33,536 bases of DNA from a virus. Below, piece after piece: positions 1-33,536 of the stretch. Under the pieces are notes generated by a model. The model did no database searches and had not been told where the DNA came from. It saw nothing but the letters and a program-made list of their open reading frames with translations. The stretch spans positions 1 to 33,536 of the IMG/VR virus record IMGVR_UViG_3300042154_002051. The stretch is one strand, 5' to 3'. Each line of letters opens with the position of its first letter. The first letter of the stretch is position 1. The translations under genes were made by a program, and so were the position numbers.

Positions 1-1115
1 CTACCATCTGCATATTTTCCATATTGGTCATATCCTTTACACAATGTTGAAAGTAATGTCCCTTTTGCAGGATAAATTATTCCCAAATTAGAATCATCAA
101 ATACTGTAACTTCTCCGGTAGGTGAGTAAACATTTACTTTAGTTTCTGTAAATGTTGAAAATGATTCTAAATTGTTTTGTATTTGTTTTTGTAATTCTGT
201 AATTGCAAATTCTTTTGGCAATTGTTTTGTTTCAATATTCCTTCTTTTTAATATTTTAGAATTATTATCAATACAATTATTTAATATTTTTTCAATTTCC
301 GATAACATTATATTATAATCATATACATCAAAGTTATCAAATCTAATTTCAGATTGTTTTCCAAAATTAGATTCACCAACATTATAATACTTGTTAGTTA
401 AATAGTATTCTACTGATAATTTAAAATCTTCAAATATTTTTGTTCTAAAATTATCAAATTTACTTAAACCAAAATCTTTTTTTAAAACTACAAAAAAATC
501 ATTACCAAATTTAGTTTCTAAATATGAATCTATTTTAGTCAAAAATGAATTTTCAAATGCATTCAAAGAATCTAATATAGAAGTTTTATAATAAATAAAA
601 TCTTTGTTTAAACTTTTAAGATTTTTAAATTCTGTATTAGTAATTAAATTTATATTAGAATCTTTAGTTTTTAAAGGTAAAATTCTAATTTCTTCTCTAG
701 ATGGTGAAACTTCTTGTATCCAAACTCTGGTCAATTCATTATCACTACCCACCTTTCTTCTTACAAAATTTACATTAATTTTAAGAATACCATTTGTAAA
801 CCCCAATTCATTTAATAACTTTTCAACATTGATTGCAAGTTCTCTCTGCCCTTGTTTATTTGTAATATTATAAAGATAGTTTTGAATGTCACCTTTTTTA
901 ATATATGCAACATTGTTTCCTGACTTATGTGGTAATAGATTATTATTAATATCATAAACAGATACTTCCATAACATCATATTTACTATTTCCAAAATCGG
1001 ATTTATCTATTTCATTTTTAGATAATATAAATAAATCTTTATCATCAATAAACTTTCCTTCGTTTGTTGAGTTATTATTGATTGAATCAATATTTGTATA
1101 TTTTGTAATACTCAT
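1..1115 (-). CDS. Virion structural protein, partial (C-terminus beyond the left edge)
   Basis: Reading the minus strand from the ATG at 1115 (MSITKYTNIDSINNNS) gives an open frame of about 371 codons with no stop before base 1, so the gene runs off the window. It lies 13 bases downstream of the stop of the coiled-coil protein gene, at the end of the baseplate module, so it is probably another tail or baseplate part. The sequence is Asn/Lys/Ile-rich, with no signal peptide or membrane span. Around residues 105-145 there is a beta-type stretch with VNFVRRKVGSDNELTRVWIQ and EVSPSREEIRI, the kind of repeat-rich segment seen in phage fibre or adaptor proteins. I do not recognise a family. The coding call is firm; the role is inferred from position only. 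Confidence 0.8.
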   Translation of the reverse strand, partial: MSITKYTNIDSINNNSTNEGKFIDDKDLFILSKNEIDKSDFGNSKYDVMEVSVYDINNNLLPHKSGNNVAYIKKGDIQNYLYNITNKQGQRELAINVEKLLNELGFTNGILKINVNFVRRKVGSDNELTRVWIQEVSPSREEIRILPLKTKDSNINLITNTEFKNLKSLNKDFIYYKTSILDSLNAFENSFLTKIDSYLETKFGNDFFVVLKKDFGLSKFDNFRTKIFEDFKLSVEYYLTNKYYNVGESNFGKQSEIRFDNFDVYDYNIMLSEIEKILNNCIDNNSKILKRRNIETKQLPKEFAITELQKQIQNNLESFSTFTETKVNVYSPTGEVTVFDDSNLGIIYPAKGTLLSTLCKGYDQYGKYADG

Positions 1116-1128
1116 AATCTATTTAAAT

Positions 1129-2280
1129 TTAAAAACCTTCATACGATTTAGGGTGTGCAATCTTTAAGCGAGTTTTAAAATCTTTTGAATCCGAAGTACC
1201 ATCCGCTCTGGTCACCTTTATATTAAGTACACCATCAAAGAATTCGGTATTGCCTCTTTTATCAACTAAAACCTTTTCGGGAGTTTCTATAAAAGTTATT
1301 TCTTCTGTTGAACCTGCGGTTATTTTAAATGATTCTTTTGGAGCTTTAAACCAAGCTTGTTCTTTCACATATGCAGTTAAAACAGTTGTAAGGGTTTCCG
1401 TTCTGAATTTTGTAGTTAGAGTAACAGTTACAGGTTCCAAATCATTATTTGTTAATTTTAAATTTCTACCATATACCCATTCTTTTGCTCTATCTCTTGC
1501 ATTCTTAATTTTATAACCCATTACCGCGTCGTTTGCTGAACCTTTTGGTGAGAAATTTGCAGTTACTATTTTATTGATAATAGTACCACCTTGACTTTGA
1601 GCAACTGACTCTAAATCTTTTTGTTGTCTTACTGCACCTAATTGAGCTTGTAAACCTTCAATGATTGCATTTAATGAATTTATTTGTTGAATCAAAGCTT
1701 CAATTTGTGCTTTAAATCCAGTCTTTTGTGATTGCAAAGATGCTCTCAAAATACTTTCATCAACTGATTTTTGTAGTGATGTAGAAATTTGACTAGCAAA
1801 ATCTTCAATTGTTGCATTTAATGTTTCAATTTGATTAACCAATAAATCGTTAGTTTGTTCAATACTTAATCTATTATTTATTTCAGTTTGAACTTGTGAT
1901 TCTAATGTAGATATTCTAGAATTAAGAACTACTATATCTCCATTTAATTTTGTAACTACCTTTCTTAAATCTTCGTTTTCTGCAACTTTTTCGTTATATA
2001 TCGGTCTTGGTACTAAATCTAAATTTGTGTTTGGTATGTTTGGTAGTAATTCTTTAACTTCAACGTCTACGGCTTTTATTAATTCTTCCGTATCATATTT
2101 GTCTTTTGTTAAACCTTTGAAAACCAAAGATGATGCAATATTATTAGAATCAACAACATTTATTCCATATTCGTTTCTAGAAATGGCAGCAGAACCTGAA
2201 ACACTTAGTATTGATTCTAAATCTTTTTTTCTTTGTTCTTCTATCTTCTCACTTATAGATTCCAATGTTGTTAAGGCCAT
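1129..2280 (-). CDS. Coiled-coil virion protein (tail/baseplate-associated)
   Basis: A 383-aa protein. Residues about 90-220 form a long heptad-rich coiled coil (for example TLESQVQTEINNRL and EALIQQINSLNAIIEGLQAQ), followed by a C-terminal beta-rich domain of about 150 residues ending KIAHPKSYEGF. There is no signal peptide, membrane segment or catalytic motif. Its ATG at 2280 shares a base with the stop of the DNRLRE-type protein upstream, and it sits directly after the gp25-gp6 cluster, so I infer a trimeric or fibrous tail component such as a fibre, whisker or baseplate connector. A coiled-coil shaft followed by a globular tip is typical of such proteins. No specific family is recognised. 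Confidence 0.82.
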   Translation of the reverse strand: MALTTLESISEKIEEQRKKDLESILSVSGSAAISRNEYGINVVDSNNIASSLVFKGLTKDKYDTEELIKAVDVEVKELLPNIPNTNLDLVPRPIYNEKVAENEDLRKVVTKLNGDIVVLNSRISTLESQVQTEINNRLSIEQTNDLLVNQIETLNATIEDFASQISTSLQKSVDESILRASLQSQKTGFKAQIEALIQQINSLNAIIEGLQAQLGAVRQQKDLESVAQSQGGTIINKIVTANFSPKGSANDAVMGYKIKNARDRAKEWVYGRNLKLTNNDLEPVTVTLTTKFRTETLTTVLTAYVKEQAWFKAPKESFKITAGSTEEITFIETPEKVLVDKRGNTEFFDGVLNIKVTRADGTSDSKDFKTRLKIAHPKSYEGF

Positions 2281-3380
2281 TATTCTACTATTTTGAATAT
2301 TAATTTATCGTCTACTATTTTAGTAATACCATCACTTTCTATTTTTAATTTTAATCTATAAAATCTATCCGGTGCATATGTAGATGTATCTAAATAAAAA
2401 TAATTGGATTTAGAATCACAACTTAGTTTAGAATATCCATCAAATGGTACAATTATTTCATTTGTTACATAATCTTCTATTTGATAATAAGATGATGTTG
2501 GTAAATATCTAACTTCATCATATCCAATTGTACTACCAAATGTCTTATATGGAAATAACTCTCTACCTTTTATTCTTATTTTTGTTTTAGTATTTTGAAA
2601 GTAAGTTGTCTTTAAATCAGTTACAACAATTTTTGTATTTTCCAATGCATCGGAATGTGTTGACCCCGTTATTGGTAATAAACTACCTGTTATGAATGTA
2701 CTGTCATCCCAAACTATTTCTAATTTTGGTTCGTATATTGTATTAGTCTCTTTAGAGAAAAATTTCAATACACCATAATCTTGTGTATCATTTTCTTTAA
2801 CCAAATCGTGGTGTAATATGAATCCATTGTTTGGTAAAGAATTATTAATCCATAAATTTACAATACCCGTTACATTCATTCTAATATCATCGGGTTCATT
2901 ATTAAATGATTGTGATGCCATAGATGCAGTATACCACGTTCCACCACCACCATTATTTATTGAACCAATACTACCACTAACTTGTCCTTGAGATCCTGTT
3001 GCATATGATGTATAATCAATAAAGTCATCCAATAACCAGTTTGTTATTCCATCTCTATAATACCAACTAACACCATCGGTTGTAATATTGTCGAATTTGG
3101 TACCAGTTCCCATTGTCCAACTTTGAGATACCGCATTTGCGTAAATTGTATATTCCAAAGGTATTTCTTCGGATTTTGCAGCTTTCAAATTAAGGTAGGC
3201 TTTCCAACCACTTCCTGTTTCTAAATTAGAAACGTCAAATTTAATTAAAATTCGGTTTATATCTTTCGTTGCACCATAATATAGCTTTGCAACTTCTAAT
3301 ATTTCATCTCTACCTGAATTTTGTTCAGGTTGTTGTAAGTATATACTTGCATCATACGATGCTGGATAGAATTTATGCAT
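2280..3380 (-). CDS. DNRLRE-like beta-sandwich tail/fibre protein
   Basis: A 366-aa protein. The N-terminal about 230 residues follow the DNRLRE pattern: an opening strand with YDASIYLQQPEQNSG, a central INRILIKFDVSNLETG strand, an aromatic stretch with WTMGTGTKFDN and SWYYRDG, then IRMNVTGIVNLWINNSLPNN followed by GFILHH. In this family these correspond to 'RsLLrFDls', 'W' and 'vdvTdlVq.Wlng..NyGf'. The domain is a beta sandwich found in surface proteins. The remaining about 130 residues are a second beta-rich domain. The gene overlaps its neighbours by single bases and lies just downstream of gp6, so a baseplate-attached fibre or adaptor that may bind glycans is likely. The domain call comes from pattern matching by eye; the function is inferred. 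Confidence 0.72.
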   Translation of the reverse strand: MHKFYPASYDASIYLQQPEQNSGRDEILEVAKLYYGATKDINRILIKFDVSNLETGSGWKAYLNLKAAKSEEIPLEYTIYANAVSQSWTMGTGTKFDNITTDGVSWYYRDGITNWLLDDFIDYTSYATGSQGQVSGSIGSINNGGGGTWYTASMASQSFNNEPDDIRMNVTGIVNLWINNSLPNNGFILHHDLVKENDTQDYGVLKFFSKETNTIYEPKLEIVWDDSTFITGSLLPITGSTHSDALENTKIVVTDLKTTYFQNTKTKIRIKGRELFPYKTFGSTIGYDEVRYLPTSSYYQIEDYVTNEIIVPFDGYSKLSCDSKSNYFYLDTSTYAPDRFYRLKLKIESDGITKIVDDKLIFKIVE

Positions 3381-5395
3381 TATATTGACCTCCCTTTAAT
3401 GTCTTTGTTAGGAAATTTAACTTCAAATATAGAAGGGTCTAAAGAAGGATAGACAATCTTACCTTTAGTTGCTTCATCTATATTATATTTATTTGGTGAA
3501 TAGTTTCCGTCACCACCACATAAGTTTGAAATTTTTACAGATGGAACACTCATTACCCCTTCCACATTTGCCAATATTAATTCTATTTCAGAAATGTTTA
3601 TTGGTTTATTGAATGTCCAATTATCTATGTTAAAATATCTTTGAATTTCTGCCAAACAATTTGTAAGAACTTCTCTTTTATTGTAATTAGAATAAGTTAT
3701 GATTTCAAAATCAACACCAATATTTATCACAAATCCATCTATGATATTAACACCATCCGTTAACATTCTATACTCACCCAAATATGTTTTAAGATTCTGT
3801 TTAACCGCTTGATTTAAATTTGTTAAGTGTTTATTAGAATCATATCCCAAAACATACATATTAATTGCAAATGGATTGTTTACTTCATTAATAGATGTTT
3901 TCTTTTGAGTAAGATATTTAACTAATTCTTTTTGTATATCTTGTTTTGATAAACCTTTAATTGAATCTACTAAATTAGTAAATTCGTTGATATTTTTAGG
4001 GCTTGAAAGAATTGAAGATGGTGAGTTATTATCCACTTCACCATCGGGACTAACATATACTTTGGAAACACTACCATATCTCTCAGGCATTGACATTGCT
4101 CTCACAATGTAGTCTTGTCTAGTTACAGCTCTATTTTGTGAACCAAATGATGCTAAGGCATTTTGTCTAATTTCTTCAATTGATTCAAAATCTCTACCAC
4201 CAGTTGCAGCTTCTAAGTTTTCAACTGCAACCGATGATTTTGTATCATTATATGCATTTAATTTGTCAACTGGAATAGATAACAAATCATCATCAAATTC
4301 TATTCTTTTTATTTTTGTTAAATCTCTTTGATTTATATTTGATTGAACACCACCACCTACTAAATAGTTTATGTTTAAAGTTTTATTTGCAGGTGCTACA
4401 CCAAATGTGTTTGTTTTTAAAAAATTAGATGGATCAATTCCTTGATTTAATCTTTGAATTGAATTTGCCAATCCCAAACCCACATTCTTTGGATTTGGTA
4501 ATATAATCTCATCCGATAGATTTACATCACCACTACCAAATTGTAAATCCATTGTATTATCAGGATTTACTTTTACACTAAATCTGTGTGGTACTTTTTT
4601 AATTTCCAAAACATATGGAACCGATCCAGAAAATTGAGACAAATCACCATTATATTCGGTATTTGGTTTTTCTACAAATATAGTTTCTTGTGCCAAATAA
4701 GGAACTTCATAGTATTTAATATTATTTTCATCCGATACTGATGTGATTTGTATTATGTTGGTATCTATAAGTGTTGCAGTAGGATAGTCGGTATCATCTC
4801 CAAATGTAATTGTCGTTGATACTTCTTGTGCGGATATTGCCTTTACTTTTTTACTTACCAAATATCTAGATGGTACTCCAGTTGAATCACGTTCATATAC
4901 CTCTATATCCCTATTAGTTGCTGATGAAAAATCAACAGAATCTACTGTTCTGAATATTATTGAAGAATTTGTAGTTGATTCTACTTCCATACCATCTTTA
5001 ATTCTCAAATAAAAGCTTTCATCAGGTCCATTATTAATTCCAACCAATTGATTTGATGGAACTAATTGATATACGGTTAATTCGGTAACAGCTGGTGAAG
5101 TAACTTTTGGTTTATATCCCATCTGTTGTGCCAATGCCATAACATTTTTTCTTTCCGTTGCATGTGATAACATAGATTCTTTCAACTGCACATCTTGATA
5201 GAATGATAACATATCACCTATTGCCGCTGCTTGGTCTAAAAATATAGTACCAGGTGAAGCTTCGGAAAAATCAGAATATTGATTTGGGAAATACGTTTTA
5301 GTAAATTCTACAAGATTTTGTTTTAAACTTGCAAAGTCTTTACCAACATATGATAATTCCTTAGTTCCTATATTATTTAAAGGTTTAATAGCCAT
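3380..5395 (-). CDS. Baseplate wedge protein, T4 gp6-like (baseplate J superfamily)
   Basis: A 671-aa protein, close to the length of T4 gp6 (660 aa). The N-terminus has the family signature: SEASPGTIFLDQAAAIGDML near residues 43-62, then SFYQDVQLKESMLSHATERK and MGYKPKVTSPA. The middle carries LQFGSGDVNLSDEI and a Gly-rich LNINYLVGGGVQSN, and near residue 400 it has the conserved GGRDFESIEEIRQNA with SQNRAVTRQDYIVRAM. In T4, gp6 dimers form the ring joining the six wedges around the hub and control sheath contraction. The order gp25 then gp6, two bases apart, is the same as in many T4-like phages. The start ATG at 5395 is preceded by an A/T-rich leader without Shine-Dalgarno. This is one of the most secure calls here. 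Confidence 0.95.
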   Translation of the reverse strand: MAIKPLNNIGTKELSYVGKDFASLKQNLVEFTKTYFPNQYSDFSEASPGTIFLDQAAAIGDMLSFYQDVQLKESMLSHATERKNVMALAQQMGYKPKVTSPAVTELTVYQLVPSNQLVGINNGPDESFYLRIKDGMEVESTTNSSIIFRTVDSVDFSSATNRDIEVYERDSTGVPSRYLVSKKVKAISAQEVSTTITFGDDTDYPTATLIDTNIIQITSVSDENNIKYYEVPYLAQETIFVEKPNTEYNGDLSQFSGSVPYVLEIKKVPHRFSVKVNPDNTMDLQFGSGDVNLSDEIILPNPKNVGLGLANSIQRLNQGIDPSNFLKTNTFGVAPANKTLNINYLVGGGVQSNINQRDLTKIKRIEFDDDLLSIPVDKLNAYNDTKSSVAVENLEAATGGRDFESIEEIRQNALASFGSQNRAVTRQDYIVRAMSMPERYGSVSKVYVSPDGEVDNNSPSSILSSPKNINEFTNLVDSIKGLSKQDIQKELVKYLTQKKTSINEVNNPFAINMYVLGYDSNKHLTNLNQAVKQNLKTYLGEYRMLTDGVNIIDGFVINIGVDFEIITYSNYNKREVLTNCLAEIQRYFNIDNWTFNKPINISEIELILANVEGVMSVPSVKISNLCGGDGNYSPNKYNIDEATKGKIVYPSLDPSIFEVKFPNKDIKGRSI

Positions 5396-5397
5396 TA

Positions 5398-5835
5398 TTA
5401 ATTATTTACATTTATTTGAAGTGTCTCTGATAAATTTGGGTTTGATGTTAGTGAAAATTTTATATCCAAAAATATTTTATTATTGTCAATATCATTATCA
5501 TCGTAGTCAAATACTATTTCATTTATCGTTATATACGGCATCCAAATTGAAACAGCATCTAATATTACATTTTCAATTTTATTTTCAATCAATTCTCCAT
5601 CAATTTGTTCAAATATTAGTTTCCATATATCACATCCAAATTCTGGTTCCATAATTCTTTCACCTTTGTGAGTTAGAATTAAGTTTTTTAAAGAATCTTT
5701 GGCTTGAGTCAATGTGGTGTAGTTAACAGCAAAAATACCATTAGAATCCGATGTTCTATTTACACCAATTCCTAATACTTTATAATTATTTTGTGTTAAG
5801 TCGGTAACATTAACTTTACCAAGTTCTATTGCCAT
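5398..5835 (-). CDS. Baseplate wedge protein, T4 gp25-like (GPW/gp25 family)
   Basis: A 145-aa protein, near the usual 130-145 aa for this family. The hallmark is LILTHKGERIMEPEFGCDIW followed by KLIFEQID (about residues 52-79), matching the family 'GERimrPeFG..lw.liFe' core. The C-terminal part is IxFDYDDNDIDNNKIFLDIKF, the strand that ends in the usual LSETLQINV. gp25 initiates sheath polymerisation at the baseplate and contacts gp6 within the wedge. Its stop is two bases from the gp6 start, and its own start overlaps the upstream stop by one base, so the genes are translationally coupled. Despite older 'lysozyme' labels, it has no lytic motif. Confidence 0.95.
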   Translation of the reverse strand: MAIELGKVNVTDLTQNNYKVLGIGVNRTSDSNGIFAVNYTTLTQAKDSLKNLILTHKGERIMEPEFGCDIWKLIFEQIDGELIENKIENVILDAVSIWMPYITINEIVFDYDDNDIDNNKIFLDIKFSLTSNPNLSETLQINVNN

Positions 5836-6332
5836 TATTTAAATCTCTTTACTAATTCTGAATAATCTCTTGTTAATGCCTTTATTGTTGCATCTTGTAA
5901 ACCATCACCCGTTGATTCAAAATTTGGAATATTTGATGGTACATTTACATCTCTAAAATCCATTGTTTCCCATTCACTTTCATCAACTCTCAACTCCGGT
6001 TTAATCATATCCAATACACTTCCAACCGATTGAGCACCCTCTTTTCTTTGTTCCGATGTAAATGGTTGGGTCATATTCAAAATCTCATTAATCATAGGGT
6101 CTTTTGAAAATTCCTTCACAGGTCTTTGTGATTGTTGAATTGGTTGTTGTCTTTTAACCGGTGTAGGAGTAACTTCTGTCATTTCTTTCAATGATGGAGT
6201 AGATGATTTCTTTTGTGAGTTTAATGTAACTGCACCAGATTTGATAAGCTTAGTTATTTCTTCTTTAACTTGTTGCTTAACTTCGTTTTTAACAACTTCT
6301 TTAATTAAAGTTAATAAAATTTCTGATTTCAT
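5835..6332 (-). CDS. Unassigned tail-module protein (165 aa, Lys/Gln-rich)
   Basis: This 165-aa protein has an N-terminal amphipathic helix (about residues 1-40, LIKEVVKNEVKQQVKEEITK), a flexible Ser/Thr/Pro/Gln linker (about 45-85, including VTPTPVKRQQPIQQSQRP) and a helical C-terminus ending LQDATIKALTRDYSELVKRF. There is no membrane segment or enzyme motif. It starts the gp25/gp6 transcription unit: a 47-base gap precedes it, holding an ATATTTATT motif 26 bases before the ATG, which may be a late promoter. A helix-linker-helix layout beside baseplate wedge genes suggests a small structural or assembly protein. I do not recognise the family. Confidence 0.78.
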   Translation of the reverse strand: MKSEILLTLIKEVVKNEVKQQVKEEITKLIKSGAVTLNSQKKSSTPSLKEMTEVTPTPVKRQQPIQQSQRPVKEFSKDPMINEILNMTQPFTSEQRKEGAQSVGSVLDMIKPELRVDESEWETMDFRDVNVPSNIPNFESTGDGLQDATIKALTRDYSELVKRFK

Positions 6333-6357
6333 AATAATTGTTTATATATGTTTTAGT

Positions 6358-6366
6358 AATAAATAT
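6358..6366 (-). promoter_or_regulatory. Candidate late-promoter motif ATATTTATT before the gp25/gp6 unit
   Basis: The minus strand reads ATATTTATT, followed by 25 bases to the ATG at 6332, in the only real gap in the tail cluster between 5398 and 9444. The same nonamer lies before the starts at 9444, 27851 and 28020. The assignment as a late promoter is inference. Confidence 0.35.
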
Positions 6367-6379
6367 TTGATTTAATAAT

Positions 6380-7633
6380 TTATCCAATAACTTTATATCC
6401 AGTCCAATTTAATATTGCCGGTGCCGGTGGAGCTGGTGGGGTATATTGTGCCAATACGGACATATTGCCCGATGTTCCCATCAAATGAAACTTAGCCAAA
6501 TTGATAAATGGGTCTATGAATATGTTCGTTGGAAAAGAGAAAACAAATGTTGGTGGTATAAACCATATATTTGGTATATTTGGTAACCTATCTAATATAA
6601 TTTGTTCTGCCAAATCTCTTAACTCTTCCTCAGTTGGTATTTGTTCCTCTATTTGTTTTTTAATTTCTTTTATATTTGGAATTTTTGGAATAGAAACATA
6701 CAAAGATAAATCTATTTCAGGAATCAATCCTTCTGCGGTATCTTTAACATACTTTACAACCTCTTCCTTAGTGGGTGTTGGTTTTGGAATACTATTCTTT
6801 ACAAGTTCAATTGCATTCACTATTGGAATAACAAATGGTTGTAATACTATTTCTTCAATAGGTGGTATTATTTGTTTTTTTATTTCTTCAACTGCCTGTT
6901 CTATTAACTTCTCTTTAGCTTCCTCTATTAATTTCTTTTTACTTGGTAATTTTGGAAATGGAAACTTTATAGCTTTTTTAATTTGACTGCCAATTGCAGG
7001 TTTTTTCTTTTTGGCTTCTTTTAACTTTTTAATTATTTCAATTGCACTTTTAACTATTGGGTTATTTTTGATATCTGGTGCAACTACTTCCTTATTTATT
7101 ATTTTCATTGCAGTTTCATATAGTGGAATCGTTATTGGTGGTAGTGGTGGAATACCTGGAATAGTAACCGATTGTTTTTTAAGTTCTTCCTCTAATATTT
7201 TTAAAGCTTCAACTTCTGCTTTATTTTTAGCTGCTGAAATGGTAAGTGATGTTGGATTAGGCCCAATATTTTGAATAGTACCAGGTGCAGGCAATGTAGA
7301 TGCCCATCCTAATGGTTTTAATAATGGATTTGGTATTGGTGCCATTTCACCACCCAACCAATATGCATCAAATGCTGCAGGATAAATTTCCTCTAATATA
7401 TTAAAATTATCACCATCACTTTCTTGTGCTTTTTTCATTGCATTTTTGATAGCATCGGCCATACCTTTGACATTGCCATTAACAACAGGAACTCCGTATA
7501 TATTATCACCACCTCTTTTTATACATTGGTCATACTCATTTGCATAGAAATCAGCAAATGCTTCCGTATCGGCAGAAAAACGACCAGAAATCATTGATTC
7601 TAAAATATTCTTTTTAAATATTAACCAAGACAT
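6380..7633 (-). CDS. Proline- and helix-rich virion protein (417 aa)
   Basis: A 417-aa protein without a recognised domain. The N-terminus is helical and mentions FADFYANEYDQCIKRGGD and a Gly/Asn-rich loop. The middle (about 130-360) alternates long Lys/Glu helices such as LIEEAKEKLIEQAVEEIKKQ with proline steps (IPGIPPLPPITIP, IPKIPNIKEIKKQIEEQIP). The C-terminus is hydrophobic and Pro/Ala-rich (WFIPPTFVFSFPTNIFIDPF, then QYTPPAPPAPAILNWTGYK). It lies two bases downstream of the spike gene and before gp25, so it is probably a tail or baseplate protein, perhaps one that spans or gathers at the spike. The Pro steps between helices hint at an extended rod. Function is not known. Confidence 0.78.
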   Translation of the reverse strand: MSWLIFKKNILESMISGRFSADTEAFADFYANEYDQCIKRGGDNIYGVPVVNGNVKGMADAIKNAMKKAQESDGDNFNILEEIYPAAFDAYWLGGEMAPIPNPLLKPLGWASTLPAPGTIQNIGPNPTSLTISAAKNKAEVEALKILEEELKKQSVTIPGIPPLPPITIPLYETAMKIINKEVVAPDIKNNPIVKSAIEIIKKLKEAKKKKPAIGSQIKKAIKFPFPKLPSKKKLIEEAKEKLIEQAVEEIKKQIIPPIEEIVLQPFVIPIVNAIELVKNSIPKPTPTKEEVVKYVKDTAEGLIPEIDLSLYVSIPKIPNIKEIKKQIEEQIPTEEELRDLAEQIILDRLPNIPNIWFIPPTFVFSFPTNIFIDPFINLAKFHLMGTSGNMSVLAQYTPPAPPAPAILNWTGYKVIG

Positions 7634-7634
7634 A

Positions 7635-8846
7635 TTACTTACTTAAGAAATTATTAGACGATAACATATCCCTTAATTTGGATTTAATTACATCAAACTC
7701 AAATCTATTAGAAGGGCCTTGGAATGTAGGGCCTGATGGTGTTGCGTATATTTGTTTGTTTATTGCATCAATTAATTCTCCCATTAGTTTTATCAACTCA
7801 CCACCCAATACCATTTTTTGAACATCTGCACCCGCATCTCCTGCACCTTTGTCTTTACCTAAAAATATTTTACCATTCTCCGAATTAAGAAATATTTGAT
7901 TTGCACCTTCGGAATGTATTGTTATATTTTGTTTATTATGTATATAAACTTCCTTCTCCGCATCTATTGAATAGTTACCATCGGTTATTACACCAGTATT
8001 TCCTTTTCCAAATATAATAAACTCCGATGCTTTTGCAGAAAGAATTACTCTATCCGAATTTAAGAATAGTTGGTTGCCCGTTAGTTTTTCCGAATTAGGA
8101 TATTCTTTGAAAGCTACTTTTGTTTTGTTTATGTTTTCCTTAAATGGTACTTTAACTTTGTTAGATGTGATATAAATTGATGTACCATCTTTATTAATAT
8201 CTTCATCAACCAAAGTACCGATTGGTTTTGAATCCAGTTCCGAATTTTGTTTATTACGAATAAATATTCCTGGTGAATGGGTTTTCCCATCCTCAGATAA
8301 AAACAAATCAGAAAATCTTATTGTATTTCCAGACCTACCACTTATAATAGTATCACCTTGTTTTGGGTTTAAAAATTTAATCTTTTCGTTGATAGTATAA
8401 CCTATTTCTTCTTTTTTAGTTTTACCTGAATTGGTAGAACCCCCTGTTTTTGCCGAATCGGAATATGATTTGCCGGACGTAGACGTACCTTCAGTATCAA
8501 CTGGTCTAGTTGCATTATAGGTTATTTCATCTCTTCTATAATTTGAGTAAGGTGTGTTGGTATATGGTAACCAAAACGTTTGATTGAACATTTTTAATAT
8601 TACAACCGTTTCACCTTTTATCGGAAATGTAAAATTATTTTTGTCAAATGGAAATGCATAATCTTCAATTTCAAAAGTATTTTCAAATTCATAAGTTATT
8701 GCACCATACATTCTCGTATCTAAATCCGAAAAATCTTTATTATCGTTAAATACAGAAATCACATCTTCTGCATCTTTTTTTAAGAAATTAGAATTTGTCG
8801 GATAAACATTATTGACAATAGCTAAAAATGATTTTATCTCAGTCAT
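7635..8846 (-). CDS. Baseplate central spike, T4 gp5-like (OB-fold plus beta-helix, no lysozyme)
   Basis: A 403-aa protein. The N-terminal about 110 residues look like the gp5/VgrG OB fold: YGAITYEFE, then AFPFDKNNFTFPIKGETVVI, the family's 'a.Pld.nn..vPl.GE.V.v' strand pair. From about residue 165 the sequence becomes a repetitive beta prism: SGRSGNTIRFSDLF, GIFIRNKQN, DRVILSAKASEFIIFGKGN, SIDAEKEVYIHNKQNITIHS, GKIFLGKDKG. The C-terminal helix (GGELIKLMGELIDAIN) is typical of these spikes in non-enteric myoviruses. The lysozyme domain inserted in T4 gp5 is absent. It overlaps the upstream gene's stop by one base. It should form the membrane-piercing needle under the tail tube. Confident by architecture. 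Confidence 0.85.
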   Translation of the reverse strand: MTEIKSFLAIVNNVYPTNSNFLKKDAEDVISVFNDNKDFSDLDTRMYGAITYEFENTFEIEDYAFPFDKNNFTFPIKGETVVILKMFNQTFWLPYTNTPYSNYRRDEITYNATRPVDTEGTSTSGKSYSDSAKTGGSTNSGKTKKEEIGYTINEKIKFLNPKQGDTIISGRSGNTIRFSDLFLSEDGKTHSPGIFIRNKQNSELDSKPIGTLVDEDINKDGTSIYITSNKVKVPFKENINKTKVAFKEYPNSEKLTGNQLFLNSDRVILSAKASEFIIFGKGNTGVITDGNYSIDAEKEVYIHNKQNITIHSEGANQIFLNSENGKIFLGKDKGAGDAGADVQKMVLGGELIKLMGELIDAINKQIYATPSGPTFQGPSNRFEFDVIKSKLRDMLSSNNFLSK

Positions 8847-9250
8847 TATAATTTAGTTTTAATTTCTTCAATTTCAATTTGTAAATCACCCATTCTTTCT
8901 TTCGCCTTTTCTTCAACTGCATTTATAGTGTCTTCCATATCAGCCAGTAATTGTTCCTTTTCTTGTTCACTTAACCAACCATCTTCACCAATACCCTTAG
9001 CTTCGGCAGCTGCAAGTCTTTGTGCAATAGTTGCAAGTTTAATTAAGTGGTCATCATTTTTAACCGATACCTCAATTAAGTCTTTTATGATAGGTGCAAT
9101 AACCGTTGCTTCACCAACATTACGAATTAATTTTCTCAATGATTCAATTAAATCTGAAATGTTTTTCTTTTTGTTTTGTTGGTTTTCGTATATATCTTTG
9201 AATAGTGATGATAAGTTTTTACCATCAAATAGTTGAAATTCTGCACTCAT
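8846..9250 (-). CDS. Helical tail-module protein (134 aa)
   Basis: A 134-aa, almost wholly helical protein: FDGKNLSSLFKDIYENQQNK at the N-terminus, two central helices (IRNVGEATVIAPIIKDLIEV and HLIKLATIAQRLAAAEAKGI), and a charged C-terminal coiled coil (LLADMEDTINAVEEKAKERM). It has no Cys, signal or membrane segment. Its stop shares a base with the spike start, and its start is two bases from the next upstream stop, so it is a fixed member of the tail operon. Hub-associated, tape-measure-chaperone-like or other assembly roles are possible; nothing in the sequence decides between them. Confidence 0.8.
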   Translation of the reverse strand: MSAEFQLFDGKNLSSLFKDIYENQQNKKKNISDLIESLRKLIRNVGEATVIAPIIKDLIEVSVKNDDHLIKLATIAQRLAAAEAKGIGEDGWLSEQEKEQLLADMEDTINAVEEKAKERMGDLQIEIEEIKTKL

Positions 9251-9252
9251 TA

Positions 9253-9444
9253 TTATAATTCTTTATTAATTAATTTACTGACAACCAATTTATCTTCTGC
9301 AGAAAGTTGTTGAAAAAATTCTTGTGAAATATTTTCCCATGATTTAGATTCTTCTAATATTGGTAATCCGGTATCATCACAGGCCATTACTCCTAATGTA
9401 CCTGCCCAACAATTTATAGATTCTAATTTTATTAATTGTTCCAT
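9253..9444 (-). CDS. Small acidic tail-operon protein (63 aa)
   Basis: A 63-aa acidic protein with MEQLIKLESINCWAGTLGVM, then ACDDTGLPILEESKSWENIS and a helical end (FFQQLSAEDKLVVSKLINKE). It is the first gene of the spike/gp25/gp6 unit. Its leader is 37 bases of pure A/T-rich sequence with an ATATTTATT motif 14 bases before the ATG and no Shine-Dalgarno. Strict spacing to the next gene (8 bases between its stop region and the following ATG) supports real coding. Family and function are unknown. Confidence 0.7.
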   Translation of the reverse strand: MEQLIKLESINCWAGTLGVMACDDTGLPILEESKSWENISQEFFQQLSAEDKLVVSKLINKEL

Positions 9445-9457
9445 ACTTTTATTTAAT

Positions 9458-9466
9458 AATAAATAT
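9458..9466 (-). promoter_or_regulatory. Candidate late-promoter motif ATATTTATT before the tail operon
   Basis: The coding strand reads AAGAATATTTATTATTAAA in the 37-base gap between the sigma-factor gene and the first tail gene. If this is a -10 element, the transcript would start about seven bases before the ATG at 9444. The shared nonamer also occurs at 6358-6366, 27857-27865 and 28073-28081. Inference only. Confidence 0.38.
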
Positions 9467-9481
9467 TCTTATATTATAAAG

Positions 9482-10180
9482 TTAAATTTTTATATCACCA
9501 TCCCTATCAAATTCATTATAAAGTGCCATTTGTTTTTCTTTCATTTTGTTGACAACTTTTGTAATATAATGAGTAGGGTGACCTGTCATTTCTCTTATAA
9601 GTAGGTATAATGATTTTTTATTAAAGTTTTCTATGTAATTCGCTCTTCTAAATAATTCTAATACTGAGTCTGCTATTTGCATATCTCTTTTTTTGGGAAA
9701 GTGGTTTTCTAAGTGTTTGTCCCAATAAGCCAACATTCTAATATTAAATGTTTTAAACTCATCATTTCTTTCTTCTTCTCTAAAATTATTTTCAGTATCA
9801 AACGATTCAGGTAATCCTGACATTACATCTGTATCTTTATATCGTTTGTAATTTGCATTATTATTTAAAATAAGATAGTTTCTTGCAACAATAGTAAAGT
9901 AAGAAAATGCTTTACCTTTACCACTTTTGTACATGTGGATTTTTTCAATCATAAATGCAACAACCTCCGACATTACGTCTTTTGGGTCATCATCAAAGTA
10001 AGTAAACTTCCACTTATTATAAACTATCTCTGCAAGTTTATCAAATGCAGATGCAATCCTTTCTCTATACAATTTATCTTTAATATATTGGTCATTTGTT
10101 AAATTGTATTCAATTATCGCGTCTTCGGTATCTTTTGTGAAATATTGACGATTAGGCCCTCTTTTTTTTCTAATTGGCAT
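9482..10180 (-). CDS. Late-transcription sigma factor, T4 gp55-like
   Basis: About 232 aa from the ATG at 10180. The core (YNKWKFTYFDDDPKDVMSEV, then AFMIEKIHMYKSGKGKAFSY, FTIVARNYLILNNN) follows sigma region 2 as in T4 gp55: an FDD(D)xxDV helix, a 'KI..YkpgkgkAFsYft.iarNyl' helix, then the 'N..yk' end. A second helical part (SLYLLIREMTGHPTHYITKV) may contact the clamp or promoter. gp55 replaces the host sigma to read late promoters. A longer frame exists from 10204, but it would overlap the upstream gene by 35 bases instead of 11; the start MPIRKKRGPNRQYF is preferred. It ends the operon with deformylase and is followed by the tail operon it probably switches on. Confidence 0.85.
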   Translation of the reverse strand: MPIRKKRGPNRQYFTKDTEDAIIEYNLTNDQYIKDKLYRERIASAFDKLAEIVYNKWKFTYFDDDPKDVMSEVVAFMIEKIHMYKSGKGKAFSYFTIVARNYLILNNNANYKRYKDTDVMSGLPESFDTENNFREEERNDEFKTFNIRMLAYWDKHLENHFPKKRDMQIADSVLELFRRANYIENFNKKSLYLLIREMTGHPTHYITKVVNKMKEKQMALYNEFDRDGDIKI

Positions 10181-10445
10181 TTTGTTTTGTTTTGAATTTT
10201 TCAATAGTTTCTTTTATTTGATAAAATATAGAACCTACTTCATCATCCTTCTCAAACATTTCACGACTATCTATCAATCGTAATGCCTCCAGTAATGCTT
10301 CGTTTCTTTCCAACTCGGTTTGTAAAAATATATCATTTTCTTCTATGATATCTTCATATTTTTCTAATTTTTGTAAAAGATTATAAATTGCAAATGATAA
10401 TGCAACTAATAATACTGATAATATTGATATTATTGTATATAACAT
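10170..10445 (-). CDS. Small membrane-anchored coiled-coil protein (91 aa)
   Basis: A 91-aa protein with one N-terminal hydrophobic helix (residues 1-22, YTIISILSVLLVALSFAIYN) followed by a charged helix to the end (LQKLEKYEDIIEENDIF, IKETIEKFKTKQN). This resembles a signal-anchored cytoplasmic coiled coil. It lies between peptide deformylase (start two bases downstream of that stop) and the sigma factor, whose start is embedded in its last codons. The anchor-plus-coil layout resembles spanin-like or membrane-remodelling phage proteins, but there is no lipobox or spanin motif, so I leave the function open. Confidence 0.78.
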   Translation of the reverse strand: MLYTIISILSVLLVALSFAIYNLLQKLEKYEDIIEENDIFLQTELERNEALLEALRLIDSREMFEKDDEVGSIFYQIKETIEKFKTKQNAN

Positions 10446-10447
10446 AA

Positions 10448-11083
10448 TTAAACGATTTCGTATCCTTGTAAAAAATAATTGTTTGCCTTTTTATACTTAA
10501 CCTCTACTAATTCACCCTTTGGTGACTTCATTACGATTAAATCATTTCTGCCATAATTTACTCGTTTTACAACCTGTGTGTTGTAAACCCTATCTTTGAT
10601 TGTAAATCCGTCTAAATGGTCAATTTCATGTTGAACTATTACAGTCATCATTGTTTCTTTTGAAATTGATTCATTTTGAGTATCTCCATCGGGATTAATT
10701 TCAAATGTTAATTCACCTAGGTTATCAGTTTCTATAATAACTTTAGAAGCTCTAATTGTTCTAATTGGTTTTGTAAGTGTTGATGGAATTGATAAACAAC
10801 CTTCAAAGAATAAGAATCCTTCTTTTGATTTTTCTTTAATGATTGGATTTACTAAGAATAATTCTTCATCACCGAATTTAATTAAACATACTCTTTTCTT
10901 AATTCCTATTTGTGTTGCAGAAATTCCTAATCCTGGGTGTTTTACCAAAGCTTCACTTAATTGTAATCTTAATTCATCGGATTCTTGTTGTGTAATTTCT
11001 GTTTTGAGTGTCGGTGTTTTTAGATACTCCGTAAATTCTTTTGTTGTTAGTCCGTTGGAACCTTTGTCAACTATTAATTTCAT
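10448..11083 (-). CDS. def: Peptide deformylase
   Basis: A 211-aa enzyme that removes the formyl group from the N-terminal Met of new proteins. All three family motifs are present: GLGISATQIG at 51-60 (motif 1, Gln58), EGCLS at 94-98 (motif 2, metal ligand Cys96) and QHEIDHLDG at 151-159 (motif 3, ligands His152 and His156 with catalytic Glu153). A C-terminal extension of about 40 residues (KSPKGELVEVKYKKANNYFL) lies beyond the catalytic core. Phages, including many aquatic myoviruses, carry deformylases, probably to keep up with formyl-Met processing during heavy late translation. It is in the nucleotidyltransferase/sigma operon driven from the promoter at 11485-11513. The catalytic residues are intact, so it is probably active. 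Confidence 0.95.
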   Translation of the reverse strand: MKLIVDKGSNGLTTKEFTEYLKTPTLKTEITQQESDELRLQLSEALVKHPGLGISATQIGIKKRVCLIKFGDEELFLVNPIIKEKSKEGFLFFEGCLSIPSTLTKPIRTIRASKVIIETDNLGELTFEINPDGDTQNESISKETMMTVIVQHEIDHLDGFTIKDRVYNTQVVKRVNYGRNDLIVMKSPKGELVEVKYKKANNYFLQGYEIV

Positions 11084-11094
11084 ATTTTATTTTT

Positions 11095-11463
11095 TTATTT
11101 TTTATCTATATTATACACAATGATATCCCCATTTGAATCAATATATTTCAATCCACCAATATCACTTATTTCTTTTGGTGCATTGTGATATACAACTTCA
11201 TATAATGGATTTCTACCATAGTTTACACTTTCAATGTCTGGAATAATTGATAACATTATTTTATCCCAATTGTTTGTAAAAAATGGTTCTTTTTGTAATT
11301 CTTGTAATACTTCTTGTGCTGATTTTGGATTGTTTTCATCCTTTTGTACATCTCTAATTGCAACCCAACAATTCTTTCCTTTTTCTAATTGTTGATTAAT
11401 TAACCACTCATGTCCTTTGTGCCATTTTTGCCATCTACCGATGAATAGTGCGTATTTTTTCAT
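11095..11463 (-). CDS. Cytidylyl/adenylyltransferase-fold protein (HxGH nucleotidyltransferase)
   Basis: A 122-aa protein beginning MKKYALFIGRWQKWHKGHEW. The GRWQ-x-x-H15-K-G-H18 pattern is the HxGH signature of the nucleotidyltransferase fold (NMN adenylyltransferase, pantetheine-phosphate adenylyltransferase and relatives), which transfers a nucleotidyl group from NTP. It is shorter than full NadM/NadR enzymes (about 170 aa or more) and I do not see a clear ISSTxxR-type second motif; instead there is SVNYGRNPLYEVV. Substrate is therefore unknown; NAD salvage is one option. It is the first gene of the operon with deformylase and the gp55-like sigma, 22 bases after a strong promoter. Confidence 0.75.
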   Translation of the reverse strand: MKKYALFIGRWQKWHKGHEWLINQQLEKGKNCWVAIRDVQKDENNPKSAQEVLQELQKEPFFTNNWDKIMLSIIPDIESVNYGRNPLYEVVYHNAPKEISDIGGLKYIDSNGDIIVYNIDKK

Positions 11464-11484
11464 AAATTATAATTTCGTATTTCT

Positions 11485-11513
11485 AATATACGAAAATAAT
11501 TCTAATTTACCAA
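11485..11513 (-). promoter_or_regulatory. Promoter TTGGTA-N17-TATATT for the nucleotidyltransferase/deformylase/sigma operon
   Basis: On the minus strand TTGGTA (11513-11508), a 17-base spacer and TATATT (11490-11485) lie in the 53-base gap between a converging-order stop (11517) and the ATG at 11463. The expected start is about 11478. The extended -10 TTTTCGTATATTAGA is shared with the promoter at 12844-12872. The layout also satisfies the Bacteroidota TTTG-N20-TAnnTT form. Confidence 0.8.
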
Positions 11514-11516
11514 ATA

Positions 11517-12608
11517 TTAATAATATTTTATATTATCTTCTTCGTTTCTAATTCTATTCAATTCACGTATGTTTCCCTTTTTATTATTTAACCAATAATT
11601 AACCGCCTTTGTGTTGTTTATCCACAATTTACGATTATTCCATGGGAAATCAGGATGCATATAATTTTCCCATCTTAAATCTAATGAATCGTTGTCATCA
11701 GCTTCATCAATTCTTTTAACATCATCCAAAGCATCATCGTTCCTAACAGATTCATTTTCATTTTTTTTGTTAGTCTCATTTTTTTCGTTTTCGTTAATAA
11801 TATTATCTCCGTAAACCTCATATAAACCCAATTTTTCATCGTTTTCCATCATTTCAACTAAAATTTCTTTTTGTTTACTTTTTTTATTGGAAATTAACCC
11901 GTTGAATGCGATAATTAACGCTACTGCCAATGGGTCAAACACTATTACAATCAAAAATATGAAGAATTTTACAACATTTTTCAGTTCCATACCAAATGCT
12001 TCGGCAATAAACCTAAAACCACCTACTTCTTTTTCTAAATCTAAATTTGAAGTCTTAATTTCGTTGATTTTTTCGTTATTTTTAGCATTTTCCGTTTGTA
12101 AAATCTCTATTTTTTTATTAATTTGAGCAGTTTGTCTATCTTTTTGGTCAATTGAACGTAAAAGACGAGAATTTACCTTACCTTTGTCTAAAATTGTGTT
12201 TTGTGTTGAGGATAATTGACCTAATTGAGTGTTTAATTGGGTAATTTGAGCAGTATTTTGGTCAATTTTTGTAGTATAGACTAAAACTTCTCTATCTACC
12301 TGTTGCAATTTTAAGGACTGAGATTGAAATGCATTAGAAAGATATCCAAATATACCTGCAGAAGTGATTAACATCAATAATGCAACGGCAGAGGTCAAAT
12401 ACCACTTATTAAATCCCTTAATGTTTTCCCACTCTTGTTTAAGATAAGTTGCAGCAACTAATTTTGCAAACTCCAAAGCACCTGCCATTACCATAACCGA
12501 TACGGCTGCTCCACTAAATAGAACACCCAAACCTGTTACGGAGAAGTAAGCTGCACATCCGGCAATAATTAGTGCAGAAAATCCGACTAAATATTTAAGC
12601 CAATTCAT
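11517..12608 (-). CDS. Four-span membrane protein with periplasmic/cytoplasmic coiled coil
   Basis: A 363-aa protein. Hydrophobic segments lie at about residues 3-25 (WLKYLVGFSALIIAGCAAYF), 29-50 (VLFSGAAVSVMVMAGALEF), 70-92 (LTSAVALLMLITSAGIFGYL) and 210-235 (FFIFLIVIVFDPLAVALIIA). Between spans 3 and 4 there is a coiled coil of about 110 residues (QVDREVLVYTTKIDQNTAQI, KKIEILQTENAKNNEKINE). A 125-residue acidic, Asn-rich soluble tail follows span 4. The 58-aa gene directly upstream is its partner: the two abut base to base. It resembles other phage-encoded coiled-coil membrane proteins of unknown role; superinfection exclusion or membrane reorganisation is conceivable. Function is not assigned. 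Confidence 0.8.
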   Translation of the reverse strand: MNWLKYLVGFSALIIAGCAAYFSVTGLGVLFSGAAVSVMVMAGALEFAKLVAATYLKQEWENIKGFNKWYLTSAVALLMLITSAGIFGYLSNAFQSQSLKLQQVDREVLVYTTKIDQNTAQITQLNTQLGQLSSTQNTILDKGKVNSRLLRSIDQKDRQTAQINKKIEILQTENAKNNEKINEIKTSNLDLEKEVGGFRFIAEAFGMELKNVVKFFIFLIVIVFDPLAVALIIAFNGLISNKKSKQKEILVEMMENDEKLGLYEVYGDNIINENEKNETNKKNENESVRNDDALDDVKRIDEADDNDSLDLRWENYMHPDFPWNNRKLWINNTKAVNYWLNNKKGNIRELNRIRNEEDNIKYY

Positions 12609-12785
12609 TTATCTATTGATTCTAGTTAACTCTGCAACACGTTCTGCAATCTTTCTTGCATCTTCTAAAGTAGTATGTGCTTCTGATGGCGTCATTGCTT
12701 GTGCACCTGTGATTCCTTTTTGTAAAATTCTCAATTTACCGTCTAAAGACTCTAATAACGTTTGTATTTTTTCATTGTATATCAT
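12609..12785 (-). CDS. Small helical protein (58 aa) preceding the 4-TM protein
   Basis: This gene is below common length cutoffs. From the ATG at 12785 the frame is MIYNEKIQTLLESLDGKLR, then ILQKGITGAQAMTPSEAHTT, LEDARKIAERVAELTRINR and stop at 12609. It is a soluble, two-helix protein with no membrane span. Support for coding: the stop abuts the start of the next gene, the frame is open, and a promoter (12844-12872) and a terminator hairpin (12808-12841) lie just upstream. No family is recognised. Confidence 0.75.
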   Translation of the reverse strand: MIYNEKIQTLLESLDGKLRILQKGITGAQAMTPSEAHTTLEDARKIAERVAELTRINR

Positions 12786-12807
12786 AATAATAAGTATTTA
12801 TTTGTAA

Positions 12808-12841
12808 TAAAAAAGGTAGAAGTGTTTAATCTCCTACCTTT
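12808..12841 (-). terminator. Intrinsic terminator after the Hsp20 gene
   Basis: On the minus strand AAAGGTAG (12841-12834) pairs with CTACCTTT (12819-12812) around a 14-base loop and runs into TTTTTT. It lies 24 bases after the Hsp20 stop. Its 5' arm overlaps the predicted start of the promoter at 12844-12872. Confidence 0.75.
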
Positions 12842-12843
12842 CT

Positions 12844-12872
12844 AATATACGAAAAATAACTGAATTAACCAA
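12844..12872 (-). promoter_or_regulatory. Promoter TTGGTT-N17-TATATT for the 58-aa/4-TM gene pair
   Basis: TTGGTT (12872-12867) overlaps the last codons and stop of the Hsp20 gene; after 17 bases follows TATATT (12849-12844) with the same TTTTCGTATATTAGA extension as the promoter at 11485-11513. The expected start near 12837 falls inside the 5' arm of the terminator hairpin, so only new transcripts would lack a full hairpin. Confidence 0.7.
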
Positions 12873-13242
12873 CTTTCGGGGTTAATTTTTTTGGTTTGGA
12901 CTCTTCTTTTCTTTCAATGGTAATTAAGAGAATACCATTTTTAATTTCAGCTTTTGCTTTTCTACCATCAAAGTTTTTACCTACGGCAATTCTTTCTTCA
13001 ATGTCCGAAACTAATTGATTGAACGGATTTTCTTTGTCCTCTTTTAATTTTTTTGCTTTGATTTCAATTTTGTCTTCAAAACAATCAATTTCAATATCTT
13101 TTGGTTCATGTCCTAATACTGATAATGCAATTGATGCAGATTCGTCCTTTATGTCTACTGCAAATTTGTTTGGAACATACGTTGTTGTTTTTGGTTCATT
13201 AAAGAACTCTTCAAATAATTTACTGTAATCAATCATGTACAT
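12865..13242 (-). CDS. Small heat-shock protein, Hsp20/alpha-crystallin family
   Basis: A 125-aa chaperone. The alpha-crystallin domain runs from about residue 25 to 113: FAVDIKDESASIALSVLGHE (consensus 'v.eded.y.i.ve.PGf'), KDIEIDCFEDKIEIKAKKLK, and the C-terminal hallmark AEIKNGILLITIER (98-111; family 'A.l.nGvL.i.lpk'). A short N-terminus and the C-terminal KPKKLTPKVG complete it. The family oligomerises and holds unfolding proteins. Hsp20 genes occur in many T4-like phages and cyanophages and may help capsid or tail assembly. Two in-frame ATGs (13242 and 13236) are possible starts. A promoter/terminator pair follows it. Confidence 0.92.
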   Translation of the reverse strand: MYMIDYSKLFEEFFNEPKTTTYVPNKFAVDIKDESASIALSVLGHEPKDIEIDCFEDKIEIKAKKLKEDKENPFNQLVSDIEERIAVGKNFDGRKAKAEIKNGILLITIERKEESKPKKLTPKVG

Positions 13243-13317
13243 AATAAATGTTTTTAGTTAATAATACTCTATATAATTCAATTACTATACCAAAGTATGT
13301 TTATTGACAAAATGTCA

Positions 13318-13965
13318 TTACATTATGTTATCTTGTCTTTCAATGATTGTAGACATATGGTCTGCCCAATGCATAATAAATTGTAACTTGTAAACCAATT
13401 GTTTCTTTAAGTCGTGACCGGCTAAATACTTTTGATTATCTTCATCATACATACCATCGGTAAGCTTGATTGCGAAGTACTCTTTCTCATTATACTGAAT
13501 ACCATAGTGATTCAATGTAAAAAAAGTTCTATCAGTTAGGGTCATATATGGAATATTCTCATTACGAACAAATAAAGTTCCGTATTTCTTTTGAGACCAT
13601 TCTTCCTGATTTGGTAAATAATGTAGTTCACCTTTAACACCCAATTTTCCTAAATCGTGATGTAGACAACTAAATATCAATTCTTCTTCGGTAAAATCTA
13701 TCTCTCCACCTTGTGATACGAACAGGTCTCTCATTTTAAGAGCGTTCTTACATACATTAAAGATGTGGTCTATATACCCACCTATATATGCGTTATGATA
13801 GTGTTTTGAGCCAGATGCAGCGGATAGTGTGAGGTTAACACCCAATTCTTCTTCGGAATACATATGGAGTAATTTCTCCAATCTCTCACCTTTGAAATAT
13901 TTTTTGATTATTGCAATAAACTTATCGTAGTTTTGCTTTAATTCTTGTTCTGTCTTTTGTTTCAT
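13318..13965 (-). CDS. HD-domain phosphohydrolase
   Basis: A 215-aa protein with an HD signature: His67 in GGYIDHIFNVCKNALKMRD, then the HHDLGK motif at 102-107 (metal-binding His103-Asp104), and HWADHMSTIIERQD near the C-terminus, which supplies a later Asp. The HD family hydrolyses phosphate esters of nucleotides and cyclic nucleotides using metal ions; substrate cannot be read here. It could adjust nucleotide pools or cut a signalling nucleotide. The gene stands alone behind its own promoter (13996-14024), with a 30-base leader. Confidence 0.85.
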   Translation of the reverse strand: MKQKTEQELKQNYDKFIAIIKKYFKGERLEKLLHMYSEEELGVNLTLSAASGSKHYHNAYIGGYIDHIFNVCKNALKMRDLFVSQGGEIDFTEEELIFSCLHHDLGKLGVKGELHYLPNQEEWSQKKYGTLFVRNENIPYMTLTDRTFFTLNHYGIQYNEKEYFAIKLTDGMYDEDNQKYLAGHDLKKQLVYKLQFIMHWADHMSTIIERQDNIM

Positions 13966-13995
13966 CTTTTAGAGTTTAATTGTTTATAATACTCC

Positions 13996-14024
13996 AATAT
14001 ACGACAAATATTTGACATTACCAA
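13996..14024 (-). promoter_or_regulatory. Promoter TTGGTA-N17-TATATT for the HD-domain gene
   Basis: TTGGTA (14024-14019), a 17-base spacer and TATATT (14001-13996) on the minus strand, start expected near 13989. The 31 bases from 13996 to 14026 are identical to 29954-29984, the promoter of the lipoprotein-like gene 16 kb away. Confidence 0.8.
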
Positions 14025-14080
14025 ATCATTATATAGTATATCGTTAAATAATATAACAAAAAAGCTCTATTTTCAAAGAA

Positions 14081-14689
14081 TTATTCTATTTTTTTGTAAG
14101 TTATACCATCGTTCGCTATATCCGATTTGATTAACTCTCTATTTTGTATAAAGTAATGTTTATTAAGTGATTTTATATTAAAAATTTTATTATTGTGTAA
14201 GTATTCAAACTCATAATCCAATGTTCTTTTCCAACCATTCTTTATAAACCAATTAAATAATTTAATTGCCGATTTGGGGTTAACGCAATAACAATCACAA
14301 TATGGTTGAAATTCGTAATTTTCTCCACCTTTTAGTATTAATACATCAAAATCGTCATTTATTAAATCTCTCCATAAGAAGTCAATCGGGTGATTTATAT
14401 GAATGTCATCTTCAAATATGAAAAATGGAACATCTTCTTTATAACATTCCAACCAGACCATCATATGAGATAAATTGCAGGATATTACCCCCCATTGATT
14501 AATATCCCATTCCCAATAATCTGCATCTTTAAATAATGAATTGATAAGTGAGTTATTTCTCAAAACACCCCTATAATCAATAGATTCAAAAATTTCAATA
14601 TCTATACCCAATTTATTTGAAATTGATTCAATATTTTTTCGTCTTATGGCCGATGATTGTCTGTTTATAGCTTTAAATTTATAACTCAT
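14081..14689 (-). CDS. Glycosyltransferase, GT25-like
   Basis: A 202-aa protein resembling GT25 (LPS beta-1,4-galactosyltransferase-type) enzymes: the N-terminal 'iN..r...Rr' with KAINRQSSAIRRKNIESISN, the GVISCNLSHMMVWLEC segment (family 'GeiacalSH...w') and the metal/sugar-binding FFIFEDDIHI (EDD 93-95). It likely transfers a hexose to a glycan acceptor. It is the last gene of the glycan operon; its start overlaps the upstream gene by 11 bases. Below it lies a stretch of about 115 bases without a gene that holds the next promoter. Acceptor and donor are unknown. Confidence 0.82.
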   Translation of the reverse strand: MSYKFKAINRQSSAIRRKNIESISNKLGIDIEIFESIDYRGVLRNNSLINSLFKDADYWEWDINQWGVISCNLSHMMVWLECYKEDVPFFIFEDDIHINHPIDFLWRDLINDDFDVLILKGGENYEFQPYCDCYCVNPKSAIKLFNWFIKNGWKRTLDYEFEYLHNNKIFNIKSLNKHYFIQNRELIKSDIANDGITYKKIE

Positions 14690-15350
14690 ATAATAATTTC
14701 CAACCTTTTTTTATTTGATTATCAAAAAATTCATACATGTTTTCTCTAAAATTATTTGGGTTGGTTTCATACAGGGAGACTTCGTCAACTCCATATTTCC
14801 ATCCTTCTAAACTACCCCATAGGTTTTTATCATTTTCTGGATGAGGTGGTACGAATGTAGGAATACCTTGTTTTTGTAGTTGATATGAAAAGTTCATGTC
14901 CTCACCACATTGAAAGTATTTTGTATTTGGTATTTCTGACCAATAATATTTTAACCACTCTTTTTTAAAGAACCAGTTGTGAACAACATAATCAACTTGA
15001 ATAGTTTCTTCATTTGGTTTACACCAACCTATTCTATTGTAATTATCTTTATAATGTGTGTTTGAATTAAATTGGTATCCACACGTACCATAAAGACCTT
15101 CTTTTATTTGAAACTCATTATAACAATTCTCTAACCATTTTATTCCAGGTATGGTATCATCATCAATAACACAAACAAAATCCGATTTAGCATTCAACGC
15201 CATAGAAAATCTTGCCCACACTCCTAAATTTTGTAATGAGTTATCACAAACTAAAATCTCATCTGGTTTTAATGTTTGGTTTCTTAAAGATATAAACTGA
15301 TTCTCAAGTAAATGAGGTCTTTTATACTTTGTTAATATTACAGTTATCAT
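14679..15350 (-). CDS. Glycosyltransferase family 2-like
   Basis: A 223-aa GT-A enzyme. MITVILTKYKRPHLLENQFI and SLRNQTLKPDEILVCDNS form the family 2 nucleotide-binding start, VCVIDDDTIPGIKWLENC has the DDD metal motif (63-65), and QCGEDMNFSYQLQKQGIPTF carries the acceptor-side ED. The likely reaction is transfer of a sugar from a nucleotide-sugar donor to a growing glycan. It overlaps its upstream partner by 29 bases and its downstream partner by 11, so translation is probably coupled. Specificity cannot be read. Confidence 0.82.
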   Translation of the reverse strand: MITVILTKYKRPHLLENQFISLRNQTLKPDEILVCDNSLQNLGVWARFSMALNAKSDFVCVIDDDTIPGIKWLENCYNEFQIKEGLYGTCGYQFNSNTHYKDNYNRIGWCKPNEETIQVDYVVHNWFFKKEWLKYYWSEIPNTKYFQCGEDMNFSYQLQKQGIPTFVPPHPENDKNLWGSLEGWKYGVDEVSLYETNPNNFRENMYEFFDNQIKKGWKLLYEL

Positions 15351-16671
15351 TTAATAAATTTAAATTTTTTGGGCCTGAAATGTCTTTGTCTTTTTGTTCT
15401 GGATGTTCCAAATGAACAATAATACCATGCAGTCTTTTAAATTTAAGGCCTTTATTAATTAATCTCATATGCCTCTCATCATCCTCTCTACCCCAACCTT
15501 CAAAATCTTCATTATTCATTCCCACATTTAAAAATTTTTCCCTATCAATAATAAAAATACCACCAACACATTTAGTACCCCAGGCCTCCCTCAAAGTATA
15601 ATCTGGTTCATTGAAACAATCGGTATATGGTAATGAGTAATCTACTTCATTCATTATTATTTCTTTTACTGCTATGTATATATTATAAGAATTTAATAAG
15701 ATAATATCAGCATCAATAACACAAATAATTTTTTTATTTGATATTTTAATACCATCATTAATACATTTGGATTGATTGTGAGGTAAGTCCTTTTTAATAA
15801 AAATATAATTAAAATCATCTATTTGAATAGTTTGATTATTTCCCTGTTCCGAAACTATAAATGTGGAATCTTTAAAATTTTTTTTATAATATTCAATTAC
15901 CCTTAGTAAATTATCTTTTCTTTTTTCGGTGTCGTATCTATATGGAAAAATAAAATCAACTTCATTCATAATACATTTCAATCTATCATCGTAGGTAAAA
16001 TTAAATGCTCTTAGATGTTGTATAATTTTACTAAATTCGGTGTTAATTTCATAATGTAACCCTGATAATAAACAAGACATAATAATAGAGTACCCTTCTT
16101 GGTCTCCAAATCTTTCATTGTTTACTAATATATCTGATTTGTGTTTTATTTCGGTAAAATTAATATAATTCTTAAAAAATTTGTTAACAATTACTTCATC
16201 AATGTTTTCAAAATTAAAAACATAAATGTCTTCCCATACCGATGTTAAATTTTCAAAATTAAAATTATATTTCTTCAATTCTTGTCTATAATATTTGTAA
16301 TTTTTTTGAGATAAAAAAATCTCCATATTTTCAGGAAAACCCCTTCTAGTAAATGTAAATCCAGTGTTAAATTCTATTTTTTTAAAATCAATAAAAAATT
16401 GTTTATTAAAAATTAAAATATCGGAATCTATGTATAATATTTTTTTGTACCCCAAATCATAGATATTTTTTACTGCATCTATTTTATGATGATATGAATG
16501 TGGTTGTGAATGGTATTCTATTACTTTAACATTTTCTACCTCATAAAAATCAGGTTTATCAGTGTATACAAATAAATCAAATTGGTTTGTGTCTATACTA
16601 TTTAATAGTATCAACGATAGTTTATGGAACTCTTCACTTCCATATGCACATGTTAAAAAGGCTGATTTCAT
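15322..16671 (-). CDS. Two-domain glycosyltransferase (GT8-like plus GT2/GT7-like)
   Basis: A 449-aa protein with two GT-A-like halves. The first (1-250) has SAFLTCAYGSEEFHKLSLIL, a Tyr-rich segment and KKILYIDSDILIFN with a DSD motif (82-84), as in nucleotide-diphospho-sugar transferases. The second (about 255-449) restarts the fold: KDNLLRVIEYYKKNF, VIDADIILLN (DAD 320-322), CVGGIFIIDREKFLNVG and FEGWGREDDERHMRLI, the WGxEDD motif of chondroitin-polymerase and beta-4-galactosyltransferase-like enzymes. Two active sites in one chain suggest two successive sugar additions or alternating polymerisation. The first half lacks the later His/Asp motif I would expect in GT8, so its activity is less certain. 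Confidence 0.78.
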   Translation of the reverse strand: MKSAFLTCAYGSEEFHKLSLILLNSIDTNQFDLFVYTDKPDFYEVENVKVIEYHSQPHSYHHKIDAVKNIYDLGYKKILYIDSDILIFNKQFFIDFKKIEFNTGFTFTRRGFPENMEIFLSQKNYKYYRQELKKYNFNFENLTSVWEDIYVFNFENIDEVIVNKFFKNYINFTEIKHKSDILVNNERFGDQEGYSIIMSCLLSGLHYEINTEFSKIIQHLRAFNFTYDDRLKCIMNEVDFIFPYRYDTEKRKDNLLRVIEYYKKNFKDSTFIVSEQGNNQTIQIDDFNYIFIKKDLPHNQSKCINDGIKISNKKIICVIDADIILLNSYNIYIAVKEIIMNEVDYSLPYTDCFNEPDYTLREAWGTKCVGGIFIIDREKFLNVGMNNEDFEGWGREDDERHMRLINKGLKFKRLHGIIVHLEHPEQKDKDISGPKNLNLLNDNCNINKV

Positions 16672-16683
16672 TATTATTGTTTA

Positions 16684-17634
16684 TTAAAATGTGTGACTAT
16701 TCCAATTATATGAACCATATGTAGATTTGATTGACTCATGCATTTGTATATCTAATTGCTTTAATAGATTAACTAACAATATTCTATAATATAAATGCCA
16801 TCTGTATCCTGATAAATGTATAATGTCTGATGACTTAAAATCATTCAATAATTCATCATAAGCTTTTTTGTTTAAATCACCATATCCTTCATTATTAGTT
16901 TTACCTCCTTTAATTAAATCTCCAAAAACAAATAAATCTTCAAATCTATTCGTTTCCAATAGATAATTTATTTGAATAAATTGTTCTAAGACTGTTGGTA
17001 AATCCTTTATTTGATTTAATTTTTCATAATTTTTTAGTAAAAATTCTTTTGTTTTTTTAAATGATAATATCAATTCATCATTATTACAACCAAATATAGA
17101 ACAATTGTATGCAGTTAGTGGATTAAAATTATCTAACATTTCATCATCTATAACCTTACAAACCTCTGAAAATATCTTTATATAGAATGCATACTGATTA
17201 TTCAGCTGATTACCATATGGATTGCATGCCGGTTCTTTAAAAGAAAATAAAATATCTTTATCAACCTTATCAAATATGATATCATTGTTTATAAAGAAAT
17301 CATGGTCTATATGAATAAATGGTTCGGTTTGTTCTGCAGCCACAAATATTTTAAACATCACATTTTTATGAGAAAATCCGGTATTTTGTTTTTCTATCAC
17401 ATCATAACAATTTGATATATCAACCAATTTATCAAAATATTCGGTACCTTTAAAAAATTTAATAATTTCTTTGTTAGTATATAAGTTTATTGATTTATAT
17501 TTAAATTTTGATTTAAATAATTTAACTGATACACATAAACAATACAAATCTATTAAATAGAAATCTCTATTACACTCCCAATCTATTTCAGGTGGTACAT
17601 ATGTGTATATTATGTTTTTATCCGATGTATCCAT
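16684..17634 (-). CDS. GT8-like glycosyltransferase-fold protein
   Basis: A 316-aa protein. LYCLCVSVKLFKSKFKYKSI and NLYTNKEIIKFF resemble the start of nucleotide-sugar transferases, and EPFIHIDHDFFINNDIIFD places a DxD-type motif (Asp110-His-Asp112) where GT8 enzymes have it. Later parts (ACNPYGNQLNNQYAFY, AYNCSIFGCNNDELI) resemble the acceptor-side segments of phage and bacterial proteins of unknown specificity. The C-terminal helix ends SSDIIHLSGYRWHLYYRI. It overlaps the UDP-sugar dehydrogenase upstream by 17 bases. Activity is inferred from motif and context. Confidence 0.68.
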   Translation of the reverse strand: MDTSDKNIIYTYVPPEIDWECNRDFYLIDLYCLCVSVKLFKSKFKYKSINLYTNKEIIKFFKGTEYFDKLVDISNCYDVIEKQNTGFSHKNVMFKIFVAAEQTEPFIHIDHDFFINNDIIFDKVDKDILFSFKEPACNPYGNQLNNQYAFYIKIFSEVCKVIDDEMLDNFNPLTAYNCSIFGCNNDELILSFKKTKEFLLKNYEKLNQIKDLPTVLEQFIQINYLLETNRFEDLFVFGDLIKGGKTNNEGYGDLNKKAYDELLNDFKSSDIIHLSGYRWHLYYRILLVNLLKQLDIQMHESIKSTYGSYNWNSHTF

Positions 17635-18772
17635 AATAATATATTTTTATATCATTGTTTTTATACTCTCTCCATACATCCAATACAATACTATTTGTTG
17701 GTAATTGAATGTTATTATATTTTCCCATGTGACCTAACAAATATATTGCCGGATACAATGTGGTATCAAATTCAACTTCTTTACCCAATTGATTAACATA
17801 ATATGAAGTTAAAATTGTAGTAGACCCTTCTAAATAGTCTACATCTGGTTTATAACTTTTACCTAAAATAACAATTGGTAAATTGTATTCATTTGATAAT
17901 TCTACCAATCGTTTTGCTATATTTTCAGCTTGGACTTCTCTAGCTCTCATTATAGCATCAAATATATCATAACCTAAGTTATATTCTCTGGCCATCCATC
18001 GTAGTGCAATATTGTCTCTTGGATGACATCCACCACCATCTCCCATTCCTGCTTTCATATAAGCAGAGCTAACAATTCTTTTTGTACTTCGTTCTAATGC
18101 ACCCGTGATAGTATCGGTATTCATATTACCATTCTTTTCAGCAACATCTTGTATCATATTTACCAATGCTACTTTTGTTGAAATAAATGTATTATAGAAT
18201 ATCTTTATAGCTTCGGCATCATCCCATGTACCAATTTCATATCTAACACCACTTGTAATAAATGTTTTATAAAACTCTATTAAAAGTTTAGCATCACCGG
18301 TATTACTACCATCTTCAGTTCCTATTATTATCATTTCAGGATTAACCATATCCCATTTTACCGTTCCCATAGCTATTAGGTATGGATTGTATATGAATCT
18401 ATAATTTTTTACCAATGGTATAAATTCTCTTCTAATGGTACCTGGTAGTACTGTTGATATTAAAACAACCAATTGTTCTTTGCTAGTATGGTTGTTAATT
18501 TCATTTAATATATCTTTTACTATTGAATAATCAAAATCCTTAGGTTCTAAATGAGATGTTGGATATCTACCATCGTAATCCTTATGATGCGGTGTTGGTA
18601 CTGCTACAAAAATTATTTGTTTATTAAAACACACATCTTTTATCGTTTTAACCATTTTAAAATTTTTAGGTACAATATTATTTACATCGTATCCTTCAAC
18701 ATAATGATGTTCGGCCATAACCTCAGAAGACTCTTTACCCAACTTGCCTACTCCTATAAATCCTATTTTCAT
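17618..18772 (-). CDS. UDP-glucose/GDP-mannose dehydrogenase family protein
   Basis: A 384-aa NAD-dependent sugar-nucleotide dehydrogenase. The N-terminus has the Rossmann GFIGVGKLG motif and IIFVAVPTPH. The middle shows VVLISTVLPGTIRREFIPLV, NPYLIAMGTVKW and the helix AEAIKIFYNTFISTKVAL. The catalytic Cys lies in GDGGGCHPRDNIALRW, equivalent to 'GfGG.C.pkD'. The C-terminal UDP-binding part has IVILGKSYKPDVDYLEGS. It would oxidise a UDP- or GDP-sugar to its uronic acid for glycan assembly. It sits among glycosyltransferase genes and overlaps both neighbours, so it probably supplies a charged sugar to them. Its residues are intact. Confidence 0.9.
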   Translation of the reverse strand: MKIGFIGVGKLGKESSEVMAEHHYVEGYDVNNIVPKNFKMVKTIKDVCFNKQIIFVAVPTPHHKDYDGRYPTSHLEPKDFDYSIVKDILNEINNHTSKEQLVVLISTVLPGTIRREFIPLVKNYRFIYNPYLIAMGTVKWDMVNPEMIIIGTEDGSNTGDAKLLIEFYKTFITSGVRYEIGTWDDAEAIKIFYNTFISTKVALVNMIQDVAEKNGNMNTDTITGALERSTKRIVSSAYMKAGMGDGGGCHPRDNIALRWMAREYNLGYDIFDAIMRAREVQAENIAKRLVELSNEYNLPIVILGKSYKPDVDYLEGSTTILTSYYVNQLGKEVEFDTTLYPAIYLLGHMGKYNNIQLPTNSIVLDVWREYKNNDIKIYYYGYIG

Positions 18773-20223
18773 ATTAATTTTTTATTAGTTATAGTTATTT
18801 GATTATTAATATCCGATGTAAGTAATTTGAATAAATTTAAAGTATCGGTATCCGATAACATATGATTAAAATTATGTATTAATACTTCTTCCATCTCTTG
18901 TGTTATTTTAAAACATTCATCTAAACTCCAACTAGATATTTTTTCTAGTATAGTAACTATTTTTTCCAATCTTTTAGAAAATTCTATCTCTTCATCATAA
19001 CTCTCATCCCACCATTTATCAAATGTTTTGAATCCCATAGATTGTAACATTTTAATAGAATTTGGATTACCAAATAAAATAAATGGCTGAGCTCCAAATA
19101 TTGGTTTATAGATTTTTTCTGAAAAGAATATAGAGTCAGTATCAATTAACGATTCGGATACTATATTAACAAACGATTCCGTATGTGCTTTTTTATTAAA
19201 TGTACCTGCTTTATTATTTTCTAAATCCGGTTCATCATAAATCGTATGTTTTGTTGAATCATAGTTTTCAAAAAAAGATACTATTCTATCTTTAGAATAT
19301 ATGTAGTCATTATCTATAAATGAACGCATTAACATGTGGTATTCAAGTGGATTACCATTATCAACTCTTCCTAATGTGGTAATTGATGTATTTTTTAATT
19401 TATCATTTGACTTAAACTCTCCAAATAAAGCAATTCTATGTAATTTTGGTACTCTATTGAAATTCAAAAAATGACGAACTTTATTAGTATTTCTATTTGA
19501 ATTTAAACAATTTTCAAACACATCTCGCATTGTTTGCTTAGTATGTGGGTTTAATTTATGGCCGTGATGAAACCAAATACTATTTCCGAAATATGAATAT
19601 GGATATATTAAGAATGAATCGGCAATAACACCATCTTTGACCAACCTATTGTATTTTTCTTTGGATATCATATTTGAAGTTATTACCACCACCGATTCTT
19701 TTGTAAGATTGTATTTTTTGCACAAACCATCTATCCATATGAAATTATCAACTCGTTGGCCGAAGAATCCTTCTGTGGGTTGTATGAATACCAATTTACA
19801 ATATCCATTATGTATAGCTTCAATCAATAAATGATTTAATTCTATTGTTTTATAATTATTAAATAAATCATTATTGTACATTATGATTGGATAAATAAAG
19901 GATTCCTTTTTAGAATAAAATTCCTCCAAAGTTCCTTTTCTAAATGTATCATAAGTGTTATCCAATATATTTTCAATATTTTGACTTGCAAATTGGAATA
20001 ACTCATGTCTAATATAACCACTATCATCCGATTTAATTGTATATGGAAACTTTATACCTAATTTTTTTTCGGTTTCTTCTAGTGGTATGGATGTTATCGT
20101 ATGCCAAGGATGTATATCATAGTTAGCTACATTTGATGTTGCATACAATGGGTTACCAGTTTCATCATAAACTAATATTTTATTATAAGCTACATTTATT
20201 TTGATTGATTTTATATTATGCAT
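18769..20223 (-). CDS. Putative glycosyltransferase with a GT10-like C-terminal donor-binding region
   Basis: A 484-aa protein. The C-terminal third carries SIFFSEKIYKPIFGAQPFIL, GNPNSIKMLQSMGFKTFDKW and DESYDEEIE, matching the pattern 'teK.ykpl...pFi..G....l..lr..GFkTF...idEsYd' seen in fucosyltransferase-like (GT10) proteins and many phage or bacterial hypothetical proteins. The N-terminal part has mixed strands and helices with no other motif. The N-terminal MHNIKSIKINVAYNKILVYD overlaps the LamG-type gene by 8 bases. A fucosyl- or related transferase role fits the operon. The N-terminal domain may bind acceptor. Moderately confident in the fold; low for substrate. Confidence 0.62.
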   Translation of the reverse strand: MHNIKSIKINVAYNKILVYDETGNPLYATSNVANYDIHPWHTITSIPLEETEKKLGIKFPYTIKSDDSGYIRHELFQFASQNIENILDNTYDTFRKGTLEEFYSKKESFIYPIIMYNNDLFNNYKTIELNHLLIEAIHNGYCKLVFIQPTEGFFGQRVDNFIWIDGLCKKYNLTKESVVVITSNMISKEKYNRLVKDGVIADSFLIYPYSYFGNSIWFHHGHKLNPHTKQTMRDVFENCLNSNRNTNKVRHFLNFNRVPKLHRIALFGEFKSNDKLKNTSITTLGRVDNGNPLEYHMLMRSFIDNDYIYSKDRIVSFFENYDSTKHTIYDEPDLENNKAGTFNKKAHTESFVNIVSESLIDTDSIFFSEKIYKPIFGAQPFILFGNPNSIKMLQSMGFKTFDKWWDESYDEEIEFSKRLEKIVTILEKISSWSLDECFKITQEMEEVLIHNFNHMLSDTDTLNLFKLLTSDINNQITITNKKLI

Positions 20224-20950
20224 TTTTTATTGTTTGTATGTATATGTGATTGTTATTACCCGTATAATCAAATATTTTAAATTTAGTAATTTTTTCAAAG
20301 TCATATAAACCCAATAGTCCGTATTTATTTGAATTTACATATTCATCATATTCGTTTAACTCTATTAAATATTTCTCTTTAATATTTTCTACTATCTCAT
20401 TTGTTAATATTTTTTCAGAAAGTATTGTGTATTTAAAATCAATATCGTATGTAGTTTCTGCATCAAATTGATTTCTACCCAATAGTATTTGTGAATTATC
20501 GTAATCATTAAAGAATTCGGCATCCACATTAATTTCAAATTTAAATTCATTATTTAAATAATATTTGATAACCGAACTATCGGATGAATATACTACCATT
20601 ATTTCATAATCCAATCCGAACTCAAAATTAAAATAAACACCAGTTCTATCTACTACATCTTTATCATTAACTTTTAATGTATAGTTTGTAAAGAATAAAT
20701 GAGAATCTACAATGTTATTTTCGGAATCCGTATATGAATGTGGGTCAAAACTTATTGAACAAACAAATGGAATTTTCCAAAATATAACAATGGGTTCATT
20801 GTTGTATGAATCTAATTTGTTTACACTAAATTTTGTATAGATTGTAAAATCATTTTTACCAAATATTTTTTTACATATTTCTCCTTTTTCCAATCCATAC
20901 ATTTTAAGAATTGGCCATAGAACCAAATATTCATTTCTATTTGTTATCAT
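20216..20950 (-). CDS. LamG/concanavalin-like lectin-fold protein
   Basis: A 244-aa protein with a LamG-type layout: FTIYTKFSVNKLDSYNNEPI, a beta-rich core, then DYEIMVVYSSDSSVIKYYLN, NNEFKFEIN, QILLGRNQFDAETTYDIDFK, an inter-strand helix (LTNEIVENIKEKYLIEL) and LYDFEKITKFKIFDYTGNN, the closing 'W.f.eg.g..v.D.sGn..hg' form of these jelly rolls. Such domains bind glycans or fold around them. It sits between the radical SAM gene and the GT10-like gene, overlapping each by 4-8 bases. It has no signal peptide, so it probably acts in the cytoplasm with the transferases, perhaps as a substrate-binding partner or as the glycosylated target. Confidence 0.65.
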   Translation of the reverse strand: MITNRNEYLVLWPILKMYGLEKGEICKKIFGKNDFTIYTKFSVNKLDSYNNEPIVIFWKIPFVCSISFDPHSYTDSENNIVDSHLFFTNYTLKVNDKDVVDRTGVYFNFEFGLDYEIMVVYSSDSSVIKYYLNNEFKFEINVDAEFFNDYDNSQILLGRNQFDAETTYDIDFKYTILSEKILTNEIVENIKEKYLIELNEYDEYVNSNKYGLLGLYDFEKITKFKIFDYTGNNNHIYIQTIKNA

Positions 20951-22332
20951 ATTTTACTTTTTATTTTATGGTAAAATTCTTCCATTTCTGGAAATGTTTT
21001 TAAAAAATTAGTGCCTCTTCTTAAATCGTGTTCATCTACGAATTTTATAAAATCTATTCTATTTTGATTTAAATTATCATCCTCCGACAATGACCAATCG
21101 TATATTCTTTTAATTTTTTGAACTTCTATATCATTAAATCCCATATTATCTCCATCGTAGTTTTCAACCGAATTATAGACTACAAACTCTGCTTGTTTTC
21201 TTATTAGTTCTTTGTGTTCTAAATCCAATATCTTAACTGTTTGATGTGGTGGGTATCTTAAATACGATGCATCCACCGGTGCAGTTGTTAACCAATATCT
21301 ATCGGGATTCTTATGTTCAATTCTTAAATCTAATACATTTTTTAAAAATGTTCTAAATGAAAAAACACTTAATGCATTATATGTTGTCATAAATACAACA
21401 GTAACTTTTGGAACTTTTTCTAAAATTTTATTTACATTATCCCAGAATCTATTAAATTCTAAACCATGCCTAATATATTCTGCCTGTGCACCCCAACCAT
21501 CCAATGATGTATATATTATCATTTCATTCACCAAACCTTTATCTGTGATTATTTGTAATTTTTCTATCAATTTGTTTATTAAAGAATCAGGTACACCCAA
21601 ATTTGAATTTATTGATAGGTTTAATTTTTTATTTGGTAATGGGTGTTGTATAATATAATCCAATACATCCCAAGTATCTTTTGATAAAAGTGGTTCACCT
21701 CCTGTAATTCTAAATGTGTGCAAGTCTTTGTATAAATCAGGCCACCATTCCCAAAAGGCTTTTACATATGGATTGTGTTCCGAATGTTTATATGGCATTT
21801 TACCTTCGGATTTAATCCAATCTAATTGGCCGAATTCGGTTGATGTTGGATATTTTCCATATCTTTCTATTTCCTCCATCCATTGTGATGAAAACATCGG
21901 GCCACAATATGAACATTTAAAATTACAAGTATTACTAAAAGATACTTCTACATACTTTGGATTATAATTTTCTCTATGGTCTATATTTTTAATTTCATTA
22001 AAATGTTCCCAAGACCAGGGTTCTTCTGATTTAAATATTCTATCGGATAACATATTGGAGTTATCTTCTACATTCCAACAATAATTACATTCACTAGGAC
22101 GTTTACCATTTAACATTTCCTTCCTAGCTCTTTTTTTCTCTTGTGTGTTATGTAATGCCGTTGGGTTTCTATTTAATTCCGTTAATGGTATTTTATGTGG
22201 AGATGGGTGATGGCAACTATGTGTTAGGCCATTATGTAAATGCATTGTAACCTGTGTCCATTTTGCCAAACAAAACCCACAACCTACTTTATTTAATTCT
22301 TCCTTAACTTCTTCTAATTTGTTTTTACTCAT
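20947..22332 (-). CDS. Radical SAM protein with N-terminal extra Cys cluster (twitch-type)
   Basis: A 461-aa radical SAM enzyme. The [4Fe-4S] motif is Cys136-x3-Cys140-x2-Cys143 (SFSNTCNFKCSYCGP), followed by a GGEPL motif at 211-215 (TFRITGGEPLLSKDTWD) and the expected strand NLSINSN near residue 240. Upstream of this core are five Cys (18, 21, 40, 82, 85; CGFC, HSCHH, ECNYC), which could hold a second iron-sulfur cluster as in SPASM/twitch enzymes, but placed before the core. It would make a 5'-deoxyadenosyl radical to modify a peptide or sugar. It overlaps neighbours by 4 bases each. Substrate unknown; the glycan-operon context points to a sugar or a glycosylated protein. Confidence 0.85.
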   Translation of the reverse strand: MSKNKLEEVKEELNKVGCGFCLAKWTQVTMHLHNGLTHSCHHPSPHKIPLTELNRNPTALHNTQEKKRARKEMLNGKRPSECNYCWNVEDNSNMLSDRIFKSEEPWSWEHFNEIKNIDHRENYNPKYVEVSFSNTCNFKCSYCGPMFSSQWMEEIERYGKYPTSTEFGQLDWIKSEGKMPYKHSEHNPYVKAFWEWWPDLYKDLHTFRITGGEPLLSKDTWDVLDYIIQHPLPNKKLNLSINSNLGVPDSLINKLIEKLQIITDKGLVNEMIIYTSLDGWGAQAEYIRHGLEFNRFWDNVNKILEKVPKVTVVFMTTYNALSVFSFRTFLKNVLDLRIEHKNPDRYWLTTAPVDASYLRYPPHQTVKILDLEHKELIRKQAEFVVYNSVENYDGDNMGFNDIEVQKIKRIYDWSLSEDDNLNQNRIDFIKFVDEHDLRRGTNFLKTFPEMEEFYHKIKSKI

Positions 22333-23684
22333 ATTCCAACATTTATTTGTAATGTATTGTTTTCTTTAATTTTACTATTTTCTACAAAATATAAATCACT
22401 CAATCCATCTTTTTGAGATAACATTGGGTCGGTGGATACTTCATTTGAAAATCTCAATTGATTCCACCTTGTTTCTTGGTGTTTCCATTTATTATTAACA
22501 AATCCATTATTTTCGTGATATAATGAAATAAATTTGGAATTTCTTCTATATGGTATTTTAACTATTTTATAAGGTGATATTTTTTTATTTACAATTTCAC
22601 AATTAATAATTTGGCCATCGTTTTTATTTCCTGATAAATCTTTTAATTTGTTTCTTTCTATTTCGTTGGTATTAAAGTGTACAACAGAATCTTTTATTTC
22701 TTTGTAATCCATTTCTATGATGTTTTTAATATCATCTTCATTCATTACTTTATTAAATACCATAAACGAATCAATATAACCCTTAAAATAATTTTCATCA
22801 CCCTTACGATGTGGAGACCCCATACCTAAATAAAAATATGGTTCTTTATTATAATTGTAAAGATTATCATATTCAATGGTATCTACCAAATTTGCATCTT
22901 GATAAAAATTTATTTTTTTGTTTTTACTATCAATTGTTATTGTTATAGTTGTTTTATAATTTGTTTTCATTTCGGAAGTCAAATACAATATTTCTTTATT
23001 TTTATTAAATAATAGAAAATTATATCTTTTGAATGAATTATATGATATACTTACATCATATCCTGGAATACTAAAAACCGAAAATGTATCACTATCTTTT
23101 TTATGATTATAAACTATATCATCGGGAAAAAAAGAAACTGATATAGTTAAATCTTTTGTAAAATCAATTTTATTTTTTACTTTTACATATGAGTTTATTC
23201 CATTAAATTTTAAAGAAGTTTTTGCAATTGGACTATTATATAATTTTAATCTATCCAATTTAATATCCTTTCTTTTACATCTTAATAACAAATCATCATC
23301 TTCAAATCCCCAACCCCAATATTTGTTAGAGTATCCATTTATTTTTTCAAAAGCTTTAGTGGGAAACAAAGTTACACCACCAAAATATTCATCAAATGTT
23401 TTTTCTGCCAAATGAATTGGTATATCAGAATATGAATAATCAACATCAATTGGTATCATATCTACATCGTGAAAAACAACATAGTCACATTTTAATTTTT
23501 TAGCATACTTAAAACCTATATTCAACAAAGTTCCTCTATTGAATAGTTTATCGTTATTTTGTTCAACTATTATAATTCTATAATCAATTTTGGTATTATC
23601 TAAATATTTTTGAATCTCTTGTTTAAATAACATTAGTTGTAAACTCCGATTTCTATATGGTACTATAATTCCCAACCTATGCAT
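22329..23684 (-). CDS. Beta-4-galactosyltransferase (GT7)-like enzyme with an inserted LamG domain
   Basis: A 451-aa protein. Residues 1-150 show every landmark of beta-4-galactosyltransferases: VPYRNR (8-13), LFNRGTLLNIGFKYAKK (48-), FHDVDMIP (71-78; DVD metal motif), YFGGVTLFPTKAFEKINGYS and NKYWGWGFEDDDLLLRC (121-136). A complete LamG domain then follows, opening with SLKFNGINSYVKVKNKIDF (157) and closing with YFKGYIDSFMVFNKVMNEDD; its sandwich ends near residue 360 at DLSGNKNDG. The last 80 residues (KHQETRWNQLRFSN, KDGLSDLYFV, INVGI) look like the GT7 C-terminal tail. So LamG appears inserted inside the transferase. It overlaps the genes on both sides by 4-8 bases. Confidence 0.82.
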   Translation of the reverse strand: MHRLGIIVPYRNRSLQLMLFKQEIQKYLDNTKIDYRIIIVEQNNDKLFNRGTLLNIGFKYAKKLKCDYVVFHDVDMIPIDVDYSYSDIPIHLAEKTFDEYFGGVTLFPTKAFEKINGYSNKYWGWGFEDDDLLLRCKRKDIKLDRLKLYNSPIAKTSLKFNGINSYVKVKNKIDFTKDLTISVSFFPDDIVYNHKKDSDTFSVFSIPGYDVSISYNSFKRYNFLLFNKNKEILYLTSEMKTNYKTTITITIDSKNKKINFYQDANLVDTIEYDNLYNYNKEPYFYLGMGSPHRKGDENYFKGYIDSFMVFNKVMNEDDIKNIIEMDYKEIKDSVVHFNTNEIERNKLKDLSGNKNDGQIINCEIVNKKISPYKIVKIPYRRNSKFISLYHENNGFVNNKWKHQETRWNQLRFSNEVSTDPMLSQKDGLSDLYFVENSKIKENNTLQINVGI

Positions 23685-23853
23685 CTTCCGGCTTTATTGT
23701 TTTATGCCACTCATGTAGATAAAATTGTATTCTATCACTCCAATCTTGTTTATCTATATCTTCAAACCAAATTGTAAGTGCATCTAATGAATTTGCAATT
23801 TTCTCCAAAGCTTTAACTTTTTTTTCTTCTAATTTTAATTCTTGTTCTGTCAT
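23677..23853 (-). CDS. Small helical protein in the glycan operon (58 aa)
   Basis: A 58-aa protein from the ATG at 23853: MTEQELKLEEKKVKALEKIA, NSLDALTIWFEDIDKQ, then DRIQFYLHEWHKTIKPEDA. A longer frame from 23889 is open but would overlap the upstream gene by 37 bases, whereas TAATG at 23855-23851 gives textbook translational coupling; I choose that start. It is helical with no enzyme motif. Its position between two transferase genes suggests a partner or scaffold. Function unknown. Confidence 0.68.
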   Translation of the reverse strand: MTEQELKLEEKKVKALEKIANSLDALTIWFEDIDKQDWSDRIQFYLHEWHKTIKPEDA

Positions 23854-24701
23854 TATATTGATATTATTTTGTTTAATAATTCTTTCCATTGTGAATAACC
23901 ACCATAATCACCACCTATATTCTCAAATCCATATCTTGTATCGTTTAAGTCAAATTTAAATCCAATCTTTCTTAATTCGGTATACATTTGACGATATTCA
24001 TGTGAGTACGCATATTCTTTGTTTATACTTGCAACATCTCTAATTCTATCTATACAGGTACTATCCCATTTAAAATGATGAACTTGTACATTGTATTTGT
24101 TTATAGGTGCAATTAGAGGATGTGACCAACCCTGCCATCTCCAAGTACTATGGTCGTCTATCTTTGCATAATGTTGTCCTGGTAAGAGTTCTACACTACC
24201 TTTCATTATACAAATCTTATTTGGGTTTGCTCCACTTAAAGGATGTCTAAAGAAACCTGCAATTGGAAATTGTTGAAATATATTAACTCCATCCAATAGT
24301 TCACTAAAACCACCATCTTCTCCTATTCTATCTATGAATCCACCTCTAACCATTTGCCAACCATTCCACTCACAATCTGAAATTATTTTGTTTAAGTCTT
24401 GTGAATATATGTGAAACTCATCGTCATCGGAAACTACCCACCAATCATTAGGAAATAATTTTTTAGTATCATTATATAGTTTAGTTACCTTTTCCCAATT
24501 ATACTTTTGACTACGATATCTTTTAACTATTATTGCAGTTGGAAATTCATCTACTATCTCTTTAACCTTATCATATGTACTTTCACCATCCCACTCATAT
24601 ACCACCACAAACATTTCGTCTACTACATTCTTATAATGATTTAACATATGTCTTAAAGTATTGGTTCTACTACCTGTAACTGTAACTAATCTTAATTTCA
24701 T
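23853..24701 (-). CDS. GT-A glycosyltransferase (GT2/GT92-like)
   Basis: A 282-aa protein. The start MKLRLVTVTGSRTNTLRHML and NHYKNVVDEMFVVVYEWDGE match 'nE..ylreWl.yh...ld.iyiyD.' family 92/2-type sequences. NDWWVVSDDDEFHIYSQDLN carries the DDDE metal motif (92-95). Later segments SGANPNKICIMKGSVELLPG and KYNVQVHHFKWDSTCIDRIR give the acceptor-side His and Trp. It should transfer a sugar to a glycan. It overlaps the methyltransferase upstream by 4 bases and shares a TAATG junction downstream. Confidence 0.8.
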   Translation of the reverse strand: MKLRLVTVTGSRTNTLRHMLNHYKNVVDEMFVVVYEWDGESTYDKVKEIVDEFPTAIIVKRYRSQKYNWEKVTKLYNDTKKLFPNDWWVVSDDDEFHIYSQDLNKIISDCEWNGWQMVRGGFIDRIGEDGGFSELLDGVNIFQQFPIAGFFRHPLSGANPNKICIMKGSVELLPGQHYAKIDDHSTWRWQGWSHPLIAPINKYNVQVHHFKWDSTCIDRIRDVASINKEYAYSHEYRQMYTELRKIGFKFDLNDTRYGFENIGGDYGGYSQWKELLNKIISI

Positions 24702-25423
24702 TTTTTTCTTATTAGGGTTAGGCCTGTTGAGGCGGGTTTGTTTTTAATAATTCCAAAGTTAAACATATTAAATATTTCAAATTTATCTCTATCTATTTCG
24801 TTTACTAATTGTGCAGGGCCAGTCCAATCAATGTGAAATGGTTTAGCTTCTTCGGTTACTATAAAATGATTTTCGTAATTTGTATCTGTATCGTGAATTG
24901 ATATAATACCATTTGGAGACATTATAGTAGAATATAGTTCAAAGTCTTCTTTTACATTTTCGTAGGAATGACCTGCATCAATGTGTAGGTAATCAATCTT
25001 AATGTCCTGCAATACAAAGAAATTATGAAATGCATTAGATGTAGTCTCTTTTATAAATCTTGGTGAAAAATTAGAACGAAAGTAACTCATATCATCACTC
25101 CAATTAACTTCACCACCTATACCATTCATTGCATCTACTATATATGTTACTCCTATATCACCCCAATTTAAATCATCATTACCTTCAAATATCTTTTGAC
25201 TATGTAAGTCTTTACGAGCTTGGGTCATAATACGCGGGATGAATCCACCACCACTACCTAAACAAACACATACCTTTGACCTCATATATTGAATTAGGGA
25301 GTAGATAACCAAACCATCTCCTAAATGTAAGTCAGTTGCACCATGTGACCAACGATATGGAACTACACCCTCTTTTCCATTATTTGTTATACAATTCTTT
25401 ATGAAATCTATATTTGTTATCAT
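24698..25423 (-). CDS. Class I SAM-dependent methyltransferase (Methyltransf_24-like)
   Basis: About 241 aa. The SAM-binding loop is KVCVCLGSGGGFIPRIM (51-67; the LGSGGG motif I), and DYLHIDAGHSYENVKEDFEL with MSPNGIISIHDTD is the diagnostic Methyltransf_24 segment (family 'ihiDg.H.y..v..Dl...w..l.pGG.l..hD'). The open frame reaches 25459 with a TTG codon, but that would sit exactly on the promoter -35, so the ATG at 25423 (MITNIDFIKN) is the better start. That ATG lies eight bases below the -10 element, so the transcript may be nearly leaderless. As the first gene of the 11-kb operon, it likely O- or N-methylates a sugar. Confidence 0.82.
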   Translation of the reverse strand: MITNIDFIKNCITNNGKEGVVPYRWSHGATDLHLGDGLVIYSLIQYMRSKVCVCLGSGGGFIPRIMTQARKDLHSQKIFEGNDDLNWGDIGVTYIVDAMNGIGGEVNWSDDMSYFRSNFSPRFIKETTSNAFHNFFVLQDIKIDYLHIDAGHSYENVKEDFELYSTIMSPNGIISIHDTDTNYENHFIVTEEAKPFHIDWTGPAQLVNEIDRDKFEIFNMFNFGIIKNKPASTGLTLIRKK

Positions 25424-25430
25424 ATCATTG

Positions 25431-25459
25431 AATATACGAATAATATCCGATAATACCAA
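25431..25459 (-). promoter_or_regulatory. Promoter TTGGTA-N17-TATATT for the glycan operon
   Basis: TTGGTA (25459-25454), 17 bases, TATATT (25436-25431) on the minus strand. The predicted start falls at about 25424, at the methyltransferase ATG. It is the only promoter I can see for the 11 genes down to 14081, and a G-run tract (25473-25489) lies just upstream. Confidence 0.78.
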
Positions 25460-25472
25460 ATAAAAATAAAAT

Positions 25473-25489
25473 GGGGAGGGGGTTGGGGG
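25473..25489 (+). other. G-run tract upstream of the glycan promoter
   Basis: The plus strand reads GGGG A GGGGG TT GGGGG within 17 bases, in a genome that is strongly A/T-rich. Three runs of four or five G could form a bulged or two-tetrad G-quadruplex on the plus strand, or a C-run on the transcribed strand. It lies 14 bases upstream of the -35 element at 25454-25459. No known element is recognised. Confidence 0.4.
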
Positions 25490-25553
25490 AGAAAGTCGTT
25501 TTTTAAAGAAATTTTTAGTATCTCTATTGATAGTAACTCATTTAAATCAAATA

Positions 25554-25721
25554 TTAGGTTATACACATATTCTTGCACACATTCCTTTTAAATCGTTTTA
25601 ACCACCATATGGGAAAATATATCAACCAATACATCGTAGTACCCATTAAAGCAAAGGAAAGTACCAACAACATCATTATAAGGCGTATAAACAGGATTAA
25701 CTTTTGAATTATGACTTGCAT
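25554..25721 (-). CDS. Small single-span membrane protein (55 aa)
   Basis: From the ATG at 25721 the frame reads MQVIIQKLILFIRLIMMLLV, then LSFALMGTTMYWLIYFPIWW, LKRFKRNVCKNMCIT, stop at 25554. Residues about 5-40 are hydrophobic, one or two membrane spans, ending in Arg/Lys-rich residues, giving N-out orientation by the positive-inside rule. It starts 6 bases below the stop of the 350-aa gene, the spacing seen at other junctions here. It fills most of the gap to the glycan promoter, which otherwise holds only a G-run tract and the promoter. Family unknown. Confidence 0.7.
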   Translation of the reverse strand: MQVIIQKLILFIRLIMMLLVLSFALMGTTMYWLIYFPIWWLKRFKRNVCKNMCIT

Positions 25722-25727
25722 AATTAA

Positions 25728-26780
25728 TTATTTATCTTTTTTCTTTTTAATTTCTTGTTGTAGTTCTACTATTTTTGCAGCGAGATAAGTTTGATTTTGT
25801 TTATCGGAAGATTGACCTTGTTGTATTTTCTCTTCAATAGATTGTCGTTGTTCTTCAACTCTTCTCTTTACTTCTTCATTGGTTTGTGCGATATCATCTT
25901 CTAAATCTCTCTTAGTTTTTTCGGCTTCATCTTTGATAGTATTGATAGGATTAGTTTCAATAGATAGAGTATCACTACTTTGAGTTTGTCTAACACTATG
26001 ATTAGAACCTAAATCATCAGTATCAGTATCTGCAATGATATCTTCTATAATCAATCCATATCCATTAGGTGTAGGTATTTCTCCTTTAAAGAAAGTATCT
26101 TGAATTCTATTAAAATCGTTTTTAAGTAAGGTTAATTGTTCACCCAGTTCAATAAGAAAGGTTTGTAGTTTTAAAGGGTCAAAAATCGTCTTCTCTTGAT
26201 CGGTAACAGTTCTAATAGGTACAACGGTATAGTGTGATGCATTAGGATTGTTTTTAGTATCTACCATTTTAAAGTAATCTACGACTTCAAACTTATCGGA
26301 TGGTCTTCCACTTTCCTTATCTAATGTATAGTTAATTTGGTCTATTAATTTCTTTGGTATACCTTCTACTACTCCATTTTGTATATCATCTATATAAGAT
26401 ACATCTACAACACCTGCCTGTCTATTCTGAAATTCTCTACCATCTATAAGGGATTGTAGTTTGGTTACGTCCAATTCAATCATCTTAATTGTATTACCCA
26501 TTGTAACTACCTTATCCTTAATAGTTAACTTACCATTCTCTATTATATCGTAGTGTGGGTTATTAGAATCCTTTATATCACTAAGGGTTTGTGGTGAACA
26601 TAGATAATCTAATCCTATCTTTACTATAATACCATTTGTTTTAATAACGGGTTTAAGATTTGCAAGAGGTAGACCAACGGGTAAGAATATAGGTTTGATA
26701 TCTTTTGATGCAGATATCTTCCAATTAGTACCTTCTTTAGTGTATCTATCCGGATTTTGTGTTATGGGTTTAATACTCAT
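25728..26780 (-). CDS. Unassigned protein with C-terminal coiled coil (350 aa)
   Basis: A 350-aa soluble protein. The N-terminal about 240 residues are mixed alpha/beta (KPIFLPVGLPLANLKPVIKT, YKMVDTKNNPNASHYTVVPI), with a Thr/Asp-rich linker (IIADTDTDDLGSN), and a C-terminal highly charged helix of about 80 residues (RDLEDDIAQTNEEVKRRVEE, LAAKIVELQQEIKKKK). It overlaps the 100-aa gene upstream by 11 bases. The genes 25728-27851 form one cluster; the layout globular domain then coiled coil suits a virion or assembly protein. I recognise no family. Confidence 0.72.
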   Translation of the reverse strand: MSIKPITQNPDRYTKEGTNWKISASKDIKPIFLPVGLPLANLKPVIKTNGIIVKIGLDYLCSPQTLSDIKDSNNPHYDIIENGKLTIKDKVVTMGNTIKMIELDVTKLQSLIDGREFQNRQAGVVDVSYIDDIQNGVVEGIPKKLIDQINYTLDKESGRPSDKFEVVDYFKMVDTKNNPNASHYTVVPIRTVTDQEKTIFDPLKLQTFLIELGEQLTLLKNDFNRIQDTFFKGEIPTPNGYGLIIEDIIADTDTDDLGSNHSVRQTQSSDTLSIETNPINTIKDEAEKTKRDLEDDIAQTNEEVKRRVEEQRQSIEEKIQQGQSSDKQNQTYLAAKIVELQQEIKKKKDK

Positions 26781-27072
26781 TATTAATTTCTTTATATGCC
26801 TTTTTATATAACCTTAATTCATCTTTGATAGTAGACTTACGATTTACTCTTATGTCGTATATCGTTCTTTGTAGTTTCTTATATAACCCTAAATCAATTG
26901 CATCGGTTATTATATAGTTAATAGATAAACTTTTTTCGTATTTCTTATATTCTTTATTATTTACAAATTCTTCTTTTACCTCATCTAATGGTTGTAACTT
27001 AAATATCTTTGCAACACCGATAGATGTTCCGTATTCTGTTGCAACTCTCTCAAAGACTTCTTCTTTTAACAT
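26770..27072 (-). CDS. Unassigned protein (100 aa)
   Basis: A 100-aa basic, largely helical protein (MLKEEVFERVATEYGTSIGV, KYEKSLSINYIITDAIDLGL, YKKLQRTIYDIRVNRKSTIK). It sits one base below the stop of the 132-aa gene and overlaps the 350-aa gene by 11 bases. Composition resembles small DNA- or protein-binding phage proteins, but I see no motif. The call rests on tight spacing and codon use matching neighbours. Confidence 0.7.
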   Translation of the reverse strand: MLKEEVFERVATEYGTSIGVAKIFKLQPLDEVKEEFVNNKEYKKYEKSLSINYIITDAIDLGLYKKLQRTIYDIRVNRKSTIKDELRLYKKAYKEINNEY

Positions 27073-27073
27073 T

Positions 27074-27472
27074 TTATTTTATATTTGGTGGTATGTTTCT
27101 TGCTTTGTCGTATATGTCTGATTTTAAATTATCCAACCTCCTTATGATATCCGATGCCATTGCGTTAATCATTATTTCTTTACGTTTGTCATCCATACTA
27201 TTGGTCTTTTGAATTAGTTTAAGGGATTTTATCATACCCTTTATATCATCTTCCATCCTTTCCCATTCAATTTGCCTAAGTCTTTCATTAATCTTATTTG
27301 GTATTACTATTTTCTTTTTCATTGCAAGGGGTACATTACTTCTATCACCAACTGAACCTATTGGCCCGTATTGTTGATTGCCACATCTTGTTAGAAAATC
27401 TTCATCGGTTTCGTTGGGTAGTCTTTCACATTGTCCTTCATATACCTTTAACAACAATTCTTTTAATTTCAT
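27074..27472 (-). CDS. Unassigned protein beginning MKLKELLLKVYEGQ (132 aa)
   Basis: A 132-aa protein. The N-terminal MKLKELLLKVYEG is shared in style with the next gene's MIKLKDILETS; this opening is common in structural or assembly proteins of Bacteroidota and freshwater myoviruses. Then follow CERLPNETDEDFLTRCGNQQ, a basic linker (VPLAMKKKIVIPNKINERLR) and a helical end with IRRLDNLKSDIYDKARNIPP. Two Cys about 15 residues apart could bind metal but lack a full motif. It overlaps nothing; the next start lies four bases away. Confidence 0.72.
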   Translation of the reverse strand: MKLKELLLKVYEGQCERLPNETDEDFLTRCGNQQYGPIGSVGDRSNVPLAMKKKIVIPNKINERLRQIEWERMEDDIKGMIKSLKLIQKTNSMDDKRKEIMINAMASDIIRRLDNLKSDIYDKARNIPPNIK

Positions 27473-27476
27473 AATA

Positions 27477-27851
27477 TTATTTGTTTCTAACTTGTAATGT
27501 TTTACTTACCTTCATTAATTCATCTTTAAATCTACATTTGTCCATATCCAATAGACTTTTTTGAGAAATTTTGTTTACCTTATTTGGATGGATGAATACA
27601 TGTTTAGGAAAATTACCTACAATCTTGTCGGTTTGTGGATAATACTTCATACCATCCATTATATCGGATACTGAATAAGATAGTTTACCGAATTGATGTG
27701 CCTTAAGGTTTCTTTCTAATATTCTAAATATCTCTTTTCTCTTCTTTTCATCCTTAAGTCCAATAGTATCATCCCAAAATACAAACTTCACCATACTTGG
27801 TTCAATTGTATTAACATGTGATGTTTCTAATATATCTTTTAATTTAATCAT
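27477..27851 (-). CDS. Unassigned protein beginning MIKLKDILETSHVN (124 aa)
   Basis: A 124-aa basic protein: MIKLKDILETSHVNTIEPSM, VKFVFWDDTIGLKDEKKRKE, then ILERNLKAHQFGKLSYSVSD and PKHVFIHPNKVNKISQKSLL. The KLKDIL start links it to the 132-aa gene below. It is the first gene of the 27851-25554 cluster; an ATATTTATT motif starts 6 bases before its ATG and the terminator of the 36-aa gene is next to that, so it begins a transcription unit. No family is recognised; a structural or assembly role fits the neighbourhood. Confidence 0.72.
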   Translation of the reverse strand: MIKLKDILETSHVNTIEPSMVKFVFWDDTIGLKDEKKRKEIFRILERNLKAHQFGKLSYSVSDIMDGMKYYPQTDKIVGNFPKHVFIHPNKVNKISQKSLLDMDKCRFKDELMKVSKTLQVRNK

Positions 27852-27856
27852 ACACC

Positions 27857-27865
27857 AATAAATAT
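27857..27865 (-). promoter_or_regulatory. Candidate late-promoter motif ATATTTATT before the 27851 gene
   Basis: The coding strand reads GATATTTATTGGTGTATG, with the ATG of the 124-aa gene only five bases after the nonamer, so transcription from it would be leaderless. It lies in the 30-base gap between the terminator (27875-27901) and the start codon. Inference by likeness to 6358, 9458 and 28073. Confidence 0.33.
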
Positions 27866-27874
27866 CTTTGAATT

Positions 27875-27901
27875 AAAAAACCCCCACTATGTAGTGAGGG
27901 T
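27875..27901 (-). terminator. Intrinsic terminator after the 36-aa gene
   Basis: On the minus strand ACCC-TCAC (27901-27894) pairs with GTG-GGGT (27887-27880) with one internal mismatch around a 6-base loop, followed by TTTTTT (27880-27875). It lies 8 bases after the stop of the 36-aa gene and would stop transcripts coming from the structured-RNA region. Confidence 0.75.
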
Positions 27902-27909
27902 CTCTTTCT

Positions 27910-28020
27910 TTATTTTTTTAAGAACTTTTTACCGAAATTAATAAGATGTGGTACTACCAACCATCCTATTACTACACCCACTACGAATTGTAATGAGAAT
28001 ACGAAATCTAATACTACCAT
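27910..28020 (-). CDS. Small membrane peptide (36 aa)
   Basis: From the ATG at 28020: MVVLDFVFSLQFVVGVVIGW, then LVVPHLINFGKKFLKK, stop at 27910. A hydrophobic span covers about residues 1-25 and Lys residues close the C-terminus. It lies directly before a terminator, with A/T-rich leader and an ATATTTATT motif 53 bases upstream. Such short holin-like or regulatory peptides are common in phages; no family is recognised. Coding is likely but not certain at this length. Confidence 0.6.
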   Translation of the reverse strand: MVVLDFVFSLQFVVGVVIGWLVVPHLINFGKKFLKK

Positions 28021-28072
28021 TTTCGTTTTTGTTTAAGTTAGAAAATAAGTCAACCTATTCCGATATCGTATT

Positions 28073-28081
28073 AATAAATAT
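28073..28081 (-). promoter_or_regulatory. Candidate late-promoter motif ATATTTATT before the 36-aa gene
   Basis: The nonamer on the minus strand lies 53 bases before the ATG at 28020, between the structured-RNA candidate and the small membrane-peptide gene. It matches the motif at 6358, 9458 and 27857, but its longer distance makes it the weakest copy. Confidence 0.25.
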
Positions 28082-28135
28082 CAGTTAGATAAAATAAAAA
28101 CACTTAATTTCACTTTGTGTGTATCATACATCATG

Positions 28136-28320
28136 TCAAAATTGCTCCTATACGCAAAAAAAGTGACCCCGGTATTCGCACGTATCCGACCCGATTTTTG
28201 CAATCGCGGTTTTGCCTAGTTACACGAAACTAGACGGGACCCTTTCGGGCAAAATGAGCACAAAGAAACCGACAGCGTTTCTGCTATCGGTTCATCCTAC
28301 GATTAGGAGCTCTTTGTAAT
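28136..28320 (-). ncRNA. Candidate structured RNA with successive three-way junctions
   Basis: This gene-free stretch is visibly richer in G+C than its flanks. On the minus strand: P1 ACAAAGA (28317-28311) pairs with TCTTTGT (28266-28260), enclosing hairpin TCCTA-ATCG-TAGGA (28308-28295) and 9-bp hairpin ACCGATAGC/GCTGTCGGT (28291-28268, loop AGAAAC), leaving junctions of only 2, 3 and 1 bases. Next, TTTTG (28254-28250) can pair with CAAAA (28215-28211) around CCC-GAAA-GGG (28249-28240, GNRA tetraloop) and CTAGTT/AACTAG (28233-28216). CGATT/AATCG (28206-28192) and ATACG/CGTAT (28185-28150) follow. Several pairs are G-T only in the minus orientation, which argues for an RNA transcribed with the genes. 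No known family is recognised. Confidence 0.6.
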
Positions 28321-28356
28321 TAAACTAAATATATGAAAACCAAACCAAACTTCTTT

Positions 28357-28575
28357 TTAAAACATACGTGCTACCCACTTAGGATAGTTTGTATATTGTT
28401 GCATGAGTTCAGTAGCTTTGTAGTCTTTCACTTCTACTCTACTACCTATTCTCATATCACTACACCACTTTTGAAATTCTACATCTGCCATAACTTTCTC
28501 TCTCTCATTCTCTATACTATGATACTTCTCTATGTCTATACTATGTATTGTGTCTACTATACTATTACTATTCAT
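28357..28575 (-). CDS. Unassigned protein (72 aa)
   Basis: A 72-aa protein: MNSNSIVDTIHSIDIEKYHS, IENEREKVMADVEFQKWCSD, MRIGSRVEVKDYKATELMQQ, YTNYPKWVARMF. It is soluble, with helices and a basic end. The stop is about 40 bases upstream of the structured RNA's 5' side, so RNA and gene could share a transcript. The next gene's stop is 37 bases away with no promoter that I can recognise. A plus-strand frame over the same bases (28333-28731) is a shadow. No family is recognised. Confidence 0.6.
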   Translation of the reverse strand: MNSNSIVDTIHSIDIEKYHSIENEREKVMADVEFQKWCSDMRIGSRVEVKDYKATELMQQYTNYPKWVARMF

Positions 28576-28612
28576 AACTTAACTGAATTTATTTTTATTA
28601 AGATTGTCCGAC

Positions 28613-28843
28613 TTAAGCTTTTGCTTTTGCGGGATGTAACTCAAAGATTTGTTTTAGATATTCATCTTCATTCTCCATGTCCTCAGCTGACATATCGTTA
28701 TACCTTTCTAACAAAGCAATTGCGGACCTGATTTCACCCAACTGTTCACTTGCTGCCCATTTAGGTTTGCCATCTTGCAGACCTTTAATCTTCTTCATTA
28801 ATACTACCTCGTCTTGTTTAAGTTTTTTGATTGCGTAATCCAT
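28613..28843 (-). CDS. Unassigned helical protein (76 aa)
   Basis: A 76-aa protein: MDYAIKKLKQDEVVLMKKIK, GLQDGKPKWAASEQLGEIRS, AIALLERYNDMSAEDMENED, EYLKQIFELHPAKAKA. It is helical and resembles small phage proteins of unknown role. From 28843 it overlaps the metallopeptidase gene by 40 bases; an internal Met at residue 16 (28798) would remove the overlap. The coding frame itself is supported by amino-acid balance with few rare residues. Confidence 0.62.
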   Translation of the reverse strand: MDYAIKKLKQDEVVLMKKIKGLQDGKPKWAASEQLGEIRSAIALLERYNDMSAEDMENEDEYLKQIFELHPAKAKA

Positions 28844-29235
28844 TTGTTATTTTGTTTTATATGTGTCCAACACTCTTTAGTGTATTTATCTTCGTTTCTT
28901 CTTGCTTCCCTTTCATATGGGTTTCTACTATATGACCCAGGGTATTTATAATATTTTGTTCTTATTGGTTGTAATTGGTGAGTCCATTCGTGTATGCAAG
29001 TTTGTATTAACTCTCTCACATTCTCACATTGATCCCAGTATATCCAAATCTCATTATCGTCAGCATCGTATGCACCACAGTCCGTATCATATCCTTTCAC
29101 TACGGACCAGATTGGCTCAAACTTTTTTCTTTTATTAACTCCTAAATGTCTCTTACACCATCGTAGAGCCATATTAGTTATACTTACAGCCGGAGCACGA
29201 CCTAACCCTTGCACCTTCGTGTTTAAATAAATCAT
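28804..29235 (-). CDS. Zinc metallopeptidase-like protein (HExxH, SprT/M-type)
   Basis: A 143-aa protein with HEWTH at residues 82-86 (LIQTCIHEWTHQLQPIRTKY), the zincin motif of a zinc-binding His pair and catalytic Glu. NPYEREARRNEDKYTKECWT follows, where E in 'yE.eA' is the usual third ligand of short bacterial/phage metallopeptidases. The N-terminal part has AVSITNMALRWCKRHLGVNK and an acidic, aromatic stretch (DCGAYDADDNEIWIYWDQC). There is no signal peptide, so it would act in the cytoplasm. Its leader is A-rich. It is followed on the 5' side by a terminator, so it starts a unit. Function in phage biology is unknown. Confidence 0.78.
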   Translation of the reverse strand: MIYLNTKVQGLGRAPAVSITNMALRWCKRHLGVNKRKKFEPIWSVVKGYDTDCGAYDADDNEIWIYWDQCENVRELIQTCIHEWTHQLQPIRTKYYKYPGSYSRNPYEREARRNEDKYTKECWTHIKQNNKWITQSKNLNKTR

Positions 29236-29253
29236 TTGTGTTTGTTTAGTTAT

Positions 29254-29283
29254 AAAAAAAGTGGCACTATTGGGGTGCCACTT
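29254..29283 (-). terminator. Intrinsic terminator after the tRNA-like gene
   Basis: AAGTGGCAC (29283-29275) pairs with GTGCCACTT (29267-29259) around a 7-base loop on the minus strand and runs into TTTTTTT (29260-29254). It separates the tRNA-like transcript from the metallopeptidase gene below. Confidence 0.85.
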
Positions 29284-29303
29284 CTATTGATATCAAAGCT
29301 TTC

Positions 29304-29342
29304 TTTGTAAAGTAAATCGGAGAATAACCATTTGTAAAGTAA
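29304..29342. repeat. Direct repeat TTTGTAAAGTAA (two copies) beside the tRNA-like gene
   Basis: On the plus strand TTTGTAAAGTAA occurs at 29304-29315 and 29331-29342, 27 bases apart. Its core TTTGTAAAG faces two copies of CTTTACAA on the other side of the tRNA-like gene, in inverted order. Confidence 0.6.
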
Positions 29343-29362
29343 CCAATATGCTTTTGATATAG

Positions 29363-29461
29363 AGCGGTGAGCTAGAATTGAACTAACCCCTTTAGTCTGG
29401 AGGACTATCGTGCAACCCATGGGCTTTTACGTCCGTGTGGTAACCATTACACTTTCACCGC
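29363..29461 (-). tRNA. tRNA-like gene with an abnormal centre (99 nt)
   Basis: On the minus strand the acceptor arm is GCGGTGA/TCACCGC (7 bp; 29461-29455 with 29370-29364), D arm GTGT/ACAC (29452-29449 with 29438-29435) with loop containing GG, and T arm GTTAG-TTCAATT-CTAGC (29387-29371) with the conserved TTC. The next base, T, could be the discriminator; CCA is not encoded. Between D and T arms, 27 bases (29434-29408) precede a 5-bp hairpin TAGTC-CTCCA-GACTA (29407-29393), then AAGGG. A normal 17-base anticodon arm cannot be found: the hairpin loop has five bases (UCC central, maybe Gly), so identity is uncertain. Confidence 0.6.
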
Positions 29462-29474
29462 TTCATTAGGACGA

Positions 29475-29514
29475 GGAATCTTTACAACCATATTGCTATG
29501 GAATCTTTACAACC
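29475..29514. repeat. Direct repeat GGAATCTTTACAACC (two copies) upstream of the tRNA-like gene
   Basis: Plus-strand copies of GGAATCTTTACAACC are at 29475-29489 and 29500-29514, 25 bases apart, between the lipoprotein-like gene and the tRNA-like gene. Each contains CTTTACAA, the reverse complement of TTGTAAAG repeated at 29304 and 29331. Confidence 0.7.
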
Positions 29515-29524
29515 CCGTGCTAAA

Positions 29525-29839
29525 TTATTTTACTACTGATGTAGTGTCTACTACTGGAGCAACTACTGTTGTATCTACTTTTGTAGAATCCACTGCAGTT
29601 GAATCAGCTTTCACTTCAGTTGATGCAGTTCCACATGCTACCATACCCAAAGTTAACACTAATGCCATCGCACCTACTTTTGCTTTATTCAAAATAGATG
29701 ATAAACGCTTTGCGTTGTAAAGAGCTTTAGTTGTATAAAAGTCTCTCTTTTGTTCACTAATAGTAGTAGCAGCTTCGTTTAAGTTGTTTACTAATTCTGT
29801 TACCTGATAGTTTACCTTTGTTGCAATTTTCTTTGCCAT
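29525..29839 (-). CDS. Lipoprotein-like protein with T/D/S/V-rich tail
   Basis: A 104-aa protein with three parts. Residues 1-52 are soluble and helical (MAKKIATKVNYQVTELVNNL, YTTKALYNAKRLSSILNKAK). Residues 55-69 are hydrophobic (GAMALVLTLGMVACG) ending in a VAC lipobox-like Cys69. Residues 70-104 are T/D/S/V-rich (VKADSTAVDSTKVDTTVVAP). The last two parts look exactly like small Bacteroidota lipoproteins, but the hydrophobic part is too far from the start for a normal signal peptide, so it may be an internal anchor. The gene has its own promoter (29954-29982) and a long leader of about 110 bases with a hairpin (TGAGG/CCTCA, near 29886-29908). Function unknown. Confidence 0.72.
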   Translation of the reverse strand: MAKKIATKVNYQVTELVNNLNEAATTISEQKRDFYTTKALYNAKRLSSILNKAKVGAMALVLTLGMVACGTASTEVKADSTAVDSTKVDTTVVAPVVDTTSVVK

Positions 29840-29953
29840 GTTATTTTTTTGCTTCCCATTAAGTTATTAATTGTTCAAACTCCATTGAGGCGGGTCGCTT
29901 TTACCTCAGCTTCGTTTGTATCTTTATTTTGTTATTGTCTCTTTGTTATATGT

Positions 29954-29982
29954 AATATACGACAAATATTTGACATTACCAA
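29954..29982 (-). promoter_or_regulatory. Promoter TTGGTA-N17-TATATT for the lipoprotein-like gene
   Basis: TTGGTA (29982-29977), 17 bases, TATATT (29959-29954) on the minus strand; start expected near 29947. The 31 bases 29954-29984 are identical to 13996-14026. It stands immediately below the stop (29985) of the 130-aa gene. Confidence 0.8.
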
Positions 29983-29984
29983 AT

Positions 29985-30377
29985 TTATTTTATTATTGTA
30001 CCATATCCACCACTATTGGTATTAGTTATAAACCAACTCCAATCTTCCTCACCATAAAACCTGTCCCAATTAGGGCCCTTACTCAATCCTTTGCGTCCGT
30101 TGTATTGGATAACTCCGATATCTTTTAAGTTCTTGCGTATCGTTGAATAGTATCCGTTAAGACTTACTTTGCCTAATTTGTTATCTTCAATTAACATTTC
30201 CCTAATGATTGCAGTCCACGATGGTTTACTCATTAACTCCATTACATTGTAAAGGTGTTTATATACTTTAGCAACCATTCGTTTGTTTGCTGAATCATAT
30301 CCTACTTTGTTTAACCAAATTTCGTTTGGTGTATCAATCGGGTCAATTAAATGATTTGGTGTGTTGTTCTTATTCAT
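29985..30377 (-). CDS. Unassigned protein, possible winged-helix (130 aa)
   Basis: A 130-aa protein: YDSANKRMVAKVYKHLYNVM, ELMSKPSWTAIIREMLIEDN, then KVSLNGYYSTIRKNLKDIGV and IQYNGRKGLSKGPNWDRFYG. The pattern of three helices followed by strand-loop with GRKGLSKGPN is like a winged helix-turn-helix: 'r.L..lg.I...gr.g....' at the end, so DNA binding is possible. The start is an ATG preceded by the leader motif CCATTAAAA (8 bases off). It is followed by the promoter at 29954-29982. Function not known. Confidence 0.68.
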   Translation of the reverse strand: MNKNNTPNHLIDPIDTPNEIWLNKVGYDSANKRMVAKVYKHLYNVMELMSKPSWTAIIREMLIEDNKLGKVSLNGYYSTIRKNLKDIGVIQYNGRKGLSKGPNWDRFYGEEDWSWFITNTNSGGYGTIIK

Positions 30378-30400
30378 ATTATAGTTTTAATGGTGTTTAA

Positions 30401-30802
30401 TTATTTATCAGTATCTTCGCCGTTAGCAGTTGTGGTCTCTACACTAATACTACCGCCGTTGTAGTAAGTTGAATACGCAGTGTCTAAAGATAATTTGTTT
30501 GAAACCAAAGCACCTTCTAATACATTAGTTGCAATCAATTCCTTTTTATCTTTCTTACTCAATACATTTTTTATCAATGAGGTTTCTAACTTATCCATTT
30601 TAGTTTCTACTTCAATCTCACCTACATACTTACGAACACTTTCTTCGTCAACAAAGATACGAGGTTTGTCCATCTTCGGTCCTGATAACTCAATCACTTC
30701 GTAGATATGTTTACCATCACCGAAATTGAATTTCTTATTCTTTACTATGGCTTTATAACCTCTCTTACCTAATTTAATTTCTTTTACTTTACTCTTACTC
30801 AT
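30401..30802 (-). CDS. Unassigned protein (133 aa)
   Basis: A 133-aa protein: KEIKLGKRGYKAIVKNKKFN, GDGKHIYEVIELSGPKMDKP, RIFVDEESVRKYVGEIEVET, then helices and a Thr/Gly-rich C-terminus (NGGSISVETTTANGEDTDK). The first part looks like a small beta domain, the middle a helix. It begins with an ATG preceded by ACATTAAAA 10 bases away and a gap of 65 bases on its 5' side. It is not similar to any family that I recognise. Confidence 0.65.
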   Translation of the reverse strand: MSKSKVKEIKLGKRGYKAIVKNKKFNFGDGKHIYEVIELSGPKMDKPRIFVDEESVRKYVGEIEVETKMDKLETSLIKNVLSKKDKKELIATNVLEGALVSNKLSLDTAYSTYYNGGSISVETTTANGEDTDK

Positions 30803-30867
30803 ACTATTATCTTTTAATGTTTTTAATTACTTCGTTGAATGGATACCAGGGTATTGACCTTTGCATA

Positions 30868-31185
30868 TTAATGTGTACTATTTAATTCATAATGAAACTT
30901 TTGCAATTGCTTTGTTTCGTATTGGTGTGCGGCAGCTTTACCTCTTACTATCTTTACTATAAACAAATCGTATACCTCTTGTGCGTGTTCTCTCATATCA
31001 TTGTATAAGGACCAGTTTTTGTTTTCTTTACGAGCCCTACTGAAATGTTTTTGTAGTCTTAACTTTGCAGAATAATGGAAACGTCTACCAATAGCCGCAG
31101 TAACTCCAATATAACTCTTACCATTTTCAGTATTAACTATTTCGTATACTATGTGGTTTCTATCGTTTCGTTTTTTCCTATTCAT
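30868..31185 (-). CDS. GIY-YIG nuclease-domain protein
   Basis: A 105-aa protein with the GIY-YIG start: HIVYEIVNTENGKSYIGVTA, where VYE (13-15) replaces GIY and YIG is in SYIG (24-27), 10 residues apart as in the family. AIGRRFHYSAKLRLQKHF contains the catalytic Arg region and the basic helix, and QYETKQLQKFHYELNSTH supplies the later Glu/Asn. Free-standing GIY-YIG endonucleases are frequent in phages as homing enzymes; no intron is seen next to it. It is preceded by a 31-aa membrane peptide in the same unit. Active-site residues look intact. Confidence 0.82.
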   Translation of the reverse strand: MNRKKRNDRNHIVYEIVNTENGKSYIGVTAAIGRRFHYSAKLRLQKHFSRARKENKNWSLYNDMREHAQEVYDLFIVKIVRGKAAAHQYETKQLQKFHYELNSTH

Positions 31186-31190
31186 ACTAA

Positions 31191-31286
31191 TTACTTTTTA
31201 ATGTCCTCAAATCTAATATCCTTATCGGTTAAGTTTAATGTGTGTCCGATATATACCACACTCAAAAAGATTATTATTCCTATCAT
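31191..31286 (-). CDS. Small membrane peptide (31 aa)
   Basis: From the ATG at 31286: MIGIIIFLSVVYIGHTLNL, then TDKDIRFEDIKK, stop at 31191. A hydrophobic N-terminal span of about 14-18 residues and a charged tail. The ATG is two bases after the stop of the 87-aa gene and its stop is five bases before the GIY-YIG ATG, so a coding role in the operon is likely although the peptide is short. Same MIGII opening as the peptide at 33273-33437. Confidence 0.6.
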   Translation of the reverse strand: MIGIIIFLSVVYIGHTLNLTDKDIRFEDIKK

Positions 31287-31288
31287 TG

Positions 31289-31552
31289 TTATATTGTTTT
31301 AATTGGTAACTTCATATTCTCTAATCGTTTGATTTCGGTGAACGCATCCACTATATTCATTTTCGTATTAGTTAACTTATTGACATATTGAGTAGCGTCC
31401 TTTTTATTACTGAAATACTTTATATCTTTATTTGGACTTACTACCTTATATAGTATGTAGTCAGTAGGTACAAACTTATTTTCTTTTAACTTCAATTCTT
31501 TGGTAACTGATTTTATCTTATAGTTACTCTTTACATTTACTTTACTTTTCAT
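31289..31552 (-). CDS. Unassigned protein (87 aa)
   Basis: An 87-aa basic protein: MKSKVNVKSNYKIKSVTKEL, KLKENKFVPTDYILYKVVSP, NKDIKYFSNKKDATQYVNKL, TNTKMNIVDAFTEIKRLENM. It has a short beta-alpha feel, with an alternation of charged strands and a helix. It begins with an ATG preceded by CCATTAAAA 13 bases away, and the terminator of the upstream gene ends 27 bases away. No family is recognised. Confidence 0.65.
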   Translation of the reverse strand: MKSKVNVKSNYKIKSVTKELKLKENKFVPTDYILYKVVSPNKDIKYFSNKKDATQYVNKLTNTKMNIVDAFTEIKRLENMKLPIKTI

Positions 31553-31578
31553 ATTACTTTACAATTTTAATGGTTAAC

Positions 31579-31607
31579 AAAAATAGTGTTAGATTAACCT
31601 AACACTA
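31579..31607 (-). terminator. Intrinsic terminator spanning the stop codon of the 124-aa gene
   Basis: TAGTGTTAG (31607-31599) pairs perfectly over 9 bp with CTAACACTA (31592-31584) around a 6-base loop on the minus strand, followed by TTTTT (31583-31579). The stop codon of the gene at 31594 lies in the loop, so coding and termination overlap. Confidence 0.85.
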
Positions 31608-31968
31608 TATCAATAGCTCGTTTTGACAAACCTAAAGTTTGTTTCAACTCTTTACGACATTGACTAACAAACTTTTTTTCTACTTTACCCATACTAATAG
31701 GATAAGATAAAATGATTTGATTGATAGTCAAAGACTCTTTTTTCAACTCAGCGAAAAACTTCATTTGTTTTTTCACTTCGGTATTATTTTTACATACTAC
31801 CTTATGTGTACGACCCATAAAGTCTTTAAACTCAACAATACTATTCGGTTTTGTAGGTATGTTAAACTTACTAGCCGAAAAATTACGATATTGAGGTTTT
31901 TCGTTACGAGATGTATTATACGCGACTTCCGTATAAAGGTTAAATTCGTTTGTCATTCTATTATTCAT
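31594..31968 (-). CDS. Unassigned protein, possible DNA-binding helices (124 aa)
   Basis: A 124-aa basic protein. The N-terminal part is loop-rich (MNNRMTNEFNLYTEVAYNTS, RNFSASKFNIPTKPNSIVEF), then KDFMGRTHKVVCKNNTEVKK, and the last 45 residues are helical (ESLTINQIILSYPISMGKVE, CRKELKQTLGLSKRAIDIV), a possible helix-turn-helix. It begins the unit downstream of the 820-bp non-coding block and ends in an intrinsic terminator, so it may be a regulator of that region. Its leader contains a promoter-like TTGCCA-N16-TAATTT. Identity unknown. Confidence 0.68.
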   Translation of the reverse strand: MNNRMTNEFNLYTEVAYNTSRNEKPQYRNFSASKFNIPTKPNSIVEFKDFMGRTHKVVCKNNTEVKKQMKFFAELKKESLTINQIILSYPISMGKVEKKFVSQCRKELKQTLGLSKRAIDIVLG

Positions 31969-32016
31969 ATTACAATTTTTTATATGTGAGGGGTCTTACT
32001 TTCAACCCAATACACT

Positions 32017-32044
32017 AAATTACGACTTTTTTTGATTCTGGCAA
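32017..32044 (-). promoter_or_regulatory. Weak promoter TTGCCA-N16-TAATTT before the 31594 gene
   Basis: TTGCCA (32044-32039), 16 bases, TAATTT (32022-32017) on the minus strand, preceded by the same TCG dinucleotide step (AGTCGTAATTTAG) as in the strong promoters. Start expected near 32010, about 40 bases before the ATG. It fits the Bacteroidota TAnnTTTG form less well than the others. Confidence 0.4.
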
Positions 32045-32080
32045 TGGCCTTTTGAAACTATTTTGAAAAGTTTTTATGGG

Positions 32081-32330
32081 CAATCAACCAGTTGCACATA
32101 TCATTTTTTACTATATGTAAGTCATTAAGAATCAATCTGTTATAACTCATTGATAATCAACCAGTTACGGGCCAGGATTTAACATAATATCAGTTATATG
32201 TTTTTTTGAGCATAACTCATTGATACTGAATAAGTTATCCATTTAACATAATATCTTATATAAGAACACTCTAAAGCGTTGAAAATCAGTCAGTTATACC
32301 AACATATTGATTATCAACGAGTTGCACAGG
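32081..32330. repeat. Degenerate iteron-like repeats, consensus TGATAATCAACCAGTTATA
   Basis: Copies with the AGTT(A/G) core at 32091, 32139, 32164, 32193, 32234, 32293 and 32321 (plus strand). Best matches: TGATAATCAACCAGTTACG (about 32151-32169), TTGATTATCAACGAGTTGCA (32307-), AATCAACCAGTTGCACA (32082-32098), GAAAATCAGTCAGTTATACC (32281-32300). Two copies are preceded by AACTCATTGATA (32144-32155 and 32214-32225). Spacing is 25-59 bases, so not a strict tandem array. The cores TTATCCA and TTGCACA resemble halves of DnaA boxes. Possible binding sites for a replication or regulatory protein. Confidence 0.6.
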
Positions 32331-32680
32331 TCAACCTATAACTTTACTTTTCCGGGATTCGGTAAAGGGATTACTTTACTTTTTTAAAATATATTTGACT
32401 AATATCAGCAGGACCCGTCCAACCCTTGCCACCATTGAGTTTCAGAGGACGACTAAAATAAATTCACTTTACTAAACCCGTGCAATCCACTGCCAGTAAG
32501 GGTTTGACAGAATATTTTTCTACCAGGTCCGTGCTACAACAGAAAATTTTTCGGTATATTTTCGTATAGGGGAAAAAAATTTGTTGCTAGTAGCAAATGG
32601 GTGGGATATAAACACTTTTACTGATATACTTTTATAGGGTTTTAGTTTCTTTGTAGTGTGTAAGTATGTAATTCTATAAA

Positions 32681-32744
32681 TTGACACATAATAACTTTTG
32701 ACACTCTTTAACACAATTTACCACTTTTACCCACTAATTAACAC
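32681..32744. repeat. Short repeat TT(G/A)ACAC, four copies
   Basis: On the plus strand TTGACAC at 32681-32687 and 32699-32705, TTAACAC at 32708-32714 and 32738-32744. Between them are CCACTTTTACCCAC and similar. On the minus strand the copies read GTGTCAA or GTGTTAA. They lie 45-108 bases before the stop of the gene at 32790. Their role is unknown; they may be operator sites. Confidence 0.4.
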
Positions 32745-32789
32745 TGAATTATTTATTTTGATATACCTTTGTTTGATATACTATCTTTA

Positions 32790-33113
32790 TTAATCCAGTG
32801 CAACTACCTTTATATGTTCCAATAGTTCTTTAATATCTTTGATTGTATTTTTTCTTATTAGATGTGAATTCTTTTTACCACCCCTTTCACAATATAATTC
32901 GTACCAATGTTTTATTTCTTTATTCTTATATTCCCTATCTAAATATATTTTACCCTCACTATTGGTAATTTTGTTTTGTATAACGATTTGGTATAACTCC
33001 TTATGCGTTCCGTTGGTATCCATAACCCGTACCATTCCTTGCATTGTCTTTATATACCATTCATTCACTATCCTTTGATCTACTATCTTATTTATATTCT
33101 TAATCGTTAACAC
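32790..33113 (-). CDS. Unassigned protein, GTG start (107 aa)
   Basis: A 107-aa basic protein: LTIKNINKIVDQRIVNEWYI, KTMQGMVRVMDTNGTHKELY, QIVIQNKITNSEGKIYLDRE, then KHWYELYCERGGKKNSHLIR. The start is GTG at 33113, directly abutting the stop of the 50-aa gene (TAAGTG); an internal ATG at codon 24 is an alternative. The middle part looks like small beta strands with a WYELYC aromatic set. It ends beside the non-coding repeat block. No family is recognised. Confidence 0.6.
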   Translation of the reverse strand: MLTIKNINKIVDQRIVNEWYIKTMQGMVRVMDTNGTHKELYQIVIQNKITNSEGKIYLDREYKNKEIKHWYELYCERGGKKNSHLIRKNTIKDIKELLEHIKVVALD

Positions 33114-33266
33114 TTACTTACTCATTATAGTTCTTAATTCCTTAACCTCTTTGTTCACTTCTCGTAATTGATACATTGCACCTATTAGGGTTATTATACT
33201 TACTACCATAAGGATAAACCCTATTCCTTCTATTATATCTTTCTTTGTTATCTTATTGTTATTCAT
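33114..33266 (-). CDS. Small membrane protein with charged tail (50 aa)
   Basis: From the ATG at 33266: MNNNKITKKDIIEGIGFIL, MVVSIITLIGAMYQLREVNK, EVKELRTIMSK, stop at 33114. One hydrophobic span (about residues 12-33) is followed by a charged helix. The stop abuts the next gene's GTG, and the ATG lies 6 bases after the previous stop with the TAA-N6-ATG spacing repeated at the next junction. Real coding is likely; no family. Confidence 0.65.
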   Translation of the reverse strand: MNNNKITKKDIIEGIGFILMVVSIITLIGAMYQLREVNKEVKELRTIMSK

Positions 33267-33272
33267 ACTATC

Positions 33273-33437
33273 TTATTTTATTAATCCCTTATCCTTTAAT
33301 CGTTTTTCCCTTTCCTTATAGTACCTATCCAGCATATCTTCTAATTCCTTTATTTTCTTTTTATCGTTCATATAGTTTGTATGTTGGTTATACATTACTA
33401 TTACACTTACTATCATTACTACTATTATTCCTATCAT
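33273..33437 (-). CDS. Small membrane protein with charged coil (54 aa)
   Basis: From the ATG at 33437: MIGIIVVMIVSVIVMYNQHT, NYMNDKKKIKELEDMLDRYY, KEREKRLKDKGLIK, stop at 33273. The first 17 residues form a membrane span, the rest a charged coiled coil. An AAAGGAT just before the ATG is one of few Shine-Dalgarno-like sequences here. It shares the MIGII opening with the 31-aa peptide at 31191-31286. Function unknown; anchor-plus-coil designs occur among phage membrane modulators. Confidence 0.65.
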   Translation of the reverse strand: MIGIIVVMIVSVIVMYNQHTNYMNDKKKIKELEDMLDRYYKEREKRLKDKGLIK

Positions 33438-33443
33438 ATCCTT

Positions 33444-33536
33444 TTATTTATTTTTATGCTTTATATAGTCTCTTAACCATAGTACATACATTATCATTAT
33501 ACATACTATATACATTATTGTTTGCCTTACATACAT
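33444..33536 (-). CDS. Small membrane protein, possibly partial at the right edge (30 aa seen)
   Basis: Reading from 33536 (an ATG lies exactly at the window edge): MYVRQTIMYIVCIMIMYVLW, LRDYIKHKNK, stop at 33444. Hydrophobic residues 7-20 form a span, and Lys/Arg residues end the peptide. The true start may lie beyond the window. Its stop sits 6 bases before the next ATG, matching the other junctions in this cluster of three tiny membrane genes. Codon use is strongly ATA-rich. Confidence 0.55.
   Translation of the reverse strand: MYVRQTIMYIVCIMIMYVLWLRDYIKHKNK

Follow-up and report, generated by a model that had tools for sequence, protein, structure and literature searches.

Glycans on the capsid and tail-tube subunits of mycobacteriophages were reportedly described by Freeman in 2023 (as cited in PMC12619734), so phages do glycosylate their own virions. 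To our knowledge, self-glycosylation of this kind is known from only a few isolates, such as mycobacteriophages, and we know of no conserved mycobacteriophage cassette that joins a radical SAM enzyme to a GT7 transferase with a nested LamG domain. A mycobacteriophage announcement that inferred capsid glycosylation offers a two-transferase picture (PMC11256854). The chlorovirus PBCV-1 makes its own capsid glycan, carried on its own structural protein, with mostly soluble, cytosolic glycosyltransferases and SAM methyltransferases (A064R, A061L; PMC9614988); it is a eukaryotic virus, and the excerpted account, with which we compare our locus by description only, mentions no radical SAM or LamG partner. 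Islands of phage glycosyltransferase and radical SAM genes have already been reported in pelagimyophages, T4-like phages of aquatic bacteria, where the hypervariable host recognition cluster holds tail fibres, glycosyltransferases, UDP-glucose 6-dehydrogenase and radical SAM cassettes (PMC7029224). The excerpt of that report presents these genes as a loose collection of O-chain auxiliary genes, with no mention of the conserved methyltransferase-GT2-70-aa-GT7(LamG)-radical SAM core reported here, which we set apart from it by description only.

The window is the whole 33,536-nucleotide stretch of IMG/VR record IMGVR_UViG_3300042154_002051. T4-like baseplate genes are present in it, together with the following features:

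25728..26780, minus strand: upstream flank, 350-aa protein without assigned function (orthologues in the relatives L126-L128)
24698..25423, minus strand: Methyltransf_24 SAM methyltransferase, core gene 1 (Pfam PF13578; start set by homology)
23853..24701, minus strand: GT2-type (GT-A) glycosyltransferase "GT2x", 282 aa, core gene 2 (annotated homologues, conserved residues)
23677..23889, minus strand: conserved 70-aa protein, core gene 3 (alignment, conserved position)
22329..23684, minus strand: GT7 protein (beta-1,4-galactosyltransferase fold) with nested LamG, core gene 4 (Pfam, B4GALT1, AF2)
22554..23228, minus strand: LamG/ConA-like domain nested in the GT7 protein at about residues 153-377 (Laminin_G_3, structure)
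20947..22332, minus strand: radical SAM protein with N-terminal twitch domain, core gene 5 (NF033640)
20216..20950, minus strand: standalone LamG-type protein, 244 aa, directly after the radical SAM gene (hhalign)
18769..20223, minus strand: GT-B glycosyltransferase, GT10-like, 484 aa, cargo (AF2 and PDB structure match)
17618..18772, minus strand: UDP-sugar (UDP-glucose type) 6-dehydrogenase, cargo (Pfam PF00984 and PF03721)
16684..17634, minus strand: DUF6734 protein, cargo, first read as GT8-like (PF20508, 35 bits)
15322..16671, minus strand: two-domain transferase, cargo (GT7C in the C-terminal half)
14679..15350, minus strand: GT2 glycosyltransferase, cargo (PF00535, 33 bits)
14081..14689, minus strand: GT25 glycosyltransferase, cargo (PF01755, 47 bits)
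13318..13965, minus strand: phosphohydrolase-like protein of the downstream flank, bordering the variable block (metal-dependent phosphohydrolase phrog_28876, E 5.6e-8)

The first-pass annotation had described eleven consecutive minus-strand genes, nearly all overlapping by 1-29 bases. The genes do lie where it placed them, from 14081 to about 25423, but they number twelve: the overlooked 70-aa gene (23677-23889) is among the most conserved of the cluster. Overlap was found at 10 of the 11 junctions, with a range of 4-37 bases, and the single exception is a 12-base gap at 16671/16684. Nearly all of its family calls were upheld by Pfam, NCBIfam and structure matching; Pfam confirmed Methyltransf_24, GT7N with GT7C and Laminin_G_3, radical SAM, UDPG_MGDP_dh, DUF6734, GT7C, GT2 and GT25. 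Altogether, seven cluster proteins have transferase families or folds, accompanied by the nucleotide-sugar dehydrogenase and the methyltransferase, and none of the twelve has a transmembrane segment. Shine-Dalgarno (SD) sequences precede only 1 of 35 gene starts, which is compatible with a Bacteroidota host without proving one.

A single strong promoter had also been proposed at 25431-25459, and this did not hold. The site scored only 9 of 12, stronger sites exist elsewhere in the region, and promoter-like sites of that kind numbered 108 versus 114 in shuffles. It lies 8 bases before ATG 25423, the start used by homologues, and thus leaves no room for a leader. A T4 late-promoter-like octamer was not enriched, and the Bacteroidota-type -33/-7 pattern gave 8 matches versus 3.5 expected, none of them in the correct orientation directly ahead of the cluster. 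Terminators, which might have split the cluster into unrelated units, were not found beyond chance.

The methyltransferase (PF13578, 44 bits) is open from TTG 25459, and its homologues begin at MITN, the ATG at 25423. It had a weak PDB match to the methyltransferase 6g7d (E 0.012), and its dN/dS of about 0.15 against L126 shows purifying selection. GT2x matched Glyco_tranf_2_4 below the Pfam cut-off; its homologues in Streptomyces plasmids are annotated GT2, and D92, D94 and E95 are invariant in its alignment. The radical SAM protein passed the curated cut-off of NF033640 (N_Twi_rSAM, NCBIfam; 356.6 bits against 170), with C136/C140/C143 and the twitch residues C21/C40/C82/C85 invariant and CxxxCxxC kept in 348 of 348 copies; its homologues stood at 57-63% in the best 80 viral loci listed, of 245 matching stretches. 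Searches of PDB sequences with the radical SAM and GT2x profiles gave no match. A viperin (pVip) assignment of the radical SAM protein was set aside, as the match spanned only residues 131-230 (23.6 bits) rather than the full length and the NCBIfam viperin model, which has a cut-off of 180 bits, scored 16.1 bits; a defence-system reading of the cluster was likewise dropped, the only PADLOC output being a weak partial viperin match common to radical SAM domains.

In the GT7 protein, GT7N and GT7C scored 74.7 and 67.1 bits, above the Pfam cut-off, and B4GALT1 was matched at E 2e-38 over residues 2-155 plus a C-terminal segment. The AF2 model (pLDDT 87.9) scored Z 25 (VIA) over residues 1..451, while its LamG portion (153-377; Laminin_G_3, 43 bits) aligned separately to lectins at Z 21, with pentraxins, PAPP-A and BACOVA_03559 among the structure matches. 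The features of the family are present, namely the DVD metal motif, WGWGxEDDD, the His and the C-terminal DGL segment, and the alignment invariants are D73/D75, W123, W125, G126, E128, D129, D131, H390, G427 and L428; H390 is presumably the B4GALT metal-ligand His. The protein thus shares fold, DxD, WGWGxEDDD and C-terminal segment with B4GALT1 and B4GALT7 but differs from them by a LamG of about 220 residues that separates the WGWGxEDDD region from the C-terminal strands. By profile and model, a LamG lectin domain is nested inside a GT7 catalytic domain of beta-1,4-galactosyltransferase fold, for which the activity typical of the family, moving Gal (or GalNAc) from UDP onto GlcNAc or Xyl, is predicted. 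In a BFVD structure search, the best 50 matches listed were GT7-only or LamG-only, and the nested architecture was not among them. The standalone LamG protein had no Pfam match and, as judged by hhalign (prob 95%, E 3.7e-8), is homologous to the nested one; 123 radical SAM-LamG adjacent pairs (82 LGb and 41 LGa) were counted.

Among the cargo, the 484-aa GT-B protein matched no Pfam family, GT10 included. Its AF2 model (pLDDT 84) was closest in the PDB to the GT10 fucosyltransferase 2nzw (Z 11.8), with T4 BGT, EXT1 and GT4 enzymes at 10-11; a profile match to beta-hemolysin (E 0.017) covered a short helical stretch only and was dismissed. The dehydrogenase matched the UDP-glucose dehydrogenase family phrog_9148 at 317 bits and TIGR03026 at 141 bits, below the cut-off of the latter. 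In the two-domain transferase, PF02709 covers residues 363-423 (49.7 bits), and the N-terminal half groups with phage genes of 244 aa that stand alone (cluster 47).

Recurrence of the gene order in other phages had been put forward as a check, and the core order does recur across uncultured viral loci. IMG/VR was scanned independently with the radical SAM protein, the methyltransferase and the 70-aa protein, giving 245-329 matching stretches each, and all three scans converged on one core with one gene order: methyltransferase, GT2-type transferase, 70-aa protein, GT7 and N-twitch radical SAM. GT2x was present in 80 of the 80 loci listed from the methyltransferase scan and 80 of the 80 from the small-protein scan, and the 70-aa gene sits between GT2x and GT7 in 76 of 80 independently scanned loci listed. 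The core spans phages whose capsids are only about 20% identical, SD-less and SD-using alike, and 34 of 50 cassette contigs carry gp23. Conservation of the core is far beyond chance. The description of the cluster as one coupled operon is correct only in part: downstream of these five conserved genes, the cargo differs even between close relatives. In L126-L128, the same site holds other genes or lacks the radical SAM gene; the 350-aa protein of the upstream flank has orthologues (34-55%) that likewise lie upstream of their methyltransferase, and the downstream flank protein, 66-89% identical, follows right after their own cargo. The GT-B gene is absent from L126, the closest relative, and cassettes elsewhere carry epimerases, an RmlC-like enzyme and nucleotidyltransferases. 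The cluster is a composite of a conserved core and exchangeable cargo between conserved flanks.

Searches of 50,697 deposited phage genomes by tblastn with four core proteins revealed no convincing homologue: the radical SAM protein, GT7, GT2x and also the GT-B protein had no match, and the methyltransferase aligned only over a 40-residue stretch, in Synechococcus phage S-SRM01. A near-DNA search of deposited phages gave no match. In GTDB, the full core occurred only in short, likely phage contigs of Flavobacteriales, Pelagibacterales and Gammaproteobacteria MAGs, and a cellular origin of the whole cassette was rejected. The claimed rarity of so large a set with a radical SAM enzyme thus holds for deposited phages but not for uncultured aquatic phages, in which such islands had been noted (PMC7029224).

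That the phage builds or edits a glycan is well supported by the seven transferases, the dehydrogenase, the methyltransferase and the T4-like genes. The target had been left open between virion proteins and host surface, and the evidence leans toward the former. In 27 of 39 contigs, versus 3.4 expected, the cassette lies at most 8 kb downstream, on the same strand, of a giant tail-fibre gene with an S74 chaperone, in a sample whose contigs are not mutually independent and may be incomplete. The frequent position just after a tail-fibre gene suggests that these phages decorate their own parts or, with lower probability, the host surface with a custom sugar chain. We see about an even chance that the cassette encodes a soluble, cytosolic glycan pathway whose targets are virion proteins, probably those of the fibre or baseplate. 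Nonetheless, the window and L126-L128 have no tail-fibre gene near the cassette, with upstream genes of 350 aa or shorter; the linkage could also mean no more than that both lie in a hypervariable region for host recognition, and phage transferases could borrow host undecaprenol and flippase.

The main rival is possible but clearly less probable: during infection, the locus would remodel glycans of the host surface (LPS O-chain, capsule or S-layer) and so keep out superinfecting phages. The authors of the pelagimyophage study argued for it, in the excerpt, for similar islands (PMC7029224), and the UDP-sugar dehydrogenase here, like the epimerases, RmlC-like enzyme and nucleotidyltransferases elsewhere, resembles O-antigen pathways. 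However, O-antigen and capsule loci keep a lipid-carrier phosphoglycosyltransferase and a flippase beside their glycosyltransferases, and phage O-antigen conversion (GtrA/GtrB/Gtr) uses the membrane protein GtrA. The flippase PF01943 and phosphoglycosyltransferases PF02397 and PF00953 were found in 0 of 50 cassette contigs, which may be fragments, as was GtrA (PF04138, 0 of 50), whereas these four families were detected in 7-13 of 14 control genomes. The lack of membrane proteins among the twelve points the same way, and a host-surface role alone leaves the tie to fibre genes unexplained.

A separate system for peptide or protein modification, made up of the radical SAM and LamG genes and placed by chance in a glycosyltransferase island, is improbable. 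Bdellovibrionota in GTDB carry the radical SAM gene alone, in chromosomal tandem arrays without glycosyltransferase or methyltransferase partners, and LamG genes follow it in many loci; yet the viral gene is coupled directly to GT7, with a median gap of -1 base in 135 cases, and the 70-aa protein, rejected as a RiPP precursor, has no Cys-rich, variable or core-peptide-like region in its alignment. Glycosylation of the phage's DNA or of some other small molecule in the cytosol, in the manner of the T4 alpha- and beta-glucosyltransferases on hydroxymethylcytosine, is very improbable: the GT-B protein has T4 BGT (Z 10.9) and AGT (Z 10.1) among its structural neighbours, but GT10 fucosyltransferases lie slightly above them, similar scores are reached by many unrelated GT-B enzymes, the GT-B gene is cargo missing from the closest relative, and we know of no LamG domain or GT7 enzyme in DNA glycosylation.

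If virion proteins are the target, the core (methyltransferase, GT2-type transferase, its 70-aa partner, LamG-nested GT7 and radical SAM enzyme) would build and modify a short glycan, and the exchangeable downstream genes, here the UDP-sugar dehydrogenase, GT-B/GT10-like, DUF6734, GT7C, GT2 and GT25 genes, would set its further sugars. The LamG domains may be binding sites for the growing glycan or for the protein that carries it, and the radical SAM enzyme may introduce a dehydrogenation-, epimerisation- or C-C-type change on sugar or acceptor. The glycan would be placed on tail-fibre or baseplate proteins before assembly, where it may change receptor binding or shield the particle. More specifically, and rather unlikely in its entirety, the cassette may be a virus-specific module spread by horizontal exchange, with giant tail fibres as the site of a methylated, radically edited glycan that is the joint product of the galactosyltransferase with its nested LamG and the twitch radical SAM enzyme; receptor binding would then be tuned through the glycan of the fibre as well as its protein sequence.

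The cassette is absent from the deposited phage genomes searched, and its five genes in fixed order are a marker for picking isolates in which fibre glycosylation can be tested, along with the role of twitch radical SAM enzymes in glycan pathways and the purpose of a lectin domain nested in a galactosyltransferase. If virion glycosylation is the true function, self-glycosylation would be common in abundant uncultured aquatic T4-like phages, by way of one conserved, exchangeable cassette.

Twelve consecutive minus-strand ORFs fill positions 14081 to 25459 of the window, which is itself a 33.5-kb virus record in IMG/VR. The first-pass annotation had recognized this cluster and counted eleven genes, overlooking a 70-aa gene; its family calls were mostly borne out by family searches. 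Ten of the 11 gene junctions overlap, by 4 to 37 bases, and the remaining one is a 12-base gap. The 484-aa and 244-aa proteins had no Pfam match, and structure comparison assigned the former a predicted GT-B fold, with GT10 fucosyltransferases ranking just above other GT-B enzymes. The strong promoter once placed at the cluster start did not hold up: it has only 9/12 matches, comparable sites are no more frequent in the region than in shuffles, and it sits just 8 bases from the ATG used as the start by homologues. The relevant features of the window are as follows.

3380-5395 and 5398-5835: T4-like baseplate wedge genes
10448-11083 and 12865-13242: genes for a peptide deformylase (phrog_2890) and an Hsp20 chaperone, separating the baseplate genes from the glycan cluster
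23677-23889, minus strand: overlooked 70-aa gene
25460-25727: about 270 bases without a good gene, before the methyltransferase gene; the plus strand has a G-rich run at about 25471-25487 (GGGGAGGGGGTTGGGGG), a potential G-quadruplex

Scans of IMG/VR recovered 245 stretches encoding the radical SAM (rSAM) protein, 329 matching the methyltransferase (MT) profile, and 257 matching the 70-aa protein profile; locus counts rest on the best 80 of each. Loci selected by rSAM (best 80 of 245) carried MT in 67/80, the GT2-type glycosyltransferase GT2x in 69/80, the 70-aa protein in 61/80, and GT7 in 78/80. MT-selected loci (best 80 of 329) had GT2x in 80/80, the 70-aa protein in 75/80, GT7 in 76/80, and rSAM in 66/80, while those selected by the 70-aa protein (best 80 of 257) had MT in 79/80, GT2x in 80/80, GT7 in 79/80, and rSAM in 69/80, with the order GT2x-70aa-GT7 kept in 76/80. 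Adjacent core genes overlap or almost touch (median gaps: MT-GT2x, −4 bases; 70aa-GT7, −8; GT7-rSAM, −1). At a 95% identity threshold, GT2x in the scanned loci splits into at least 132 lineages, and dN/dS between the window and its relative L126 was about 0.15. In tblastn searches of 50,697 deposited phage records, a collection that may omit records close to the window, rSAM, GT7, GT-B, and GT2x had no match, and MT gave nothing beyond one 40-residue stretch.

Contigs L126, L127, and L128 come from relatives of the window phage with flanking genes in common (upstream 350-aa gene, 34 to 55% identity; downstream phosphohydrolase-like gene, 66 to 89%). All three retain MT-GT2x-70aa at the same site, with MT and GT2x 73 to 93% identical, whereas their GT7 is just ~40% identical to that of the window. 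In L126, rSAM and the entire window cargo are missing; L127 combines rSAM with other genes, and two divergent rSAM genes occur in L128. Capsid and cassette similarity were only partially correlated (Mantel r, 0.29 to 0.75; 20 to 23 contigs with the capsid protein gp23). L005 and L184/L185 share 19% identity in gp23, yet 66% in MT and 58% in GT2x; conversely, certain pairs with 88 to 96% identical gp23 are a mere 56 to 67% identical in MT or GT2x. These mismatches indicate that the cassette, whole or in parts, moves between phages. An epimerase, RmlC-like, and TPP-binding E1-like trio, which suggests a modified-sugar pathway, recurs in many cassettes (e.g., L067, 15052-15693; L034, 5609-6193; L054, 9638-10609).

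A Shine-Dalgarno-like motif precedes 1/35 ATG genes in the window, which is compatible with a Bacteroidota-type host. The motif is almost unused in most carriers (104/2067 genes across viral loci) and present in 33 to 50% of genes in L035, L070, L080, L065, and L044; this contrast suggests that the carriers' hosts are not all of one type.

The profile of the 451-aa GT7 protein matched B4GALT1 over residues 2 to 155 (E = 2e-38), and its last 41 positions gave a second, weak match to the C-terminal segment of B4GALT1. An AlphaFold2 model (pLDDT, 87.9) aligned with B4GALT1/B4GALT7 across residues 1 to 451 (~204 aligned; Z, 25; rmsd, 1.9 to 2.1), and residues 153 to 377 gave a separate match to ConA-like lectins and pentraxins (Z, 18 to 22). 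Given this split alignment and the lectin match, the LamG domain is predicted to sit inside the GT7 catalytic domain, whose metal and acidic motif residues do not vary in the alignment. The 244-aa standalone protein encoded after rSAM is homologous to the nested LamG.

In rSAM, none of the seven expected cysteines (CxxxCxxC and four in the twitch domain) varies across 17 diverse homologues, and CxxxCxxC is retained in 348/348 copies. The twitch enzymes MoaA and BtrN have small-molecule substrates; by analogy, a sugar is a plausible rSAM substrate. Some phages (L003, L010, L021, and L023) carry tandem copies, with up to several consecutive paralogues following the core. Among GTDB genomes, this family occurs mostly on Bdellovibrionota chromosomes (41 to 47% identity), often in arrays, without GT or MT partners. 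Arrays of several rSAM genes without phage GT partners were seen on Bdellovibrionota contigs L092 and L105 and on contigs L118 and L122 of an unassigned bacterium. L106, a 335-kb contig assigned to Neomarinimicrobiota that may be a jumbo phage placed in a MAG during binning, has at 1-21356 tail-fibre-like genes (by eye), then rSAM-GT10-SGNH repeats and a UDP-sugar dehydrogenase.

Of 39 contigs that carry GT2x together with an S74-chaperone gene, 27 have GT2x on the same strand as the S74 gene and ≤8 kb downstream of it, versus 3.4 expected from random positions; because the contigs are related, the P value is optimistic. Family searches covered ten large proteins encoded upstream of the cassette: three matched S74 (two clearly, one slightly below the cut-off; PHROGs tail, tail-fibre, or minor-head), one is collagen-like, two have LamG, and the remainder are unassigned or glycine-rich. 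Unlike most other carriers, the window and L126 to L128 have no fibre gene near the cassette. Phage GT clusters near tail fibres, radical SAM cassettes included, are already described in PMC7029224. Within the open-access literature, the fixed core, its absence from deposited phage genomes, the nested LamG-GT7 enzyme, and exchange among distantly related T4-like phages appear to be new.

The main rival explanation is that the cassette remodels the host surface, as PMC7029224 proposes for pelagimyophage GT islands; this would require the host to supply a lipid carrier and flippase. Wzx-type flippase, phosphoglycosyltransferase (two families), and GtrA were found in 0/50 cassette contigs and in 7 to 13 of 14 control genomes, and 0/12 cluster proteins of the window have membrane segments. 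The data fit a soluble, cytosolic pathway that assembles a glycan on a protein synthesized within the same cell. We place roughly even confidence in virion-protein glycosylation by such a pathway. The closest working model is the chlorovirus PBCV-1, which, according to PMC9614988, makes the glycan of its own capsid with virus-encoded, mostly soluble GTs and methyltransferases. Under virion-protein glycosylation, the glycan would be added to phage proteins, most likely of the fibre or baseplate, prior to assembly.

Follow-up and report, generated by a model that had tools for sequence, protein, structure and literature searches.

A GT7 glycosyltransferase with a LamG domain inserted in its predicted GT-A fold, encoded in a conserved phage glycan cassette

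INTRODUCTION

The closest described systems to the protein reported here are the β-1,4-galactosyltransferases of CAZy family GT7. In human B4GALT1, the acceptor lid (residues 338 to 365) is the moving part of the enzyme: it contributes Met340 and His343 as Mn-site residues, creates the acceptor site, and, on closing, brings in a helix (residues 354 to 361) that contacts the acceptor (PMC6198961). Acceptor contacts are also made by Trp310, Asp314, Asp315, and Tyr285, the last of which reportedly determines the choice of donor (PMC6198961). For GT-A enzymes, loop expansion has been proposed as a general rule for acceptor specificity (PMC7185993). In other families, the action of a GT-A enzyme is tuned by a lectin domain, as in the polypeptide GalNAc-transferases (GT27; PMC4432651) and in MGAT4A (GT54; PMC9296478). 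Jumbo phages, for their part, are known to carry polysaccharide-modifying gene clusters and also LamG-bearing virion proteins (PMC7824862).

Here we analyze a stretch of viral DNA of 33,536 nucleotides (IMG/VR record IMGVR_UViG_3300042154_002051; hereafter, the window), in which an earlier note, made from the sequence alone, had singled out a galactosyltransferase gene interrupted by a LamG domain. The feature is real, and below we describe its architecture, its family, its gene neighborhood, and the roles that the inserted domain may play.

RESULTS AND DISCUSSION

Domain organization of the GT7-LamG protein

The open reading frame runs from an ATG start to a stop codon and encodes 451 amino acids (aa), which resolve into an enzyme in two parts and an intervening domain.

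22329..23684, minus strand: GT7-LamG gene, a split GT-A glycosyltransferase with an inserted LamG domain (open reading frame, Pfam, structure, and full-length homologs)
23226..23684, minus strand: N-terminal GT7 part, residues 1 to 153 (Pfam Glyco_transf_7N, PF13733, residues 2 to 85, 74.7 bits versus a curated cutoff of 27; Glyco_transf_7C, PF02709, residues 97 to 148, 67.1 bits versus a curated cutoff of 23; conserved residues)
22563..23225, minus strand: inserted LamG/pentraxin-fold domain, residues 154 to 374 (Pfam Laminin_G_3, PF13385, residues 162 to 320, 43.4 bits versus a cutoff of 27.6; VIA-align match of residues 154..374 to 4dqa, Z of 21.6)
22332..22562, minus strand: C-terminal GT7 part, residues 375 to 451 (structure alignment and LamG-excised alignments; lid function from PMC6198961)

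The N-terminal part carries the DxD motif (D73 and D75), Tyr100, Trp125, and E128 to D131, and the C-terminal part comprises, in this order, the acceptor lid with an invariant H390 and then DGL and the terminal strands. The last 77 residues have no match in Pfam and resemble the C terminus of the B4GALTs. All of the GT7 motifs listed in the earlier note are present (VPYRNR, residues 8 to 13; FNRGTLLNIGF, 48 to 58; FHDVDMIP, 71 to 78; WGWGFEDDD, 123 to 131), and after them, in the order given there, come SLKFNGINSYVKV, DLSGNKNDG, DGLSDLYF, and INVGI. The full LamG domain that the note placed behind the GT7 landmarks is likewise borne out by the Laminin_G_3 score, which lies far above the cutoff, and by a separate fold match. 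By every available sequence and predicted-structure test, the protein belongs to GT7: both Pfam domains pass, the predicted model matches the GT-A fold of the B4GALT type, and the catalytic set (DxD, the Trp of the Trp loop, ED(D)D, and the metal-ligand His of the lid) is complete. The insert qualifies as a LamG domain by its profile match and by the concanavalin-like sandwich fold of residues 154..374 in the predicted model.

Predicted structure of the split enzyme

An AlphaFold2 model of the 451-aa protein, built from a shallow family alignment of 22 sequences, has a mean pLDDT of 86 and a pTM of 0.81, the lid region being less confident (pLDDT of ~64 for residues 391 to 400). In this model, residues 1 to 153 and ~375 to 451 fold as a single GT-A domain. 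Comparison with the PDB by means of VIA-align 2 aligned ~200 residues of B4GALT1 and B4GALT7 chains across model positions 1..451 (for B4GALT1 1tvy_A, 202 residues spanning 1..451, Z of 25.4, 1.8 Å). Residues 154 to 374 form a separate LamG/pentraxin globule, which matches 4dqa, a putative carbohydrate-binding protein (203 residues, 2.5 Å), as well as the LamG domain of PAPP-A and pentraxins. An arrangement in which the C-terminal tail packs with the LamG domain is ruled out by the structure alignment together with the LamG-excised profile alignments.

These results agree with what had been proposed from the sequence. The two ends of the protein form one GT-A fold in the predicted model with the LamG domain as a separate globule, and the C-terminal segment belongs to the GT part, as judged from the alignment of B4GALT1 and B4GALT7 from model position 1 to 451 and from the LamG-excised profile. 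The predicted structure, the LamG-free relatives, and conservation in a large family concur in placing the lectin within the enzyme rather than appended to it.

Family, tandem paralogs, and host virus

Two scans of IMG/VR yielded 26 and 80 partly overlapping loci, the second set being 80 of 421 stretches that encode relatives. Nearly all of the loci read match the query over its whole length (34 to 55% identity), and the ~90 contigs read keep the whole GT7-LamG architecture. Joining of two genes by a frameshift, which the earlier note had named as grounds for refutation, or by misassembly is for all practical purposes excluded by full-length homologs free of internal stops in many independent contigs, and the predicted fold is consistent with this.

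Directly downstream of the GT7-LamG gene (copy A), nearly all loci with enough sequence have a second one (copy B), which is ~32% identical to the first, also has the GT7N, GT7C, and Laminin_G_3 domains in Pfam, and reads WDWGMEDDD in the Trp loop against WGWGFEDDD in copy A. Both genes are found in 15 of 15 large contigs (169 to 336 kb), and 11 of the 15 also encode the gp25 baseplate protein, in the orientation of GT7-LamG. The window is without the second copy, and the stop of its GT7-LamG gene overlaps the start of a radical SAM gene (22329 to 22332); so clean a stop/start overlap looks like a precise deletion of the paralog. A third, more divergent copy occurs in two loci (L024, 3110 to 4600; L025, 3168 to 4649) and reads WGSGYEDYD or WGVGYEDYD. 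This motif has no equivalent of the Trp with which B4GALT1 touches both donor and acceptor, and the activity of this copy is possibly altered or lost. A tree of the LamG domains is consistent with one insertion event that preceded the duplication into A and B and falls short of proving it, because LamG domains of autotransporter-like SAR11 proteins fall weakly between A and B/C.

The window encodes gp25, and in tblastn searches of deposited phages, its baseplate wedge protein is closest to those of Microcystis phage Mel-JY01, an uncultured 484-kb phage, and Flavobacterium phage immuto; the window is therefore a fragment of a contractile-tailed phage. When 50,697 phage records were searched with tblastn, nothing matched the window protein, the second paralog, the distant homolog from L024, a LamG-free GT7, or the radical SAM protein. 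In the same search, the baseplate query, which served as a control, gave matches, and an Hsp20 query gave none; the negative result thus means that deposited phages contain no close relative, and not that GT7 is absent from them. A 23-kb contig assigned to a Pelagibacterales metagenome-assembled genome (MAG) (L028; accession no. VHCC01000006.1) also has the cassette, complete with its two GT7-LamG genes; it is probably a phage contig and offers a weak hint of the host. A LamG-free GT7 gene of ~260 aa is present in a genome of the same order (L105, 2022 to 2801) and in three others of that order, and the phage enzyme may have been derived from such a cellular gene. Two further loci of the SAR11 order (L104 and L106), which had LamG matches only, appear to encode surface proteins of the autotransporter type that have no relation to the enzyme.

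Position of the insert and the catalytic residues

The site of insertion can be read against LamG-free bacterial GT7s, namely, that of L105, whose genome is of the same order as the Pelagibacterales (SAR11) MAG, and those of a gammaproteobacterial (L031), a Desulfuromonadales (L030), and an Elusimicrobia (L029) MAG. Plain MAFFT alignment of inserted and LamG-free proteins misplaces the tail across the insert, so that LamG-excised sequences are needed. A family profile with residues 154 to 372 removed matches the LamG-free GT7 of L031 in one stretch, over positions 2 to 241 of 243. The L105 protein has YWGWGYEDTDLKKRIDVNNIEIKYRDGFFSPLLHDNNGF in the place where the window protein has YWGWGFEDDDLLLRCKRKDIKLDRLKLYNSPIA and, beyond the LamG domain, IPYRRNSKFISLYHENNGF; the SAR11 enzyme has LLHDNNGF at the place of the LYHENNGF that follows the LamG domain in the window. 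This alignment places the insert between the EDDD motif (residues 128 to 131) and the invariant H390, its end lying ~16 residues before H390. By homology, H390 corresponds to His343, the Mn ligand found at the base of the acceptor lid in B4GALT1; this supports the proposal, already made in the earlier note, that the insert adjoins the acceptor site.

The residues around that site are also retained. W125, D129, D130, and Y100 match Trp310, Asp314, Asp315, and Tyr285 of B4GALT1 and are conserved in the family, D130 less strictly so, as 11 of the 55 proteins of copy A have Thr there. For each of D73, D75, Y100, W125, E128, D129, D131, and H390, there is at most one exception among the proteins compared (55 of copy A and 44 of copy B). 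The retention of this intact set in both paralogs argues for an active metal-dependent transferase, and the reading that we favor, with about an even chance of being correct, is that of an active GT7 enzyme whose LamG domain would tether the acceptor glycan or glycoprotein.

Alternatively, the LamG domain might regulate the lid, altering its opening and closing or the choice of acceptor without touching the acceptor itself, much as alpha-lactalbumin re-tunes B4GALT1. The insert does run directly into the lid that holds H390, and the homologous lid is the part of B4GALT1 that moves (PMC6198961); however, a lectin fold of 220 residues is large for such a role, and we regard this reading as improbable. 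Still less probable, to the point of being a marginal consideration, is that the domain is a neutral passenger at a surface loop or that the proteins are inactive. Such a view could appeal to the existence of LamG-free GT7s, which also counts against a need for a LamG tether, and to the lower conservation of the LamG domain (median identity within copy A of 45%, versus 59% for the GT part). Yet, the domain is kept in the ~90 viral contigs read and in both paralogs, the catalytic set is intact, and comparison of pairwise distances (r of 0.89; as high in 0 of 500 permutations) shows the GT and LamG parts diverging in step, as expected of jointly inherited sequences.

A glycan cassette around the gene

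The GT7-LamG gene and its neighbors in the window form a sugar cassette, all on one strand.

20947..22332, minus strand: radical SAM gene, directly downstream, with a 4-base overlap (Pfam PF04055; homolog in 79 fetched loci)
20216..20950, minus strand: stand-alone LamG-fold protein of 244 aa, two genes downstream (hhalign and model)
23853..24701, minus strand: GT2-like glycosyltransferase, upstream (weak PF13704 match below the cutoff; homolog in 86 loci)
24698..25459, minus strand: methyltransferase (Methyltransf_24), upstream (Pfam; homolog in 83 loci)
14081..18772, minus strand: rest of the sugar cassette (Pfam), with a UDP-Glc/GDP-Man dehydrogenase, DUF6734, a glycosyltransferase with a C-terminal Glyco_transf_7C domain, GT2, and GT25

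The order is mostly kept across loci: the methyltransferase, the glycosyltransferase, one or more GT7-LamG genes, the radical SAM gene, and then, often, the stand-alone LamG protein. The last of these has no match in Pfam; it aligns with the inserted LamG domain in hhalign (E = 1.1e-7), and its model (pLDDT of 71) matches the LamG domain of PAPP-A with a Z of 14.6. Within the rest of the cassette, positions 15322 to 16671 of the window encode a 449-aa protein that has Glyco_transf_7C only near its C terminus (residues 363 to 423) and apparently consists of two tandem GT domains. In some loci (L072 to L074), the radical SAM protein itself has two N-terminal LamG domains; such proteins of ~930 aa occupy the same position in the cassette in L072 (7849 to 10650) and also in L049 (7815 to 10637). 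Finally, a single frame of 914 aa in L036 (4175 to 6919) joins a GT7-LamG paralog to the radical SAM protein, possibly through a stop codon lost in assembly.

This recurrence of LamG on different types of enzyme within the same cassette brings up a serious, if rather unlikely, rival to the acceptor tether: the domain may be a protein-protein docking module that does not read sugars, the LamG-bearing proteins of the cassette, from GT7-LamG copies A and B to radical SAM-LamG-LamG and the stand-alone LamG protein, forming a complex or docking on one virion protein. The fusion of GT7-LamG to the radical SAM protein in L036 fits with this, and the best matches to solved structures include domains of PAPP-A and of pentraxins, both of which take part in protein assemblies. 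On the other hand, the inserted and the stand-alone/radical SAM LamG domains are placed apart from each other in the LamG tree, although support for this is modest, and so are not obviously of one type; moreover, docking would not need an insertion at the acceptor lid rather than at a terminus.

Proposed function

In the acceptor-tethering reading, the GT7-LamG protein would be a metal-dependent inverting glycosyltransferase of the β-1,4-galactosyltransferase kind. The invariant Y100, at the position of the donor-specificity residue Tyr285 of B4GALT1, points to UDP-galactose or a similar UDP-sugar as the donor. The LamG domain would bind the acceptor chain or a carrier glycoprotein and present the acceptor to the lid, which may raise specificity or processivity. 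We infer this role from where the insert lies, from the repeated appearance of LamG within the cassette, and from the precedent of lectin-tuned glycosyltransferases such as MGAT4A. The selection of a long glycan acceptor, suggested when the gene was noticed, is plausible on the same analogy. Positions of the LamG domain that are at least 85% conserved across both paralogs are mostly fold residues, including F160, N161, G162, G287, and G302, and no common sugar site was found among them; LamG domains bind proteins too. The same carrier may also be acted on by the tandem paralog, the stand-alone LamG protein, and the radical SAM enzyme. Decoration of the virion would be the most likely use of the product, as favored by the co-orientation of GT7-LamG with virion genes in the window; decoration of the host surface is less likely.

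A broader and rather doubtful extension is a phage glycan assembly line in which LamG serves as a common address tag that gathers the enzymes on one carrier and orders consecutive modifications. It draws on the occurrence of LamG at the lid of two tandem GT7s, in a radical SAM fusion, and as a stand-alone protein.

Comparison with known systems

The phage protein shares with B4GALT1 and B4GALT7 the GT-A fold, the DVD and WGWGxEDDD motifs, the lid histidine, and the C-terminal DGL and terminal strands (Z of ~25). It differs from them in being a phage protein with a LamG insertion, whereas the B4GALTs are animal Golgi enzymes that lack one. The LamG-free bacterial GT7s (L105 of the SAR11 order, L031, L030, and L029) have the same GT7 core and lid; unlike the phage enzyme, they join the strand straight to the lid with no LamG domain. 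Nor is the protein of the GALNT or MGAT4A type, as its GT family and lectin fold are different: the lectins of those enzymes are C-terminal and of the ricin B type or CBM32-like, whereas the phage lectin has the LamG/pentraxin fold and lies inside the GT-A fold. In PGAP4, the GT-A fold is also split by an insertion, but this is a pair of transmembrane helices, in an enzyme of a different family (PMC5785973). The Laminin_G_3 family has been reported on tail fibers and other virion proteins of jumbo phages, and not in a glycosyltransferase (PMC7824862). The insertion may be viewed as GT-A loop expansion taken to an extreme.

No earlier description of a GT7-LamG protein was found in the open-access literature; what is new is the inline LamG domain inside a GT7 enzyme, the GT7 family itself being already known. 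The protein marks a conserved phage glycan cassette, and the large phage family, with its tandem copies, provides a system for asking how an insert ahead of the lid alters acceptor choice. In the lectin-assisted glycosyltransferases for which we found a description, the lectin is terminal; one within the fold and near the lid would represent a different coupling of recognition to transfer.
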